Source: a virus. Taken from it: 43,033 nt of DNA. Below, piece by piece: positions 1-43,033 of the stretch. The translations under genes and the position numbers were made by a program. How positions within the stretch are numbered: position 1 is the first letter of the stretch; every line of letters begins with the position of its first letter. The stretch covers positions 1-43,033 of IMG/VR virus record IMGVR_UViG_3300025732_000083; one strand, 5' to 3'. The notes under the pieces are model-generated. The model had not been told where the DNA came from and made no database searches. It was given only the letters and a program-made list of their open reading frames with translations.

Positions 1-85
1 CAGACTCTTCCCCTTGCATGTACCCATAAGCGCCAGCCGCCCCGGCAGCAATCATGACGGCCAGCGCAGTGTAGGCGATGTTCAT
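1..85 (-). CDS. Membrane-anchored small protein, possibly Rz-like spanin (5' part only)
   Basis: This gene is cut by the window edge after 28 codons. It starts with ATG at 85 and shares an ATGA overlap with the stop of the preceding gene. The visible part is an N-terminal hydrophobic segment (about residues 4-22, rich in Ala and Gly), which suits a signal anchor. It is the last visible gene of a lysis cassette holding an endolysin, a holin-like protein and a lipoprotein, where i-spanins (Rz) are usual. The periplasmic coiled-coil part that would prove this is outside the window, so the spanin call is inference. Confidence 0.45.
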   Translation of the reverse strand, partial: MNIAYTALAVMIAAGAAGAYGYMQGEES

Positions 86-246
86 TTTGGCGGAACCTTG
101 GTGCCGTCCAATTTCTTATGCATCTTCACCATCTTGCAAACTTCGACCTCTTTGCCCTTTTGCTTTTCCTTGTGGCAAACCTTTTTAGTTTCAGCAGCAA
201 ACAAAACCAATGGCACAAAGGCCAGAATCGCGATTAAGGTTTTCAT
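82..246 (-). CDS. Small exported protein with two cysteines
   Basis: A 54-residue protein with a clear signal peptide: MKT, then a hydrophobic stretch, with likely cleavage near FAAE at about residues 16-19. The mature part is short, strongly basic and Lys-rich, with two Cys (about residues 24 and 37) that could form a disulfide in the periplasm. It overlaps its neighbours by ATGA on both sides, which strongly supports the frame. I recognise the general type as a recurrent small gene in lysis and tail regions of environmental phages, but no function is known to me. Confidence 0.7.
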   Translation of the reverse strand: MKTLIAILAFVPLVLFAAETKKVCHKEKQKGKEVEVCKMVKMHKKLDGTKVPPK

Positions 247-662
247 TCATCTCTCTCCGGGTGGGGTGGTTGAATAGGCGCAGGTTTGCCAGCGTAGCCA
301 GCGGCAACAGGATCTCCCTCGCTGCGTACTGTGGTCACTGTAGTGGTCACAACGGGCGCAGGCTTGGGTGGTGTTGCATCTTTAAAATCAGCAGCGGTTG
401 AGATGCCGGGCGGCGGCACGAAAGCATCTTTACCCTTGACGGCAATGAGGGTTGCCAGCGCGCCGAGTATGTACTTGGACATATCCGACAACAGCAGGAA
501 AAAATTCTTATCTGCCGGAGCCATGCCCGACATTGGCTGGGTGACAAACACCACCGAGTACATCGACAGACCTGCCATGATGACCAAGATTAAGCAGAAA
601 GTAATCCCGATTGTGAACTTCAGTAGAGAATTCAGTTGTTCTTCTGTGGCTTTCAAGATCAT
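243..662 (-). CDS. Holin-like membrane protein
   Basis: A 139-residue protein with two predicted membrane segments, about residues 14-40 and 55-76. A Pro-rich, Thr/Val-rich cytoplasmic tail follows and ends in charged residues. Size, two-helix topology and position two genes downstream of an endolysin fit a class II-type holin, which would form the inner-membrane lesion that triggers lysis. No family signature is decisive, so the holin role rests on topology and context. Start and stop both take part in 4-base ATGA overlaps. Confidence 0.6.
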   Translation of the reverse strand: MILKATEEQLNSLLKFTIGITFCLILVIMAGLSMYSVVFVTQPMSGMAPADKNFFLLLSDMSKYILGALATLIAVKGKDAFVPPPGISTAADFKDATPPKPAPVVTTTVTTVRSEGDPVAAGYAGKPAPIQPPHPERDE

Positions 663-865
663 GGCTTTACCTTTTCAGGTTGAGTAACGTCTTCAGGACA
701 AGTGCCGGTTGCAGTGCAAATAGGTGGTTTGCATTCTGTAGTCTCCCAGTTCTTTGGGTCTTGGCAAGGATACCTAAACCGATCACTGCAAGCACTAGCC
801 GCCCAGCACATGCAGAGCATGAGCGTAATGTTTCTTACGGTCTTCAAGTCCAATGGTGCCTCCAT
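659..865 (-). CDS. Small lipoprotein of the lysis cassette
   Basis: A Cys-rich protein of up to 68 residues. The N-terminus has basic residues (KTVRN) followed by a hydrophobic run ending in ASAC-S, a plausible lipobox with Cys26 lipidated. The mature part contains a CSDRFRYPCQDP-type segment and three further Cys. I recall this style of protein from environmental phages. The beginning overlaps the endolysin C-terminus by 71 bases in another frame. The start is uncertain: ATG 865 lacks a clear ribosome site, while TTG at 853 sits behind a GGAGG. It might serve as an o-spanin-like partner, but this is unproven. Confidence 0.6.
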   Translation of the reverse strand: MEAPLDLKTVRNITLMLCMCWAASACSDRFRYPCQDPKNWETTECKPPICTATGTCPEDVTQPEKVKP

Positions 866-1433
866 TAATTCGTTTGGTCATAGTCAAAATGTCGCCGGCA
901 TCAGCCAGCTTATTCAGGCTTGTTTGCTCCCAGTACCAGCAAGCACTTTGTGCCGCGCCTTCAAATGTCTGCATGTACTCAGACGCTTCCTCTGGCGTGA
1001 TTCCAAGAGATGATGCAAACCAGAAATAATTATCTTTGCCAGTGACTTGGATTAGACCGCGGCCCTTGTACCGAGCACCATCTCCTGAAGACTCCGGGCC
1101 ATTGCCCATGCGATTGGCATAGACCTTGTTTGCAATTTTGTCTGGTTGCCGGGCATAAGCGTTGGCGGTTGCTTGATCTTTAAAATACTTATCAAAAGTT
1201 TTTAGTAAGCCAGCAGCGCTGTAGTTTAGGTTTTCTGTCAGCCATACGAATCCGCCAGACTCATGGCCACACTGCGCCATGAACGCAGCGATGCGCTTCG
1301 GTGTATTGATCTCGTAGTCTTCAAGCAATGACTTGCCGACAAGCTCGACCTGCCTGCCAAACAGCGCGTCGTACCATTGCTGTGGGTACTTAGTGTTTGG
1401 CACCAACTGCTTGAACTGTTGCATCGTAATCAT
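795..1433 (-). CDS. Endolysin, glycoside hydrolase family 19 (chitinase-like muramidase)
   Basis: A 212-residue lytic enzyme expected to cleave the glycan strands of peptidoglycan at the end of infection. It shows the GH19 signature: catalytic Glu58 in CGHESGGF, a second acidic residue Glu67 in WLTENLNYS, and the substrate-cleft motif YKGRGLIQVTG near residues 122-132. There is no signal peptide or SAR segment, so it would need the holin encoded downstream to reach the wall. It is unrelated to the GH24 endolysin at 41283-41747, which fills the same role in the other cassette. Confidence 0.93.
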   Translation of the reverse strand: MITMQQFKQLVPNTKYPQQWYDALFGRQVELVGKSLLEDYEINTPKRIAAFMAQCGHESGGFVWLTENLNYSAAGLLKTFDKYFKDQATANAYARQPDKIANKVYANRMGNGPESSGDGARYKGRGLIQVTGKDNYFWFASSLGITPEEASEYMQTFEGAAQSACWYWEQTSLNKLADAGDILTMTKRINGGTIGLEDRKKHYAHALHVLGG

Positions 1434-1681
1434 TCTTCACCCCTCAGTTCACGGACAACTTTTATTCTAAGGTCTTTCATTTTGCGTGTTTCTTCTTCAG
1501 CTCGACGCAACGCATTGTTCATATCCATGTACATCACACCCATTACAGGCAAAGCAATGACTAACACAAAACACAAGACCACCACGGCGATGAGTAAAGA
1601 CCACGGTACGTCTGACTCGTTCGAAGCAGGAGCATGGTTCCGACGTACCACGCCACGACGAAAAGGATTGCTCCAACCCAT
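1430..1681 (-). CDS. Small membrane protein with coiled-coil tail
   Basis: An 83-residue protein with a basic N-terminus, one membrane helix (about residues 27-50) and a charged amphipathic C-terminal helix (about 52-83). This topology resembles i-spanins or phage antiholin-type proteins. It overlaps the endolysin start by ATGA. Its first 121 bases overlap the end of the preceding gene in a different frame, unusually long for this genome, so the true start could lie further in. No family is recognised. Confidence 0.6.
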   Translation of the reverse strand: MGWSNPFRRGVVRRNHAPASNESDVPWSLLIAVVVLCFVLVIALPVMGVMYMDMNNALRRAEEETRKMKDLRIKVVRELRGEE

Positions 1682-2271
1682 ACCGCTTCTTCTTTCCTTT
1701 TTCTAGCCAGTCTGCGCTGTCTTGCCGCCTCTATCTGCATCTTTGCAGTTTCACGCTTATGCGCTTCGTCCTGCTCAATAACGATCTGCTTCCACATTGC
1801 TTCGTACTTAGTCCACAATGCACCCAATTCAGGTGGCGCTTTATAAACCATTGTCTCGCGTAACTCTGCCAGCATTGCATCCAACCTTGACCGGATGATG
1901 ACGCGCATCAACGCACGTTTGCCTATGCTCTCCGTGCCGGTATAAACCTGCTGTGCCTCTGCCTCCTGCTGGATAAACACCTTGCCGATCTTGTCGTACT
2001 CATCCATCAATGCACCCAGATCATTACCAATCTGGATAAACACATCATTCGGGTCAGCCTTGCCAATCTCCTGTACCCTTGCAACCTCCTCGTTGTACTG
2101 AATCTTCTGGGCGTTGGTCGGGTTCTTGATCTTCCCGAACTGAGTCTTCAGATCATCCAGTACATCCTTGACCTCCCCGGCTGCCCCCTTTATGTCCTTG
2201 TATAACTGACAGCCTTTTTTTACGGCAGCGACAGCAGCATTGGCAGCAGCAAGTAGAGTTAACGGGTCCAC
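1561..2271 (-). CDS. Coiled-coil protein with C-terminal membrane anchor
   Basis: A 236-residue protein starting with GTG at 2271; no ATG is available nearby. The N-terminal part is Ala/Lys/Asp-rich and helical (LLAAANAAVAAVKKG followed by long amphipathic helices). Residues about 200-222 form a single membrane helix after a strongly basic stretch (RRLARKRK). The N-terminal sequence is of a kind often found downstream of tail-fibre genes in podoviruses, but the function is unknown. It sits between the fibre-linked genes and the endolysin of cassette A. Confidence 0.75.
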   Translation of the reverse strand: MDPLTLLAAANAAVAAVKKGCQLYKDIKGAAGEVKDVLDDLKTQFGKIKNPTNAQKIQYNEEVARVQEIGKADPNDVFIQIGNDLGALMDEYDKIGKVFIQQEAEAQQVYTGTESIGKRALMRVIIRSRLDAMLAELRETMVYKAPPELGALWTKYEAMWKQIVIEQDEAHKRETAKMQIEAARQRRLARKRKEEAVWVGAILFVVAWYVGTMLLLRTSQTYRGLYSSPWWSCVLC

Positions 2272-2274
2272 ATA

Positions 2275-2556
2275 TTAAAAGAGATGCAACTGCTTTTTCA
2301 TGGCAATCAATTCCTCGCGCAAGGCATCGTTCATCTCCTCGCACTTGCGGTTCTGTTCCTCGACAGCAGCCAGCCTATCAGACAGGCGTGTGACTTCCTC
2401 GCGCAGGGTCGTGATGACCTGCTGCCACGCAGCGTCAGTAACATCAGCGGCCTTGTTGCTGCGGCTGTCAGCCATGATCTTCTGGTACATACCGTAGGCA
2501 CCAGCTCCAGCAGCAGCGATGCCGACGCCAAGGTTAGTCAGCCAATCCTGCATCAT
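2275..2556 (-). CDS. Small membrane-anchored coiled-coil protein
   Basis: A 93-residue protein. The first 25 residues are Gly/Ala-rich and hydrophobic (GVGIAAAGAGAYGMYQ), then the chain becomes a heptad-like coiled coil (about 45-90, with LREEVTRLSDRLAAVEEQ). A holin-associated or tail-chaperone role is possible; neither can be shown. The start ATG overlaps the stop of the upstream gene (ATGA), which fixes the frame. Confidence 0.7.
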   Translation of the reverse strand: MMQDWLTNLGVGIAAAGAGAYGMYQKIMADSRSNKAADVTDAAWQQVITTLREEVTRLSDRLAAVEEQNRKCEEMNDALREELIAMKKQLHLF

Positions 2557-3083
2557 ACCTCCACCATAATATTGATAGTGCCGGAGTCGAAGGTATCCGT
2601 GCCGTTGGTTGTTGTAATGCGAAGACGAGTTAACGTATCACTTAAAGTTTTTTCTCCAGCGCCCGTCATTGTGGCGGCAGTATCTTGTTTAAGCGCGTGA
2701 GAACTTACCCACAAATTACTACCTACAAATGTAATTACCATGTGACCGCTTATTATGTTTGATGCTTGGGTCGAACGTATAGCAAAGCCGGCGGTGCTGC
2801 CAGAAGTGTTTGGTGAAGAACCATTTGGTATAGATGATGATGTGGAAATGTACCCAGTATCTTCAATACCGCCGGCGTCACCAATTTGAACTAACGGTAG
2901 ACTTGTACCATTTGTACTTAAATTACTAAACATCACTGTAATCCGCTTTGCCCCAGACGGAATATCATTGAAGTCAACAGAAGTGCCTGAAGCTGTTTGT
3001 GCTGTGTATAAAATTAACGGACGCGCGCCTTCAGCATTAGCTGCTGAATCTGCAAAATCAGCTAAATCTCTTGACCTTGTCAT
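2553..3083 (-). CDS. Tail-associated beta-rich protein, possible fibre tip or receptor-contact protein
   Basis: A 176-residue protein rich in Ser, Thr, Gly and Asn, with alternating hydrophobic residues that suggest beta structure. A short helical head (SRDLADFADSAANAE) opens the chain; such heads are frequent in small virion proteins next to tail fibres. It lies two genes downstream of the fibre in cassette A and has no counterpart in cassette B. The host-contact role is inference from position and composition. Confidence 0.6.
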   Translation of the reverse strand: MTRSRDLADFADSAANAEGARPLILYTAQTASGTSVDFNDIPSGAKRITVMFSNLSTNGTSLPLVQIGDAGGIEDTGYISTSSSIPNGSSPNTSGSTAGFAIRSTQASNIISGHMVITFVGSNLWVSSHALKQDTAATMTGAGEKTLSDTLTRLRITTTNGTDTFDSGTINIMVEV

Positions 3084-3253
3084 TGACCTTCTCCTTCATT
3101 AACTTGTGGCTCCGGGTCAGAAACCTCGGTAATACCGATAGCGTTTTTTTCTTGGATCGTAGTGAGCCGCAGCCAGTTGGCTGGGTACGAATTACCGGCG
3201 GCATCCTTAAATGGCGTATCCAGTGGCAGCGGTTGTCCGTTCAGCAGAAACAT
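3080..3253 (-). CDS. Fibre-linked protein, short form (N-terminal domain only)
   Basis: A 57-residue protein starting with ATG at 3253, three bases after the fibre stop codon. Its first ~45 residues match the N-terminus of the 142-residue protein at 42486-42914: both begin MFLLNG, share PLPLDTPF and PANWLRL, and continue to an IGxTE motif. The long form then adds about 95 residues that are absent here. The stop overlaps the next start (ATGA). This domain probably docks to the fibre or tail; the rest of the long form looks like a DUF4376-type extension. Confidence 0.75.
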   Translation of the reverse strand: MFLLNGQPLPLDTPFKDAAGNSYPANWLRLTTIQEKNAIGITEVSDPEPQVNEGEGQ

Positions 3254-3372
3254 GGGTTACCTCGCAAGAGCGTTCTTGAATGGGTTTTCGGCGAAGGCTG
3301 CGAAGATCATAGACGTTCCAGAGTTGTTCATCTCACTGGTGGAATTTCTGATCTTGAAGCCGTTTGAAAGAA
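3246..3372. repeat. Internal copy of the contig-end repeat (127 bp)
   Basis: These 127 bases are identical to 42907-43033. They cover the first bases of the fibre-linked gene and the last codons of the fibre gene. To the left, sequence diverges at once: 3245 is C and 42906 is T, and the reading frames differ further on. An exact 127-base match ending at a contig end is typical of a de Bruijn graph junction with k = 127. Confidence 0.95.
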
Positions 3373-5590
3373 TGTCGATTGCCTGCGTTGAACTAGTGCT
3401 TTCAACAGAAGACTCGTTGGCCCAAACAGTTTCGACAGCTTGGTTGTATTGGCTGCGACTTGTGTCTGCGATATGCCATGAGTTCACTGTCGCGGTTGAC
3501 TTAATCAAAATGTACTTCGGTCTAAACCCACAGAACACAAACGGCCCGTCAGCAGACGCGTTGCCTGTGTAGCTTCCGAACTTGGAAAAGCCTGCGACTT
3601 CGGCGAACAGGTAGGCGACCTTCGATCCAGTGCCAGTCCATTGACCGCTTGTAACAACGACGTTGGATGAATTCAAAGATATCCACGCACTTCCAGACGC
3701 GCCTTTTGCGGCGGTGCTATTCAGATAAAGAGCTTCCGTTGAGGCAAAACCAGTAAACCAAACAATCCAGTTTTCTGCTCCATCGCGTCGCTTGGTAATG
3801 AACATCTTTGGAGTTACACCAAGGTTGTGCGGAATGGTGTTAGCACCTGCTGCTTCTGTATACGTCACAATGTCGAAGCCCTGCGTTGCGCCTTCTTTCC
3901 AGTTCCACGCTACATAGGGGGTGCTGCTGAAGTTTACATTGGCACCACCAAGATCAACAGTGAACCCGTTGGAGAGAAACGCTGACACAGTACCGTCGTT
4001 GCCGTATCCCTGCGACGTATCTTCAGCATCTGTGCGGTTTGATGACAGCGTGTTTCCAGCGCCCCGAACGGCATCAATCAACTGATTATCACGAGCAACT
4101 GATGCGACGTTTGCTCTGGCTTTTTCCCATACCAGATCAGGTTGAAAGTTCAGGCCGGTGATATTGCGGTTTGCAGTTCCGTCACCAGTCCATGTCAGCG
4201 CATCAAAATACTGATTGCCCTTCAGGATAGTCGGCGCTGGCAGGTTCAGCGTGTTCAGTGCTTTGCCGCCCTTGTTATACGCAAAAGATGTTTGCCCAAA
4301 ATTGGCAACAAAAGTCGGCGAACCATTGCTAGATGAAGCAGCAACAAACGGCCTTGCATCACCAGCAGGTAATCCAGTAATTGTGCCTTTAGAAGTTCCG
4401 TTGTCAAACACTTGCAGTGTTCTGTTCGTTGCATCGTACAAACAGGTTATCGTGTTGCCGACAGTCGGATAGGTTATCGAACCCGAAGTAGCGCCATTGA
4501 TGAACGTAGTACCTACGTTATCAACGCCAGAACATCCTGCTCTGCTAGATGGTGCGCCAGTGACACTTGCTTGAACAGTGGTCAGGCAGACACCAACCGC
4601 ATTAGCACCGTTTGCCGTTCCTGTTTGAACTAGCTCCCACTGCCAAAGACCGGAGCCATCAGGAATTGCAAATGTCGGAACGCACAAAGTCCATGCTGCT
4701 GTATTACAGTTTTGACTTAGGTTCCCGTTTGTCGGCGCAATAAAAGTTGTTGGATGATCTATCGGGTTCCACGTCGCATAATTACCACGACCATTCCCGC
4801 CGTCAGCCCACTGTGTCGGCACATCCAGCATCGAGTCATACGTCGCGCCAGCAGTCACGCTGATGTTGTTCGGTGTCCAGTTGTTGCCGTTGCCTGAGCT
4901 ATCCTTACCGATAGCCGCAGCAGTAGCCGCGCTGTTGTCGGAGAAGTTCAGGTAAAAGCCATTTGTGCCGTAGGTGCCTGTGTACTTTTTCGGCTTCCAT
5001 ACGCCAGTCACTGCATCGGTTTCGCCGAATGACGATGGAGTCAAAGCTTGACCGTCGATGAAGTTGACTTCGGTAAGGTAGCCGTCGAAGTAGTTAGTCG
5101 GCCCCCATGCTTGCGTACCTATGTTTTGAACGTATCCCGCCCTATTCATGGCGTAATCGTAATTTGGCGGATACTTCGATGTGTCTGTCGAAACAAGTAC
5201 GTTGTTGACGTAGACGTAGTGAATCGTATTGGCGGCGTCCACTACCCACACAATGTGATACCAAGCAGACGGATCACGGTATACCGCTGGCCCTACTGCG
5301 CCGGCTGGGTTTGTCGTGTTGGTATCGTAGTAGGTATGAAGTTGATCGCTTGAAAAATACAAAGCAGCGATGCCATCATTCCCAGATTGGGACGTGCAAG
5401 ACATTAGATACCCAGATGATCCTAGCGAACCACGCTTTACCCACGCGCTCCATGTCCACTTCTTGCGGTTCCCATCAACGCTCGGAGTTCGCGTAAATGT
5501 TGCGCTCGCACTCGAACGGAGTCGTACCGACCGGCTGATCCGGTAGCCGTCGTCACCGGCCAATAACAGGCTGTTCTGTGTGACGCTCAT
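3257..5590 (-). CDS. Tail fibre / receptor-binding protein
   Basis: A 777-residue virion protein. The N-terminal part (about residues 15-215) looks like a LamG/concanavalin-like carbohydrate-binding fold, with WSAWVKRG, YFDGYLTEVNFIDGQ and a downstream KDSSGNGNNW segment. The middle and C-terminal parts are beta-rich. The chain ends in FAAFAENPFKNALAR, a C-terminal motif I recognise from many podovirus fibre proteins with DUF7483-like domains. It should determine host attachment. The start overlaps the previous stop. The downstream gene differs between the two cassettes, while the fibre's 3' end is identical in both. Confidence 0.85.
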   Translation of the reverse strand: MSVTQNSLLLAGDDGYRISRSVRLRSSASATFTRTPSVDGNRKKWTWSAWVKRGSLGSSGYLMSCTSQSGNDGIAALYFSSDQLHTYYDTNTTNPAGAVGPAVYRDPSAWYHIVWVVDAANTIHYVYVNNVLVSTDTSKYPPNYDYAMNRAGYVQNIGTQAWGPTNYFDGYLTEVNFIDGQALTPSSFGETDAVTGVWKPKKYTGTYGTNGFYLNFSDNSAATAAAIGKDSSGNGNNWTPNNISVTAGATYDSMLDVPTQWADGGNGRGNYATWNPIDHPTTFIAPTNGNLSQNCNTAAWTLCVPTFAIPDGSGLWQWELVQTGTANGANAVGVCLTTVQASVTGAPSSRAGCSGVDNVGTTFINGATSGSITYPTVGNTITCLYDATNRTLQVFDNGTSKGTITGLPAGDARPFVAASSSNGSPTFVANFGQTSFAYNKGGKALNTLNLPAPTILKGNQYFDALTWTGDGTANRNITGLNFQPDLVWEKARANVASVARDNQLIDAVRGAGNTLSSNRTDAEDTSQGYGNDGTVSAFLSNGFTVDLGGANVNFSSTPYVAWNWKEGATQGFDIVTYTEAAGANTIPHNLGVTPKMFITKRRDGAENWIVWFTGFASTEALYLNSTAAKGASGSAWISLNSSNVVVTSGQWTGTGSKVAYLFAEVAGFSKFGSYTGNASADGPFVFCGFRPKYILIKSTATVNSWHIADTSRSQYNQAVETVWANESSVESTSSTQAIDILSNGFKIRNSTSEMNNSGTSMIFAAFAENPFKNALAR

Positions 5591-6444
5591 TACTTCACAT
5601 CCGAAATGAGCCGCGCCGTAATGCGCGAGGCGGATTCAACGTAATAGGCCAAGACGTCAACAGCGTTGGCCGTTGTGGTCAGCGTCGGCGCGGTGCCGCT
5701 GGGGAATTTCCAGTTCGACCCATAAGCCAAAGTACGGCTGCCGGTGGCGTCCTGCGTTATAACAATGGTGCCACTCTGGCCGGCGGTCTGGTTGCTCGGG
5801 TTGGCCAGCGTGTTCGTGCTGTTGGCGTTTAACGTCATGCTGAAGTTGTTGGCGCTGTTCATATCCAACGTGATTGTGCCGGACGAATTGCCCAGCGCGT
5901 TGACCGCGCCAGTGGCTGCTTTCGCAACGGTCAAACGGCCGGTGCTGTCAATCGTGATGCGGTCAGCGCCAGCAGTCGCGTCACGCAGTGTGAACCGCCC
6001 ATCGTCTGACAGGTCGGCAGAATACGGGTTGAACTCCCACGCTCGGCCGCCAACGCCGGTGTTTGTCAGCCGCATATTGGAGTTGCTGACGCTGGAGCCG
6101 GAAACGTGAAGTTTGGCGCTGGGCGATGCCGTGCCAATGCCGATGCTGCCGCCTGTAGCCTTGTAGAACTGGCCGGCCCCGATGTTGACGACGGCGCTGC
6201 TGCCGGTAAATCCGTTGATCTGCGGGTTGGCTAAAGTAGCCGATCCGGTCACGGTCAGCGTACCGGCAACAGTCAAAGTTTTGCCAACGCCGACATTTAG
6301 GCCAACTGACGTGCCCGTGCCGGCCGCCGCAAACAGGGCGTCAATTGTGTCTAAGTCGGTATTGAGTTTGGTGCCCCAAGTGTCCGTTGACGCGCCGACT
6401 TCCGGTTTCGTCAACCCAAGGTTGGTCGTTGTAGTATCGGCCAT
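5590..6444 (-). CDS. Tail fibre-associated virion protein
   Basis: A 284-residue protein. It begins with [20 protein letters not shown], a motif widely seen at the N-terminus of short tail-fibre proteins in podoviruses. Gly/Thr/Val-rich beta repeats follow, then [15 protein letters not shown], the motif found ahead of fibre tail spikes and chaperone domains. A beta-structured C-terminus ends in [12 protein letters not shown]. It probably trimerises and joins the tail to the main fibre. Start ATG has the usual spacing behind the preceding gene. Confidence 0.75.
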
Positions 6445-6447
6445 GTA

Positions 6448-7287
6448 TTACCCCTGAACAGGTGTCCAATTAGTTGAAGTGTCTGGCACTTGAGTCCAAA
6501 TCACAGTATTGCCGTTGATTATATTCCAATTTGTCGGATTATCAGAGGCTTCCGTCCACAATGTAGACTCATTTGCCGCCTCTGTCCAAATTGTCGTTTC
6601 GTCGGGAATAGGTTCCCAAAGTTTCGTACCGTTTGCCGTTATTACCGAAATGGCATTCGACAACCACGCTGCTGAAAATACTTGGGTCGCATTCGCCGTA
6701 ACATTCGACTCGGCTGGTAAATCAACCGCGCCTTCGTAAACTGCCAATGCTGTTGCGCTGCCGTCCGATTCTGTCGCAGACAGGAATTCGGCCAGAAACA
6801 CTCGTTGGCCGTCTGCCGCAACCGCCGAAACTCCGGCAACTGTCAACCCGCCAAGATAAATCTGCTGACCGTCGGCAGTGACGGCCGACAAAGCAAACGG
6901 TTCGGCTTGGCTGGTTTGTATCCGGGTGCCGTCTGCTGTAACTGCTGTAACGCCAGCCGGGCTGGCTGCGCCTTCTCCAACGTAGACGCCGTCTGCTGCC
7001 ACCGTAGACACGGCACTAACAACCGCCGCACCGACGTCAATCTGCGTTGCTTCGGCGACTACGTTAGAAACCGCACTGACTGTGCAAGACGCTTCAAATA
7101 GGAAACCACCGTTGGCCGTAACTGCTGACTCGGCCGTCGAACGCGCCCCGTAAATGGCGTAATCGGACGTGCCGTACAGGCTGGTGCCGTACGCGCCGGC
7201 ACCGTAGTTGCGGCCAGCGTCAACGTAATTGGTGACGCCAAAAAGGCTGTCGCCGTAGTTACCTACGCCGTAGCCGCGCCCAGCCAT
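6448..7287 (-). CDS. Repeat-rich virion protein (tail or head decoration)
   Basis: A 279-residue protein in three parts. Residues 1-50 are a Gly/Tyr-rich segment (GRGYGVGNYG, GAGAYGTSLYG). Residues about 50-230 hold some nine degenerate units of about 20-23 residues, built around SAVTADGxxI. Residues about 230-279 hold a second repeat based on TxxWT (IWTEA, LWTEA, NWNII, IWTQV, NWTPV). Such solenoid-like repeats suit an extended or trimeric beta structure on the virion surface. No enzyme motif is visible. It sits between fibre and neck genes. Confidence 0.7.
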   Translation of the reverse strand: MAGRGYGVGNYGDSLFGVTNYVDAGRNYGAGAYGTSLYGTSDYAIYGARSTAESAVTANGGFLFEASCTVSAVSNVVAEATQIDVGAAVVSAVSTVAADGVYVGEGAASPAGVTAVTADGTRIQTSQAEPFALSAVTADGQQIYLGGLTVAGVSAVAADGQRVFLAEFLSATESDGSATALAVYEGAVDLPAESNVTANATQVFSAAWLSNAISVITANGTKLWEPIPDETTIWTEAANESTLWTEASDNPTNWNIINGNTVIWTQVPDTSTNWTPVQG

Positions 7288-7291
7288 CGCT

Positions 7292-7687
7292 TTAGGCCAG
7301 TGTTACGACAAAGCTGGACGCCGGGAAGCGGAACACGTCGCCAGACGAAATCGTCTTGTTGTTGGTCAAGTCTGCCCACGCCAGCATATTGCCGCTGGAT
7401 GACGCGTCAAACACGGCAGCGGCGACAATCGTGCCCCAGCTTGCGGTGGCTGTCGGCCATTCAACGGCGCTGGTATTAGCCGCCTGTGTGGGGCTAGAAC
7501 CCGACACCGTGAACGCCATGGACTGGCGGGCGTAAGAGCCGCCCGACACCTCAGTGCCACCGCCGGCGTCTGTCGGCGCAGCGGTAAACAGGCCAACGTA
7601 CAGCGTCGAAGGGGCCGTGTAGGCCGTGTTGGTGAAGACGTGTTTTAGAACTTTGTCTTCGAGATAATCACTAAATGAACCTGCCAT
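7292..7687 (-). CDS. Conserved virion protein (tail-fibre-type, small)
   Basis: A 131-residue protein. It opens with SDYLEDKVLKHVF followed by YVGLFTAAPTDAGGGTEVSGGSYARQ, a pattern I recognise from a widespread family of small phage structural proteins near fibre and head-fibre genes. The rest predicts as a beta sandwich. The precise position in the virion is not known. Stop and start are closely spaced with the neighbouring virion genes. Confidence 0.7.
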   Translation of the reverse strand: MAGSFSDYLEDKVLKHVFTNTAYTAPSTLYVGLFTAAPTDAGGGTEVSGGSYARQSMAFTVSGSSPTQAANTSAVEWPTATASWGTIVAAAVFDASSSGNMLAWADLTNNKTISSGDVFRFPASSFVVTLA

Positions 7688-7699
7688 GTCGTTCCCCTA

Positions 7700-8326
7700 T
7701 CAATACGCTCTGGTACGAATTTTAATGACGGACCCTGCATAAATCGCCCGTTCGGCGGATACGGCTACGTCGCCAATACCGCGCTCGTACAGGTTGGCCC
7801 ATGTGCCGACCCGCTCGTCGTCTTTCAGATAAGGGGCGGTCTGGATCAAAGCGCCGTACAAGTAAATGTCCGGGTGTTTGGTCAAAAGCCAGTTTGTCGG
7901 GTTGGTGTCCGACAGCGCTGGGATTTTTGCATAATAGACCATCTCGGCCGTGTAGCTGTCGCCCGGCACCGGCAGCATTTCAATCTGATTGCCGACAACA
8001 GTGTAATACTTGGGCACGCCAGCGGTCGTAAAACTGGACTTGTACTCGTCCATCTGGTTCAGGGTCAAAAACTGCAACCGCTGAAACGGCGTCTGGCTAT
8101 TGATCTGGAAATTCTGCATCTCAATGTAGTCAGACGGCAGGGCTTCGTACTGCTCGTCAATCGTGGCTGTCGCGCGTACGATGGCGTCGCGGGTGCGCAA
8201 GCGCTCGTCGCGGTTGAACTGTGCTTCGGCCAGCGAAATAAAGGACGGGATGACGGCGGTTAGGTCTTGGCGGTTAAGCCAATCCGCAACCGCAGACTTC
8301 AACTCGGTGTAATTCGTAATTGCCAT
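7700..8326 (-). CDS. Head-tail adaptor protein (SU10-type)
   Basis: A 208-residue protein starting MAITNYTELKSAVADWLNR, with a central region of FQRLQFLTLNQMDE and SYTAEMVYYAKIP, and a helical segment containing HPDIYLYGALIQTAPYLKDD. These features match the adaptor family (SU10_adaptor-like) that forms the dodecameric ring under the portal and links it to the short tail. Its location between capsid and tail genes agrees with this. Confidence 0.8.
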   Translation of the reverse strand: MAITNYTELKSAVADWLNRQDLTAVIPSFISLAEAQFNRDERLRTRDAIVRATATIDEQYEALPSDYIEMQNFQINSQTPFQRLQFLTLNQMDEYKSSFTTAGVPKYYTVVGNQIEMLPVPGDSYTAEMVYYAKIPALSDTNPTNWLLTKHPDIYLYGALIQTAPYLKDDERVGTWANLYERGIGDVAVSAERAIYAGSVIKIRTRAY

Positions 8327-8953
8327 TTACTCGGCCCCTTGCGTCGCCCAAATATGGTCGTGCTGAAAGTCGAGCGTTCCTGTGTGCTTGACCTCTTTGG
8401 ACAGGTCATGGTCAACGTAGACGTCGAACCCCGCAGCGCGCGCTTTTCGGCAAAAGAAGATATCTTCGCCCGTAAATTCTTGGTTCTTCATCGAAAAACC
8501 AATCATAAAATACGGCAACCCGATTTTATCAAATACCTCAGATTTCACCAACATAACGCCCATTCCAACGGAAGATACGGATTCAAGCCCCGTAGAATCC
8601 GGATTGGTATGTACGCGGGTCAAGTCTTCATCGTTGGCAAAAGCCACCGGCTGAATCGGAAATTTCCGGGTGGCGTAGTTGGCCGCGACAATTGCCTTGT
8701 TGTGCGCCAGCAGCCGGTCAAGCGTATCGGCTGGGAACCGCATATCGTCATCAAGGTACAAGATGTGCGTTGCGCCCATGGCAATTGCCTGTTTGGCAAG
8801 GTCAGTGCGCTGGTTCACAATCAACGTGCCCTGTATATTCAACAGCGATACATCGCAGTCGGCACGGACCACCATTCGGCACAAATCAAAAGCAAATCCC
8901 GCTGACACCATGTCGCGGGATGGAACGCAGACTGCTACGTGTGGTTTGGTCAT
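8327..8953 (-). CDS. Glycosyltransferase-like protein (GT-A fold)
   Basis: A 208-residue protein with start ATG 8953 chosen because it overlaps the preceding stop (ATGA); a longer reading from 9058 would overlap that gene. It begins with a beta strand, VAVCVPSRDM, then has NQRTDLAKQA and THILYLDDDMRF, whose Asp68-Asp70 form a DxD-type metal and nucleotide-sugar site. A GEDIFFCRKARAAGFDVYVD segment near the end resembles the acceptor side of family 2-like transferases. It may glycosylate a virion protein, or host or phage DNA. It is embedded among structural genes. The substrate is unknown. Confidence 0.75.
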   Translation of the reverse strand: MTKPHVAVCVPSRDMVSAGFAFDLCRMVVRADCDVSLLNIQGTLIVNQRTDLAKQAIAMGATHILYLDDDMRFPADTLDRLLAHNKAIVAANYATRKFPIQPVAFANDEDLTRVHTNPDSTGLESVSSVGMGVMLVKSEVFDKIGLPYFMIGFSMKNQEFTGEDIFFCRKARAAGFDVYVDHDLSKEVKHTGTLDFQHDHIWATQGAE

Positions 8954-9261
8954 ACTCGGCCGGGTCGGGTTCTGAAATACTGATTGTCGGGGTCGTTCAG
9001 CCATTTCTTGAACGCGGTCTTGTCGCGCACAATTCCTTTGGCGTTCAAATCGGCCCATACCGAAATGGGTATAGACGCGACCTTAGACCACTCACCCCAC
9101 TTGGCGCGTTCGTCCGTTGCGTTGAACTGAGATTTATTCTGTTCAACGATATGGGTCGTGTCCTGCACTTGCTGGATTGTGACCTTGTCGGCATCCGGGT
9201 CGTAATAGAAATATTCCGTAATGCCGGTAAACGGGTCTACATCAAATAATCTTTTTTCCAT
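8950..9261 (-). CDS. Conserved phage protein next to the capsid gene, unknown function
   Basis: A 103-residue protein. ATG 9261 is the first ATG; an upstream TTG at 9267 is less likely. Residues 5-30 contain DPFTGITEYFYYDPDADK, and the C-terminal half includes KWGEWSKVASIPISVWADL and FKKWLNDPDNQYFRTRPG. I recognise this as a recurrent gene following podovirus capsid genes, but no function is assigned. Its start lies directly downstream of the capsid terminator hairpin and has no separate ribosome site apart from a GGGGA inside the stem. Confidence 0.75.
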   Translation of the reverse strand: MEKRLFDVDPFTGITEYFYYDPDADKVTIQQVQDTTHIVEQNKSQFNATDERAKWGEWSKVASIPISVWADLNAKGIVRDKTAFKKWLNDPDNQYFRTRPGRV

Positions 9262-9268
9262 GTGCAAA

Positions 9269-9292
9269 AAGCCGGGGATCGCTCCCCGGCTT
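9269..9292 (-). terminator. Intrinsic terminator after the capsid gene
   Basis: A perfect 10-bp stem (AAGCCGGGGA / TCCCCGGCTT) with a four-base loop. On the minus strand it is followed by a T run, and it sits 12 bases after the capsid stop codon. Partial termination here would raise capsid message over downstream tail genes, a common arrangement in podoviruses. Confidence 0.85.
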
Positions 9293-9303
9293 GTTTCCGC
9301 TTA

Positions 9304-10281
9304 TCAGTAAGAGGTGTTGAGGTCAGCAACGACGCCGTGCGCAGCTTCGTTGTGAATCTTAACGCCCCACTCGACCAGCAGTTCACGCTTGTCGCTGTCA
9401 CCAGTCTTGGCCAGTTCGATCTGCTGGAAGTTACGCAGCGTCACGATAGAAGCGTACTCAGGGTTGACACCGAAAGCAGTACGCTCACGCTGGAACCTAT
9501 TCGGAACGACCGAAATTTCGCCGAAATCGCTTACATAGACATCAGCCGCGCCGATAATTGCACCGGGCTTTGGCGAGTTGATCTGGTAGCGGTTCAGAGC
9601 GATACCGGGGAAGGACGAAGCCTGCTGCTTGTTGGCAGGGCCAACCATCAGGATCGGAGGCTGAGACACCGAGTTGGTGTAAACCTGCTTGACCATGTCC
9701 TTCAGCAGCGTCTCGGTGAAAGTACGCTGTGTACCGTCAGTCGCGCCAGCGTTCGGATAGCCCGAAGTCGTGCCCGACAGAGTACCCGACGCACCGCCCG
9801 AACCACGGTTGGTGTTGGTGGTGAGCCATGCTTCCAGACCAGCAGTCTTACGTGCGGTCGAAGACGAACCAGCAGATGCGGCCTGATTGGAAGTCGCAAT
9901 GCTTTCCATATCGCGCTTCAGTTCTTTGGAGCGCTTGGCCAACTGGTAAGCCATTTCCGAACGGCGGCCTGCCTTGTCAACAGCTTCCAGAGTGCCCGAC
10001 ACAGAAACGGTCTTCACCGAAATCTGGGTGTAGTTACCAACGCGGTTGGTAGGGCTGGTCTGTGCAATGGTCGGATCGTCGCCTTCAACAGCGGCGTTCG
10101 TGGTCGAAGCCGATGCGAGGGAGTCAACCTGCCACTCGAAATAGGTGTTGGAAACAGTCTCTTTGCCGGCGTTCGACATGAACGGAGTTTCGGCGGGGGA
10201 AATGTTATAGATTACGTTCGCGAGGTCTTCGCGGATGCCTTTTGCCTGAAAGGTCTGAAAGGTATTTGATGGTACGGACAT
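9304..10281 (-). CDS. Major capsid protein (DUF5309 / SU10 family)
   Basis: A 325-residue protein with the family's characteristic N-terminus: TFQTFQAKGIREDLANVIYN followed by ISPAETPFMS. Further on come EWQVDSLASA and QTSPTNRVGNYTQI, and a C-terminal part with GEISVVPNRFQ. This is the HK97-fold major head protein family known from SU10-like and related podoviruses. It follows the scaffold gene directly and precedes a strong terminator, as expected for the most abundant late product. Confidence 0.93.
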   Translation of the reverse strand: MSVPSNTFQTFQAKGIREDLANVIYNISPAETPFMSNAGKETVSNTYFEWQVDSLASASTTNAAVEGDDPTIAQTSPTNRVGNYTQISVKTVSVSGTLEAVDKAGRRSEMAYQLAKRSKELKRDMESIATSNQAASAGSSSTARKTAGLEAWLTTNTNRGSGGASGTLSGTTSGYPNAGATDGTQRTFTETLLKDMVKQVYTNSVSQPPILMVGPANKQQASSFPGIALNRYQINSPKPGAIIGAADVYVSDFGEISVVPNRFQRERTAFGVNPEYASIVTLRNFQQIELAKTGDSDKRELLVEWGVKIHNEAAHGVVADLNTSY

Positions 10282-10293
10282 TATGTCACCTCA

Positions 10294-11280
10294 TTAAATA
10301 AATTGGTCAAAAGCTGCGGCTGCATCTTTTATGCTGCCTGTTCTTGCAAGACGCTCTTGAGCGATCTGCGCTTCAGTTCGTTTGCTCGGCTTTGTGGTGG
10401 CAGAACCCGGCTTGGCCAGTTTCGGTCCACTTGCAGGGTTAGGCTTGATTTGAGATTTCTTGCTCATCAGTTCGTCGTAGAGGGCTGCTTTTCTCAGCAC
10501 AACTAGCGCTCTGTGATCTTGAATCTGTCCGAGTTCTTCGTCTGAGAATCCGACCTTCTTGGCCGTTTCGACCAACTTCGCCCGTTCCTCAGTTACTCGC
10601 TTTTCGTCCTTCCACTCTGGGATGGCGTCGAAAAGCTTTTTCGCTTCCTCGGCAATTCTCGCCTGTCTGGCCTGCTCGTTTTCCTGCTGCTGAATCGCCT
10701 GCATACGCTGGCTTTCAGCTTCAACGGCGCGGGCCTTTTCCTGCCTGTCTCGCCACAGTTCTCGCTGCCTGACCCATTCGGTAGGATTCTCTTGGTAGAG
10801 GGCATCCCAGTCCGGCTGCGCTTCAGTCTGCTGGAACTGCTGCTGCAAAACCTGCAACATCTGAGCGTAATACGCTCTTTCCTGACGCACTGCCTCAGTC
10901 TCGGCTTCGGCGGCTTTCCGCTGTTCTGCCAGTGCCTGAGTCTTGCGCGTGTAATCCTGAGTCCGGCTATAGCCCTTCTGGAGTTCGTCTAGCGTAACCT
11001 CGACTTCCTCGCCGTCTACCTTGACGCGGAAAGTGCTAGGTGGCTTTTCGTCTTCCTCGGCTTCTTCGCCTTCATCGGATTCGGATTCTTCCTCGGCGTC
11101 TTGCGTAGCCTCGGTTTCATCCTCGGATTCGGAAGCTTCTACCTCAACGGTTTCTTCTTCCGGTTGCGCCTCGCCCGCTTCTGGTTCTCCGTCTTCGACG
11201 GCCAATATGGAGGCGAAAGCATTCTGTGCATCAAAAATCGACTCACCAGTTCCCGAAGGATTGTTGGCGCTTGTAGTCAT
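10294..11280 (-). CDS. Capsid scaffolding protein
   Basis: A 328-residue protein. The N-terminal third (about residues 28-78) is extremely acidic, with long Glu/Asp runs. A small domain follows (FRVKVDGEEVEVTLDELQ). Residues about 105-215 form a long coiled coil rich in Gln, Glu and Ala. The C-terminus is basic (KSQIKPNPASG to TTKPSKR), as needed to bind capsid subunits. Position immediately upstream of the capsid gene and composition match podovirus scaffolds that shape the procapsid and leave before or during packaging. Confidence 0.85.
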   Translation of the reverse strand: MTTSANNPSGTGESIFDAQNAFASILAVEDGEPEAGEAQPEEETVEVEASESEDETEATQDAEEESESDEGEEAEEDEKPPSTFRVKVDGEEVEVTLDELQKGYSRTQDYTRKTQALAEQRKAAEAETEAVRQERAYYAQMLQVLQQQFQQTEAQPDWDALYQENPTEWVRQRELWRDRQEKARAVEAESQRMQAIQQQENEQARQARIAEEAKKLFDAIPEWKDEKRVTEERAKLVETAKKVGFSDEELGQIQDHRALVVLRKAALYDELMSKKSQIKPNPASGPKLAKPGSATTKPSKRTEAQIAQERLARTGSIKDAAAAFDQFI

Positions 11281-11317
11281 TTTATATACCTTTTAGCAAA
11301 TAAGTAAAGAGAAGCCG

Positions 11318-11575
11318 CTAATTACGTTCATTGCGGCGTTTGATTATCGCTTTGGTAATTGCCCCGTTTTCCACAATAATTCGAAGATCGCGGGTAAAAG
11401 CATCTACCAATTGCGATTGCAAATAAAGACGCTCTCGCGTCTCTATGTCCTCTGGTCTGGAAGAAAGCCACGCCGAAACGTAGCTGTCTTTCATACCATC
11501 GAGAATTTCTATTAGCAGGGGATTATCCAAGAGGGCCGCTGCGTGCCTTGCTCTTTCGATATCTTTTTCGCTCAT
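11318..11575 (-). CDS. Small helical protein of the head operon, unknown function
   Basis: An 85-residue, mostly helical protein (SEKDIERARHAAALLDNPLLIEILDGMK, then WLSSRPEDIETRERLYLQSQ). Its stop lies 37 bases before the scaffold start, and its start overlaps the preceding stop by ATGA. Similar small genes between portal and scaffold are common in this phage group; the function is not known. Confidence 0.75.
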   Translation of the reverse strand: MSEKDIERARHAAALLDNPLLIEILDGMKDSYVSAWLSSRPEDIETRERLYLQSQLVDAFTRDLRIIVENGAITKAIIKRRNERN

Positions 11576-11922
11576 GTAAGGAATTTAAGTTTGTAAACCG
11601 TGGAATCAATAAGGGCGGCGACTTCATCCAAAATGTTCTGAAGTTCGCTGTCGGCGGGTAGGTCTTGGCGCATCTCGGCCAAGATGGGGGTCAGGTCTTC
11701 AACGCGCTTCATGCGCTTGTAAAAGGTCGGGTACTGTTCAATCAGGCCGTATTTGCCCTGATAGGCTTCAGCGTAGCTATCAATTAGTTCGACAATGCCT
11801 TCGTAAAATTCCTGCAACGCCTTATGCTGGGCGTACGACCGGGTGGACAGATGCTGAAGGTGGGCGTCTGTTCCGGCGTGAAAAAACGTCAGGATGAAAT
11901 AAGCGGCTGGCGTATGGCTCAT
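11572..11922 (-). CDS. DUF5856-like protein (ferritin-like helical bundle)
   Basis: A 116-residue protein. The N-terminal part AAYFILTFFHAGTDAHLQHL followed by YAQHKALQEFYEG matches what I know of the DUF5856 family, with regularly spaced His and Glu in long helices as in ferritin- or Dps-like bundles. Its role in the phage is unknown. It lies between portal and scaffold and overlaps both neighbouring genes by 4 bases. Confidence 0.75.
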   Translation of the reverse strand: MSHTPAAYFILTFFHAGTDAHLQHLSTRSYAQHKALQEFYEGIVELIDSYAEAYQGKYGLIEQYPTFYKRMKRVEDLTPILAEMRQDLPADSELQNILDEVAALIDSTVYKLKFLT

Positions 11923-14150
11923 AAAGCACCTTGTGGGCTGGGCGTCGGCATCATGGCGTTGACCATGGCCGTTTCAGTCTGCGCCGCTTTGCGAATGGCT
12001 TCAGACTGTCGCGCAATTTCTAGCTGGACTTGGCCGTCGTTGATCTGGGCCTGATATTTCAACTCGAGTTCAAGCTGGCGAAGCTGGCCGTCTTGCGCGA
12101 TCTTCTCGCGCTCACGGGCGTCAACCATCGTCATTTCTTTGTCTTTGAGATCAAGTTCGGCGGCTTTCTTGGCCACGTCAGCCTGAATAGCTTGGGCCTG
12201 TGCCTGCGCCAGAACTTCTTCCGGCGTGGGCTTGGGTGCCTGCTGCGGCGGCTGGAAGTCGGGCGGCAGAGCGTTGTAGAACTGGCTGGCGTCTTTGAAG
12301 CCGGCCAACTCCACCATGCGGCGCAGGGTGTTTGCGTACTGGCCCATCGTCACCAGCGGGTTGTTCGGGCCAACCGTCACCAAGATTTCTTTCTGGTTGG
12401 CGGCAATCATCTGCAAAGCGGCCAGCTTCTGGTCAGTCGTGCCGGTGCCCAGCGCCACGTTCACCGTGACGTCCATGTTGGCGTTCCACGTTCGGGGGTC
12501 CATCGGCACCCAGTCGTTGCGCACCTTAATCATGCGCGGCACGTCCTGATGTTTGACGATCAGGTAAAGAATGCCCTTGAACAACTGTTTCATGCCTTCG
12601 GCCAGAATACGGGCAAGCAAATCGACTTGCCCTTGGCTGGCCGTAATGGTCGCGGCTACCGCCGCCTTGGTCGTTGATTGAAGGGCATCAGGGTCCAGAC
12701 CCATGCTGGCTTTGCTCATGCCAGTACGAGTTTCGCGTATCTCGTCCATGTAGCCAAGGATCGGCATGGCGGCTTGACCCAAGAACGGGGTTTCAAGCGT
12801 CTGCACCATACCCGGCGCACGCTGGCGGATCAGACCGCCAACTTCGTTGTTCAGGACGTCTTCAATGTTGACCTGACCTTCTACGACGGTCATTCGCTGG
12901 TTGATGGACTGCGCCAGCGAGTCAAGGGTGTTACGCAGAATGTGCGTCTTGATGCGCTGAATATCCATCGTCACGTCGGCCTGAGACAGACCAAAGAACG
13001 TGTGGGGTTCAGGGTCGCAGTCAAAGACAGCAAACGGTACGTGGTCTACAGCTTCGTGGTGCAGCAGTTTGAAGCTTGGGCCGGCCATACAGACTTTGCG
13101 CAACTCGGCAATTCCGTCGCCGTCAAAGTCCACCTTGGCGTAGCACTCGAAATACAAAACACGACCAAGGGCTGGGTTGAAACTGTCGAAACCGCCCACC
13201 GCCCGCGCCAATGGCTGGCGGGTGATGTATTCAATATTGGTGTCGAGTTCGTTGGAGGTTACGAACGACTGCATCTCGTCTTCGTCGTAACCCATCGCCA
13301 CCAGTTCCGAGACGGTTTTCATGGAACGGTGGGCGACAACCATTGCGTCTTTCAGGTTCCGCGCCCGGCGGTCGATAATGAATTCTTCCGGCGGCAGGGA
13401 TTCAATACGCACTCGGCCTTTGGTTGTGCGGCGCTTGATACGTACGTCGTGCAACGTCGGCGGGGGTAATGGCTGGCCCGTCATGGGGTCCATCTGCGGT
13501 TCGGCCCCCGGCGCTGGGTAGGACGCAACAACGGTGAACTCGGCCCCCTCTGGGTCCATCATCAAGGACGCCAAAGCGTTGTCGTCCAGACCGCTGTAGT
13601 CCTCGGATTTGACTTCTTCGGCCGTGTCCCACCAGTATTTGATGAAACCCTTTTTACGGACTAACGCGTCTTTGAAAGTCGAATACACGACGCCAAAGCC
13701 ATCATTGTCGCGCTGCACAATGTAATTGGCGTAATCAGTGGCCTGCGCGGCCATCTGAGTTTCTTCAGGGGTTTCCGGTGCGTACTCGACAACATTTTCG
13801 GACGAGAAGAACACGCGCATCAATTGCGGCAGGGTGACAATGACCGTGTCCCGAACGTCCATCGAAATGACGCGGGAGCGGCCTTCTTCTTCATCCCCCA
13901 GTGGGTCGCCACGGTAGTAGCTCGTCGCCAGTGCGCGGGCACCGCCGATGTCTAGGTCAATGTAGCGGACTGCGTCCTGCAATTCGCCGGCAACGATTGA
14001 CTCCAGATTGCGGTCGTCCATCGGCTCCATGGCTTCGCCGGGTTCGGCGTTTTCTTGGGCCTCTTGTTCGTCGTGTTCTTTCTCTAAGGAATCGAGGTAG
14101 TCTTCGATTGCTTCGACGTCATCGACCGGAACGTATGATTTTGTGGCCAT
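11919..14150 (-). CDS. Portal protein
   Basis: A 743-residue protein forming the DNA channel at the capsid vertex and docking the terminase. It is the size of podovirus portals of the P22/Bcep22 type. It begins with an acidic N-terminal arm, then a DIGGARALATSYYRGDPLG segment, and the portal-like core RDTVIVTLPQLMRVFF. A long C-terminal coiled coil (about 625-730, rich in Gln, Glu and Ala) would form the barrel. It lies downstream of the large terminase and one small gene, as in related phages. Confidence 0.9.
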   Translation of the reverse strand: MATKSYVPVDDVEAIEDYLDSLEKEHDEQEAQENAEPGEAMEPMDDRNLESIVAGELQDAVRYIDLDIGGARALATSYYRGDPLGDEEEGRSRVISMDVRDTVIVTLPQLMRVFFSSENVVEYAPETPEETQMAAQATDYANYIVQRDNDGFGVVYSTFKDALVRKKGFIKYWWDTAEEVKSEDYSGLDDNALASLMMDPEGAEFTVVASYPAPGAEPQMDPMTGQPLPPPTLHDVRIKRRTTKGRVRIESLPPEEFIIDRRARNLKDAMVVAHRSMKTVSELVAMGYDEDEMQSFVTSNELDTNIEYITRQPLARAVGGFDSFNPALGRVLYFECYAKVDFDGDGIAELRKVCMAGPSFKLLHHEAVDHVPFAVFDCDPEPHTFFGLSQADVTMDIQRIKTHILRNTLDSLAQSINQRMTVVEGQVNIEDVLNNEVGGLIRQRAPGMVQTLETPFLGQAAMPILGYMDEIRETRTGMSKASMGLDPDALQSTTKAAVAATITASQGQVDLLARILAEGMKQLFKGILYLIVKHQDVPRMIKVRNDWVPMDPRTWNANMDVTVNVALGTGTTDQKLAALQMIAANQKEILVTVGPNNPLVTMGQYANTLRRMVELAGFKDASQFYNALPPDFQPPQQAPKPTPEEVLAQAQAQAIQADVAKKAAELDLKDKEMTMVDAREREKIAQDGQLRQLELELKYQAQINDGQVQLEIARQSEAIRKAAQTETAMVNAMMPTPSPQGAL

Positions 14151-14159
14151 AAAATTCTC

Positions 14160-14522
14160 TTAGAAATATCGGCCGTAAGCCTGACGATACAAAGGCATAT
14201 TAGGCATCTGGCTCATGCCAAGATTGGGTGTAATCTGGCTGGGTGGCAGGTAAGGCATCTGCGCCATTCGCGGCGGTTTTACCTGTTGCTGTTGCTGCGA
14301 CGGCTGAGATGCGGCCGACAACAGGTCGGCGTAGGGGTTGGGCGCAGGCGGTTTGAGCGTTCCGTCGTCGGCGTAGACGATTGGCTGCTCTGGTTTGTAC
14401 GGGTCAATCGACGGGTCTTTTGGGCCAAAGTTATCCCACAACCCTTTGCCGGCCGCGACCATCGGGTTCGCCATTAACTGGTTGCCGTATTGCGACAACG
14501 CAGCGGTAATCAAATCCCACAT
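14160..14522 (-). CDS. Small Pro/Gln-rich protein between terminase and portal
   Basis: A 120-residue protein. The N-terminal 35 residues are mildly hydrophobic and helical (LITAALSQYGNQLMANP). The rest is low-complexity, rich in Pro, Gln and Met (QPSQQQQQVKPPR, MPNMPLYRQAYGRYF). It is probably a minor virion or assembly protein, judged from its place after the terminator that follows the terminase. No family is recognised. Confidence 0.65.
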   Translation of the reverse strand: MWDLITAALSQYGNQLMANPMVAAGKGLWDNFGPKDPSIDPYKPEQPIVYADDGTLKPPAPNPYADLLSAASQPSQQQQQVKPPRMAQMPYLPPSQITPNLGMSQMPNMPLYRQAYGRYF

Positions 14523-14579
14523 AAATTTCCTTTAACAGGGCGGGCAATATTCGCGCGGAGTTTAGCACAATTCGGGCCT

Positions 14580-14610
14580 AAAAAAAGGGGCCAGCTTTGC
14601 GGCCAGCCCC
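14580..14610 (-). terminator. Intrinsic terminator after the large terminase gene
   Basis: On the minus strand a 9-bp stem (GGGGCTGGC / GCTGGCCCC, with two G-T wobble pairs) closes a six-base loop and is followed by seven T. It lies about 50 bases past the terminase stop and 58 bases before the next gene, separating packaging genes from portal and head genes. Confidence 0.8.
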
Positions 14611-14661
14611 CAAAACACTACGGAGAAAGGAGATCATGAAAGCCGCGAAGCGGCAAATGAA

Positions 14662-16083
14662 CTATACCAGAGAAACATTTCGGCGCAAGGGTTTCGCCCA
14701 CTTACTGTTGTAATTTGTCCCATAACTGGCGGTTGCGGCGTCACTTGCGAAAGTCAAAACAAAAGCATCGGCCAAGTCAGGGCTGGATAAACCGCGCTTT
14801 CTGATTTCGTCTTTGGACTCGATTTGTATTTTGCCGTTACTGGTAAAACTGTACCGAACCGTTGCCAATTCAGCTATCAGCTTCTCATCTTTGGGAATAC
14901 GGCAGTCGCGCTTCTCCAACCACGCCTTGGCTTTGTGCCAGAGTTCGGCCCGCAGATTGCGGTAGGTTAGTCCCATGGCGGGACTTTCTGACACGTTGAT
15001 GCCTCTGGCCGGCAAGCCAAGTTCGCGTAATCGATCGACCACACCGGCCCCTAGTCCGATGCTGTCCACCAGTATTTCGGTCGGCCGCTCAGACGGTATC
15101 AACGCCTCCCATTCGGCCACCACGGCCCCCGTCAACTGCATCAGGTCTAGGTTGGCCCAGACGCGTACAGGTTCTGGCACTGTGTTGCCCTGACGTTTGC
15201 ACAAGGCGCTCTTGTCGGACCCGAAACGGGCGACGTCTAGCCCCCAAACCAAAGGCGAAAACTTGGTTGGTTGAACATCGCGCTGAACCGCCAATTCGAG
15301 CAATTCCATCGGGATGACGGTGTCGTCGTCCGATCTAGGAAACTCTCCCAACACACGGATGCGAAAAGCATTCGATTCCTCTCCATATCGGCTGGCCATC
15401 TCTTTGACGTACGCTTCCGACACCCGTGGGCTGTCAACGCACGACACTTTGCGGGTCCACCACTCATTCGCTAGTCGCGTATGTGTGTCGTAGAAAAACC
15501 CCGACGACCTGACAGGGTTGCCCAGCAAAATCGTTGTGGCGCTGTGACCCGACATGGAACCGGCCGCCGCTTCAAACACGGCTTCCGGCACACCAGAGGC
15601 TTCGTCGGCAATCAACAGGACGTTTTCAGCGTGGATACCCTGCAAGGCTTCCGGCTGCTCGGCTCGGCTGGTACGGGCTGAAATGAAGTTTTCCTGCGGA
15701 AACTGCTTTAACTCAATACGTTCAGCTTTGACTTCCAACAACTCGTTCAGCATGGGCGGTAGTTCTTTGACCCAGCGCTTAATCTCGGCAAACAAGGCGT
15801 CGTACAACTGGGCGGATGTTGGCGCAGTTACAACGATTTTGGCGTGATACCGGGTCAGGATGTACCAAATGGCCAGCCAAGATACGGCTGTCGATTTACC
15901 GACACCGTGGCCTGATCGGATAGAAATGCGGCGATGGCCTTTCGCCACCGCCGTCATCATCTCCGCCTGCCAATTATCCGGCTCCACCCCCAAGACTTCT
16001 TTTACAAACCGTACGGGGTTGTTTCTGTAATCGGCTATGAATTGATCGAAGGGATTTTCTTGCAGCGGCGTGCTTGCGTTCAT
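14662..16083 (-). CDS. terL: Terminase large subunit
   Basis: A 473-residue packaging motor. Its ATPase domain has Walker A SGHGVGKST (57-65) and Walker B VLLIADEA (154-161, Asp159 and Glu160). The RNase H-like nuclease domain has three acidic motifs: Asp282 in WGLDVARFG, Asp339 in ILVDSIG, and Asp435/Asp438 in SPDLADAF. It would power DNA entry through the portal and cut the concatemer. Its first 110 bases overlap the end of the serine recombinase gene in another frame. Confidence 0.95.
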   Translation of the reverse strand: MNASTPLQENPFDQFIADYRNNPVRFVKEVLGVEPDNWQAEMMTAVAKGHRRISIRSGHGVGKSTAVSWLAIWYILTRYHAKIVVTAPTSAQLYDALFAEIKRWVKELPPMLNELLEVKAERIELKQFPQENFISARTSRAEQPEALQGIHAENVLLIADEASGVPEAVFEAAAGSMSGHSATTILLGNPVRSSGFFYDTHTRLANEWWTRKVSCVDSPRVSEAYVKEMASRYGEESNAFRIRVLGEFPRSDDDTVIPMELLELAVQRDVQPTKFSPLVWGLDVARFGSDKSALCKRQGNTVPEPVRVWANLDLMQLTGAVVAEWEALIPSERPTEILVDSIGLGAGVVDRLRELGLPARGINVSESPAMGLTYRNLRAELWHKAKAWLEKRDCRIPKDEKLIAELATVRYSFTSNGKIQIESKDEIRKRGLSSPDLADAFVLTFASDAATASYGTNYNSKWAKPLRRNVSLV

Positions 16084-16774
16084 TCAATTCCTCAACTTTT
16101 TTCAGTATGCGGGTTACGGTGGTCGTTACCCACCTGCCCTTGCCGGACGGGGGTGGGATACGGCGCACGTTCATTTGTTCGGCAATCTTAGCCCGAGACA
16201 TATTGTTGTTTTCGTCGATTTCCAGAATGGTTTCGTAAAGTTCAATATTACGCTTTTCGGCCATCTCCAGCTTCTTTAGCCGGCCAGCTTCACGGACACC
16301 TTCAGGGAAATGACCACCCCGAAAGCCGCCCAGCTTCACGCCACGCAGTGCGGCTTGGGCAAGAGCGGCTTTGACACGTTCCGAGATACGGCGGCGCTCA
16401 AACTCGGCGACAGAAGCCATCTGGGTAAGGACCATGCGACCGACCGGCGTGGTGCAGTCCATGTCAGGAAAGTCGCCAAACAAGAGCGGCACTTCGCTGT
16501 CGGCCAGATGCAGCAGAAACTTCGCGTCACGCGCCAGCCGGTCCAACTTGGCCACGATGATCGTCGCTCTTTCCTTTCGGGCTACGCTCATCGCCGTGGC
16601 TAGTTCGGGTCGGTCGCTTTTGGCTCCGGACTCAACTTCGCGGAAGCTGGCTATGATCTGGCCGCCCTTGAACTCGACTAGACGCTGCACTGCGTCCTGT
16701 TGGGCGTCCAGACCCAGCCCAGACTGGCCCTGCTTGGCGGTGGACACTCGGTAGTAGGCTACGAACTTTTTCAT
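15974..16774 (-). CDS. Serine recombinase (resolvase/invertase family)
   Basis: A 266-residue site-specific recombinase. I start it at ATG 16774 because the domain begins there, with GGAGA upstream; a longer reading runs through poly-C tracts and is not credible. The catalytic domain shows YYRVSTAKQ (nucleophile Ser11), AKLDRLARD near residues 75-83, and the long helix EFERRRISERVKAAL. The C-terminal part (SRAKIAEQMNVRRIP, then RWVTTTVTRILKK) is a helix-turn-helix DNA-binding region. It lies between the two terminase genes, and its tail overlaps terL. Possible jobs are concatemer or dimer resolution, inversion of a segment, or integration. Confidence 0.9.
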   Translation of the reverse strand: MKKFVAYYRVSTAKQGQSGLGLDAQQDAVQRLVEFKGGQIIASFREVESGAKSDRPELATAMSVARKERATIIVAKLDRLARDAKFLLHLADSEVPLLFGDFPDMDCTTPVGRMVLTQMASVAEFERRRISERVKAALAQAALRGVKLGGFRGGHFPEGVREAGRLKKLEMAEKRNIELYETILEIDENNNMSRAKIAEQMNVRRIPPPSGKGRWVTTTVTRILKKVEELNERKHAAARKSLRSIHSRLQKQPRTVCKRSLGGGAG

Positions 16775-16809
16775 AAATTTTTTTTCTCCGGTCAGTGTTG
16801 ATCTGCACC

Positions 16810-16884
16810 GGGGGTGGGGGGGGGTTGGTCTGTGAGACCCTCCGCAGACACCGCCCCGGCCGGCCGAGGCCAGACGGGGGGGGG
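16810..16884. repeat. Two nine-G tracts
   Basis: Runs of nine G occur at 16816-16824 (preceded by GGGGGT) and 16876-16884, each followed by TTG. They are the longest homopolymers I noticed and lie in noncoding DNA between the small terminase and the recombinase. They could form G-quadruplex structures or vary in length; the count may also be affected by sequencing error. Confidence 0.7.
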
Positions 16885-16890
16885 TTGCCA

Positions 16891-16910
16891 AAAAACCAAC
16901 TGTGGTTTTT
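16891..16910. terminator. AT-rich hairpin, possible terminator
   Basis: AAAAACCA at 16891-16898 and TGGTTTTT at 16903-16910 form a perfect 8-bp stem with a four-base loop and T runs on either strand. It is weak in G-C pairs, so termination after the small terminase gene is only possible, not certain. Confidence 0.4.
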
Positions 16911-17050
16911 CCGCCACACTCCGGTCAGTGGGCGCTCACTTTCGTGGGCATCCACACACTGACCGCTTCGCGAATTAGGCCGGAATTCCTAATGATTCCC
17001 GCCACTTAATTACACGTCCGACAGCCAGTGTTGATTAGAGTGTAACTGCA

Positions 17051-17488
17051 TTACTCCCTTTCATCAATAGCTTCAATCACTTGGGGAGCAATTTTCCTCA
17101 GTGAATCCCCATGTAATCCGGCGATGCTGATGTTCACTAGCGCTCCCCGCTGTTCCCCCCAGTTCCCATGATCCATGCGGGACGCAAGCCATTTGCGTGC
17201 ATCAATGCTGACCCGCGCCACGTCCGGCGGCGTGACCCCCGCTTCAACATCGTCTGCCAACTGTTCAATTCGAGCGGCGTGGCTTGCGGCGCGCTCCACG
17301 CGTGCACGCGCGTAGCGGTCCGCCCGTTCCGGTGCGGTCAGCCACTTGTGAAGGCTTCCCATTGATACGGAGTACGCGGCGCAAAGGTTACGCAAGCTTG
17401 CCCCCGAAGCGATGGCGTCGAACACTTTTTCTTCGCCCACTTTTTCCAAAGTGGCAACGTCAGTTTTTCTTTTCGGCTTGCCTGCCAT
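17051..17488 (-). CDS. terS: Terminase small subunit
   Basis: A 145-residue protein starting with ATG 17488; TTG 17494 is a less likely alternative. The N-terminal half contains a helix-turn-helix (GASLRNLCAAYSVSMGSLHKWL, read in parts at about residues 30-55). Helical residues YARARVERAASHAARIEQ follow, and a C-terminal part contains RKWLASRMDHGNWG. This matches small terminase/TerS-like DNA-binding proteins that recognise the packaging site. It heads the late minus-strand operon, facing away from the small plus-strand genes. Confidence 0.85.
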   Translation of the reverse strand: MAGKPKRKTDVATLEKVGEEKVFDAIASGASLRNLCAAYSVSMGSLHKWLTAPERADRYARARVERAASHAARIEQLADDVEAGVTPPDVARVSIDARKWLASRMDHGNWGEQRGALVNISIAGLHGDSLRKIAPQVIEAIDERE

Positions 17489-17554
17489 TGTCAAAACCTA
17501 TTTTCGAATGAATTACGATTAAAAAATACCATGGCCTTAGATATGCTGAAAGGG

Positions 17555-17582
17555 TTGCATTCAGGTCAACGTGACATATAAT
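17555..17582 (+). promoter_or_regulatory. Sigma-70-type promoter for the plus-strand small-gene operon
   Basis: TTGCAT at 17555-17560 and a perfect TATAAT at 17577-17582 are separated by 16 bases. The spacer contains GGTCAACGTGAC with the inverted arms GTCA/TGAC, a possible operator. The -35 is weak but the -10 is consensus. Transcription would begin about 35-40 bases before the first gene of the operon. Confidence 0.7.
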
Positions 17583-17625
17583 CAGCTTACGCCGGATTGA
17601 CCGGCCAATAAAAAAAGGGGAAATG

Positions 17626-17883
17626 ATGATCGCCATACACACGAAATGCTTACCTTGCACCAACACTCGCGGCACACGCATTAAGGCATACACACGCACC
17701 GGCTTTACCGCGACGATACCTTACCCACACGCTGAATCATATGAAATCGCTCACTTTCAGGCCGTCAAAGCGTTGATTGAGCGCAACAAATTAGACTGGA
17801 ATCTTGACGGGATGCGATTCGGCGATAGTGCGGATGGCAAAGGCTATGTTTTCTGTTTTGCGGCGAGTGAGGTGCAACCATGA
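17626..17883 (+). CDS. Small protein of unknown function, first gene of plus-strand operon
   Basis: An 85-residue protein. ATG 17626 is preferred to the adjacent ATG 17623 because AAGGGG ends five bases before it. The sequence includes a CLPC pair near the N-terminus, GTRIKAYTRTGFTATIPYPH, and a helical middle (ESYEIAHFQAVKALIERN). Nothing in it identifies a family with certainty. It is the promoter-proximal gene of a five-gene unit of tiny proteins, a typical place for early host-interaction functions. Confidence 0.7.
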   Translation: MIAIHTKCLPCTNTRGTRIKAYTRTGFTATIPYPHAESYEIAHFQAVKALIERNKLDWNLDGMRFGDSADGKGYVFCFAASEVQP

Positions 17884-17966
17884 AACCCACCATCGCAGAG
17901 ATTATCGGCGCGGTTTTCGGCTTTGCATCGTTGGCCGTGTTCGTTTTTATGTGCTTGCTTTACTAA
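17880..17966 (+). CDS. Very small membrane peptide
   Basis: A 28-residue peptide starting in an ATGA overlap with the upstream stop. Residues about 5-26 are a single hydrophobic helix (IAEIIGAVFGFASLAVFVFM). Coupling to the gene before it supports translation. Function unknown; small single-helix phage peptides often modify membrane processes or other membrane proteins. Confidence 0.55.
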   Translation: MKPTIAEIIGAVFGFASLAVFVFMCLLY

Positions 17967-17980
17967 TTACGGGGGAAATT

Positions 17981-18172
17981 ATGAAAACAGATTTCAAAGT
18001 ATACCCGCGCAAAATCAACGTTTATTACCGCAACGTATTGACCGGCGGGGAGTGGAAATACTGCTATTCGACAAACGCATACCGCACTTGCCGAGAAGCA
18101 AGGGAAGCCGCTTTGCCGAGTATGCGCGGCTCGGAAGTTAAAACCAATTTTGCGAAAGGCGGTGCGGCATGA
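17981..18172 (+). CDS. Small basic protein of unknown function
   Basis: A 63-residue protein started at ATG 17981 because a GGGGGAAA site precedes it; an in-frame reading from 17804 would overlap two genes. It is Arg/Lys-rich with aromatic residues (KINVYYRNVL, WKYCYSTNAYRTCREARE). It overlaps the next gene by ATGA. No family is recognised. Confidence 0.7.
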   Translation: MKTDFKVYPRKINVYYRNVLTGGEWKYCYSTNAYRTCREAREAALPSMRGSEVKTNFAKGGAA

Positions 18173-18342
18173 AAATCGACGTGCGGTTTTTTATCTTTGA
18201 TTTTGAGGTCGAAGGCGGCCCCGATTATCGCGAATGTTCGGAGCGGGAGTTTCTCGAAACGGAGGGCGCAATTCGGTATGAGCGCAACACCGTGCGGGAA
18301 AACGGCGTTTCTCAAATTTGCCTGACAAAGGGGCTGATATGA
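18169..18342 (+). CDS. Small acidic protein of unknown function
   Basis: A 57-residue protein in the ATGA-coupled chain. The start is a beta-like stretch (KIDVRFFIFDFEVEGG), followed by many Glu and Arg. It could be a DNA-mimic or binding protein by charge alone, but there is no motif to support this. Confidence 0.65.
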   Translation: MKIDVRFFIFDFEVEGGPDYRECSEREFLETEGAIRYERNTVRENGVSQICLTKGLI

Positions 18343-18518
18343 CTATCCAAAAAGGCAACATTGGCGTCAACACGGCAAGCGATACCGCCGAACTATTACT
18401 GGTACTCGGTATTACCGAAAATGTAATACTCGCTCGGCCGCTCGGTGGCGGAACAGAACATATCTTTCCGGCCGCCAATTTCTGGCCGCTCATAACGAAA
18501 CTCAATCCGGCCGCGTAG
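18339..18518 (+). CDS. Small protein of unknown function, last gene of plus-strand operon
   Basis: A 59-residue protein overlapping the upstream stop by ATGA. A helical, hydrophobic middle (SDTAELLLVLGITENVILA) is followed by RPLGGGTEHIFPAANFWPL. The stop codon is followed within eight bases by a strong terminator, marking the operon end. No family is recognised. Confidence 0.65.
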   Translation: MTIQKGNIGVNTASDTAELLLVLGITENVILARPLGGGTEHIFPAANFWPLITKLNPAA

Positions 18519-18525
18519 CCGTCAA

Positions 18526-18557
18526 AATAAAACCCGTCATTCGTGGCGGGTTTTATT
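18526..18557 (+). terminator. Strong intrinsic terminator
   Basis: AATAAAACCCG at 18526-18536 and CGGGTTTTATT at 18547-18557 form a perfect 11-bp stem with a 10-base loop. A and T flanks on both sides mean it could work in both directions. It ends the plus-strand operon eight bases after its last stop codon. Confidence 0.9.
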
Positions 18558-18571
18558 GTGCCGGTTAGGTT

Positions 18572-18833
18572 AGTGAGTGCTCACTTCGGGGAAGCTTCAT
18601 CACTTCATCGCCACGGGATCGCACCGAACTGATGCGGGTATGAGGCACAAGCGGGTATGAAATAAAAAGGTCATGCGGTTTACAGGCCCGTAGAGCGTTT
18701 TTTCTTATCAGGGGTCATCGACATATACCCTTGACCTGAAAACGCCGTGGCGGTACCTTAAATTCAATTTAAACGGTATCGGCGCATGATAAGCAAAACT
18801 CGCTTTGCGCCCGCCGGTGAAGTGAGTGCTCAC
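18572..18833. repeat. Pair of AGTGAGTGCTCAC motifs (operator-like)
   Basis: AGTGAGTGCTCAC occurs at 18572-18584 and 18821-18833, an exact 13-bp direct repeat 249 bases apart; each copy is itself an inverted repeat (GTGAG/CTCAC). A related AGTGGGCGCTCACT lies at 16927-16940, beside the recombinase. Dyad symmetry and repetition suggest a dimeric DNA-binding protein. Which protein binds is unknown. Confidence 0.6.
18751..18781. promoter_or_regulatory. Long imperfect palindrome
   Basis: TTAAATT-C-AATTTAA is a perfect 7-bp dyad (18758-18772), extended by CGGTACC on the left and GGTATCG on the right after a two-base bulge. TTGACC, a possible -35, lies 17 bases upstream of TACCTT, so the palindrome overlaps the -10 region of a possible rightward promoter. 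It may be an operator, or a strand-opening element of the origin. Confidence 0.5.
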
Positions 18834-18840
18834 ACTCATA

Positions 18841-18872
18841 TCATTTCAACATCATGTCATTTCGACATCATC
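18841..18872. repeat. Two tandem 16-bp repeats
   Basis: TCATTTCAACATCATG is followed directly by TCATTTCGACATCATC, differing at two positions. The pair lies eight bases after the second AGTGAGTGCTCAC motif. It may be a further protein-binding site of the proposed origin or control region. Confidence 0.6.
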
Positions 18873-19084
18873 GGGGAACGGGGCGCTGGCTCCATTTCGG
18901 CTGACCCCAACCCACCCCGTAGAAAAATATTTAAATTGTTCGAAATTTGAGGTTCCGAAGTTTTGGGGCCAAGGATTTGAATTGCATTTGCAACAACTCG
19001 ACAATGTTGTCATGCCGGCAACAGCGCCGGCCGCCGCCTTCTTCTCGGACACGCTGTGGATTTATACAGTTGTCAAAAGCACCA

Positions 19085-19407
19085 CTGAACGACTGAACGA
19101 TCTGAAGCATTTTCCGGGTTTTTCTCTAGTGTTTTACTATTTTTCTCAATATTTTTAGCTTACTAGGCGGATTTTATACAAAATGCTTCAGTCCTTCAGG
19201 AATTTGGAAAAATGCTTAAAAATCAAGGACTTGCGGGCTGAAGCATTTTTGCCGGCTGAAGCATTTGCTTCAGGACTTTTCACATTATGAAACGCCGACA
19301 AGACGTGTAAGTTTCGCGTAAGTTTTGTAACAAGAAATGCTTCAGATGCTTCAGGATTTTCCGTTATCAAATTGTACATACTTCAGTCGTTCAGCCTTAT
19401 CGTTCAG
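19085..19407. repeat. Array of CTGAA-based iterons, probable replication origin
   Basis: The 11-mer CTGAAGCATTT occurs at 19102, 19238 and 19256, and inverted (AAATGCTTCAG) at 19181 and 19335, with partial copies at 19210 and 19346. CTGAAGCA-TT-TGCTTCAG at 19256-19273 is a perfect dyad. A second unit, CTGAACGA, is tandem at 19085-19100 and inverted at 19387-19394 and 19400-19407, so the array is flanked by facing copies. Counting shorter CTGAA(C/G) matches there are about thirteen. AT-rich DNA and a DnaA-like box adjoin it, which is the classic makeup of an iteron origin. Confidence 0.75.
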
Positions 19408-19621
19408 ACAACTTTCCGCACGCCAAAAGGGCCGCCACAACCCCCTCAAAGCAGGCCGGCTCCAACCCTTTTGTTTTCAAAAAAGTATTGAACCGGCCAC
19501 CACTTGACACCACAAATCGTGCTTCCCGACGGATTATTTCGACCTTCTCCACGTCGCCAGCAAGCGCCACGGTGTTGCGGATACGCTCCGCAGGCGTGTA
19601 TTTTTTCCACTCAGCGGCCAT
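19397..19621 (-). CDS. Small protein of unknown function, end of early operon
   Basis: A 74-residue basic protein (AAEWKKYTPAERIRNTVAL, VEKVEIIRREARFVV, FNTFLKTKGLEP). Its last codons run through one of the CTGAACGA repeats. It overlaps the preceding gene by 11 bases. It might bind nucleic acid, given charge and location next to the proposed origin, but no motif shows it. Confidence 0.65.
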   Translation of the reverse strand: MAAEWKKYTPAERIRNTVALAGDVEKVEIIRREARFVVSSGGRFNTFLKTKGLEPACFEGVVAALLACGKLSER

Positions 19622-19826
19622 TGATGCGCCTCATTTTTTCCTGTTGTTCGTAGTCATTTCGGCAATGTTCGTCACAGAACAGACTGCCTTTCAGCAGGCT
19701 GTCCATGAGCGTTTCGTTGCAGAAGTAACAATGCCCTGTGGGCTTCATGCGCGGCCGAACAGCGCCCACTGTGGCGGCCAGCAGCACCTCGGCCAAGTCG
19801 TTTGCGCGATCAACTTCGTCTGCCAT
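19611..19826 (-). CDS. Small zinc-finger protein (DksA/TraR-like)
   Basis: A 71-residue protein with Cys33-x2-Cys36 (HCYFCNE) and Cys51-x3-Cys55 (FCDEHC), followed by RNDYEQQEKMRRI. The spacing and the tail after the second Cys pair resemble short phage-borne DksA/TraR-type proteins that contact RNA polymerase. The acidic coiled-coil tip is not evident, so a general zinc-binding role is the safe reading. Confidence 0.7.
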   Translation of the reverse strand: MADEVDRANDLAEVLLAATVGAVRPRMKPTGHCYFCNETLMDSLLKGSLFCDEHCRNDYEQQEKMRRINGR

Positions 19827-19828
19827 AG

Positions 19829-20161
19829 CTATCGAATCCGTCCAGTTTCAAGGTGTTTAATCAGCCAGCCGAGATACACCGCAGCCTTCTTGTAGTCCTT
19901 CACCGCGTCGTCCTTATGCCCGGCTCGGCTCAAATATTTCATTGCAGTCAGCCGCAAATGACCACGAAACTCGTCAACACTCGACTTCGCCGCCATGTAG
20001 TCAATGGTCTCAATACCGCCGACGTTGTAGTGCGCCGGGTTCACAATCTCGTCGTGTGCCCCAGCCAAATTCAACGCCGGCACCGGCTGGCAGTTGGGAC
20101 AGATCATGCCCAGCGCGGCCGTGTGATTGCTGCACACATACTTTGGGTCGTACTTAGTCAT
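19829..20161 (-). CDS. DUF3310 protein (SaV-like)
   Basis: A 110-residue protein. The DUF3310 core is clear: VNPAHYNVGGIETIDYMAAK, then FRGHLRLTAMKYLSRAGHKDD and KKAAVYLGWLI. The family is common in phages and is sometimes annotated as nucleotide kinase-related, without firm biochemical proof. Two extra Cys pairs at the N-terminus (VCSNH, CPNC) could bind zinc, which is not typical for the shortest family members. Confidence 0.88.
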   Translation of the reverse strand: MTKYDPKYVCSNHTAALGMICPNCQPVPALNLAGAHDEIVNPAHYNVGGIETIDYMAAKSSVDEFRGHLRLTAMKYLSRAGHKDDAVKDYKKAAVYLGWLIKHLETGRIR

Positions 20162-20351
20162 TCAATGGTCCTCTTGTTTCCAGCAGCAACTTGGCTGCCA
20201 TTTGTAAGGTAAAAAATACGTCGGGTGCGTAGTCCATGGACGTGTGAATGATGATCTGGCCGTCATCAGCCCGGATGCCCAATACCACCACCTCGTCGTA
20301 GTTCTCAGCGATTGCTGCTTCCAACGCCACGTCTACGCTAGTCAGTTCCAT
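20154..20351 (-). CDS. Small conserved-type phage protein, unknown function
   Basis: A 65-residue protein from ATG 20351; an upstream in-frame start would lengthen it through the neighbouring gene. It reads as a small alpha-beta domain (VVVLGIRADDGQIIIHTS, then FFTLQMAAKLLLE), of a kind often seen in podovirus early regions. It overlaps the next start by 8 bases. Confidence 0.7.
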   Translation of the reverse strand: MELTSVDVALEAAIAENYDEVVVLGIRADDGQIIIHTSMDYAPDVFFTLQMAAKLLLETRGPLND

Positions 20352-20496
20352 GTCGTGCCCTTTTGAAAATAGCTTCGGCAAACGCAATGACCTCCGGCAA
20401 ATCAGCATCGCCCCGGATAAACCAGTCGTCCGAACAATCAACTTTGTCGATCAGCCAACAATCACGCGCGACACTCAATATGTCGTCTTTGCTCAT
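20338..20496 (-). CDS. Small acidic protein of unknown function
   Basis: A 52-residue protein from ATG 20496, overlapping the upstream stop by ATGA and the downstream start by 14 bases. It is acidic (DDILSVARDCWLIDKVDCSDD), with a helical C-terminus (LPEVIAFAEAIFKRAR). It was found by following the coupled chain of genes. No family is recognised. Confidence 0.6.
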   Translation of the reverse strand: MSKDDILSVARDCWLIDKVDCSDDWFIRGDADLPEVIAFAEAIFKRARHGTD

Positions 20497-20828
20497 TTCC
20501 ATATAATTCCCGCGTCCTTCAAATCGTCGTACGGCGAATAATCGTCTCGGTCGTCCATCAAATCTTCCACCTTACGCCGGGCTGCGGCCTGACGTTTGAC
20601 GATGGACTTTGTCACTTTGGGTTCTGCACTTTTCGGCTTGGCGGGTTTTGCGGTGCTTCTTGGCCGACCTCTGGCCGCTGGTAGATAGACGTCGTCAATC
20701 CGCTCCACCGTGACGTAACGTACTCCGCAAGCAACGCATACTCGTCGGCGGCGGACCACGTCCGCATCAATGTCCTGACGTGAATCCTGCACCGCCAAAT
20801 CACTGCCTTTACACTGCGGGCATTTCAC
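20493..20828 (-). CDS. Zinc-ribbon protein resembling the NrdR N-terminal domain
   Basis: A 111-residue protein beginning with GTG in a GTGA overlap. CPQC at the N-terminus and CVACG near residue 33 form a four-Cys zinc ribbon. The segment between, VQDSRQDIDADVVRRRR, matches the DNA-binding ribbon of NrdR, a repressor of ribonucleotide reductase genes. The ATP-cone of true NrdR is absent, replaced by a Lys/Ala/Pro-rich linker and an acidic tail (DDRDDYSPYDDL). It is probably a phage transcription modulator. Confidence 0.75.
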   Translation of the reverse strand: MKCPQCKGSDLAVQDSRQDIDADVVRRRRVCVACGVRYVTVERIDDVYLPAARGRPRSTAKPAKPKSAEPKVTKSIVKRQAAARRKVEDLMDDRDDYSPYDDLKDAGIIWK

Positions 20829-21250
20829 TGATTCTTCTCCCGCAGCATTGGGTGGCGGTGGTAGCAGGTCACGCCGTCAAGCATCTGCTCTGCGCCATTG
20901 TATTCGGCGCAATGGCATTCATTCCCGCATGGCTCAGTTACTTCCCGTCCGATCAGAAGGCTATGCTTGATCGCCAAGTCTTGCAGATCAAAACCATCGG
21001 GCATGGAATGCGGAAAATCAGCCAGCACTTCACGCGCAAATTGCACTAATCTGTTGTGTGGTGATGGCAAATCTTGCTGCTGTGGTGGGGCGTTGACGGT
21101 CAATATGCCATCCTGCTTTGCGCCGCACTTTGTGCATTCGATTTCCATCAGGTACTTGTCTGCCACCGGCTCCGGTTCAGGCTGTGCTGCGTTTCTTGCT
21201 TGCTGTTGGGGCGATGCCCATGTCAGACCCATCTTTGCTTGATCGCTCAT
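20825..21250 (-). CDS. Cys-containing protein of unknown function
   Basis: A 141-residue protein with possible zinc sites (CTKCG, then CGNECHC) separated by a Gln/Pro-rich region and a helical middle (NRLVQFAREVLADFPHSM). It is chained by 4-base overlaps on both sides. Its organisation resembles the next gene upstream: both have a Pro/Glu linker (PEPEP) and Cys pairs, so the two may be distantly related. Confidence 0.65.
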   Translation of the reverse strand: MSDQAKMGLTWASPQQQARNAAQPEPEPVADKYLMEIECTKCGAKQDGILTVNAPPQQQDLPSPHNRLVQFAREVLADFPHSMPDGFDLQDLAIKHSLLIGREVTEPCGNECHCAEYNGAEQMLDGVTCYHRHPMLREKNQ

Positions 21251-21744
21251 GTGTTCTTCTCCTTTAGCTTGGCTTCGATGGCTTCAGCAAACCATTTAAA
21301 ACCTAACGGCAATCGTTTTGCTTCGCCGTCAGTTTGTGCTAAACAGTCAAACATTTCCTCATCCGTCAGCCCCTGCCATTCGCGCTGTGGTGGGGCAATT
21401 GCTTTTTCGATGGCATCACATAACCATGAAGGCGGGGATAAATCGGCGTGTTCGCCATCGCTAGCCAACATTGCAGACCAACGACCCAGACATTCCCAAA
21501 GATGCGCCACCGGCTCCGGTTCATTGCGCTCTGGTGGATTGCTAAGTGCCACGCACCCTGTCTTGGCGGTGCAGTGATCTCCATCACAGGCTTGGCAATG
21601 CCCATCGTCTTTTGGTTCAGGCTGCGCGAGTCGGGCGCGGAGGGTTTCGATTAATTCTAAATGTGTACTTGCAAATCGCTGTTCAAACCATTTCAACGCA
21701 TCCAGCACCTGCTGCGCTTCCTCGCGTGTTAGTGTGATTGTCAT
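21247..21744 (-). CDS. Cys-containing protein of unknown function
   Basis: A 165-residue protein. The N-terminal helix begins TREEAQQVLDALKWFEQRF, then CQACDGDHC, a Cys cluster that may bind zinc. The C-terminal half is helical and ends in FKWFAEAIEAKLK. Similar modular proteins with PEPVAHLW-type linkers are common in phages of Burkholderiales and related hosts; their role is not established. Confidence 0.65.
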   Translation of the reverse strand: MTITLTREEAQQVLDALKWFEQRFASTHLELIETLRARLAQPEPKDDGHCQACDGDHCTAKTGCVALSNPPERNEPEPVAHLWECLGRWSAMLASDGEHADLSPPSWLCDAIEKAIAPPQREWQGLTDEEMFDCLAQTDGEAKRLPLGFKWFAEAIEAKLKEKNT

Positions 21745-21920
21745 TTTCCCCTCTGTAATTTTTTGTAGACATCCAGAACCAGCGCTTTGATCTGGTCCGG
21801 GTAGTAGTAATAAATATTTCCAAAATGCTTGATGCCCAGTTCTTCAATTTCACGGGCGGTAAGGCGGCGCAGCTTGATCGGCAATTCGTCTTCATCAAAC
21901 AATTGCCGCTGGCGGGTCAC
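21741..21920 (-). CDS. Small basic protein of unknown function
   Basis: A 59-residue protein. I choose GTG 21920 because it overlaps the upstream stop (GTGA) and has AGGGGG eight bases before it; an upstream GTG at 21947 would give a long overlap. The sequence holds RLTAREIEELGIKHFG and a Tyr run (NIYYYYPDQ). Nothing identifies a function. Confidence 0.65.
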   Translation of the reverse strand: MTRQRQLFDEDELPIKLRRLTAREIEELGIKHFGNIYYYYPDQIKALVLDVYKKLQRGK

Positions 21921-22108
21921 AACTTGTGCCCCCTTGCTAGACGGCACTTCTCGCGGTCAGCGTGGCTAAAGTCTGGGCTGATTTCCGAGACGCCGCACGG
22001 CAGCTTCTCAGCGCCGGGTGGAACGTTCATCACCATCACCGCAAAGTACAAAGACGCACACGCTATCGTCGCCAGATAGACGTACATCAGGACGTGCGAG
22101 AGTTTCAT
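21917..22108 (-). CDS. Small membrane protein
   Basis: A 63-residue protein from ATG 22108, in an ATGA overlap. One hydrophobic segment covers residues 5-27 (HVLMYVYLATIACASLYFAV). The C-terminal part is charged and has two Cys (PCGVSE, KCRLAR). The topology fits a type II or exported small protein. Function unknown. Confidence 0.65.
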   Translation of the reverse strand: MKLSHVLMYVYLATIACASLYFAVMVMNVPPGAEKLPCGVSEISPDFSHADREKCRLARGHKL

Positions 22109-22323
22109 ACTTCCTCCGCAATCTGGCGTTTGCGCCATGCTCGGGCTTCTTTAGACTTGGGGGTCGTCACGGCCGGCGTCTGGCTGTCAATCCATGCGTC
22201 GATCATGTTGACGATGCCGATGGCGTCAAATTCAAACAGCATCAAATTAGTTGGGGACACGCCGGCAAACTCCCCAAACTTGCGGCCGAGTTCTTCGGCT
22301 TCTTTACGTGTAGGCGCGTTCAT
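22105..22323 (-). CDS. Small protein of unknown function
   Basis: A 72-residue protein with an amphipathic N-terminus (TRKEAEELGRKFGEFAG), a hydrophobic middle (LMLFEFDAIGIVNMIDAWI) and a basic C-terminus (KSKEARAWRKRQ). Chained on both sides by ATGA overlaps. No family is recognised. Confidence 0.65.
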   Translation of the reverse strand: MNAPTRKEAEELGRKFGEFAGVSPTNLMLFEFDAIGIVNMIDAWIDSQTPAVTTPKSKEARAWRKRQIAEEV

Positions 22324-22412
22324 AATTCTCCGTCAAAAAATTGTTCAATAAAAAATACAAGGCCCAGAATCAATGCCACCAAAAACAGACACCACAGAAA
22401 CAGAGCCATCAT
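22320..22412 (-). CDS. Very small membrane peptide
   Basis: A 30-residue peptide, almost wholly one hydrophobic helix (ALFLWCLFLVALILGLVFF) with an acidic tail. Its stop overlaps the next start by ATGA. A membrane role is clear from composition, but the exact activity is not. Confidence 0.5.
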   Translation of the reverse strand: MMALFLWCLFLVALILGLVFFIEQFFDGEL

Positions 22413-22413
22413 G

Positions 22414-22575
22414 TCACCCCCTCTGTAAAAGTAACTCCTGCAAGCGTTGAATTTCGTCATTGGCCTGTGCCAGTTTGGCCGTCAGTGAATCAAATGTTTC
22501 CTGCATGGCCAACATTCCGTGCTGATACCCGGCAGCATAATCAAGCCCACGTTCTTTGATGTAATCGAGTTCCAT
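22414..22575 (-). CDS. Small coiled-coil protein
   Basis: A 53-residue protein with a short N-terminal part (LDYIKERGLDYAAGYQHGM) and a C-terminal coiled coil (SLTAKLAQANDEIQRLQELL). Its ATG overlaps the preceding stop (TAATG). It looks oligomeric; no function is known. Confidence 0.6.
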   Translation of the reverse strand: MELDYIKERGLDYAAGYQHGMLAMQETFDSLTAKLAQANDEIQRLQELLLQRG

Positions 22576-22775
22576 TAAAACATTTCCAGTTGCTGGCCGT
22601 CCCGAATGAGGTACTTCAGGCCGCCCAATTTGTTGTCAAAGTGCTTCTTCTCTAGTGCTGCCAGTTCGTCCCGCGTTGCCGACTGCGCCGAGTTCCAAAT
22701 ATACCGCGCGAAATATTCTGGCATTATTTTGCGCTCCGGTGGCGAAAGCCGAATCCAAAAGTCTTCAAAATTCAT
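22575..22775 (-). CDS. Small protein of unknown function
   Basis: A 66-residue protein with an aromatic N-terminal part (FEDFWIRLSPPERKIMPEYF) and a helical middle (ATRDELAALEKKHFD). It is connected to both neighbours by 4-base or TAATG overlaps. No family is recognised. Confidence 0.65.
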   Translation of the reverse strand: MNFEDFWIRLSPPERKIMPEYFARYIWNSAQSATRDELAALEKKHFDNKLGGLKYLIRDGQQLEMF

Positions 22776-22969
22776 GCGGCCTCCCTTGCTTTCATCATGG
22801 CGTCTGCCATTTGATAAGAAAATTCCGCAATATTTTCTCGATCAGTTTTACATGTAGGCCACATGCCGCCAATCATCCCCTGCATCGCCTGCGCCGCGAA
22901 GTAGTCGCGCAAATCCATGCCATCATGCATACCGTCGTTCCATTTATAACTTACTGGAAATGCTTTCAT
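22772..22969 (-). CDS. Small conserved phage protein of unknown function
   Basis: A 65-residue protein containing GMDLRDYFAAQAMQG, a motif I recognise from many phage-encoded small proteins, followed by a helical C-terminus (ENIAEFSYQMADAMMKAR). These proteins are common in early regions of phages of Proteobacteria. Their function is not established. Confidence 0.75.
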   Translation of the reverse strand: MKAFPVSYKWNDGMHDGMDLRDYFAAQAMQGMIGGMWPTCKTDRENIAEFSYQMADAMMKAREAA

Positions 22970-22977
22970 ACGCCCCC

Positions 22978-23052
22978 CTATGTTTGAAATAAGCGCCAGT
23001 TATCAGCGCCAAAGTGGAGTTCGTGCGTTTTATTCAAACACGCGTCAGTCAT
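22978..23052 (-). CDS. Possible leader-sized peptide in the early operon
   Basis: A 24-residue frame from ATG 23052, overlapping the upstream stop by ATGA and ending nine bases before the next start. It fills an otherwise empty gap in a densely coupled operon, which supports translation. Sequence gives no hint of function, and it may only serve to couple ribosomes. Confidence 0.4.
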   Translation of the reverse strand: MTDACLNKTHELHFGADNWRLFQT

Positions 23053-23315
23053 ACGCCCCCCGCTACACGTTCAGCTTCGTCGGCGTACTGGTTGGCCGTG
23101 CGGATCAGGTTGTCCATCGACGTGCCGCCCCGTGCGATCAGGCCGGCCATCGCAGCGGCAAAGAACGCATCACGCCGGGACAAACCCGACTTGGCACCGC
23201 ACTTACATTTCGTCGGTACTTGTTCAGAAATACCAACTTTTTGTACATTAGGGGGTGCTTCATGTTCAATATTCTCAATATTTTGAACATTAAGAATTTT
23301 CTTTGGTCGTCCCAT
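23049..23315 (-). CDS. Small protein with AT-hook-like start, unknown function
   Basis: An 88-residue protein beginning GRPKK, the core of an AT-hook DNA-binding motif. A Cys pair (CKCG) follows, then a helical C-terminal half (RRDAFFAAAMAGLIARGG, NLIRTANQYADEAERV). DNA binding is possible but unproven. It lies just two bases before the preceding gene's stop, with no other signal between. Confidence 0.6.
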   Translation of the reverse strand: MGRPKKILNVQNIENIEHEAPPNVQKVGISEQVPTKCKCGAKSGLSRRDAFFAAAMAGLIARGGTSMDNLIRTANQYADEAERVAGGV

Positions 23316-23316
23316 G

Positions 23317-23538
23317 TCAGCCCCCCTTAACGGCGCGAAACATATTCAACAAAATGACGGCCGCAGCAACTGCGCCCACCACGCCCAAAATTACTTCCGA
23401 CAATAACCGACGCCACTTCACCGTCGGCACGTAAACTTCAACAGCCGACGCATAGCCGGCCGTTTTGAAAGCTTCATCCGCCGACCGGGGCGCTCGGGTC
23501 CAAGAATAATACTTCTGCGTAAAATGTTCGTATTTCAT
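23317..23538 (-). CDS. Small membrane protein
   Basis: A 73-residue protein. The N-terminal 40 residues are polar and aromatic, and a hydrophobic helix occupies about 46-68 (LSEVILGVVGAVAAAVILLN) near the C-terminus. This suggests a tail-anchored or C-terminally anchored protein. It follows the primase-helicase gene after 71 noncoding bases in which I see no clear signal. Confidence 0.65.
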   Translation of the reverse strand: MKYEHFTQKYYSWTRAPRSADEAFKTAGYASAVEVYVPTVKWRRLLSEVILGVVGAVAAAVILLNMFRAVKGG

Positions 23539-23609
23539 GTTTTCTCCAATTGATTAGAACTGCAAGAAAATATTACTATAGGTAGAAATTTCCGTGTGTT
23601 GTTTTCCCG

Positions 23610-25994
23610 CTACATTTTGGACAGAATTGCTGTTGCTTCTGTTAAATCCATCGGCTTCAATTTCAAACCGACAATATGGTAGCGGCCCGTTTTCGAGTTC
23701 CGCCCCGACTTCTGATAACCGCGAGAATAAAGAAGCTGAGTAAAGCGCTTGGTTGTTGGCCGCTTCTCGCCTGAGTCTTTGCACCACAGTTCATAGTCGG
23801 CAAAGAGTTCGCCTACCGCCGTATCCTCGCCGACCTCGGTTCTCTCGCCGAGCCAGCGACCTAACGGGTCTTCTTCCTCGAAGTAAGCGGCAGTCGCTTC
23901 CAATACAGCCGACGGCGGGTTCAGCCCTTCACGCTGCCAAGCCAGACAGCCTTCGATCATCCAGCCGAGAATGGCTGGCCACTCTTGCTTTAGTTGGTCA
24001 AAGAGTTGTCGGTTGACCACAGGCGGCTTAATAGTGAACGGCACCATGTGGAAACGGCGTCGCATAGCATCATCAAGATTGCCAATGGCAGGCTTATGAT
24101 TGCCAAGAAAGACCAACTTAAAAGTAGGATCGTATGTAAAAAAATCCCGGTGCATATATCGGGCAGTGATCCTGTCCCCGCCAGTAATCGCTTTGACTTT
24201 CGCTTCATCCCAACCCCTTCCCTCTTGTGTTTCACTCGCCGTCACCAGACGAGCGCCCTGCAAACTGGCCAGTTCAGTTGGGTGCCGGTCGCCCAACGAT
24301 GCCGTAAACGTCTCCATCGGGGCGACTTTGGCGTACTCGCCCATGATACCTACCATGGTATTGACGAAGACCGATTTGCCGTTGCCGCCCGGCCCCCACA
24401 GAAACGACAGCGTCTGTTCAGACACCAAGCCAGTCAGCGAGTAGCCGGCCAGCCGTTGCAGATAGGCAATCAGTTGATCGTCGCCGGCAGTGGCCGTCGA
24501 TAAGAACTCGCGCCAGATCGGCGTGTTCTGCCGATAGACGGGAGTGACGGCCACCAGCTTCGATATGTTGCGCATGGGTTCGGCTGACAGGATTTCGCCG
24601 GTCTTCAAGTCCACCGTGCCGCCCGGCGTCCCAAGTACCCACGGATCGGCGTCCATGATCTCAGCGTTGACGACGACTGACGCGTCCATTTTCAGAAGTG
24701 TCTGAACCGATGCGACCGTGCTGGCCGAACAAACGGACACGGCCCGGCGTTGATTAGCCGCGCGTTCTTTCTCGGTTGCGCCAGTGCGCATCAGCCGGTC
24801 GGCGATTTCCTTACACACGCCGATAATCATGGACGGCACGCGCTGCATTTCGTCTCGCCGCCAGCACTGGCCGTTCCATGTCAGGAACCGACCCCACGCT
24901 GGCACCCAGCGCACTTCGTGGCCGTGCTTGGCCAAGAAGCGTTCGGCCACCCAAATGTCAGAGAGTTCGGCGGCTTCAATCGTGTCGTCGTCTATGTCAG
25001 CCGGTTCAATCGCGTCGAACTCTTGCCCCGCCGAATTGAATCCGTACTGCGCTGCTTGATCGTAAAGCCAATCAGCACCGATTTCGTACGGGGGGTGCAT
25101 CCGCTCCCAGTCCAGTCGTACTGTTGACGGGTCGTTGCCACCTTCCCACTTCAGGCACCAATCAAGGTAAATTTGATAGCCCCGTTCTTCGTCTTCCTGA
25201 GACGCTGCCTTAATGGCGTATCCCATTCGGATGTAATCTTCGCGGCTAGGCGAATCATTCGGAAGCAACGAAACCGCGACCGCAAGCTGATCGAGGTCAC
25301 GCGCTTTGAGTGCTTCTTGTGGTGTCGTACGCTTGTCTGCAACATTTCCGGACCCCTCTCGTTGGCAAGTGATGTCAAACAAATCGAGTTCGTTTTCGAC
25401 CGCCGCCAAAAACTCGCCCACCTTCTCTTTGGTGATTTCCGTCAACTTGGCTGGGCGTAACGGCGGGTAATCGCGCGTCGCCGATTTGTACGTCCAGCGA
25501 TAAGGTTTGTGTGTACGCGGATGTATGCCGGACACAACGTACTGTTGGCCTTCACCCAGCACTTCAATCAAGTGTTGTTTTTCCGCAACACGAAACCATA
25601 GGCGCATACGGCCAAAAGGTTCGGCGGCCCGGTACATCAGTAAACGTTTGGGCGCTTGGCCGATACGTACCGGCGCGTCGCCCAAATGTTTGATGGCCAG
25701 TTGTTCAATCAAAAGCGAGATGGCTTCGTCGGTGCAGTCAATGTCTACGCCGGGATAGCGGCCAGAGCGCAAACCAATGTTTGACCCACTGGCATCCATT
25801 TCCAAGACGTCAGCGTCCGTACATTCGTGCGTCTGCCAGCCGTAGCCGACCCAGCGCCCTTGCGCGTTCTTCTTGCCCGGTGCCTTGCCGGCGGATTCCG
25901 GCTTGACCTTGGACATGGGGGACAACTCTGCACCCGGCGGAATGACCGACACTAAGTCAGTGAAGCCGGCGTCATATAATTTTTTGGCTGTCAT
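23610..25994 (-). CDS. Primase-helicase (Prim-Pol plus SF3 helicase)
   Basis: A 794-residue replication protein. ATG 25994 is chosen because it overlaps the polymerase stop (ATGA). An N-terminal primase-polymerase-like domain has VDID at 83-86 and an SGIHPRTH segment near 155. A PriCT-2-like region follows (REDYIRMGYAIKAAS, near 251-265), then a D5-type helicase with Walker A GPGGNGKS (534-541), Walker B near 588 (TASETQE) and sensor LVFLGNHKP. The C-terminus resembles a winged helix (TKRFTQLLYSRGYQKS). It should prime and unwind DNA with the polymerase encoded just upstream. Confidence 0.92.
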   Translation of the reverse strand: MTAKKLYDAGFTDLVSVIPPGAELSPMSKVKPESAGKAPGKKNAQGRWVGYGWQTHECTDADVLEMDASGSNIGLRSGRYPGVDIDCTDEAISLLIEQLAIKHLGDAPVRIGQAPKRLLMYRAAEPFGRMRLWFRVAEKQHLIEVLGEGQQYVVSGIHPRTHKPYRWTYKSATRDYPPLRPAKLTEITKEKVGEFLAAVENELDLFDITCQREGSGNVADKRTTPQEALKARDLDQLAVAVSLLPNDSPSREDYIRMGYAIKAASQEDEERGYQIYLDWCLKWEGGNDPSTVRLDWERMHPPYEIGADWLYDQAAQYGFNSAGQEFDAIEPADIDDDTIEAAELSDIWVAERFLAKHGHEVRWVPAWGRFLTWNGQCWRRDEMQRVPSMIIGVCKEIADRLMRTGATEKERAANQRRAVSVCSASTVASVQTLLKMDASVVVNAEIMDADPWVLGTPGGTVDLKTGEILSAEPMRNISKLVAVTPVYRQNTPIWREFLSTATAGDDQLIAYLQRLAGYSLTGLVSEQTLSFLWGPGGNGKSVFVNTMVGIMGEYAKVAPMETFTASLGDRHPTELASLQGARLVTASETQEGRGWDEAKVKAITGGDRITARYMHRDFFTYDPTFKLVFLGNHKPAIGNLDDAMRRRFHMVPFTIKPPVVNRQLFDQLKQEWPAILGWMIEGCLAWQREGLNPPSAVLEATAAYFEEEDPLGRWLGERTEVGEDTAVGELFADYELWCKDSGEKRPTTKRFTQLLYSRGYQKSGRNSKTGRYHIVGLKLKPMDLTEATAILSKM

Positions 25995-27928
25995 TTTCTG
26001 TAGCGTTTTCCGACCCAACCTTCAGCGTCAATCGGGCAACCTTGTGCCCATGCCGGCGGCTGACTCATAAGTTTTTCAAATTCGGCGACACTGCCGAAAC
26101 CCTCGGGAACTTCACAAACCAATTCGTCGTGAATTGAAAGAATCAGATGGTAGCCGGCGTCTTCTAGCCGCAGCATGGCGTCGGCCATAATGTCCCGCGC
26201 CACAGCCTGCACAACGTTCTCGGCCAACAGACCGCCGTACAGATCGTGTCGTGACCACTTCTTCGTAAAGCTGTCCATGCCTTCAAAGCTAACTGCTTCG
26301 GTCGTACTGCCCCAAGGCGTTTCTCGCTCCACCACCCGTGGCCGCGCATACGCAAGTGGCCTTTTCGATGGCAACACACACCACAAATAGCCACCACGCA
26401 TGGTGTACTTGATCGGGCCGACGTTCTGGATACTGCCTTCGTCTTTTACGGCAGCCAAAGCGGCGCTGTTCAACGCCGCCCAGAATGCCGTAATCCGACG
26501 ATTGGTGTTGCGGTAGAGTTGAACGACAGTCTTGGCCTGTTCTTCCGTCAACTCAACACCCGCCTGTGCCCGGCATGAGTCGGCAAACTTCTTCGCCCCC
26601 ATACCGTAGCCCAGTCCGAGAATTGCCATTTTGCCAACCTGGCGCTGCGCCTTCGAAATCTCGCCAACAGGCACACCATAGATTTTAGACGCCATGACTT
26701 TGTAGACGTCGCCGCCGGTGCGGAAGGTTTCAATCAACAAGTCTTCGCCGGCCAGCCATGCCAAGACACGGGCTTCAATCGCTGCAAAGTCTGCGGCGAT
26801 CAGTGTATGGCCGTCAGCCGCCACCAACATTGAACGCAGCATGGACGAGATGACTTCCAGCGGCGGGGCCAACACTTCAATGTCTGTTACCGAGCGGGAA
26901 AGAACGAGCGGAATATAGGCTTCAATGTCCGAAATGTTACCGCGCGGGAAATTCTGCGGCTGCACTAAACGACCGGCCCAGCGCCCAGTCGCTGCGCCGT
27001 GATACATCAACAAGCCTCTTATGCGGCCATCGGCGCAAACCGCTTGAAGCATCGAGTCAATCTTGGCGACCGACGATTTGCCCGCTTCACTTCTGAGAGT
27101 AAGCGCGTCAGCCACGGCCCCGGTCGCGTGACTTCTTGCGTCCACAAGATCGTTCTTCGATAAAGATGCGACCTCAAAGCCTTGCGCGTTGACCCACGCA
27201 GTAAGCTTTGCAACCTCGGAGACTTTAGCCACCTTACCGTTCGTGAGATCATAAAGTGCGCGGTTCGCGTCAAGCGTCGCTTTTTCTGCAACGGCTTTGG
27301 CCGCTTTTGCCAACCTCTTGTCAAGACAGACGCCTCGGTCGTTGATGCGTTGGTCGAGGACGAAGACGGACCTTTCCATCTCTGTAAGACGACGAATCGC
27401 TCTGGCGACTGCGACTTCTGTTTTGACGTCCTGCTTGCAGTAATCGACCAAACGTTGAATACGCTCGGGGACTTCCCACCAAATAGGCTTCCCGGCTTCA
27501 TCAAACGAGCGAGGACGCGCCATCCGTAACATAAGGTTAGCGCCCTGCGTGTCTTTCTGTTGGTCCACTCCAAGGACGTCCGCCGCTTGGCCCAGTGCGC
27601 CGGGAAGCGCCATCGCACGCGCTTCTGCCGCTGTACATACCCACTGATCGACACTCGTTCTCGGCCATCCGTATCGCTTCGCCAATATGTCATTCCAAAT
27701 TGTCCTTTCGAAATTCGCATTCCAAGCGCGGAGTTCTTCGCCGGCATGAAGCGCGTCAATCAATCGTTGCGGCAGCGGATCGCCCGGCCGCCACACGTCA
27801 GGTTCTTCGTCGTCAAATGCGTATGCCATGCACCACACATCCGTGTTGGCGTCTTGGGCATAGCGGTACACCCCAGTGCGGCGCAGATCGACCGTACTGC
27901 GGGTTTCAAAGTCTATTGAAACTGTCAT
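25991..27928 (-). CDS. DNA polymerase, family A with 3'-5' exonuclease domain
   Basis: A 645-residue polymerase. I use ATG 27928, although GTG 27991 in the same frame cannot be excluded. The exonuclease domain has DFE (Asp6, Glu8), NANFERTIW and YCKQDVK. The polymerase domain shows motif A ADFAAIEARVLAW (Asp380), motif B RQVGKMAILGLGYG (Arg429, Lys433, Tyr441) and motif C SIHDELV (His600, Asp601, Glu602). By alignment of motif B the residue equivalent to E. coli Phe762 is Leu437. There is no 5'-3' nuclease domain, as is normal for phage enzymes. Confidence 0.95.
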   Translation of the reverse strand: MTVSIDFETRSTVDLRRTGVYRYAQDANTDVWCMAYAFDDEEPDVWRPGDPLPQRLIDALHAGEELRAWNANFERTIWNDILAKRYGWPRTSVDQWVCTAAEARAMALPGALGQAADVLGVDQQKDTQGANLMLRMARPRSFDEAGKPIWWEVPERIQRLVDYCKQDVKTEVAVARAIRRLTEMERSVFVLDQRINDRGVCLDKRLAKAAKAVAEKATLDANRALYDLTNGKVAKVSEVAKLTAWVNAQGFEVASLSKNDLVDARSHATGAVADALTLRSEAGKSSVAKIDSMLQAVCADGRIRGLLMYHGAATGRWAGRLVQPQNFPRGNISDIEAYIPLVLSRSVTDIEVLAPPLEVISSMLRSMLVAADGHTLIAADFAAIEARVLAWLAGEDLLIETFRTGGDVYKVMASKIYGVPVGEISKAQRQVGKMAILGLGYGMGAKKFADSCRAQAGVELTEEQAKTVVQLYRNTNRRITAFWAALNSAALAAVKDEGSIQNVGPIKYTMRGGYLWCVLPSKRPLAYARPRVVERETPWGSTTEAVSFEGMDSFTKKWSRHDLYGGLLAENVVQAVARDIMADAMLRLEDAGYHLILSIHDELVCEVPEGFGSVAEFEKLMSQPPAWAQGCPIDAEGWVGKRYRK

Positions 27929-28018
27929 GAAATTAAGTGGGGTACTCGCTGCGTCTGGCTGCGATGCGATCCGCTTCACGCAGGGCGGCACGCCAGCATC
28001 CGCTTTCCCCCTAGAGAG

Positions 28019-28576
28019 TTACAGAAGGTCGGACAGATCAGCCGGCTTGGCCGACAAATCAGCTTCAAACTCATCGGCCGCTTTTACGCGCCCATCGAGT
28101 CGGTCGCCGTCAGCCAGCTTCTGCAAATTGTTGAGCGAGAACGCTACGCCCCGATTGCCGCTGACTTCATACGCATAAGGACGCAAAGAAGCACGCACCT
28201 TGCAGCCCGCATACACCAGCGTAGGGTCTTCAATCGGCAGTGGCTTACCATCGGGGCCGGGATGGATACCAACAATCCCCGGCTTCAATTTGTTCTTCAC
28301 GTTCATGAAGACCGAACCTTCCGGGTAGCCTTTGTCCTCAACATCGGTACGGAACGGCAGCTTCAATTTACCGTCACGAATCAACGCCTCAGTCTTGTTG
28401 CCAAACTTCTCGCTGGCAGCAGCCAGCGCCGCTTTCTTCAACTCGCCCAGATCAACGCCCTTTTCAAACACAAGTGCGCACGAGTAAACCGGCTCGGCCG
28501 CACCGGGCGGCAAGTTCGGTTCAAACAGATGGGGATAGGAGAGAATTGCGGTAGGTGAAATAACTTTCGTTGTCAT
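28019..28576 (-). CDS. DUF2815 / Enc34-type single-stranded DNA-binding protein
   Basis: A 185-residue protein. ATG 28576 has AAGGAAACT upstream; a longer in-frame reading would overlap the neighbouring gene. An N-terminal strand (TKVISPTAILSYPHLFEPN) is followed by CALVFEKGVDL, LPFRTDVEDKGYPEG and a late VYAGCKVRASLRPYAYE. These match the DUF2815 family, whose Enc34 member has an OB fold and binds single strands. The acidic C-terminus (ADEFEADLSAKPADLSDLL in part) is typical of SSBs that recruit partners. It sits between polymerase and nuclease genes. Confidence 0.88.
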   Translation of the reverse strand: MTTKVISPTAILSYPHLFEPNLPPGAAEPVYSCALVFEKGVDLGELKKAALAAASEKFGNKTEALIRDGKLKLPFRTDVEDKGYPEGSVFMNVKNKLKPGIVGIHPGPDGKPLPIEDPTLVYAGCKVRASLRPYAYEVSGNRGVAFSLNNLQKLADGDRLDGRVKAADEFEADLSAKPADLSDLL

Positions 28577-28589
28577 CGTAGTTTCCTTG

Positions 28590-29765
28590 TTAAACGTCAA
28601 TTACGCCCGGCGGTAATGCCGAGAACTCGTCTGCTGCAACATTTGTCACAGCAGGGCGTGGATCGCTGGCGGGTGCCAGTGTGTACCCACTACTGACCGA
28701 CGCATATAAATCCGCCGGCAGATTCTTTTTGCCGACAACCTTCTCTAAGGCCGCCGGTGTCTTCAACTTTCGTTCGTACAATTCGTCTTCTTCAAGCGCG
28801 TGCTGCGCGGCCCACATAACGACCGCTTGTTCGCTCTGCCACACTCGAGATGCACGCTTTGGCACCAGCTTCCAACCGGGAACTTCGTTGCCACTTTCAA
28901 GCGAAGACTGAACGTGCTGCCGAACCGAGCGCAACCAATCTTCAATCAGATCGGCGCGTTCTAAAACTTCGCCCAACTGCACCGGCGTCAACAGACGCGG
29001 ATCAAGTAAGGGCTTGTCGGCAAACTCATCAGCCGCAACTAACTGCGTCTCTTTGTGAAGTTCAGGGCACATCGGCTGCGCCGGGCAAAACCGGCAGTGT
29101 TTGCCGGCTGCTAGTGGTGCGTCGGGGCGCATAGTACGCTGCGCCCCTTCGATAAGTTCAGACGAGAAGTCGAGTAGGTGATCGACAGTACACGTCCAGC
29201 GCCGGATTGGGCCATCCTTATGCTGTGCGCGTGGCTGCACAATCACCAACTCGACTTCATCGACGCGCTGCGAGGGAGAGAGTTGAAGCAGCGCACCGAG
29301 TCCGTAGTATTTCAGTTGTGAGTTGTCCTCGACTTCAACTGCGACTCCAGCTCCGTGTTTGTAATCTCCCACGACAAGCCGGCGCTCTCCGCTGTGATAA
29401 CCAACACAATCAGAAGTTCCAAACATAGCGCTGGGGGGATTGAGCTTGGAAAGGTCAAAACGATGCTCAATGAGGATTTCGTATCCATCGGTCTTCAACC
29501 CTTTGAGGAATTCGACATAAACCCTGACAGCATCGACCATGCCTTGCGTAACAAGAACACCGTCAATGTTTTCACCCAGCCAATTAGACGGGTCAAGATT
29601 AGCAGCGTAAGCGATTTCACCCAGCGCATGGGCGGCGGTTCCTTCTAATGAGTATGATGTGTCTTTGCGAGGGATGTTCTCCGACAACTTCACGCTGCCA
29701 GGGCACGCCATCCAACGATACGCAGAACTCGCCCCAAGGTTCGAATGAACAGTCGGGCTACTCAC
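28590..29765 (-). CDS. DUF2800 nuclease, PD-(D/E)XK with Fe-S cluster (Cas4/AddB-like)
   Basis: A 391-residue protein beginning with GTG in a GTGA overlap. The nuclease core has EGTAAHALGE (41-50), GTSDCVGYH (Asp119) and VVGDYKHG (Asp134, Lys136), followed by a Gln/Tyr-containing helix. Cys21 before the core and Cys224, Cys227 and Cys233 after it (HCRFCPAQPMC) are spaced like the four 4Fe-4S ligands of Cas4 and AddB. It likely processes DNA ends in recombination-linked replication, with the helicase, SSB and resolvase genes around it. Confidence 0.9.
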   Translation of the reverse strand: MSSPTVHSNLGASSAYRWMACPGSVKLSENIPRKDTSYSLEGTAAHALGEIAYAANLDPSNWLGENIDGVLVTQGMVDAVRVYVEFLKGLKTDGYEILIEHRFDLSKLNPPSAMFGTSDCVGYHSGERRLVVGDYKHGAGVAVEVEDNSQLKYYGLGALLQLSPSQRVDEVELVIVQPRAQHKDGPIRRWTCTVDHLLDFSSELIEGAQRTMRPDAPLAAGKHCRFCPAQPMCPELHKETQLVAADEFADKPLLDPRLLTPVQLGEVLERADLIEDWLRSVRQHVQSSLESGNEVPGWKLVPKRASRVWQSEQAVVMWAAQHALEEDELYERKLKTPAALEKVVGKKNLPADLYASVSSGYTLAPASDPRPAVTNVAADEFSALPPGVIDV

Positions 29766-30139
29766 ACGGCCCCCTGCGCTTCGCGAATGTCAGCGAAAGC
29801 GAGACCGAGATCGTCCTGTCTGATTTCTGCAATTCGCTTGGCGTTGTATTTTGCGAGGATGGGCGTAAGGGCGTCACGTCCTTTAGATTGGACGAGTGCG
29901 ATGGCTGCTTGTGAGACGTCAGACTTATTGACTTCCTTCTGAACGGGTTCGGCAGGCTGGGCAGGCGCATCTTCCACGACCTCTGTGTTTTCAATCTGCT
30001 GCGTTGACTCGGCCGGGGTGGGCATTGGCCCTGATCTGCCGGCAAACCAACTCAAAAACTCGTCGGCTTCTTTGGTTGAAAGACACTCGACAAAACCAAG
30101 TTCGATGCCGTTACTATTTTTCTGAAAGACCAGCTTCAT
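29762..30139 (-). CDS. Protein of unknown function between helicase and nuclease genes
   Basis: A 125-residue protein. A small N-terminal domain (KLVFQKNSNGIELGFVECLS) leads to an acidic Pro/Glu linker and a helical C-terminal half (AAIALVQSKGRDALTPILAKYNAKR). Its start overlaps the helicase stop (TAATG), with GGAGG upstream. Position suggests an accessory to the recombination proteins; the C-terminal helical part is of the kind that binds partners. No family is certain. Confidence 0.65.
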   Translation of the reverse strand: MKLVFQKNSNGIELGFVECLSTKEADEFLSWFAGRSGPMPTPAESTQQIENTEVVEDAPAQPAEPVQKEVNKSDVSQAAIALVQSKGRDALTPILAKYNAKRIAEIRQDDLGLAFADIREAQGAV

Positions 30140-31425
30140 TACGTAACCTCCATGAGTTCTCCTATCATCTGGCTCTTACGCGCCAGTACCTTTGCCACGG
30201 CCTCGTCTATTGACTTCGCAAGGCCGAGCATTCTCACAAACACTGGGCGATTTTGCCCAATGCGGTGACACCGTTTGGCCGCCTGTGCATTGTCAGAAGG
30301 CGTCCAAGATTGTTCTACAAACAGCACTTGGTTCGCCGCGTGGAGCGTAATGGCTGTGCTGCAAGCCTGCAATTGACCGACAAAAACACGGACCCTTGGG
30401 TCCGCTTGGAATTGGTCGATTGCTTTCTGTCTCGTCGTTGGCGGCGTTGATCCTGTAATTGATACTACTCCGTACGCCGATAAATTGTCTACTAATAGTT
30501 GAACGACGTCGAGATGTTGCGCGAATACGACAATCTTGTCGTACGCACCGGCGTCGATTTCATCGGCGACCATACGGGCAGCGAGTGATGCTTTGGCTGT
30601 ACCCGTTGCGCGGCGCAGACTGGCGAGTGCCACGCTTGCACCTTCGACAACGCCATCGGCGTGTAGCGCCTCGCGCAACGCGTTGACGGCTGGGTCATCC
30701 TCCAGCGCGGCCAGATCATGCGCAACGGCATCGGCCTCGACAGTGAGGGACTGCCACAGCATCGGGGGCAAGTCCTTCAGAACGTCTTCGGCTCGGCGTC
30801 GCAGCATGATCTGGCCGAGGATTTCGCGCAGTTCGTCCTTGTTCTTGTTGCCAAGAATCTTGGGGCCGAACGGGGTTTCTTGTATGTGACAGTAACGGAA
30901 CAGAAATTCTGCGTAGGACAGCGGCTTACCGTTGCGCGTGATGAGGTCGGGCCAGAGCGCCCGAAGGTGCGACCAAAGTTCACCCGCGTTGTTCGGGCAA
31001 GGGGTGCCACTTAACAGCCACACCCGACCTGCCGCGCCAGCTATCCCGGAGTTTCCCGCAGTTAGTCCGTATAGAGTCTTTGTTCTCTTTGTCGTGCGGG
31101 TCTTTAGGTAGTGCGCTTCATCCAGAATCAGAACGTCGGGCGCGAACTCTTTGACTTGATTCTGCGCAGTCTTGGCCGTGGCCAGCTTGTCATAGGAATA
31201 AATATTGACTTGCTGATGTGGAACATTTGACCACATACCGAACTCGCGCTGCCAGTTCGTCCGTGCAACTGCCGGACAAACCACAACGATGCGCGTGGCC
31301 CCTACTGTGTTGCAGGCGGCGATGGCTTGGACCGTCTTACCGAGGCCCATACCATCGGCCAGAAAAGCAAAACGCCGAGACGCTAGGAACTCGGCACCCT
31401 GTTGTTGGTAGGGAAACAACGTCAT
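30139..31425 (-). CDS. SNF2-family helicase/translocase
   Basis: A 428-residue ATPase with motif I DGMGLGKT (24-31), motif II DEAH (102-105), motif III SGTP (139-142), and the C-terminal motif VI AKRCHRIGQ (383-391), which are diagnostic of SNF2 proteins. Length is that of the minimal two-RecA-domain enzymes found in many phages. Such proteins move along duplex DNA and remodel bound proteins or branched DNA. It follows a Holliday junction resolvase with a 4-base overlap, which suggests joint action on recombination intermediates. Confidence 0.92.
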   Translation of the reverse strand: MTLFPYQQQGAEFLASRRFAFLADGMGLGKTVQAIAACNTVGATRIVVVCPAVARTNWQREFGMWSNVPHQQVNIYSYDKLATAKTAQNQVKEFAPDVLILDEAHYLKTRTTKRTKTLYGLTAGNSGIAGAAGRVWLLSGTPCPNNAGELWSHLRALWPDLITRNGKPLSYAEFLFRYCHIQETPFGPKILGNKNKDELREILGQIMLRRRAEDVLKDLPPMLWQSLTVEADAVAHDLAALEDDPAVNALREALHADGVVEGASVALASLRRATGTAKASLAARMVADEIDAGAYDKIVVFAQHLDVVQLLVDNLSAYGVVSITGSTPPTTRQKAIDQFQADPRVRVFVGQLQACSTAITLHAANQVLFVEQSWTPSDNAQAAKRCHRIGQNRPVFVRMLGLAKSIDEAVAKVLARKSQMIGELMEVT

Positions 31426-31907
31426 GGGGCCGCCGCTCCGGTGTGCCGTGCCCCGTAGGTCGCCAGCAATGCACTCTCGGCCCGCCCGTCATCCTTCTTG
31501 CGGGCGAACAACGACGCCTGTTTCGGCCATAGTTCAATGGCCCGCGCGCGGCTGCCGTCTTTCCCGGCTTTTGTGCGCATCTCTTTAAGCCACACCGCCG
31601 GGGGAACCATCGTGGTCCGGATTTGCAATGCGCCTAAAACGCCTTCCAAAACACCCAACGCACGGCCAAACGAAAAAGAACTCGATACGCCTTGGCCCGG
31701 CATAGCGTGGACGGCTTCGACAAAAGCTTCATCAATTTGCAGATCACGCAACAACTCGGCGACCAATTGCGCCGAGACATGGCGCTTGACGCTTTTGCCC
31801 TTCTTTATCTCCACCACCGGCATATCAAAAACCTCTAGCTTGTTATTGTCCGTATCCAGAATGGTCAGAGCGCCACCTGCGCCGGGGTCGATTCCTAGAA
31901 TCTTCAT
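31422..31907 (-). CDS. RuvC-like Holliday junction resolvase
   Basis: A 161-residue nuclease. RNase H-fold acidic residues are visible: Asp7 in GIDPGAGGAL, Glu64 in FVEAVHAMPGQG, and Asp139/Asp140 in KKDDGRAESALLA. These match RuvC-type phage resolvases, which cut four-way junctions and branched DNA before packaging. It is the first gene of the early minus-strand operon and has no Shine-Dalgarno sequence (only CCCCC) before its ATG, so it may be translated from a leaderless or nearly leaderless message. Confidence 0.88.
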   Translation of the reverse strand: MKILGIDPGAGGALTILDTDNNKLEVFDMPVVEIKKGKSVKRHVSAQLVAELLRDLQIDEAFVEAVHAMPGQGVSSSFSFGRALGVLEGVLGALQIRTTMVPPAVWLKEMRTKAGKDGSRARAIELWPKQASLFARKKDDGRAESALLATYGARHTGAAAP

Positions 31908-31913
31908 GGGGGC

Positions 31914-31950
31914 AAGATAGATGTGTCGTTAAGCGAACATCAAGCGTAAC
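31914..31950 (-). promoter_or_regulatory. Possible early promoter and operator upstream of the resolvase gene
   Basis: Reading the minus strand, TTGATG (31943-31938) and TATCTT (31919-31914) are 18 bases apart. This would place the start of transcription at or near the ATG at 31907. GTTAAGC and GCGTAAC at 31928-31950 form an imperfect inverted repeat, a possible operator over the promoter. Both hexamers are weak, so this is tentative. Confidence 0.4.
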
Positions 31951-32005
31951 ACACATGGTGGGACAAATGGGGAGCCGTCGGGAATGAATGGGAAAGACAA
32001 CCGGC

Positions 32006-32035
32006 TTGATGCCAAAAAAGAAATCAGCGTAAATG
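32006..32035 (+). promoter_or_regulatory. Possible promoter for the plus-strand regulator gene
   Basis: TTGATG (32006-32011) and TAAATG (32030-32035) are separated by 18 bases, upstream of the gene starting at 32077. The same 8-mer, GCTTGATG, is used here and, on the other strand, in the divergent promoter at 31938-31945. Signal strength is modest. Confidence 0.35.
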
Positions 32036-32076
32036 AAATGGTCGCTGATACGGGGCGCAACAAAAGGTCGGGAGAC

Positions 32077-32262
32077 ATGGAATTCTTTACCCCCTACGAT
32101 TTGCATAGGCGCTGGGGGAAAGCCATTAGCTTGAAGACAATGGCCAACTGGCGCAGTCTAGGTTTGGGGCCGCCTTACAGTAAAATGGGCGGGCGCGTTT
32201 TGTATCGAATTTCAGACGTTCTTGTTTGGGAGAACCAGCATCGTTTTATCACCAGAATGTAA
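32077..32262 (+). CDS. AlpA/excisionase-like helix-turn-helix protein
   Basis: A 61-residue protein from ATG 32077, chosen for its GGGAG ribosome site; an upstream start at 31984 would only add a polar tail. The sequence FFTPYDLHRRWGKAISLKTMANWRSLGLGP followed by VLYRISDVLVWENQ (read in parts) is the HTH_17/MerR-type fold of excisionases and AlpA regulators. In its place, divergent to the early operon, it may control early transcription. Some of these proteins also direct recombinase orientation. No other regulator is visible. Confidence 0.75.
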   Translation: MEFFTPYDLHRRWGKAISLKTMANWRSLGLGPPYSKMGGRVLYRISDVLVWENQHRFITRM

Positions 32263-32273
32263 AAAGTATGAGT

Positions 32274-32307
32274 AAAATGGCGAGGTCTCCAAGCCTCGCC
32301 ATTTTTT
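32274..32307 (+). terminator. Strong intrinsic terminator after the regulator gene
   Basis: AAAATGGCGAGG at 32274-32285 and CCTCGCCATTTT at 32294-32305 form a perfect 12-bp stem with an 8-base loop, followed by T to 32307. It ends 45 bases after the regulator stop and abuts the ATG of the next gene at 32308. Confidence 0.9.
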
Positions 32308-32706
32308 ATGCCCATTAAAGATGCCGAAAAACGGCGCGAGTATAACCGGCGGTACTACCATACGGTAGACAAAAAGAATCAGCTTGCACGGGTCAGGGAA
32401 CGCAAGCAACGTCTGACCGCAGACTTCCAAGCGTGGAAGTCAACGTTGAAGTGCTTACACTGCGGCGAGACGGACACCGCCTGCTTAGAGTTCCACCATG
32501 TGGACCCTAAGACAAAAGACATTGAGCCGTCTGAAATGGTGGCGCACCGCAGTTGGTCATTAGATCGAATCATCAAGTATTTAAACGAGACGTGCCTTTG
32601 TCTGTGTTCCAATTGCCATAAAAAAGTTCACCGCGAACTTCGGGCTTTAAACCGCAAACTCAATGAATCTTCTTCACGTCCGCCCGCACGGAAATCCCGC
32701 CGCTGA
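32308..32706 (+). CDS. HNH homing-type endonuclease
   Basis: A 132-residue nuclease. After a basic, helical N-terminus (KDAEKRREYNRRYYHTVDKK) it shows CLHCG (Cys49, Cys52), LEFHHVDP (His63, His64), and a final CSNCHKKVHRE (Cys100, Cys103, His108), the zinc-bound HNH fold. Free-standing HNH genes are frequent mobile elements in phages, but some act with terminase. Its ATG lies immediately after a strong terminator and has no ribosome site, which is odd. It overlaps the next gene by 44 bases. Confidence 0.85.
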   Translation: MPIKDAEKRREYNRRYYHTVDKKNQLARVRERKQRLTADFQAWKSTLKCLHCGETDTACLEFHHVDPKTKDIEPSEMVAHRSWSLDRIIKYLNETCLCLCSNCHKKVHRELRALNRKLNESSSRPPARKSRR

Positions 32707-33517
32707 TTGCTTCCTAGAGCATATCGAGTTGATGGAACACGCGTTGCGTGATCTCGGCTACCGTCCGACGCGCTCAACCAACACGCCGAACGGCGATCAA
32801 AATATCGTTTTTGGCGGCCATCTACTCTCCCCTACTGCGGCAGCGCAATTGCCCGACGACACCATCGTCTACCAGATGGAACAGTTACCGATGTTTATGA
32901 CGCCGCATTATCTGAAGTTGTTGCGCAGGGTCATAGTTTGGGACTATTCAGAACGCAATTGTGATTGGCTTTCCCTAAACGGCGTAAGGCAAGTGCATTA
33001 CGTGCCGTTTGGCTATCACCCGGCCATGGATCGTGTTGTCTACCCCGACGATTCGCCGGCCACTCGCGAATACGACTTTCTATTCTACGGTGCGCAGAAT
33101 CAACGCCGACGTCACATCATGGCGTCGTGGTGGGCGCATGACTTCAGGATCAAGTATCTGGACGGTGGGGTGTGGGGTCGAGACAGAGACGCTTGGATTT
33201 CTAACAGTAAGATTGTTACAACAATCCATCAGTTTCAAGACAAGGTTGCGCCCATTCACGAAATGGCGCGAGTGTTTTACCTGATGAGCAACAGAGCGTG
33301 TGTGCTGTCAGAGGTCAACGCCGACACACATATCTACCCATGGGTCCGTGAAGCTATCGTCACAGCGCCATACGAAGAACTCATCAAAACCGGATTCCGT
33401 CTGGCGCACGATATCGAATGGCAAAAAGACGTTGCCGCCAAATCGTATGAAACTATCAAAGCCCATACGATGGCGGCGGCGGTAGAGCGGGTTATCGGCC
33501 CAACAGCGGGCCTATAG
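32663..33517 (+). CDS. Glycosyltransferase-like protein (GT-B fold)
   Basis: A 284-residue protein beginning NLLHVRPHGNPAADCF, with a Rossmann-like start. A later segment has FLFYGAQNQRRRHIM, LDGGVWGRDRDAWI, and the C-terminal ISNSKIVTTIHQF, EMARVFYLMSNRACVLSE and YPWVREAIVTAPYEEL, which resemble the nucleotide-sugar domain of family 4/glycosyltransferase-like proteins from phages. It may modify virion proteins, DNA, or host surface sugars. Its end overlaps the convergent ejection-protein gene by 26 bases. Confidence 0.75.
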   Translation: MNLLHVRPHGNPAADCFLEHIELMEHALRDLGYRPTRSTNTPNGDQNIVFGGHLLSPTAAAQLPDDTIVYQMEQLPMFMTPHYLKLLRRVIVWDYSERNCDWLSLNGVRQVHYVPFGYHPAMDRVVYPDDSPATREYDFLFYGAQNQRRRHIMASWWAHDFRIKYLDGGVWGRDRDAWISNSKIVTTIHQFQDKVAPIHEMARVFYLMSNRACVLSEVNADTHIYPWVREAIVTAPYEELIKTGFRLAHDIEWQKDVAAKSYETIKAHTMAAAVERVIGPTAGL

Positions 33518-35675
33518 GTTGGCCAGAAGTTTCTGGGGTAGTTACGACTTCAGGCAACATTCGTTCTTCATCTGTGACGCCCATCAAGCCACCGAAGCGA
33601 TTGCCGGCGGGGAAAGACAGAAGGCTGCGGCCTGTGGCGCGTCGCGCCATATCAGCGTCAACCTGCATCTGGCGCTGAACCAAATTCTCCATGTACTGGC
33701 TGATCTCCCACGGACTACGCAGGCCCAGAAGATTGTTGCCCAGTACGCCAGCCGTGTCGCCGGTAATACCGTCAAGACGGTTCGACACAAAACGCTGCGC
33801 GGTGCCGTAAATCGCCGGCAGAGGATTGCCCCGCAAGAGCGAACCACCTTCAGCCGCAGACAACACAGTACCGTTCATGTCGGCAATCTCTTGGCCAAGC
33901 GGTGCCGTACGGCTGCCAGTAATGGTCTGGTTGCGGGTCTGCGTAAACTGCGCTTCACGTTCCAGATTGCTCTTGAACAAGTTGAACGACTCGTCGTCAG
34001 GGAAGACGTCGCGCAGGCGGTTTAGAGTCTGGCGCTTGCCGAAGATGTTGGTGACGTCCAACGCCGAGCCAACTTCGTTGGCTTTTTGATCCATACGAAT
34101 ACGCGCAGCGTCAACGATGCCACGGCGGAACATCTGCTTTTCCAAGTCCGTCATCTTGGCAAATTCAGCCGACACTTCACGCCAGTCGTTCTCTGGCAGA
34201 TCAAACATCTTGCGGCCGTTCTTGAGCGCTTCTTCAGCTTCAGAATAACCGGCAAACGTGCGGCGGGCTTCCTTGTACTCAGCCGGCCCCACTTCATCGA
34301 TGCGGTTTAAGAACTCGTTCTTGGCTTTCTTCAACGCACCAATTTCGGTACGGCCAAGCGAACCTTTCGCCGCGCCAGAACCGATGACGTCGTCAAGGCC
34401 GCGCTTGATGTAATCGAGCGTCTGCAAGTCCGGCGCTTTTTCCAGTGGGCCAAGCATCGGCAGGCCGTCGGCGTCGCGCAAGAAGCCACCCTTGCCGTCA
34501 GGCTGCAAACGATAAATCTGCGGCAACTGGCGACCTTCCAACTCAGCAATGCGCTGGGCGCGGGCGTACGCTTCTTTGAACTTCGGCAGTTCAAGAAACT
34601 TGTTGATGGCGTCGTCGTTGATGATCGCGCCTTTTTCGTACGCAGCTTTGTACAACGGATCGGCCGCCGCTTTGCGCTGTTCGATAATTTCTTTGACGAG
34701 TTTGTTGGTGTTCTCCAGCTTCTCACCCATCGCCACTTGCATATCTGTCGCAAGGCGGTCGGGCTGGCTGCGCACTCGGTCAGTCAAGAACTCAGTTGCG
34801 TCGTTCTTTGTCTTGCCGGGCATATTCGCGGCGGCGGCAACTTTGCCACGCACATTTGCGCCAGCCAGATCGGCCACCGTCTCAGGCTTGCTGCCAAGCT
34901 TGTTGTAGTTCTCTTTGGCCTTTTGCGTCACCATGCCCGGCGTCATGCCATCGCGCTCCAACGCACGCAACACCAGATCGTCAGCCTTGTTCTGAGCGGC
35001 GACGCCTGTGCGGCCAAGTACGTCCTTTCCTTTTTCAAGCACCGCACGGCCTGTGGCCACTGTGCTTGGAATCGCAGCGCCGATAGTTGCGCCCAGTGCG
35101 CCACCTTTGGCACCGCCTTCCAGTCTGTTCAGCAGCCCGCCTTCAGACGAACCAGCGCCAGACAACGCACCTGTCGTACCACCAACCAACATGGACGTTT
35201 TTGTCTGGTTGAGTAGTGTTGGCGCAAGCTTGGCAATCCTAGCCCCCGACGCAGCCGTTGCAGTAGCGGAAGACCCGCCAGTAAAAGGCGAGAGAATCAG
35301 GCCACCGACAGCGGGTAACAAGCTGCCGGCAATTTCACTGCCAACTGCCATCTTCGGGTTTTCGGCGCGATAGTCTTCCAAGCCGCTACGGATTGCGGCC
35401 ACATTTTGGTCATACGTGCCTTGGCCTAACGCCGCCCGAACACCAGCTTCTGCTTCGTCGGCAAAGTTAAACAGCAGTCCTTGCGCAAACGAACGCAGTG
35501 CGTTGCCCGGCCGCTCAATGCCGCCGGTTCTCTTGTTCTGCGCTACTGCCGCAGAAAACGAGTCGGGCGTGTAACCTTCTGACTGAAGGTAAGCGTTGAG
35601 GGCGTTGGGCGCAGCCTTGGCCGCCACCATCTTGCGGACATTGGCTTCAACGCGGTTTATGTCTTTTTCGGCCAT
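33492..35675 (-). CDS. Ejection (internal virion) protein
   Basis: A 727-residue protein expected to leave the virion with DNA and form part of the channel across the cell envelope. It has a helical N-terminus, a Gly/Ala-rich hydrophobic zone (about residues 105-200, with GSLLPAVGGLILSPFTGG), a long helical, charged central part (about 220-500), and a Gly-rich C-terminus. No lytic transglycosylase motif is visible. Together with the next two genes it forms the ejection set at the end of the late operon. Confidence 0.75.
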   Translation of the reverse strand: MAEKDINRVEANVRKMVAAKAAPNALNAYLQSEGYTPDSFSAAVAQNKRTGGIERPGNALRSFAQGLLFNFADEAEAGVRAALGQGTYDQNVAAIRSGLEDYRAENPKMAVGSEIAGSLLPAVGGLILSPFTGGSSATATAASGARIAKLAPTLLNQTKTSMLVGGTTGALSGAGSSEGGLLNRLEGGAKGGALGATIGAAIPSTVATGRAVLEKGKDVLGRTGVAAQNKADDLVLRALERDGMTPGMVTQKAKENYNKLGSKPETVADLAGANVRGKVAAAANMPGKTKNDATEFLTDRVRSQPDRLATDMQVAMGEKLENTNKLVKEIIEQRKAAADPLYKAAYEKGAIINDDAINKFLELPKFKEAYARAQRIAELEGRQLPQIYRLQPDGKGGFLRDADGLPMLGPLEKAPDLQTLDYIKRGLDDVIGSGAAKGSLGRTEIGALKKAKNEFLNRIDEVGPAEYKEARRTFAGYSEAEEALKNGRKMFDLPENDWREVSAEFAKMTDLEKQMFRRGIVDAARIRMDQKANEVGSALDVTNIFGKRQTLNRLRDVFPDDESFNLFKSNLEREAQFTQTRNQTITGSRTAPLGQEIADMNGTVLSAAEGGSLLRGNPLPAIYGTAQRFVSNRLDGITGDTAGVLGNNLLGLRSPWEISQYMENLVQRQMQVDADMARRATGRSLLSFPAGNRFGGLMGVTDEERMLPEVVTTPETSGQPIGPLLGR

Positions 35676-35684
35676 AGCTTTGCC

Positions 35685-37913
35685 TTATGGTTTACGGGGC
35701 GGTGGTGTCAGATTGTACTGCTGATAAAGGTTGTTCAGCGTGCTGTTATTTGATGGCGGCGCAGGAAACAACTCCGTCGGCGCGGTGTTGACTTGCGGCG
35801 ACGTATTCGTAGTCAGTCCACGGCCAGCGCGTTTACGCATTGCATCGGCTGTAACCTGCCGCGCTTGGGTTTTCTGCTGAATAACTTCTTTTGAATCGTT
35901 GATTTGCGGGAAATAAGTGCGGATTTCTTTGTCCATCTCGTCCACGCCAATCGCCGCGCCGGATTCGGCGCGCAGGTTGGCCCGTACCCAGTTCTCTTGA
36001 TACTGACGATATTGCTGCCGCTGTTTTGAGTCGAAAAGATTGCCAAGTCCCTGTGCGCCCAACCAATCCGGCAATATGGTGCGTGCGGCTTCGCCCATAA
36101 ATTCAGGGGTGCCGGCAACGCGTTCCAGCGTCAACACCTTGCCGTTTTTATCTACAACGGCCTTGCCGTCCTTACCGATGATCGGAGCCTGCAAACCTTT
36201 TTCAGCTTCAACCATACGTTGGTAGAAACCAGCCGCCTTACGTTCGTCTTCAGTACCGGCGTTGACTTTGCCCGGTAACTGTTGGCCGTTCGGCCCAGTG
36301 ACAGGAACAGCGACATTGCCCTTGACCTGATACACGCCGCCGTCAGTCTCGATTATCTTGCCGCCGCCGGCAGTGCCCTGTACTTGCTTACCGTCTTTAC
36401 CGATGACAGGCGTGGCCTTTCCGGTAAACGGATTGATACGGACCAATCCACCTTCTGACTCACGAATTTCACCTTTGCCAGCGTTGAACAGTGTGTCCGC
36501 CGAAGGGGCTTGCTGAACGCCATCGATGCGTTTCATGGTGCCACGGTCGCCCAAGACAAAACCGCCACGCTTGCCGTTGATTGTGCCGAACTGGATGGAC
36601 TGACCAAACTTTTCATCAGGGAACAGCGCTTGCAACTGATTGGACAATCTGGCCGCTTCCTCAAACAAGCCGGCGTTGTTGAGCGCGTCAATCCGCGCCA
36701 AGTACGATTGCTTGGCGGCGTTTGTTTGCACCTGTGTCGACGGCGTGCCCGGCGCACCAGACAGCGGCGTTGAAGTGTTCAGCCGCTCCAATTGCACGCG
36801 CTTGTCTTCCGCTGCTGCCAACTCCGCAGCCGTTTTGGCTTTTTGTACATCGCCACCAAACAGCGCAATGTACTCAGGGTCACGCGCCATCTTGGCAAAG
36901 TTGACCGTGCCGTCGGCGTTGAGATGCTTAGACGCCAGACGTGCGGACGTTTCGCGGTCGAGTCCGGCAATGCGCAATTCGTTGACGGTCTTCAACTTGC
37001 TAGGGTCATTCCCCAGCAGCGCAATGTATTGCGGGTCTTGCGACAGCTTGATCGTGTCAACGGTGCCGTCAGGCCGCAAATATTTGCTGGCCAACGCGTC
37101 ATAAGTTTCGCGGGTCAGTCTGTTTGTGCGAAGTTCTTCAACGTTTTTCAGTTTGCCAGAATCGTTTTCTAGCAGCGCGATATATCTGGGGTCTTGCGAC
37201 AAGCTTGCCGCATCGACGGTTCCGTCTGGCCGCGTGTACTTTTTCGCCAGCGCGTCGTACGTCTCGCGCTGTTCGCGCTCACGGCGCATTTTATTGACTG
37301 TTTCCAACTTGCCGGGGTCGTTCTCCAGCAGTTGAACGTATCGCGGGTCTTGCGACATCCTAACCATGTCCACGGTGCCGTCTGGCCGCAGATACTGACG
37401 TGACAACGCGTCATACGTTTCGCGCTGCTCACGCTGACGGCGCATATCTGTCAACGTCTTCAACGTTGCAGTGTCGTTCGGATTTGCCGCCAAATATCGC
37501 GGGTCGGCCAACAGACCTTCAACGTCAATTTCGTTGCGCGGGTTATCGTACGGAATGTAACCCGGCCCCATACCGCCCCGCCCAAACTGAGCGCGGGGGT
37601 CTGAGTAATCGCTAGTGCCTTCGCCGTACACAGTGCGGCTGTAGTCTTTAATCGCCAGCAACTGATTGCGCTGCGCTTCCAAATCGCGCTGCGCTTTCAA
37701 CAGTGCAGCCTGCTGCTGCGCCAACTGCTGTGCGTTTGAAATAACGCCGTAGCCCTGAGTTTGCGCCTGATTGTAAGCACGGCCAAGATCGCCGCTTAAC
37801 GCGTTCCAGAAAAACGATTTCACGGCCTGATTGGCCGCGTCTTGCGCAATTCGGGGGTCCGTTGCGTCTAGCAGCGTCTGCGGTACAAAAAGGCTGGTGA
37901 CTTTGTCTGTCAT
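35685..37913 (-). CDS. Ejection protein with five tandem 52-residue repeats
   Basis: A 742-residue protein. Residues about 20-90 are helical and Gln/Ala-rich. Residues 123-382 hold five units of exactly 52 residues, four of them starting LRPDGTVD or a close variant at 175, 227, 279 and 331, each with SQDPRYxALLxND and ETYDALA. A beta-like middle (about 385-580) includes IxGxDGKxV units, and the C-terminus ends in Pro/Asn-rich sequence. Location and size match ejection or tail-tube proteins. AAGGGG upstream supports the start. Confidence 0.75.
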   Translation of the reverse strand: MTDKVTSLFVPQTLLDATDPRIAQDAANQAVKSFFWNALSGDLGRAYNQAQTQGYGVISNAQQLAQQQAALLKAQRDLEAQRNQLLAIKDYSRTVYGEGTSDYSDPRAQFGRGGMGPGYIPYDNPRNEIDVEGLLADPRYLAANPNDTATLKTLTDMRRQREQRETYDALSRQYLRPDGTVDMVRMSQDPRYVQLLENDPGKLETVNKMRREREQRETYDALAKKYTRPDGTVDAASLSQDPRYIALLENDSGKLKNVEELRTNRLTRETYDALASKYLRPDGTVDTIKLSQDPQYIALLGNDPSKLKTVNELRIAGLDRETSARLASKHLNADGTVNFAKMARDPEYIALFGGDVQKAKTAAELAAAEDKRVQLERLNTSTPLSGAPGTPSTQVQTNAAKQSYLARIDALNNAGLFEEAARLSNQLQALFPDEKFGQSIQFGTINGKRGGFVLGDRGTMKRIDGVQQAPSADTLFNAGKGEIRESEGGLVRINPFTGKATPVIGKDGKQVQGTAGGGKIIETDGGVYQVKGNVAVPVTGPNGQQLPGKVNAGTEDERKAAGFYQRMVEAEKGLQAPIIGKDGKAVVDKNGKVLTLERVAGTPEFMGEAARTILPDWLGAQGLGNLFDSKQRQQYRQYQENWVRANLRAESGAAIGVDEMDKEIRTYFPQINDSKEVIQQKTQARQVTADAMRKRAGRGLTTNTSPQVNTAPTELFPAPPSNNSTLNNLYQQYNLTPPPRKP
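36768..37547 (-). repeat. DNA encoding five tandem 156-bp repeats
   Basis: The repeat region of the ejection protein at DNA level: five successive 156-base units in frame. The recurring CCGTCTGGCCGC-type segments before each PDGTVD-coding part show that the units are recognisable as DNA as well as protein. The first unit (37547-37392) is the most diverged. Confidence 0.85.
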
Positions 37914-37922
37914 AGCGACCCC

Positions 37923-38705
37923 TTACTTGAACAGGCCGGAACGTTCTTTTCCGGTGCTTGTCTTGATGTCGCCCGCACCACCTGCCGGCGTGAGGCCCAA
38001 CGCCTGATTGCGAATTGCCTGCTGTTCCAGCGGCAGGTTGCGCTCTGCATCCAGTTGCTGCTGCGCGAACTGCTGATCGGACAAGCCAAGGTTCTGCAAC
38101 GCCTGCGCGTTTTGGAAGCCCTGCGTCTGCTGTGTGACGCCCAGATTGCCAAGCTGCTGCGCTGCCGCCAAATTGCGGTTCAGGTCAGTAGAAGACGCGT
38201 TCAGGGCTTGGCCGTACGCGCTGTTGTACAAGTTGCCCAACGTGCTGCCGGCGGTTGTAAAGAAATTGCGGTTTGTTTCGCCTTCGGCCAACGCCTGTCG
38301 GCTGCCACCAAATGCGCCCCGGCTTACGGCATCACCTCGCACCTGATTCAGCGCCATCTCGTTTGCGCGGCCCAAATCGGCCAACGTGTTTGCGGCAACG
38401 TAGCCGGTGAACGGGTTTATGTAGTTGCCGACGTTGTCCACCGATGACGTCGCGGCGTTCATGCCAGTCAGCCCGGCCGCGGTATTCAAATTGCCCATGC
38501 CCGCGCCGTTCATTGCCGTCTGGCGTAATATGTCCGAACCAGCGGCATAGTCGCCGGTGCGTGGCGCAAACCGCTGAACGCCCAACCCAGACGCAATGCC
38601 TCTCGCGCTGCCAAGGTTCTCTAGGTACGCGTTCCGGATCGCTGGGTCGAGTTGCGCACTTGACGACTGGTTGCCGGAAGAACTGCTGCCAAATACTTGA
38701 GCCAT
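37923..38705 (-). CDS. Ejection / DNA-transfer protein (small)
   Basis: A 260-residue protein rich in Ala, Gly, Asn, Gln and Ser. It has no aromatic core except for short stretches (VGNYINPFTGYVAANTL). It is helical in the middle (ANEMALNQVRGDAVSRGAFGG) and Gln-rich near the end (QQFAQQQLDAERNLPLEQQ). This composition is that of P22 gp7-like DNA transfer proteins. It stands between the stabilisation-protein genes and the two large ejection proteins. Confidence 0.7.
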   Translation of the reverse strand: MAQVFGSSSSGNQSSSAQLDPAIRNAYLENLGSARGIASGLGVQRFAPRTGDYAAGSDILRQTAMNGAGMGNLNTAAGLTGMNAATSSVDNVGNYINPFTGYVAANTLADLGRANEMALNQVRGDAVSRGAFGGSRQALAEGETNRNFFTTAGSTLGNLYNSAYGQALNASSTDLNRNLAAAQQLGNLGVTQQTQGFQNAQALQNLGLSDQQFAQQQLDAERNLPLEQQAIRNQALGLTPAGGAGDIKTSTGKERSGLFK

Positions 38706-38707
38706 AT

Positions 38708-39124
38708 TTAAATCTCCAAAATCATTACCGAGTAAGCGAACTCAAAACCTGTCTTCTTCAAAAACGTTCGCTCCCAGCCTTTCCTGCCGGCCACCGAGAT
38801 CATCTGGCATTCTGCCGTTTTGGCGAACTCGATAATGTACGGGTGCATTGCTTCAATTTCAGTCAGATTGCCCCCGCCAAAAGGAACGTGAAGCGCTTTT
38901 TTGCGGGGGAAAAATACGAATTGGGTGACGATTGCGGAATCCGCGCCGGCCCAAAGGTGCATCTCGCCCGTGGCAATCTGATCGACAATATCCTGCAAAT
39001 TCAACGTATCTGCATTATATTCCAAGGCGTTTTCAATGTGAATTTGAACCCGCCTAAATTCTGTCAGCCATTCTGGCTCTTTTCCGTCTTTAAGCCAAGC
39101 CGGATTTACTTGTATTTCCGTCAT
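38708..39124 (-). CDS. GNAT-like acetyltransferase fold protein
   Basis: A 138-residue protein. GEMHLWAGADSAIVTQFVFFPRKKALHVPFGGG is a strand-rich middle (read in parts), and the C-terminus has AGRKGWERTFLKKTGFEFAYSV, typical of the acetyl-CoA-binding and final strands of GNAT proteins. Such proteins recur between gp10-like and ejection genes in podoviruses. They may act as virion-assembly proteins rather than enzymes. Start and stop are tightly packed with the neighbouring genes. Confidence 0.65.
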   Translation of the reverse strand: MTEIQVNPAWLKDGKEPEWLTEFRRVQIHIENALEYNADTLNLQDIVDQIATGEMHLWAGADSAIVTQFVFFPRKKALHVPFGGGNLTEIEAMHPYIIEFAKTAECQMISVAGRKGWERTFLKKTGFEFAYSVMILEI

Positions 39125-39330
39125 AAAGTTGTCGCGGTCAGCACCCCTGCATTGTCCACCACCAATTTCCAGCGGGTGCCATCCGGCGAACGCAAAATAA
39201 GGCGCTGCGGCTCCACAATTTCGACGTCTTCCAACCGCTTGCGGTTTTGCTTATCGGCCTGCTCCAAAAGCAAATTGCGCTGGGCTTCCAAGGCTTGGTC
39301 GTACCGGCCGGCGGGGGTTGGTAATTTCAT
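39121..39330 (-). CDS. Small virion-region protein of unknown function
   Basis: A 69-residue protein with a charged helix (YDQALEAQRNLLLEQADKQNRKR) and a short strand-rich end (LILRSPDGTRWKLVVDNAG). The end resembles a small beta module with DGTRWKL. It overlaps both neighbours by 4 bases. Such genes recur beside gp10-like proteins; their function is unknown. Confidence 0.7.
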   Translation of the reverse strand: MKLPTPAGRYDQALEAQRNLLLEQADKQNRKRLEDVEIVEPQRLILRSPDGTRWKLVVDNAGVLTATTL

Positions 39331-40814
39331 CGTTTGCCCCCGGCAACGCCGTCAACCCGGACAACGCCCACACGCCAGTCAGCGTCCGCATTGCCGTTGA
39401 TCTGCAAAGACACTTGCCGGCCAGTGAAACGCACGTCGGTATATGGCGTCAGTGTGTACGGGCCGTACGTCTGTTCTGTGCCTTCTGGCGTGAAACGAGA
39501 CTTGAACGTGATCTTGGTTTGGCCCTGCGTTCTCTCGTCCGGAATCAACTGCTGGGCGTGAATGATGTTGTCGCCTGCGCCAATCTCGGTCGGCCCGGCC
39601 AGCGCGTAGCGGGTAGCCACCAAGGGGGTGCCGTCAGCCGTCCAGCCGCTTTCATGGTCATACAGATAGCCGTCGGCGGATGTGGCCAACGGGTACTCAA
39701 AGACGCCTGACCCAGTCCAAGCGGTGCGCGACAGCGACCCGATAGACCAGTGTTTTTCACGGTAGTTGTAGACGACGTAACGGTCGTTTTCGGTGCTGTT
39801 GGCTGACGGGTAGAACCACCAGACTTCGCCAAAGGCGGTGTTCGCCCCGGCGTAAATCTTGGCCGACTGCACTTTGTTGATGTTGGAAAAGACGTAATCT
39901 TGGACGTCGCACGGCAGCGGGTTGACCACGCCGTCGTACATGAAAAAGCCGTTCGTCCCCATCCAGACAGCAAAGCTGTCCAAAGCTGCCATGGCGTTCG
40001 GGCCGGCCACACCACAGAACGAACCCACGCGCTCAAATCCAAAGACCAGAGGCGCACCAATGTACGTCATGGTGTGGACGTCGCTGTCGGTCCAGATCAG
40101 CGTACCACCGCGAATCCGGCGTGCGCCCATGATCGTGCCCGACGTCTGTAAGGGGAATTCACCGGCTTGGTTAGACGAGGTCTGTGACCAGACCGTCAGA
40201 GATTCTTGGTCAGCCCACTGCACCTTGCGCGGATCGCCGTCGGCTCCCAAGGCCGTCAAGAAACGCTCTGGGGTAACGACGACGCCTCGGCAGTCGGTCG
40301 GTGCAGACGCGTCAACGACAACGGCATCGTTGGCCGCGTTCAAGTCCCAATACAAAATGCGCCCGTCGTGCGGAGCGCAAAAAACGGGGTACTGGCCAAA
40401 GTTATCAATCGACCATGTTGCAGCTTCCAGCACCAAGCCAAGGCCGGGGCGCTCGACGCCGTAATCGGCGGTGCCATACGCGGCGATGCCGTAGCCCAAC
40501 TGATACACACTATCCACACGGCCAACCGTGTAGCTGGCGGGGGTGATATCGACAAACGACCCGCCACCGTACGCGTACAGTTTGGCGTTAGTGCCAATCG
40601 CAGCATACCGAACGTAATCGTTCGACTTCCACGCATACAGGCCGCGACAAACGCCGGTCAGTTGGGTGTTGCTTTCTTTGACCCAGCCGCCAACCGGCCG
40701 CATGGTGCCTTCAAACCAACGAACCAGATTGGCGTCATACCACCGACCGGCGGACTGATATTCAGTGCCGTTTCGGAATACGCCGGGCGGTAATTTGATC
40801 GGGTAAAGGGCCAT
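39327..40814 (-). CDS. Packaged-DNA stabilisation protein, P22 gp10-like
   Basis: A 495-residue tail-hub protein that would close the portal after packaging and provide the site for tail needles or spikes. It begins PIKLPPGVFRNGTEYQSAGRWYD (read in parts), then RGLYAWKSNDYVRYAAIGTN. Its repeated strand units around WxxxD (YWDLNAAND, LIWTDSDVHTMTYIG) indicate a beta-propeller, as in P22 gp10. On the closed circle it directly follows the Rz/Rz1 genes. It is the fixed right border of the variable lysis cassette. Confidence 0.85.
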   Translation of the reverse strand: MALYPIKLPPGVFRNGTEYQSAGRWYDANLVRWFEGTMRPVGGWVKESNTQLTGVCRGLYAWKSNDYVRYAAIGTNAKLYAYGGGSFVDITPASYTVGRVDSVYQLGYGIAAYGTADYGVERPGLGLVLEAATWSIDNFGQYPVFCAPHDGRILYWDLNAANDAVVVDASAPTDCRGVVVTPERFLTALGADGDPRKVQWADQESLTVWSQTSSNQAGEFPLQTSGTIMGARRIRGGTLIWTDSDVHTMTYIGAPLVFGFERVGSFCGVAGPNAMAALDSFAVWMGTNGFFMYDGVVNPLPCDVQDYVFSNINKVQSAKIYAGANTAFGEVWWFYPSANSTENDRYVVYNYREKHWSIGSLSRTAWTGSGVFEYPLATSADGYLYDHESGWTADGTPLVATRYALAGPTEIGAGDNIIHAQQLIPDERTQGQTKITFKSRFTPEGTEQTYGPYTLTPYTDVRFTGRQVSLQINGNADADWRVGVVRVDGVAGGKR

Positions 40815-40815
40815 A

Positions 40816-41298
40816 TCAGTTTTGATTTAATTGCCGGATTTGTTCGTACTGCTGGTAACAGGCTTCGAGTTCGATTCGGATGGCGTCGGCCCGTCTAGCT
40901 TCCCGGACAAGAAATTCTGCATCTTCTCGGTAAAGCTGTCTTCCGTCACACTGGCAGGGGCTTTCTGTAGTTCCGGTACTCGGGGGCACTGGCACGGCGG
41001 CTGGACGGGCAGCACGCTTGCGCAACCCGTCAACAATAGTGTCATGCTGGCGATTAAGGCGGGCAATTTCATCCGTTTTATCCTTCAATACTTTGCTGAC
41101 CTGTTGCTGCATTTCAAATTCGGTTTGGCGCAGTTTGCGTTCCATGTCGGCAACAGCCTGCGCTTCAGTAATTTTTTCTTTGTCCCACTTTGCTGTGACG
41201 TGTTCTGCGCCATCTCGCCAAGCAACAACGTGGCTGGCAGTCAAAACCAACGCCAGCAACGCATACCCGATCAACTTCCAACTTATAGACCAAGGCAT
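40816..41298 (-). CDS. Rz: Rz-like i-spanin
   Basis: A 160-residue protein with an N-terminal membrane anchor (about residues 7-27, IGYALLALVLTASHVVAW) and a long charged periplasmic coiled coil (about 30-90), typical of Rz proteins. With its partner Rz1, encoded in another frame inside it, it would fuse the inner and outer membranes in the last step of lysis. It overlaps the endolysin stop by 16 bases and ends just before the gp10-like gene. Confidence 0.88.
   Translation of the reverse strand: MPWSISWKLIGYALLALVLTASHVVAWRDGAEHVTAKWDKEKITEAQAVADMERKLRQTEFEMQQQVSKVLKDKTDEIARLNRQHDTIVDGLRKRAARPAAVPVPPSTGTTESPCQCDGRQLYREDAEFLVREARRADAIRIELEACYQQYEQIRQLNQN
40827..41072 (-). CDS. Rz1: Rz1-like o-spanin lipoprotein, nested in Rz
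   Basis: An 81-residue frame wholly inside the Rz gene, in a different frame. It starts MKLPALIASMTLLLTGC, a textbook lipoprotein signal with Cys17 lipidated, followed by Pro-rich sequence (LPVQPPCQCPRVPE). A nested, Pro-rich outer-membrane lipoprotein is the hallmark of Rz1. It would bind Rz in the periplasm. Confidence 0.85.
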   Translation of the reverse strand: MKLPALIASMTLLLTGCASVLPVQPPCQCPRVPELQKAPASVTEDSFTEKMQNFLSGKLDGPTPSESNSKPVTSSTNKSGN

Positions 41299-41747
41299 TG
41301 TCTGTATTCCTTCTGGCGGCGAATGGTCAGCCCTTTTAACGGCGCACCCTTGAATTTATCCCAGACAAGAATCTGCTGGCACGCACCCGCATAATCGCCG
41401 GCGTTCAATTTCTTCACCAGCGTAGAACCACAAAAAGCGCCTGTCCCAATATTGTATGACAGGCTTATATAGGCGTCATATTCGTATTGGTGCAAAGGCA
41501 CTTTCACGCATTTCTTGACGGCCCCTTCGTATTTGCGGATGTCGGTCAGCGCCCGATTCAACGCAGTCACCGGGTCAATCTTGTCGCCGTTTTTAACGCC
41601 TTCCGTTGTGCCAAAACCATAAGTTGGGACGTCGCCCGGTACGGGGGGTTTTGCGACAGGCTCAAAACCTTCGTGGGTGGCAATGCCGACCAAAGCGGCG
41701 GCGGATAGCGCCAGCGCGGCAATGGATGAACGGGGGTTTTGAATCAT
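41283..41747 (-). CDS. SAR endolysin, glycoside hydrolase family 24 (T4-type lysozyme)
   Basis: A 154-residue lysozyme cleaving peptidoglycan. The N-terminus (about residues 9-23, Ala-rich, IAALALSAAALVGIA) is a signal-anchor-release segment, so the enzyme is exported by Sec and activated on release. Catalytic Glu26 lies in THEGFEP; GDVPTYGFGT follows, with Asp39 and Thr42 of the active cleft. Cys79, Cys106, Cys123 and Cys152 could support disulfide control. It is the lysis enzyme of cassette B, in place of the GH19 enzyme of cassette A. Confidence 0.9.
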   Translation of the reverse strand: MIQNPRSSIAALALSAAALVGIATHEGFEPVAKPPVPGDVPTYGFGTTEGVKNGDKIDPVTALNRALTDIRKYEGAVKKCVKVPLHQYEYDAYISLSYNIGTGAFCGSTLVKKLNAGDYAGACQQILVWDKFKGAPLKGLTIRRQKEYRQCLGL

Positions 41748-41977
41748 TTGACGAAATACGACTTAAAAATAGCCCAAAGGGAGATGACGGCGACGGCTAG
41801 ACCGGACGCCCATTTCACAAAGGCAACGACGTTGTTGGCGGTTTTCCAAGCGTCAACTAAGTCTTCGACGTCCTTAGATAACTTCTCTACCTTTTCGGTC
41901 AAAAGTTCAACGTCTTTTCGAAGCAAAGCAGCTTCAATAGCGTCGTCAACTTGATGTTCGTTCGGAGCGGATAGCAT
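41744..41977 (-). CDS. Holin-like membrane protein of cassette B
   Basis: A 77-residue protein from ATG 41977; an upstream TTG at 41992 is less likely. A coiled-coil-like N-terminal part (LLTEKVEKLSKDVEDLVDAW) leads to one membrane helix (about 54-74, FVKWASGLAVAVISLWAIF). Single-helix proteins with a cytoplasmic coiled coil before SAR endolysins resemble pinholins or related small holins. It overlaps the endolysin start by ATGA and the preceding gene by 32 bases. Confidence 0.65.
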   Translation of the reverse strand: MLSAPNEHQVDDAIEAALLRKDVELLTEKVEKLSKDVEDLVDAWKTANNVVAFVKWASGLAVAVISLWAIFKSYFVK

Positions 41978-42257
41978 GGCGCAAATATTCAAATAATTCC
42001 GGGTTATCTTTCAGCAAAGCGATAATACCGCTTGCCACACAATGCACTTGCCGCTCTTTCATATGTAGCTGCATGACGTCATCAATCGCGTGGATCAATT
42101 CATGCAGTACCGTGTCGGCCTCAAATGCAGGTTGCTGCCCCCTTAAAATTCGGACAATCTGCGCTGTATAATCGTATTCCCCAAAAGCCCGGTTCATATC
42201 TTCGACAAATACAAGAGGTATGTCCCGGCCTAAAACTCGCACTACTTTTGGCAGCAT
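41946..42257 (-). CDS. HExxH metallopeptidase-like small protein
   Basis: A 103-residue protein. HELIH at 52-56 (VLHELIHAIDDV) is a zinc-peptidase motif; Glu68 or Glu87 could be the third ligand. An N-terminal segment, RDIPLVFVED, and a strand-rich VRILRG come before it. The fold would be a minimal zincin, like those annotated as putative metallopeptidases in many phages. It has no signal peptide and lies within the lysis cassette, two genes before the endolysin. Its substrate is unknown. Confidence 0.65.
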   Translation of the reverse strand: MLPKVVRVLGRDIPLVFVEDMNRAFGEYDYTAQIVRILRGQQPAFEADTVLHELIHAIDDVMQLHMKERQVHCVASGIIALLKDNPELFEYLRHAIRSERTSS

Positions 42258-42258
42258 A

Positions 42259-42474
42259 TTAAGAACACTTGGCTTTTTGCAGGTCTTCCATCTGCTTATT
42301 CAAAAATGCAATCTGTTTGTAAGCGCCTTGCAGCGCCTGCTCCATCTGCCACCAATTGATTTCAATTTGGCGGGCTTCTTCTCGCGACAATACGACGCTG
42401 CCGTCATCGTTTCGCGTCAGTGCAAAAGATGTTGCGGCTAATCCCATAAGAAAACCCAGTAACACCTTTTGCAT
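42259..42474 (-). CDS. Small exported coiled-coil protein
   Basis: A 71-residue protein with a signal peptide (KVLLGFLMGLAATSFA, cleavage at about residue 18) and a helical, Gln/Glu-rich mature part (EEARQIEINWWQMEQALQG), ending in Cys. It is probably periplasmic. It has the layout of the 54-residue exported protein in cassette A, although the sequences are different. The name or function is not known. Confidence 0.65.
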   Translation of the reverse strand: MQKVLLGFLMGLAATSFALTRNDDGSVVLSREEARQIEINWWQMEQALQGAYKQIAFLNKQMEDLQKAKCS

Positions 42475-42485
42475 AACGCCTCCGC

Positions 42486-42914
42486 TTAGTCAGTGGTTGG
42501 CCAGACCATTTGTAATGCGGCCAATTCATCTACCGTGGTGCAAGCAGTGACAGCAGCTTCGTTGACGTCCGACGCGGCCCGAATTGCGGCGCGGGCGGCC
42601 AGAACGTCAGCGGCAACCGCTATGCCCTTCTCTGTTGCACGAATGATCTTCCAATCACTGGGGGCGATCATGCTGCCGGCGGCTGCCTTGATTGCGGCAA
42701 TCGCACTGGCCTTGCACGTAGCGAGGTCTTTCGGATTGCCCGGACCCCAGTAGTAGCGGTCATCATACGCCGGGGCGTCAGGGGCTTCCGTTACGCCGAT
42801 GGAGGCTTTTTCCGCTGCGGTTGACAGGCGTAGCCAGTTGGCCGGGTATTGCGTACCGTCTTCGGTGGTAAATGGCGTGTCGAGTGGGAGGGGAACTCCG
42901 TTTAGTAGAAACAT
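42486..42914 (-). CDS. Fibre-linked protein, long form (DUF4376-like)
   Basis: A 142-residue protein with ATG 42914 three bases after the fibre stop. The first 45 residues match the 57-residue protein at 3080-3253 (MFLLNG, PLPLDTPF, PANWLRL). The remainder has WKIIRATEKGIAV and AAIRAASDVNEAAVTACTTVDEL, a pattern I recognise from DUF4376-type tail-fibre domains and small fibre-assembly proteins. It probably binds or chaperones the fibre. It marks the left border of cassette B. Confidence 0.75.
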   Translation of the reverse strand: MFLLNGVPLPLDTPFTTEDGTQYPANWLRLSTAAEKASIGVTEAPDAPAYDDRYYWGPGNPKDLATCKASAIAAIKAAAGSMIAPSDWKIIRATEKGIAVAADVLAARAAIRAASDVNEAAVTACTTVDELAALQMVWPTTD

Positions 42915-43033
42915 GGGTTACCTCGCAAGAGCGTTCTTGAATGGGTTTTCGGCGAAGGCTGCGAAGATCATAGACGTTCCAGAGTTGTTCATCTCACTGG
43001 TGGAATTTCTGATCTTGAAGCCGTTTGAAAGAA
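42907..43033. repeat. Contig-end copy of the 127-bp repeat
   Basis: Identical to 3246-3372 in all 127 bases. It closes the genome into a circle of 39,661 bp (3246 to 42906). It is not a terminal repeat of packaged DNA, since its partner lies inside the window, 3.2 kb from the left end. Confidence 0.95.
42918..43033 (-). CDS. Tail fibre gene, C-terminal end (partial, duplicate copy)
   Basis: Stop codon and the last 37 codons of the fibre gene, ending in ENPFKNALAR. They are identical to the end of the complete gene at 3257-5590. The gene is cut by the window edge. I read it as the same gene reached by the assembly through a second path, not as a second fibre. Confidence 0.9.
   Translation of the reverse strand, partial: LSNGFKIRNSTSEMNNSGTSMIFAAFAENPFKNALAR

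Follow-up and report, generated by a model that had tools for sequence, protein, structure and literature searches.

The window, a whole virus record of 43,033 nt that is classed as linear, very probably mixes two phages that an assembler joined through shared tail-fibre DNA, and its two lysis cassettes are best explained by a probable chimeric join together with ordinary lysis-module mosaicism. The first phage would be podovirus-like, with a circle of ~39.7 kb in which a lysis cassette (cassette B) with a one-helix holin-like protein (B4), a predicted SAR GH24 endolysin and nested Rz/Rz1 genes lies between the fibre module and a gp10-like gene. The second would carry RecT/RecE and an O-like replication protein, and a different cassette (cassette A) with a two-helix holin-like protein (A8), a soluble GH19 enzyme and its own nested Rz/Rz1 pair. 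A first-pass annotation of the window had placed both cassettes in one phage population, which is probably wrong, because the extension of cassette A and its composition fit a second phage.

Exact repeats of at least 20 nt in the window are limited to a single pair, an identity over 127 nt whose first copy (3246–3372) starts a segment, S, considered below, and whose second (42907–43033) coincides with the contig end, the mark of an assembly fork. A k=127 de Bruijn assembler leaves an exact 127-nt repeat at a contig end where its graph forks, and JGI assemblies use k=127. The terminal repeat is thus most likely the mark of such a fork, a graph history that we infer from the letters, and positions 3246–42906, with cassette B, would close as a 39,661-nt circle that places cassette B next to the fibre at one end and, at the other, next to the gp10-like gene (39327–40814, minus strand; phrog_3287), which encodes a virion structural protein of 495 aa. 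The core genes of the window are those for portal, major head protein, terminase, DNA polymerase, primase and helicase; we found no near-DNA match to positions 20000–43033 among isolate phages and no tRNA gene in the window. Read literally, the contig would be a single linear genome that carries the fibre twice, with A after the first copy and B after the second, and a fibre end is indeed present at both places. We rejected this reading, which is extremely unlikely: the repeat is exactly 127 nt long and ends with the contig, relatives have one fibre just upstream of the lysis genes and the gp10-like gene, as the circle predicts, and the record identical to positions 1–4260 (see below) continues on either side into a different genome.

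All genes of cassette B (40816–42914) lie on the minus strand. In the circle, B1 (142 aa; 42486–42914) is the ORF next to the fibre; its N-terminus is related to that of A1 in the other cassette, and B1 is followed by B2 (71 aa; 42259–42474), with an N-terminal hydrophobic segment, and B3 (103 aa; 41946–42257; phrog_1233). The latter has an HExxH motif (HELIHAIDD), is metallopeptidase-like and adjoins the lysis genes. The holin-like B4 (82 aa; 41744–41992) has one C-terminal hydrophobic segment. B5 (154 aa; 41283–41747) contains a GH24 phage lysozyme domain (PF00959, E=5.2e-35; 120.9 bits, cut-off 22.3) preceded by a weakly hydrophobic, Ala-rich N-terminal segment of signal-anchor type (residues 7–24, mean hydropathy 1.87 in a sequence test), so that B5 is predicted to be a SAR endolysin that would be exported by Sec, tethered to the membrane and released on depolarisation. 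B6 (160 aa; 40816–41298) matches profiles of Rz-like i-spanins and has an N-terminal hydrophobic segment, and nested in it in another frame, as judged from its sequence, is an 81-aa Rz1-like lipoprotein o-spanin (40827–41072). The contents first ascribed to cassette B, a SAR GH24 endolysin, a one-helix holin-like protein and nested Rz/Rz1, are thus all present, with the SAR character as a prediction.

Cassette A (1–3253), also with all genes on the minus strand, is cut by the contig end. From the fibre side it begins with A1 (57 aa; 3080–3253), the N-terminus of which is related to that of B1, A2 (176 aa; 2553–3083), which resembles tail-fibre families phrog_29482 and phrog_18673, and A3 (93 aa; 2275–2556), a coiled-coil protein with weak matches to Rz-like spanins, and continues with A4 (236 aa; 1561–2271) and A5 (83 aa; 1430–1681), which have one hydrophobic segment each, C-terminal in A4. 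The endolysin A6 (212 aa; 795–1433) lacks a hydrophobic segment and belongs to a GH19-type phage endolysin family by its match to phrog_181 (E=1.2e-72, covering the whole protein), its match to Pfam GH19 being weak and under the curated cut-off (3.6e-4). Beyond it lie A7 (68 aa; 659–865), lipoprotein-like by sequence, the holin-like A8 (139 aa; 243–662; phrog_25359), with two hydrophobic segments, and A9 (54 aa; 82–246), with a signal-like N-terminal hydrophobic segment. The GH19 endolysin, two-helix holin-like protein and lipoprotein-like protein previously assigned to this cassette are borne out by A6, A8 and A7. A search of bacterial and archaeal genomes with A6 gave 13 pattern matches, none of which was confirmed, so that no host or prophage can be named for the phage that carries A.

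The cassette had been taken to end at base 1, where it is in fact truncated: a further frame on the minus strand starts at position 84 and runs off base 1 (1–84), being the start of an Rz-like i-spanin gene. This gene is complete in a longer record described below (L250), where the i-spanin (6891–7367; phrog_1327) contains a nested o-spanin gene (7114–7356) with a TTG start and a lipobox, LLTAC. Nested Rz/Rz1 genes as a feature of B only were therefore an artefact of truncation. The spanins of the two cassettes are homologous, with 32% (Rz) and 41% (Rz1) amino acid identity when the A pair is taken from the longer record.

Both cassettes begin three nucleotides past the same fibre stop, as the first-pass annotation had noted and the coordinates confirm (fibre, 3257–5590; first ORFs starting at 3253 and 42914). 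The N-termini of A1 and B1 are related, over 81 nt at ~70% identity that adjoin the 127-nt identity, and unrelated DNA hence begins beyond the fibre stop, not at it. The endolysins are unrelated, GH19 type in A (A6) versus GH24 in B (B5), and hydrophobic segments number none in A6, one in B5 (N-terminal and Ala-rich), two in A8 and one in B4. Cassette A accordingly fits a soluble GH19 enzyme with a holin and cassette B fits SAR-type lysis, lysis modes that are prediction only. Of the proposal that a whole mode of lysis is replaced, the contrast in endolysin class (soluble GH19 versus predicted SAR GH24) stands, but a switch within one population does not.

We searched IMG/VR with the fibre, GH19, gp10-like and GH24 proteins (L-numbers label the contigs) and also scanned viral contigs for the 41-nt junction between the fibre and the first ORF of A. 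The only match to the junction was IMG/VR record 3300007363_000212 (15,618 nt; labelled L082, the whole record L250), and no third record of S emerged from the scan. This record is 100% identical to window positions 1–4260, with no mismatches, so that the fibre identity flanking the cassettes, previously given as at least 127 bases, is exactly 127 nt within the window but part of a 4,260-nt identity to the A-bearing record. Past window base 1, L250 completes Rz/Rz1 and then carries RecT, RecE and an O-like replication protein, rather than the gp10-like gene at 40814 into which the left extension had been expected to lead: no gp10-like gene occurs in the 8.6 kb of L250 beyond base 1, and neither it nor any other of the window core genes tested was found in L250. 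Past 4260, identity to the window falls to ~28–45% per 100 nt over ~4300–4770 and recovers to ~83% in the N-terminal part of the fibre (4800–5552), beyond which the two are unrelated. Because the A-bearing record leads to RecT/RecE on one side and leaves the window inside the fibre on the other, neither ‘one population’ nor ‘switch’ is supported; the two cassettes were not found with flanking genes in common at both ends, the only extension found for this A being the one to RecT/RecE. The gene content of L250, set against the window core of portal, head, terminase, polymerase, primase and helicase genes, indicates two different phages. The two records may come from different assemblies.

The DNA common to both phages is segment S (3246–4260, minus strand; 2716–3730 in L250), 1,015 nt that are identical in the window fibre and in 3300007363_000212. 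The window fibre (777 aa, minus strand; phrog_19943) has an SPRY-like region (residues 316–422) and a DUF7483 domain (residues 458–770); S encodes the latter, C-terminal domain, and the breakpoint at 4260 corresponds to residue 443, between the two. Since short-read inserts are probably shorter than S, the contig by itself cannot say which fibre version belongs to A. We take S to be truly the same in the two phages, without partial collapse during assembly, and a recent swap of fibre tips would probably account for it. On this view, assembly would have reached S by way of cassette A, gone on into the DNA of the first phage, followed the circle round and halted at the second encounter with the same 127-mer. 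Should the identity hold, the sharing of this 1-kb fibre tip by two apparently unrelated phages would be of more interest than the rest of the locus; it would suggest that they have a host in common and recently exchanged the presumed receptor-binding part.

Tetranucleotide composition was compared with a baseline of random 3.2-kb pieces of the window core, which correlate at 0.83 ± 0.04 with the rest of the core and at 0.61 ± 0.07 with the L250 extension. Cassette B resembles such pieces (0.84 with the core, 0.67 with the extension), whereas cassette A correlates at 0.74 with the RecT/RecE side of L250 and at 0.60 with the window core. The composition agrees with A belonging to the second phage and B to the window phage. 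For S the correlations are 0.65 with the window core versus 0.45 with L250, a measure that is weak for S and the fibre. This last value would suit a chimera in L250 instead of the window, with A and the window fibre truly adjacent and A misjoined to the L250 fibre. We consider this very unlikely, since an independent contig (L015) carries an 86% relative of the upstream fibre gene of L250, followed by a fibre and A1, and the composition of A matches the far side of L250.

To place the two cassettes among related phages, genes upstream of gp10-like genes were classed by iterated HMM search with HMMs built from the retrieved sequences. A GH24 endolysin precedes the gp10-like gene in the circle and in L014, L017, L187, L191, L193, L194, L293 and L296, a GH108 endolysin in L012, L163–L166, L169, L203 and L239, and a GH19 endolysin in L006, L107, L113, L114, L140, L143, L153 and L161; the distance to the gp10-like gene varies, with more than 1.5 kb between in L140, L153 and L161, and many other gp10-bearing contigs have none of these three classes upstream. 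Unrelated endolysins thus stand upstream of homologous gp10-like genes, that is, lysis modules are mosaic at a conserved slot. The first-pass suggestion to look for both cassette types in relatives was fruitful to this extent, GH24 and GH19 (and also GH108) being found before gp10-like genes, though across phages and not in one population. In a sizeable set of uncultivated phages, then, at least three unrelated endolysin families occupy the position in front of the gp10-like gene.

The closest relatives of the window, L163–L166 (gp10-like proteins 70–71% identical), have GH108 endolysins; they keep B4 and, mostly, B3. A gene-by-gene reading of L166 (6894–7998) gives B3 and B4, next a hydrophobic protein of 62 aa, and then an Rz/Rz1-like pair with a GH108 endolysin (PF05838, E=1.4e-27). 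GH108 stands there where the window has the SAR GH24 endolysin and Rz/Rz1. As the circle predicts, the order fibre–B1–endolysin–gp10 was seen in L006, L012, L014 and L017, and B3–B4–endolysin–gp10 in L163, L165 and L166. An A1-type first ORF after the fibre occurs in L032, L035/L036, L088 and L095, and in none of these did we find window core genes nearby.

Cassette A recurs in L083 and L097 with 96–97% DNA identity to L250, and in both the divergence sets in exactly at the Rz stop (L250 7367–7368, L083 1914, L097 1786), different genes lying beyond in each phage. Judged by these borders, cassette A is a discrete, apparently exchangeable module with a crisp right border. Directly before a gp10-like gene (38–40% identical to that of the window), L107, L113 and L114 carry an A-type GH19 cassette. 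The sharp borders and the A-type cassettes before gp10-like genes show that lysis modules have been exchanged among these phages over evolutionary time.

These same observations are the counterweight to a chimera: the right flank of A varies (L083, L097), A-type cassettes do occur before gp10-like genes (L107, L113, L114), in one contig (L016) an A1-like first ORF comes after a podovirus core, and the composition of S is nearer the window core. An A-bearing version of the first phage is not impossible, and a single population with alternative cassettes at one locus, in which an A recombinant coexists with the B form on the same backbone, would account for the contig itself, which joins A to the window fibre, for the A-type cassettes before gp10-like genes and for the crisp border at the Rz stop. 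We regard it as unlikely: the only extension found for this A leads to RecT/RecE, its composition matches the L250 phage and not the window core, and the contig alone cannot phase it with this fibre across the 1,015 nt of S. The assembly join is favoured by the exact 127-nt end, the 4,260-nt identity followed by divergence, the extension to RecT/RecE, the composition and the synteny of relatives. Fibre DNA common to two phages can thus make a contig mimic a switch of lysis mode.

Where co-existing viruses have regions that are alike, chimeric contigs have been documented (PMC5610896); here, by difference, the chimera is suggested by a second record, composition and the 127-nt end rather than by reads. 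The mosaicism has a classic parallel among P22-like/lambdoid phages: between L and P22 the spanins are 64% and 93% identical, but the holin and endolysin found at the same place are very different (PMC8022706). Similarly, A and B have homologous Rz/Rz1 pairs but different holin-like proteins and endolysins; unlike in L and P22, A and B most likely come from phages with unrelated cores, the slot has the fibre module on one side and the gp10-like gene on the other, and the gp10-bearing relatives hold three unrelated endolysin families. As to lysis mode, the contrast recalls the pinholin/SAR-endolysin pathway of phage 21 and the canonical holin–endolysin pathway of lambda (reviewed in PMC6139136), with B having a predicted SAR GH24 enzyme and A a putatively soluble GH19 enzyme and a two-helix holin-like protein, and clusters of Stx phages likewise differ in having predicted SAR or canonical endolysins (PMC8136144). 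The likeness to phage 21 does not extend to B4, which also accompanies GH108 in L166 and is thus not specific to SAR lysis.

Follow-up and report, generated by a model that had tools for sequence, protein, structure and literature searches.

A 43-kb virus record as a probable rho-shaped chimera: a podovirus-like genome and part of a second phage over a shared fibre tip

Background

Tail-fibre mosaicism, in which host-range modules are exchanged, is known in tailed phages.

JGI metagenome assemblies are made with metaSPAdes at -k 33,55,77,99,127 (PMC6243002; PMC7311315). In the COBRA simulations, metaSPAdes contigs that are broken at repeats or shared regions retain ends of the maximal k-mer length (PMC10914622).

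Two complete circular phages from Manatee Spring, MW202496 (38,949 bp) and MW202711 (39,701 bp), are filed under Caudoviricetes. Their order is TerL, portal, scaffold, MCP, GT, tail tubular, fibre region, lysozyme, stabilization protein and internal virion proteins. The phage described below has the same order, and a genome size close to their 38.9 and 39.7 kb.

The DNA analysed here is IMG/VR record IMGVR_UViG_3300025732_000083, which is 43,033 bp long and classed as linear. This whole stretch is called the window. The record is very probably a rho-shaped chimera. It would consist of a 39,661-bp podovirus-like genome (3246-42906) and 3,245 bp of a second phage, joined over a shared fibre-tip module. 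The features are listed in Table 1, where "circle" means the closed genome and "phage A" the second phage.

Table 1. Features of the window, in order of position, with their basis
Feature	Position	Strand	Basis
Foreign segment A, probably from a second phage (G001 type), with GH19 lysis cassette	1..3245	-	100% identity to G001; tetranucleotide distances
Spanin gene start, phage A (complete in G001, 158 aa)	1..85	-	G001 comparison
GH19-type endolysin, phage A, 212 aa	795..1433	-	phrog_181 E 1.2e-72; Pfam Glyco_hydro_19 E 3.6e-4, below curated cut-off
Small membrane protein, candidate holin, phage A, 83 aa	1430..1681	-	Precedes endolysin; hydrophobic stretch
Tail-fibre-like accessory protein, phage A, 176 aa	2553..3083	-	phrog_29482 E 6.8e-12; phrog_18673 tail fiber E 2.6e-6
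Short MFLLNG form after fibre, phage A, 57 aa	3080..3253	-	67% identical to N-terminal 46 aa of circle's 142-aa protein
Inner copy of 127-bp vertex; probable left neighbour in circle is base 42906	3246..3372	.	Repeat; k=127 graph; relatives crossing the join
Module S (1,015 bp), common to both phages: C-terminal DUF7483 domain of the fibre and first 8 nt of next gene	3246..4260	-	Identical in G001
Tail-fibre/receptor-binding protein, 777 aa, weak SPRY match then DUF7483	3257..5590	-	phrog_19943, phrog_24898, DUF7483; mosaic against G001 fibre
Packaging/head block	9304..16083	-	phrog_2, phrog_1216, phrog_1328, Pfam SU10_MCP
SU10-type major capsid protein	9304-10281	-	Packaging/head block
Scaffold	10294-11280	-	Packaging/head block
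Portal	11919-14150	-	Packaging/head block
Terminase large subunit	14662-16083	-	Packaging/head block
Ejection/internal virion block (727, 742, 260 aa) and 138-aa protein	33492..39124	-	Synteny with relatives
Tail/stabilization protein, 495 aa, first gene past lysis cassette	39327..40814	-	phrog_3287 E 3.9e-91; "phage stabilization protein" in reference genomes
Rz-like spanin, circle	40816..41298	-	phrog_1327 E 9.4e-11
GH24 phage lysozyme, circle endolysin	41283..41747	-	Pfam Phage_lysozyme E 5.2e-35
MFLLNG protein, candidate fibre assembly chaperone, circle, 142 aa	42486..42914	-	Starts 2 nt past fibre stop in circle
Right-end repeat copy, putative de Bruijn vertex where the contig stopped after one circuit	42907..43033	.	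Exact match to 3246-3372; in-degree 2, out-degree 1

Results

The end of the window (42907-43033) is a direct repeat of positions 3246-3372, identical at 127/127 bases. The base immediately to the left of each copy is a mismatch. Both observations had been made in the preliminary description, and both are exact. This pair is the only direct repeat of at least 20 bases in the window, and all recurring 20-mers belong to it. Chance cannot account for an exact direct repeat of 127 bp.

To the left of the copies, some homology persists: 3165-3245 and 42826-42906 are identical at 56/81 nucleotides. This is because both flanks open with homologous versions of a gene whose product starts with MFLLNG, 57 aa long in one case and 142 aa in the other.

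The repeat had also been read as an assembly junction at k = 127. That reading is supported by the exactness of the repeat, by the use of k up to 127 at JGI and by the COBRA simulations. As in a rho-shaped contig at this k, the contig end is exactly k bases long and recurs once inside the contig, and the repeat is a branching vertex once a second genome is added.

Elsewhere, an 8,107-bp contig (L007) has first bases (1-55) that recur exactly at 482-536, and in a related contig (L008) this 55-base sequence is present once. This may be another junction of a similar kind; 55 is a common SPAdes k.

Joining 42906 to 3246 gives a circle of 39,661 bp, which the arithmetic confirms (43033 - 3245 - 127). 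That this circle is a complete genome is well supported, as judged from gene order. The minus strand holds all head, tail and lysis genes in the window. As the record is filed, in linear form, a long distance separates the terminase and capsid genes from the 495-aa gene and the ejection block, which are upstream of them. Across the join, the fibre stop is 2 nt ahead of the start of the 142-aa gene, followed by the lysis genes and then the 495-aa gene. The lysis order after the 142-aa gene is: 71-aa and 103-aa proteins, small membrane protein, GH24 lysozyme, spanin.

Both the closure and the reunited late operon had been proposed earlier, and both agree with the relatives. The joined order (terminase, portal, capsid, fibre, lysis, tail protein, ejection) is that of MW202496, MW202711 and several IMG/VR contigs. 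The two complete circular phages are collinear with the closed circle from the terminase to the internal virion proteins. Two contigs have the order G208, fibre, MFLLNG, (lysis), 495-aa tail gene; the run starts at the tail tubular gene in L115 and at the capsid gene in L136, and both reach the 495-aa gene. Two others (L123, L124) go from fibre to MFLLNG to lysozyme to the 495-aa gene. In >25 further contigs the tail tubular gene (G208) or the G131 gene precedes the 495-aa gene on its strand, at a distance of 0.6-9 kb. In Octadecabacter virus DB2 (39,241 bp, circular) the G208-G131-495 part is retained, with portal and capsid after it. Since the relatives carry this gene order across the join, the closure is supported without recourse to reads.

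Closure implies a complete genome that is circularly permuted or terminally redundant. It does not necessarily imply circular DNA in the virion. Exact 30-mers over the B-to-S and S-to-C joins, and in the capsid gene, returned no second copy of this phage from IMG/VR, in a search that may leave out near copies of the window.

The circle phage has homologous TerL, portal, MCP and stabilization protein in the conserved order of the SU10-MCP group of MW202496 and MW202711. Identities to these two are 53-56% for TerL, 45-46% for the portal, 54-56% for the MCP and 36-37% for the 495-aa protein, and the genes are collinear after closure. The term podovirus-like reflects a morphology suggested by gene content; the MW202496 and MW202711 records are labelled Myoviridae.

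Some further observations concern this group. The 742-aa gene of the ejection block has three direct repeats of 141 nt at 36972-37424, spaced at 156 nt and 70-79% alike. A 284-aa ORF (32663-33517, plus strand) lies on the opposite strand to its neighbours and weakly resembles a glycosyltransferase (E 6e-4, which does not reach the Pfam cut-off). In contig L028 (9044-12820) the homologue of the 495-aa gene is in three aligned pieces, and an insertion of ~1.9 kb separates residues 388 and 392. This suggests an inserted element, for example an intron or a homing endonuclease gene. L136, which has the circle's capsid and tail genes, carries a GH19 lysis cassette between its fibre and its 495-aa tail gene. 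The type of lysis enzyme is exchanged within the group of the circle phage.

A 30-mer of the repeat was found in one other IMG/VR contig, IMGVR_UViG_3300007363_000212 (15.6 kb; G001, locus L086). This contig is 100% identical to window positions 1-4260, and divergence starts at 4261. Past window base 1 it completes the spanin gene, after which come convergent RecT and RecE/YqaJ, RusA, MazG, DUF1376 primosomal-type and PDDEXK genes. The circle's 495-aa tail gene, tail-shaft genes and ejection genes were not found in these 15.6 kb. A fibre-lysis-spanin-RecT-RecE order of this kind recurs in an independent contig (L149), whose RecT is 97% and RecE 93% identical.

Composition tells a similar story. 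GC of 1-3245 is 0.495, and the rest of G001 is at 0.488-0.496. All stretches of 3,245 bp in the circle are higher, at 0.498-0.576. The tetranucleotide distance of 1-3245 to the circle is 0.328, where stretches of the circle itself reach a maximum of 0.291; to the rest of G001 it is 0.229. Apart from the fibre, the known genes of phage A with counterparts in the circle are a fragment of a 284-aa-type fibre protein, a spanin with weak similarity, and the MFLLNG gene, at its start only.

The closest described phage is Limnohabitans phage DC33 (PQ492659). G001 has the same RecE-RecT-RusA-MazG replication block, with identities of 76% for RecT, 62% for RecE, 74% for MazG, 52% for RusA and 61% for DUF1376. 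This range of 52-76% describes the replication block, which is what the comparison covers, the 15.6-kb G001 contig being without head and packaging genes. DC33 differs in its lysis cassette and fibre: neither the cassette of phage A nor its DUF7483 fibre is matched in the compared stretch. DC33 (L193) is itself filed under Inoviridae. Its 39-kb genome, RecE/RecT genes and a gene of ~3,100 codons are a misfit for a filamentous phage.

By its sequence, then, 1-3245 comes from a different type of phage (RecE/RecT, DC33-like) and not from a sister branch. This means that read depth over 3246-4260 is expected to equal that of 1-3245 plus that of the circle (4261-42906). A depth that complements 40816-42906 is not required.

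The shared module S encodes fibre residues 444-777 and ends 8 nt into the next gene. Its edges are the divergence from 4261 and, on the path of the circle, base 42906. Pfam DUF7483 matches the fibre at aa 458-770 (E 7.8e-91). Compared in blocks of 50 residues, the circle and G001 fibres have ~76-96% identity over residues 1-250. They are strongly diverged at about 300-430 (at aa 298-430, 10-15 of every 50 alignment columns are identical), and identical from 444. Assembler collapsing of strains could inflate this identity compared to single genomes, and the 127-bp anchors at both ends are its firmest part. The switch point is in a linker that is conserved among 32 aligned relatives, with consensus ALNT.NLP.PTILKGNQYFDA.

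An AlphaFold2 model of the DUF7483 tip is mostly beta (pLDDT 83). Foldseek against the PDB gave no convincing match for it, with TM-scores of about 0.3 or below, and PDB profile searches with the DUF7483 and 142-aa protein alignments found nothing. A scan of cellular genomes for the tip gave three distant matches in metagenome bins, and no host. The place of the domain at the end of the fibre suggests a receptor-binding role. The domain (3260-4261) seems to have three internal repeats, with ends like YVAWNWKEG, YLFAEVAGF and FAAFAENPF. Three relatives (L160, L166, L188) have adjacent tandem DUF7483 fibre genes, against a single copy here.

The MFLLNG gene is downstream in 81/89 DUF7483 loci with enough downstream sequence, a count in which part of the loci had been fetched using this very gene as query. 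The circle has it at its full length of 142 aa. In phage A only the N-terminal part is present (57 aa), followed by a separate 176-aa fibre-like gene. The AF2 model of the 142-aa protein has pLDDT 88.8 and a two-helix C-terminal half, and Foldseek found no fold match in the PDB. No significant chaperone-family match was found for the 142-aa protein; a Phage_tail_APC match turned up in one MFLLNG relative only, at E 0.031. The protein may be a fibre assembly chaperone.

A graph with k=127 was built from the circle and G001 alone. Along the window, this graph branches only at 3246-3372 (2 in, 1 out) and at 4134-4260 (1 in, 2 out). The window end at 43033 is the first of these vertices. All 128-mers of the window are in the circle or in G001; for 3246-42906 this is so by construction, and for 1-4260 it is a finding. 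A third genome is therefore unnecessary. At window base 1, where the contig starts inside the spanin gene, G001 alone gives no branch in the graph.

Discussion

The record is chimeric, in this reading, because the receptor-binding piece of the fibre is the same in both phages and the assembler crossed over there. Module S would be one edge of the k=127 graph. It can be entered from the lysis cassette of phage A or from base 42906, and left along the fibre of phage A or that of the circle. The assembler would have come in from phage A, left along the circle, made one circuit and halted at the entry vertex. A halt on meeting that vertex again would make the contig end in its 127 bp. The link from phage A to the circle would then exist as a path in the assembly, with no real molecule behind it.

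It is worth weighing what else could give this sequence. The preliminary description had taken 1-3245 for part of a sister genome that shares the fibre gene. Two close genomes would then have the whole fibre gene in common and differ only in the cassette that follows. Lysis cassettes do vary among related podoviruses, as L136 illustrates with its circle-type capsid and tail and its GH19 cassette. The carrier of 1-4260 however departs from the circle fibre at 4261, with 100% identity limited to aa 444-777 and strong divergence at aa 298-430. On the far side of base 1, where a sister genome would have the 495-aa tail gene and other core genes, it has RecE/RecT genes, and its composition differs. 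The sister reading is highly unlikely, and the claim of a shared fibre gene does not stand. A single linear molecule of at least 43 kb, with two fibre genes and two lysis cassettes and the window as an internal piece, could appeal to the few relatives with tandem DUF7483 fibres. It deserves almost no credence: the length of the end repeat equals k=127 exactly, another phage contains 1-4260, and the complete relatives are circles of 38.9-39.7 kb with one such locus, in the closed order.

A real recombinant is another candidate. In its favour, the contig itself holds the path from phage A through the module to the circle, and exchange of fibre and lysis modules is seen in many phages. The phage A lysis cassette would be joined to the circle's fibre and head genes, in a form that coexists with the circle. 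Yet every 128-mer of the window is already accounted for. Typical short-read inserts fall short of the 1,015-bp shared edge, and read pairs would thus probably have been unable to check this path. Such a coexisting form is very improbable. The more general version, in which unrelated backbones swap the fibre tip together with the downstream lysis cassette via the conserved fibre-MFLLNG boundary, is about as improbable. If it were true, one backbone would occur in two forms, one with a GH24 and one with a GH19 lysis module.

The assembly chimera remains the preferred reading. A site-specific switch for the fibre was considered, and no recombinase turned up in a scan of the window genes that covered part of the small ORFs. 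That two backbones which differ in their replication genes have identical tips points to recent recombination. The 1,015-bp module may have moved recently between co-occurring phages, which would change the receptor-binding tip. The exchange probably took place in a shared host.

The deposited record would be wrong in two ways. A complete genome is filed as linear, and 3.2 kb of another phage is attached to it. These 3.2 kb would give the record a second endolysin and false gene links. A contig-end k-mer that recurs inside its own contig is a simple test with which other such records can be found. For biology, two phages with different replication systems and an identical receptor-binding tip make a clean case, which suggests a shared host and recent exchange.

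Comparison with known systems

The circle phage differs from MW202496 and MW202711 in that its proteins are mostly 35-56% identical to theirs, and they have another fibre, in which DUF7483 was not detected. MW202496 also has an integrase, in contrast to the circle.

The junction is like the maximal-k end overlaps that COBRA describes for metaSPAdes and MEGAHIT (PMC10914622), in that an exact overlap of maximal k is left at a breakpoint by a shared region or a circle. It differs in that the overlap here is internal on one side, so the shape is a rho, a tail with a loop. This is why a test for end-to-end terminal repeats calls the record linear.

Compared to known tail-fibre mosaicism, the phages here are uncultured and carry a DUF7483 tip. 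What they share with it is a distal fibre domain that is swapped, with sharp edges, between otherwise different phages. The value of the case is that it offers both a useful piece of curation and an example of this known mosaicism.
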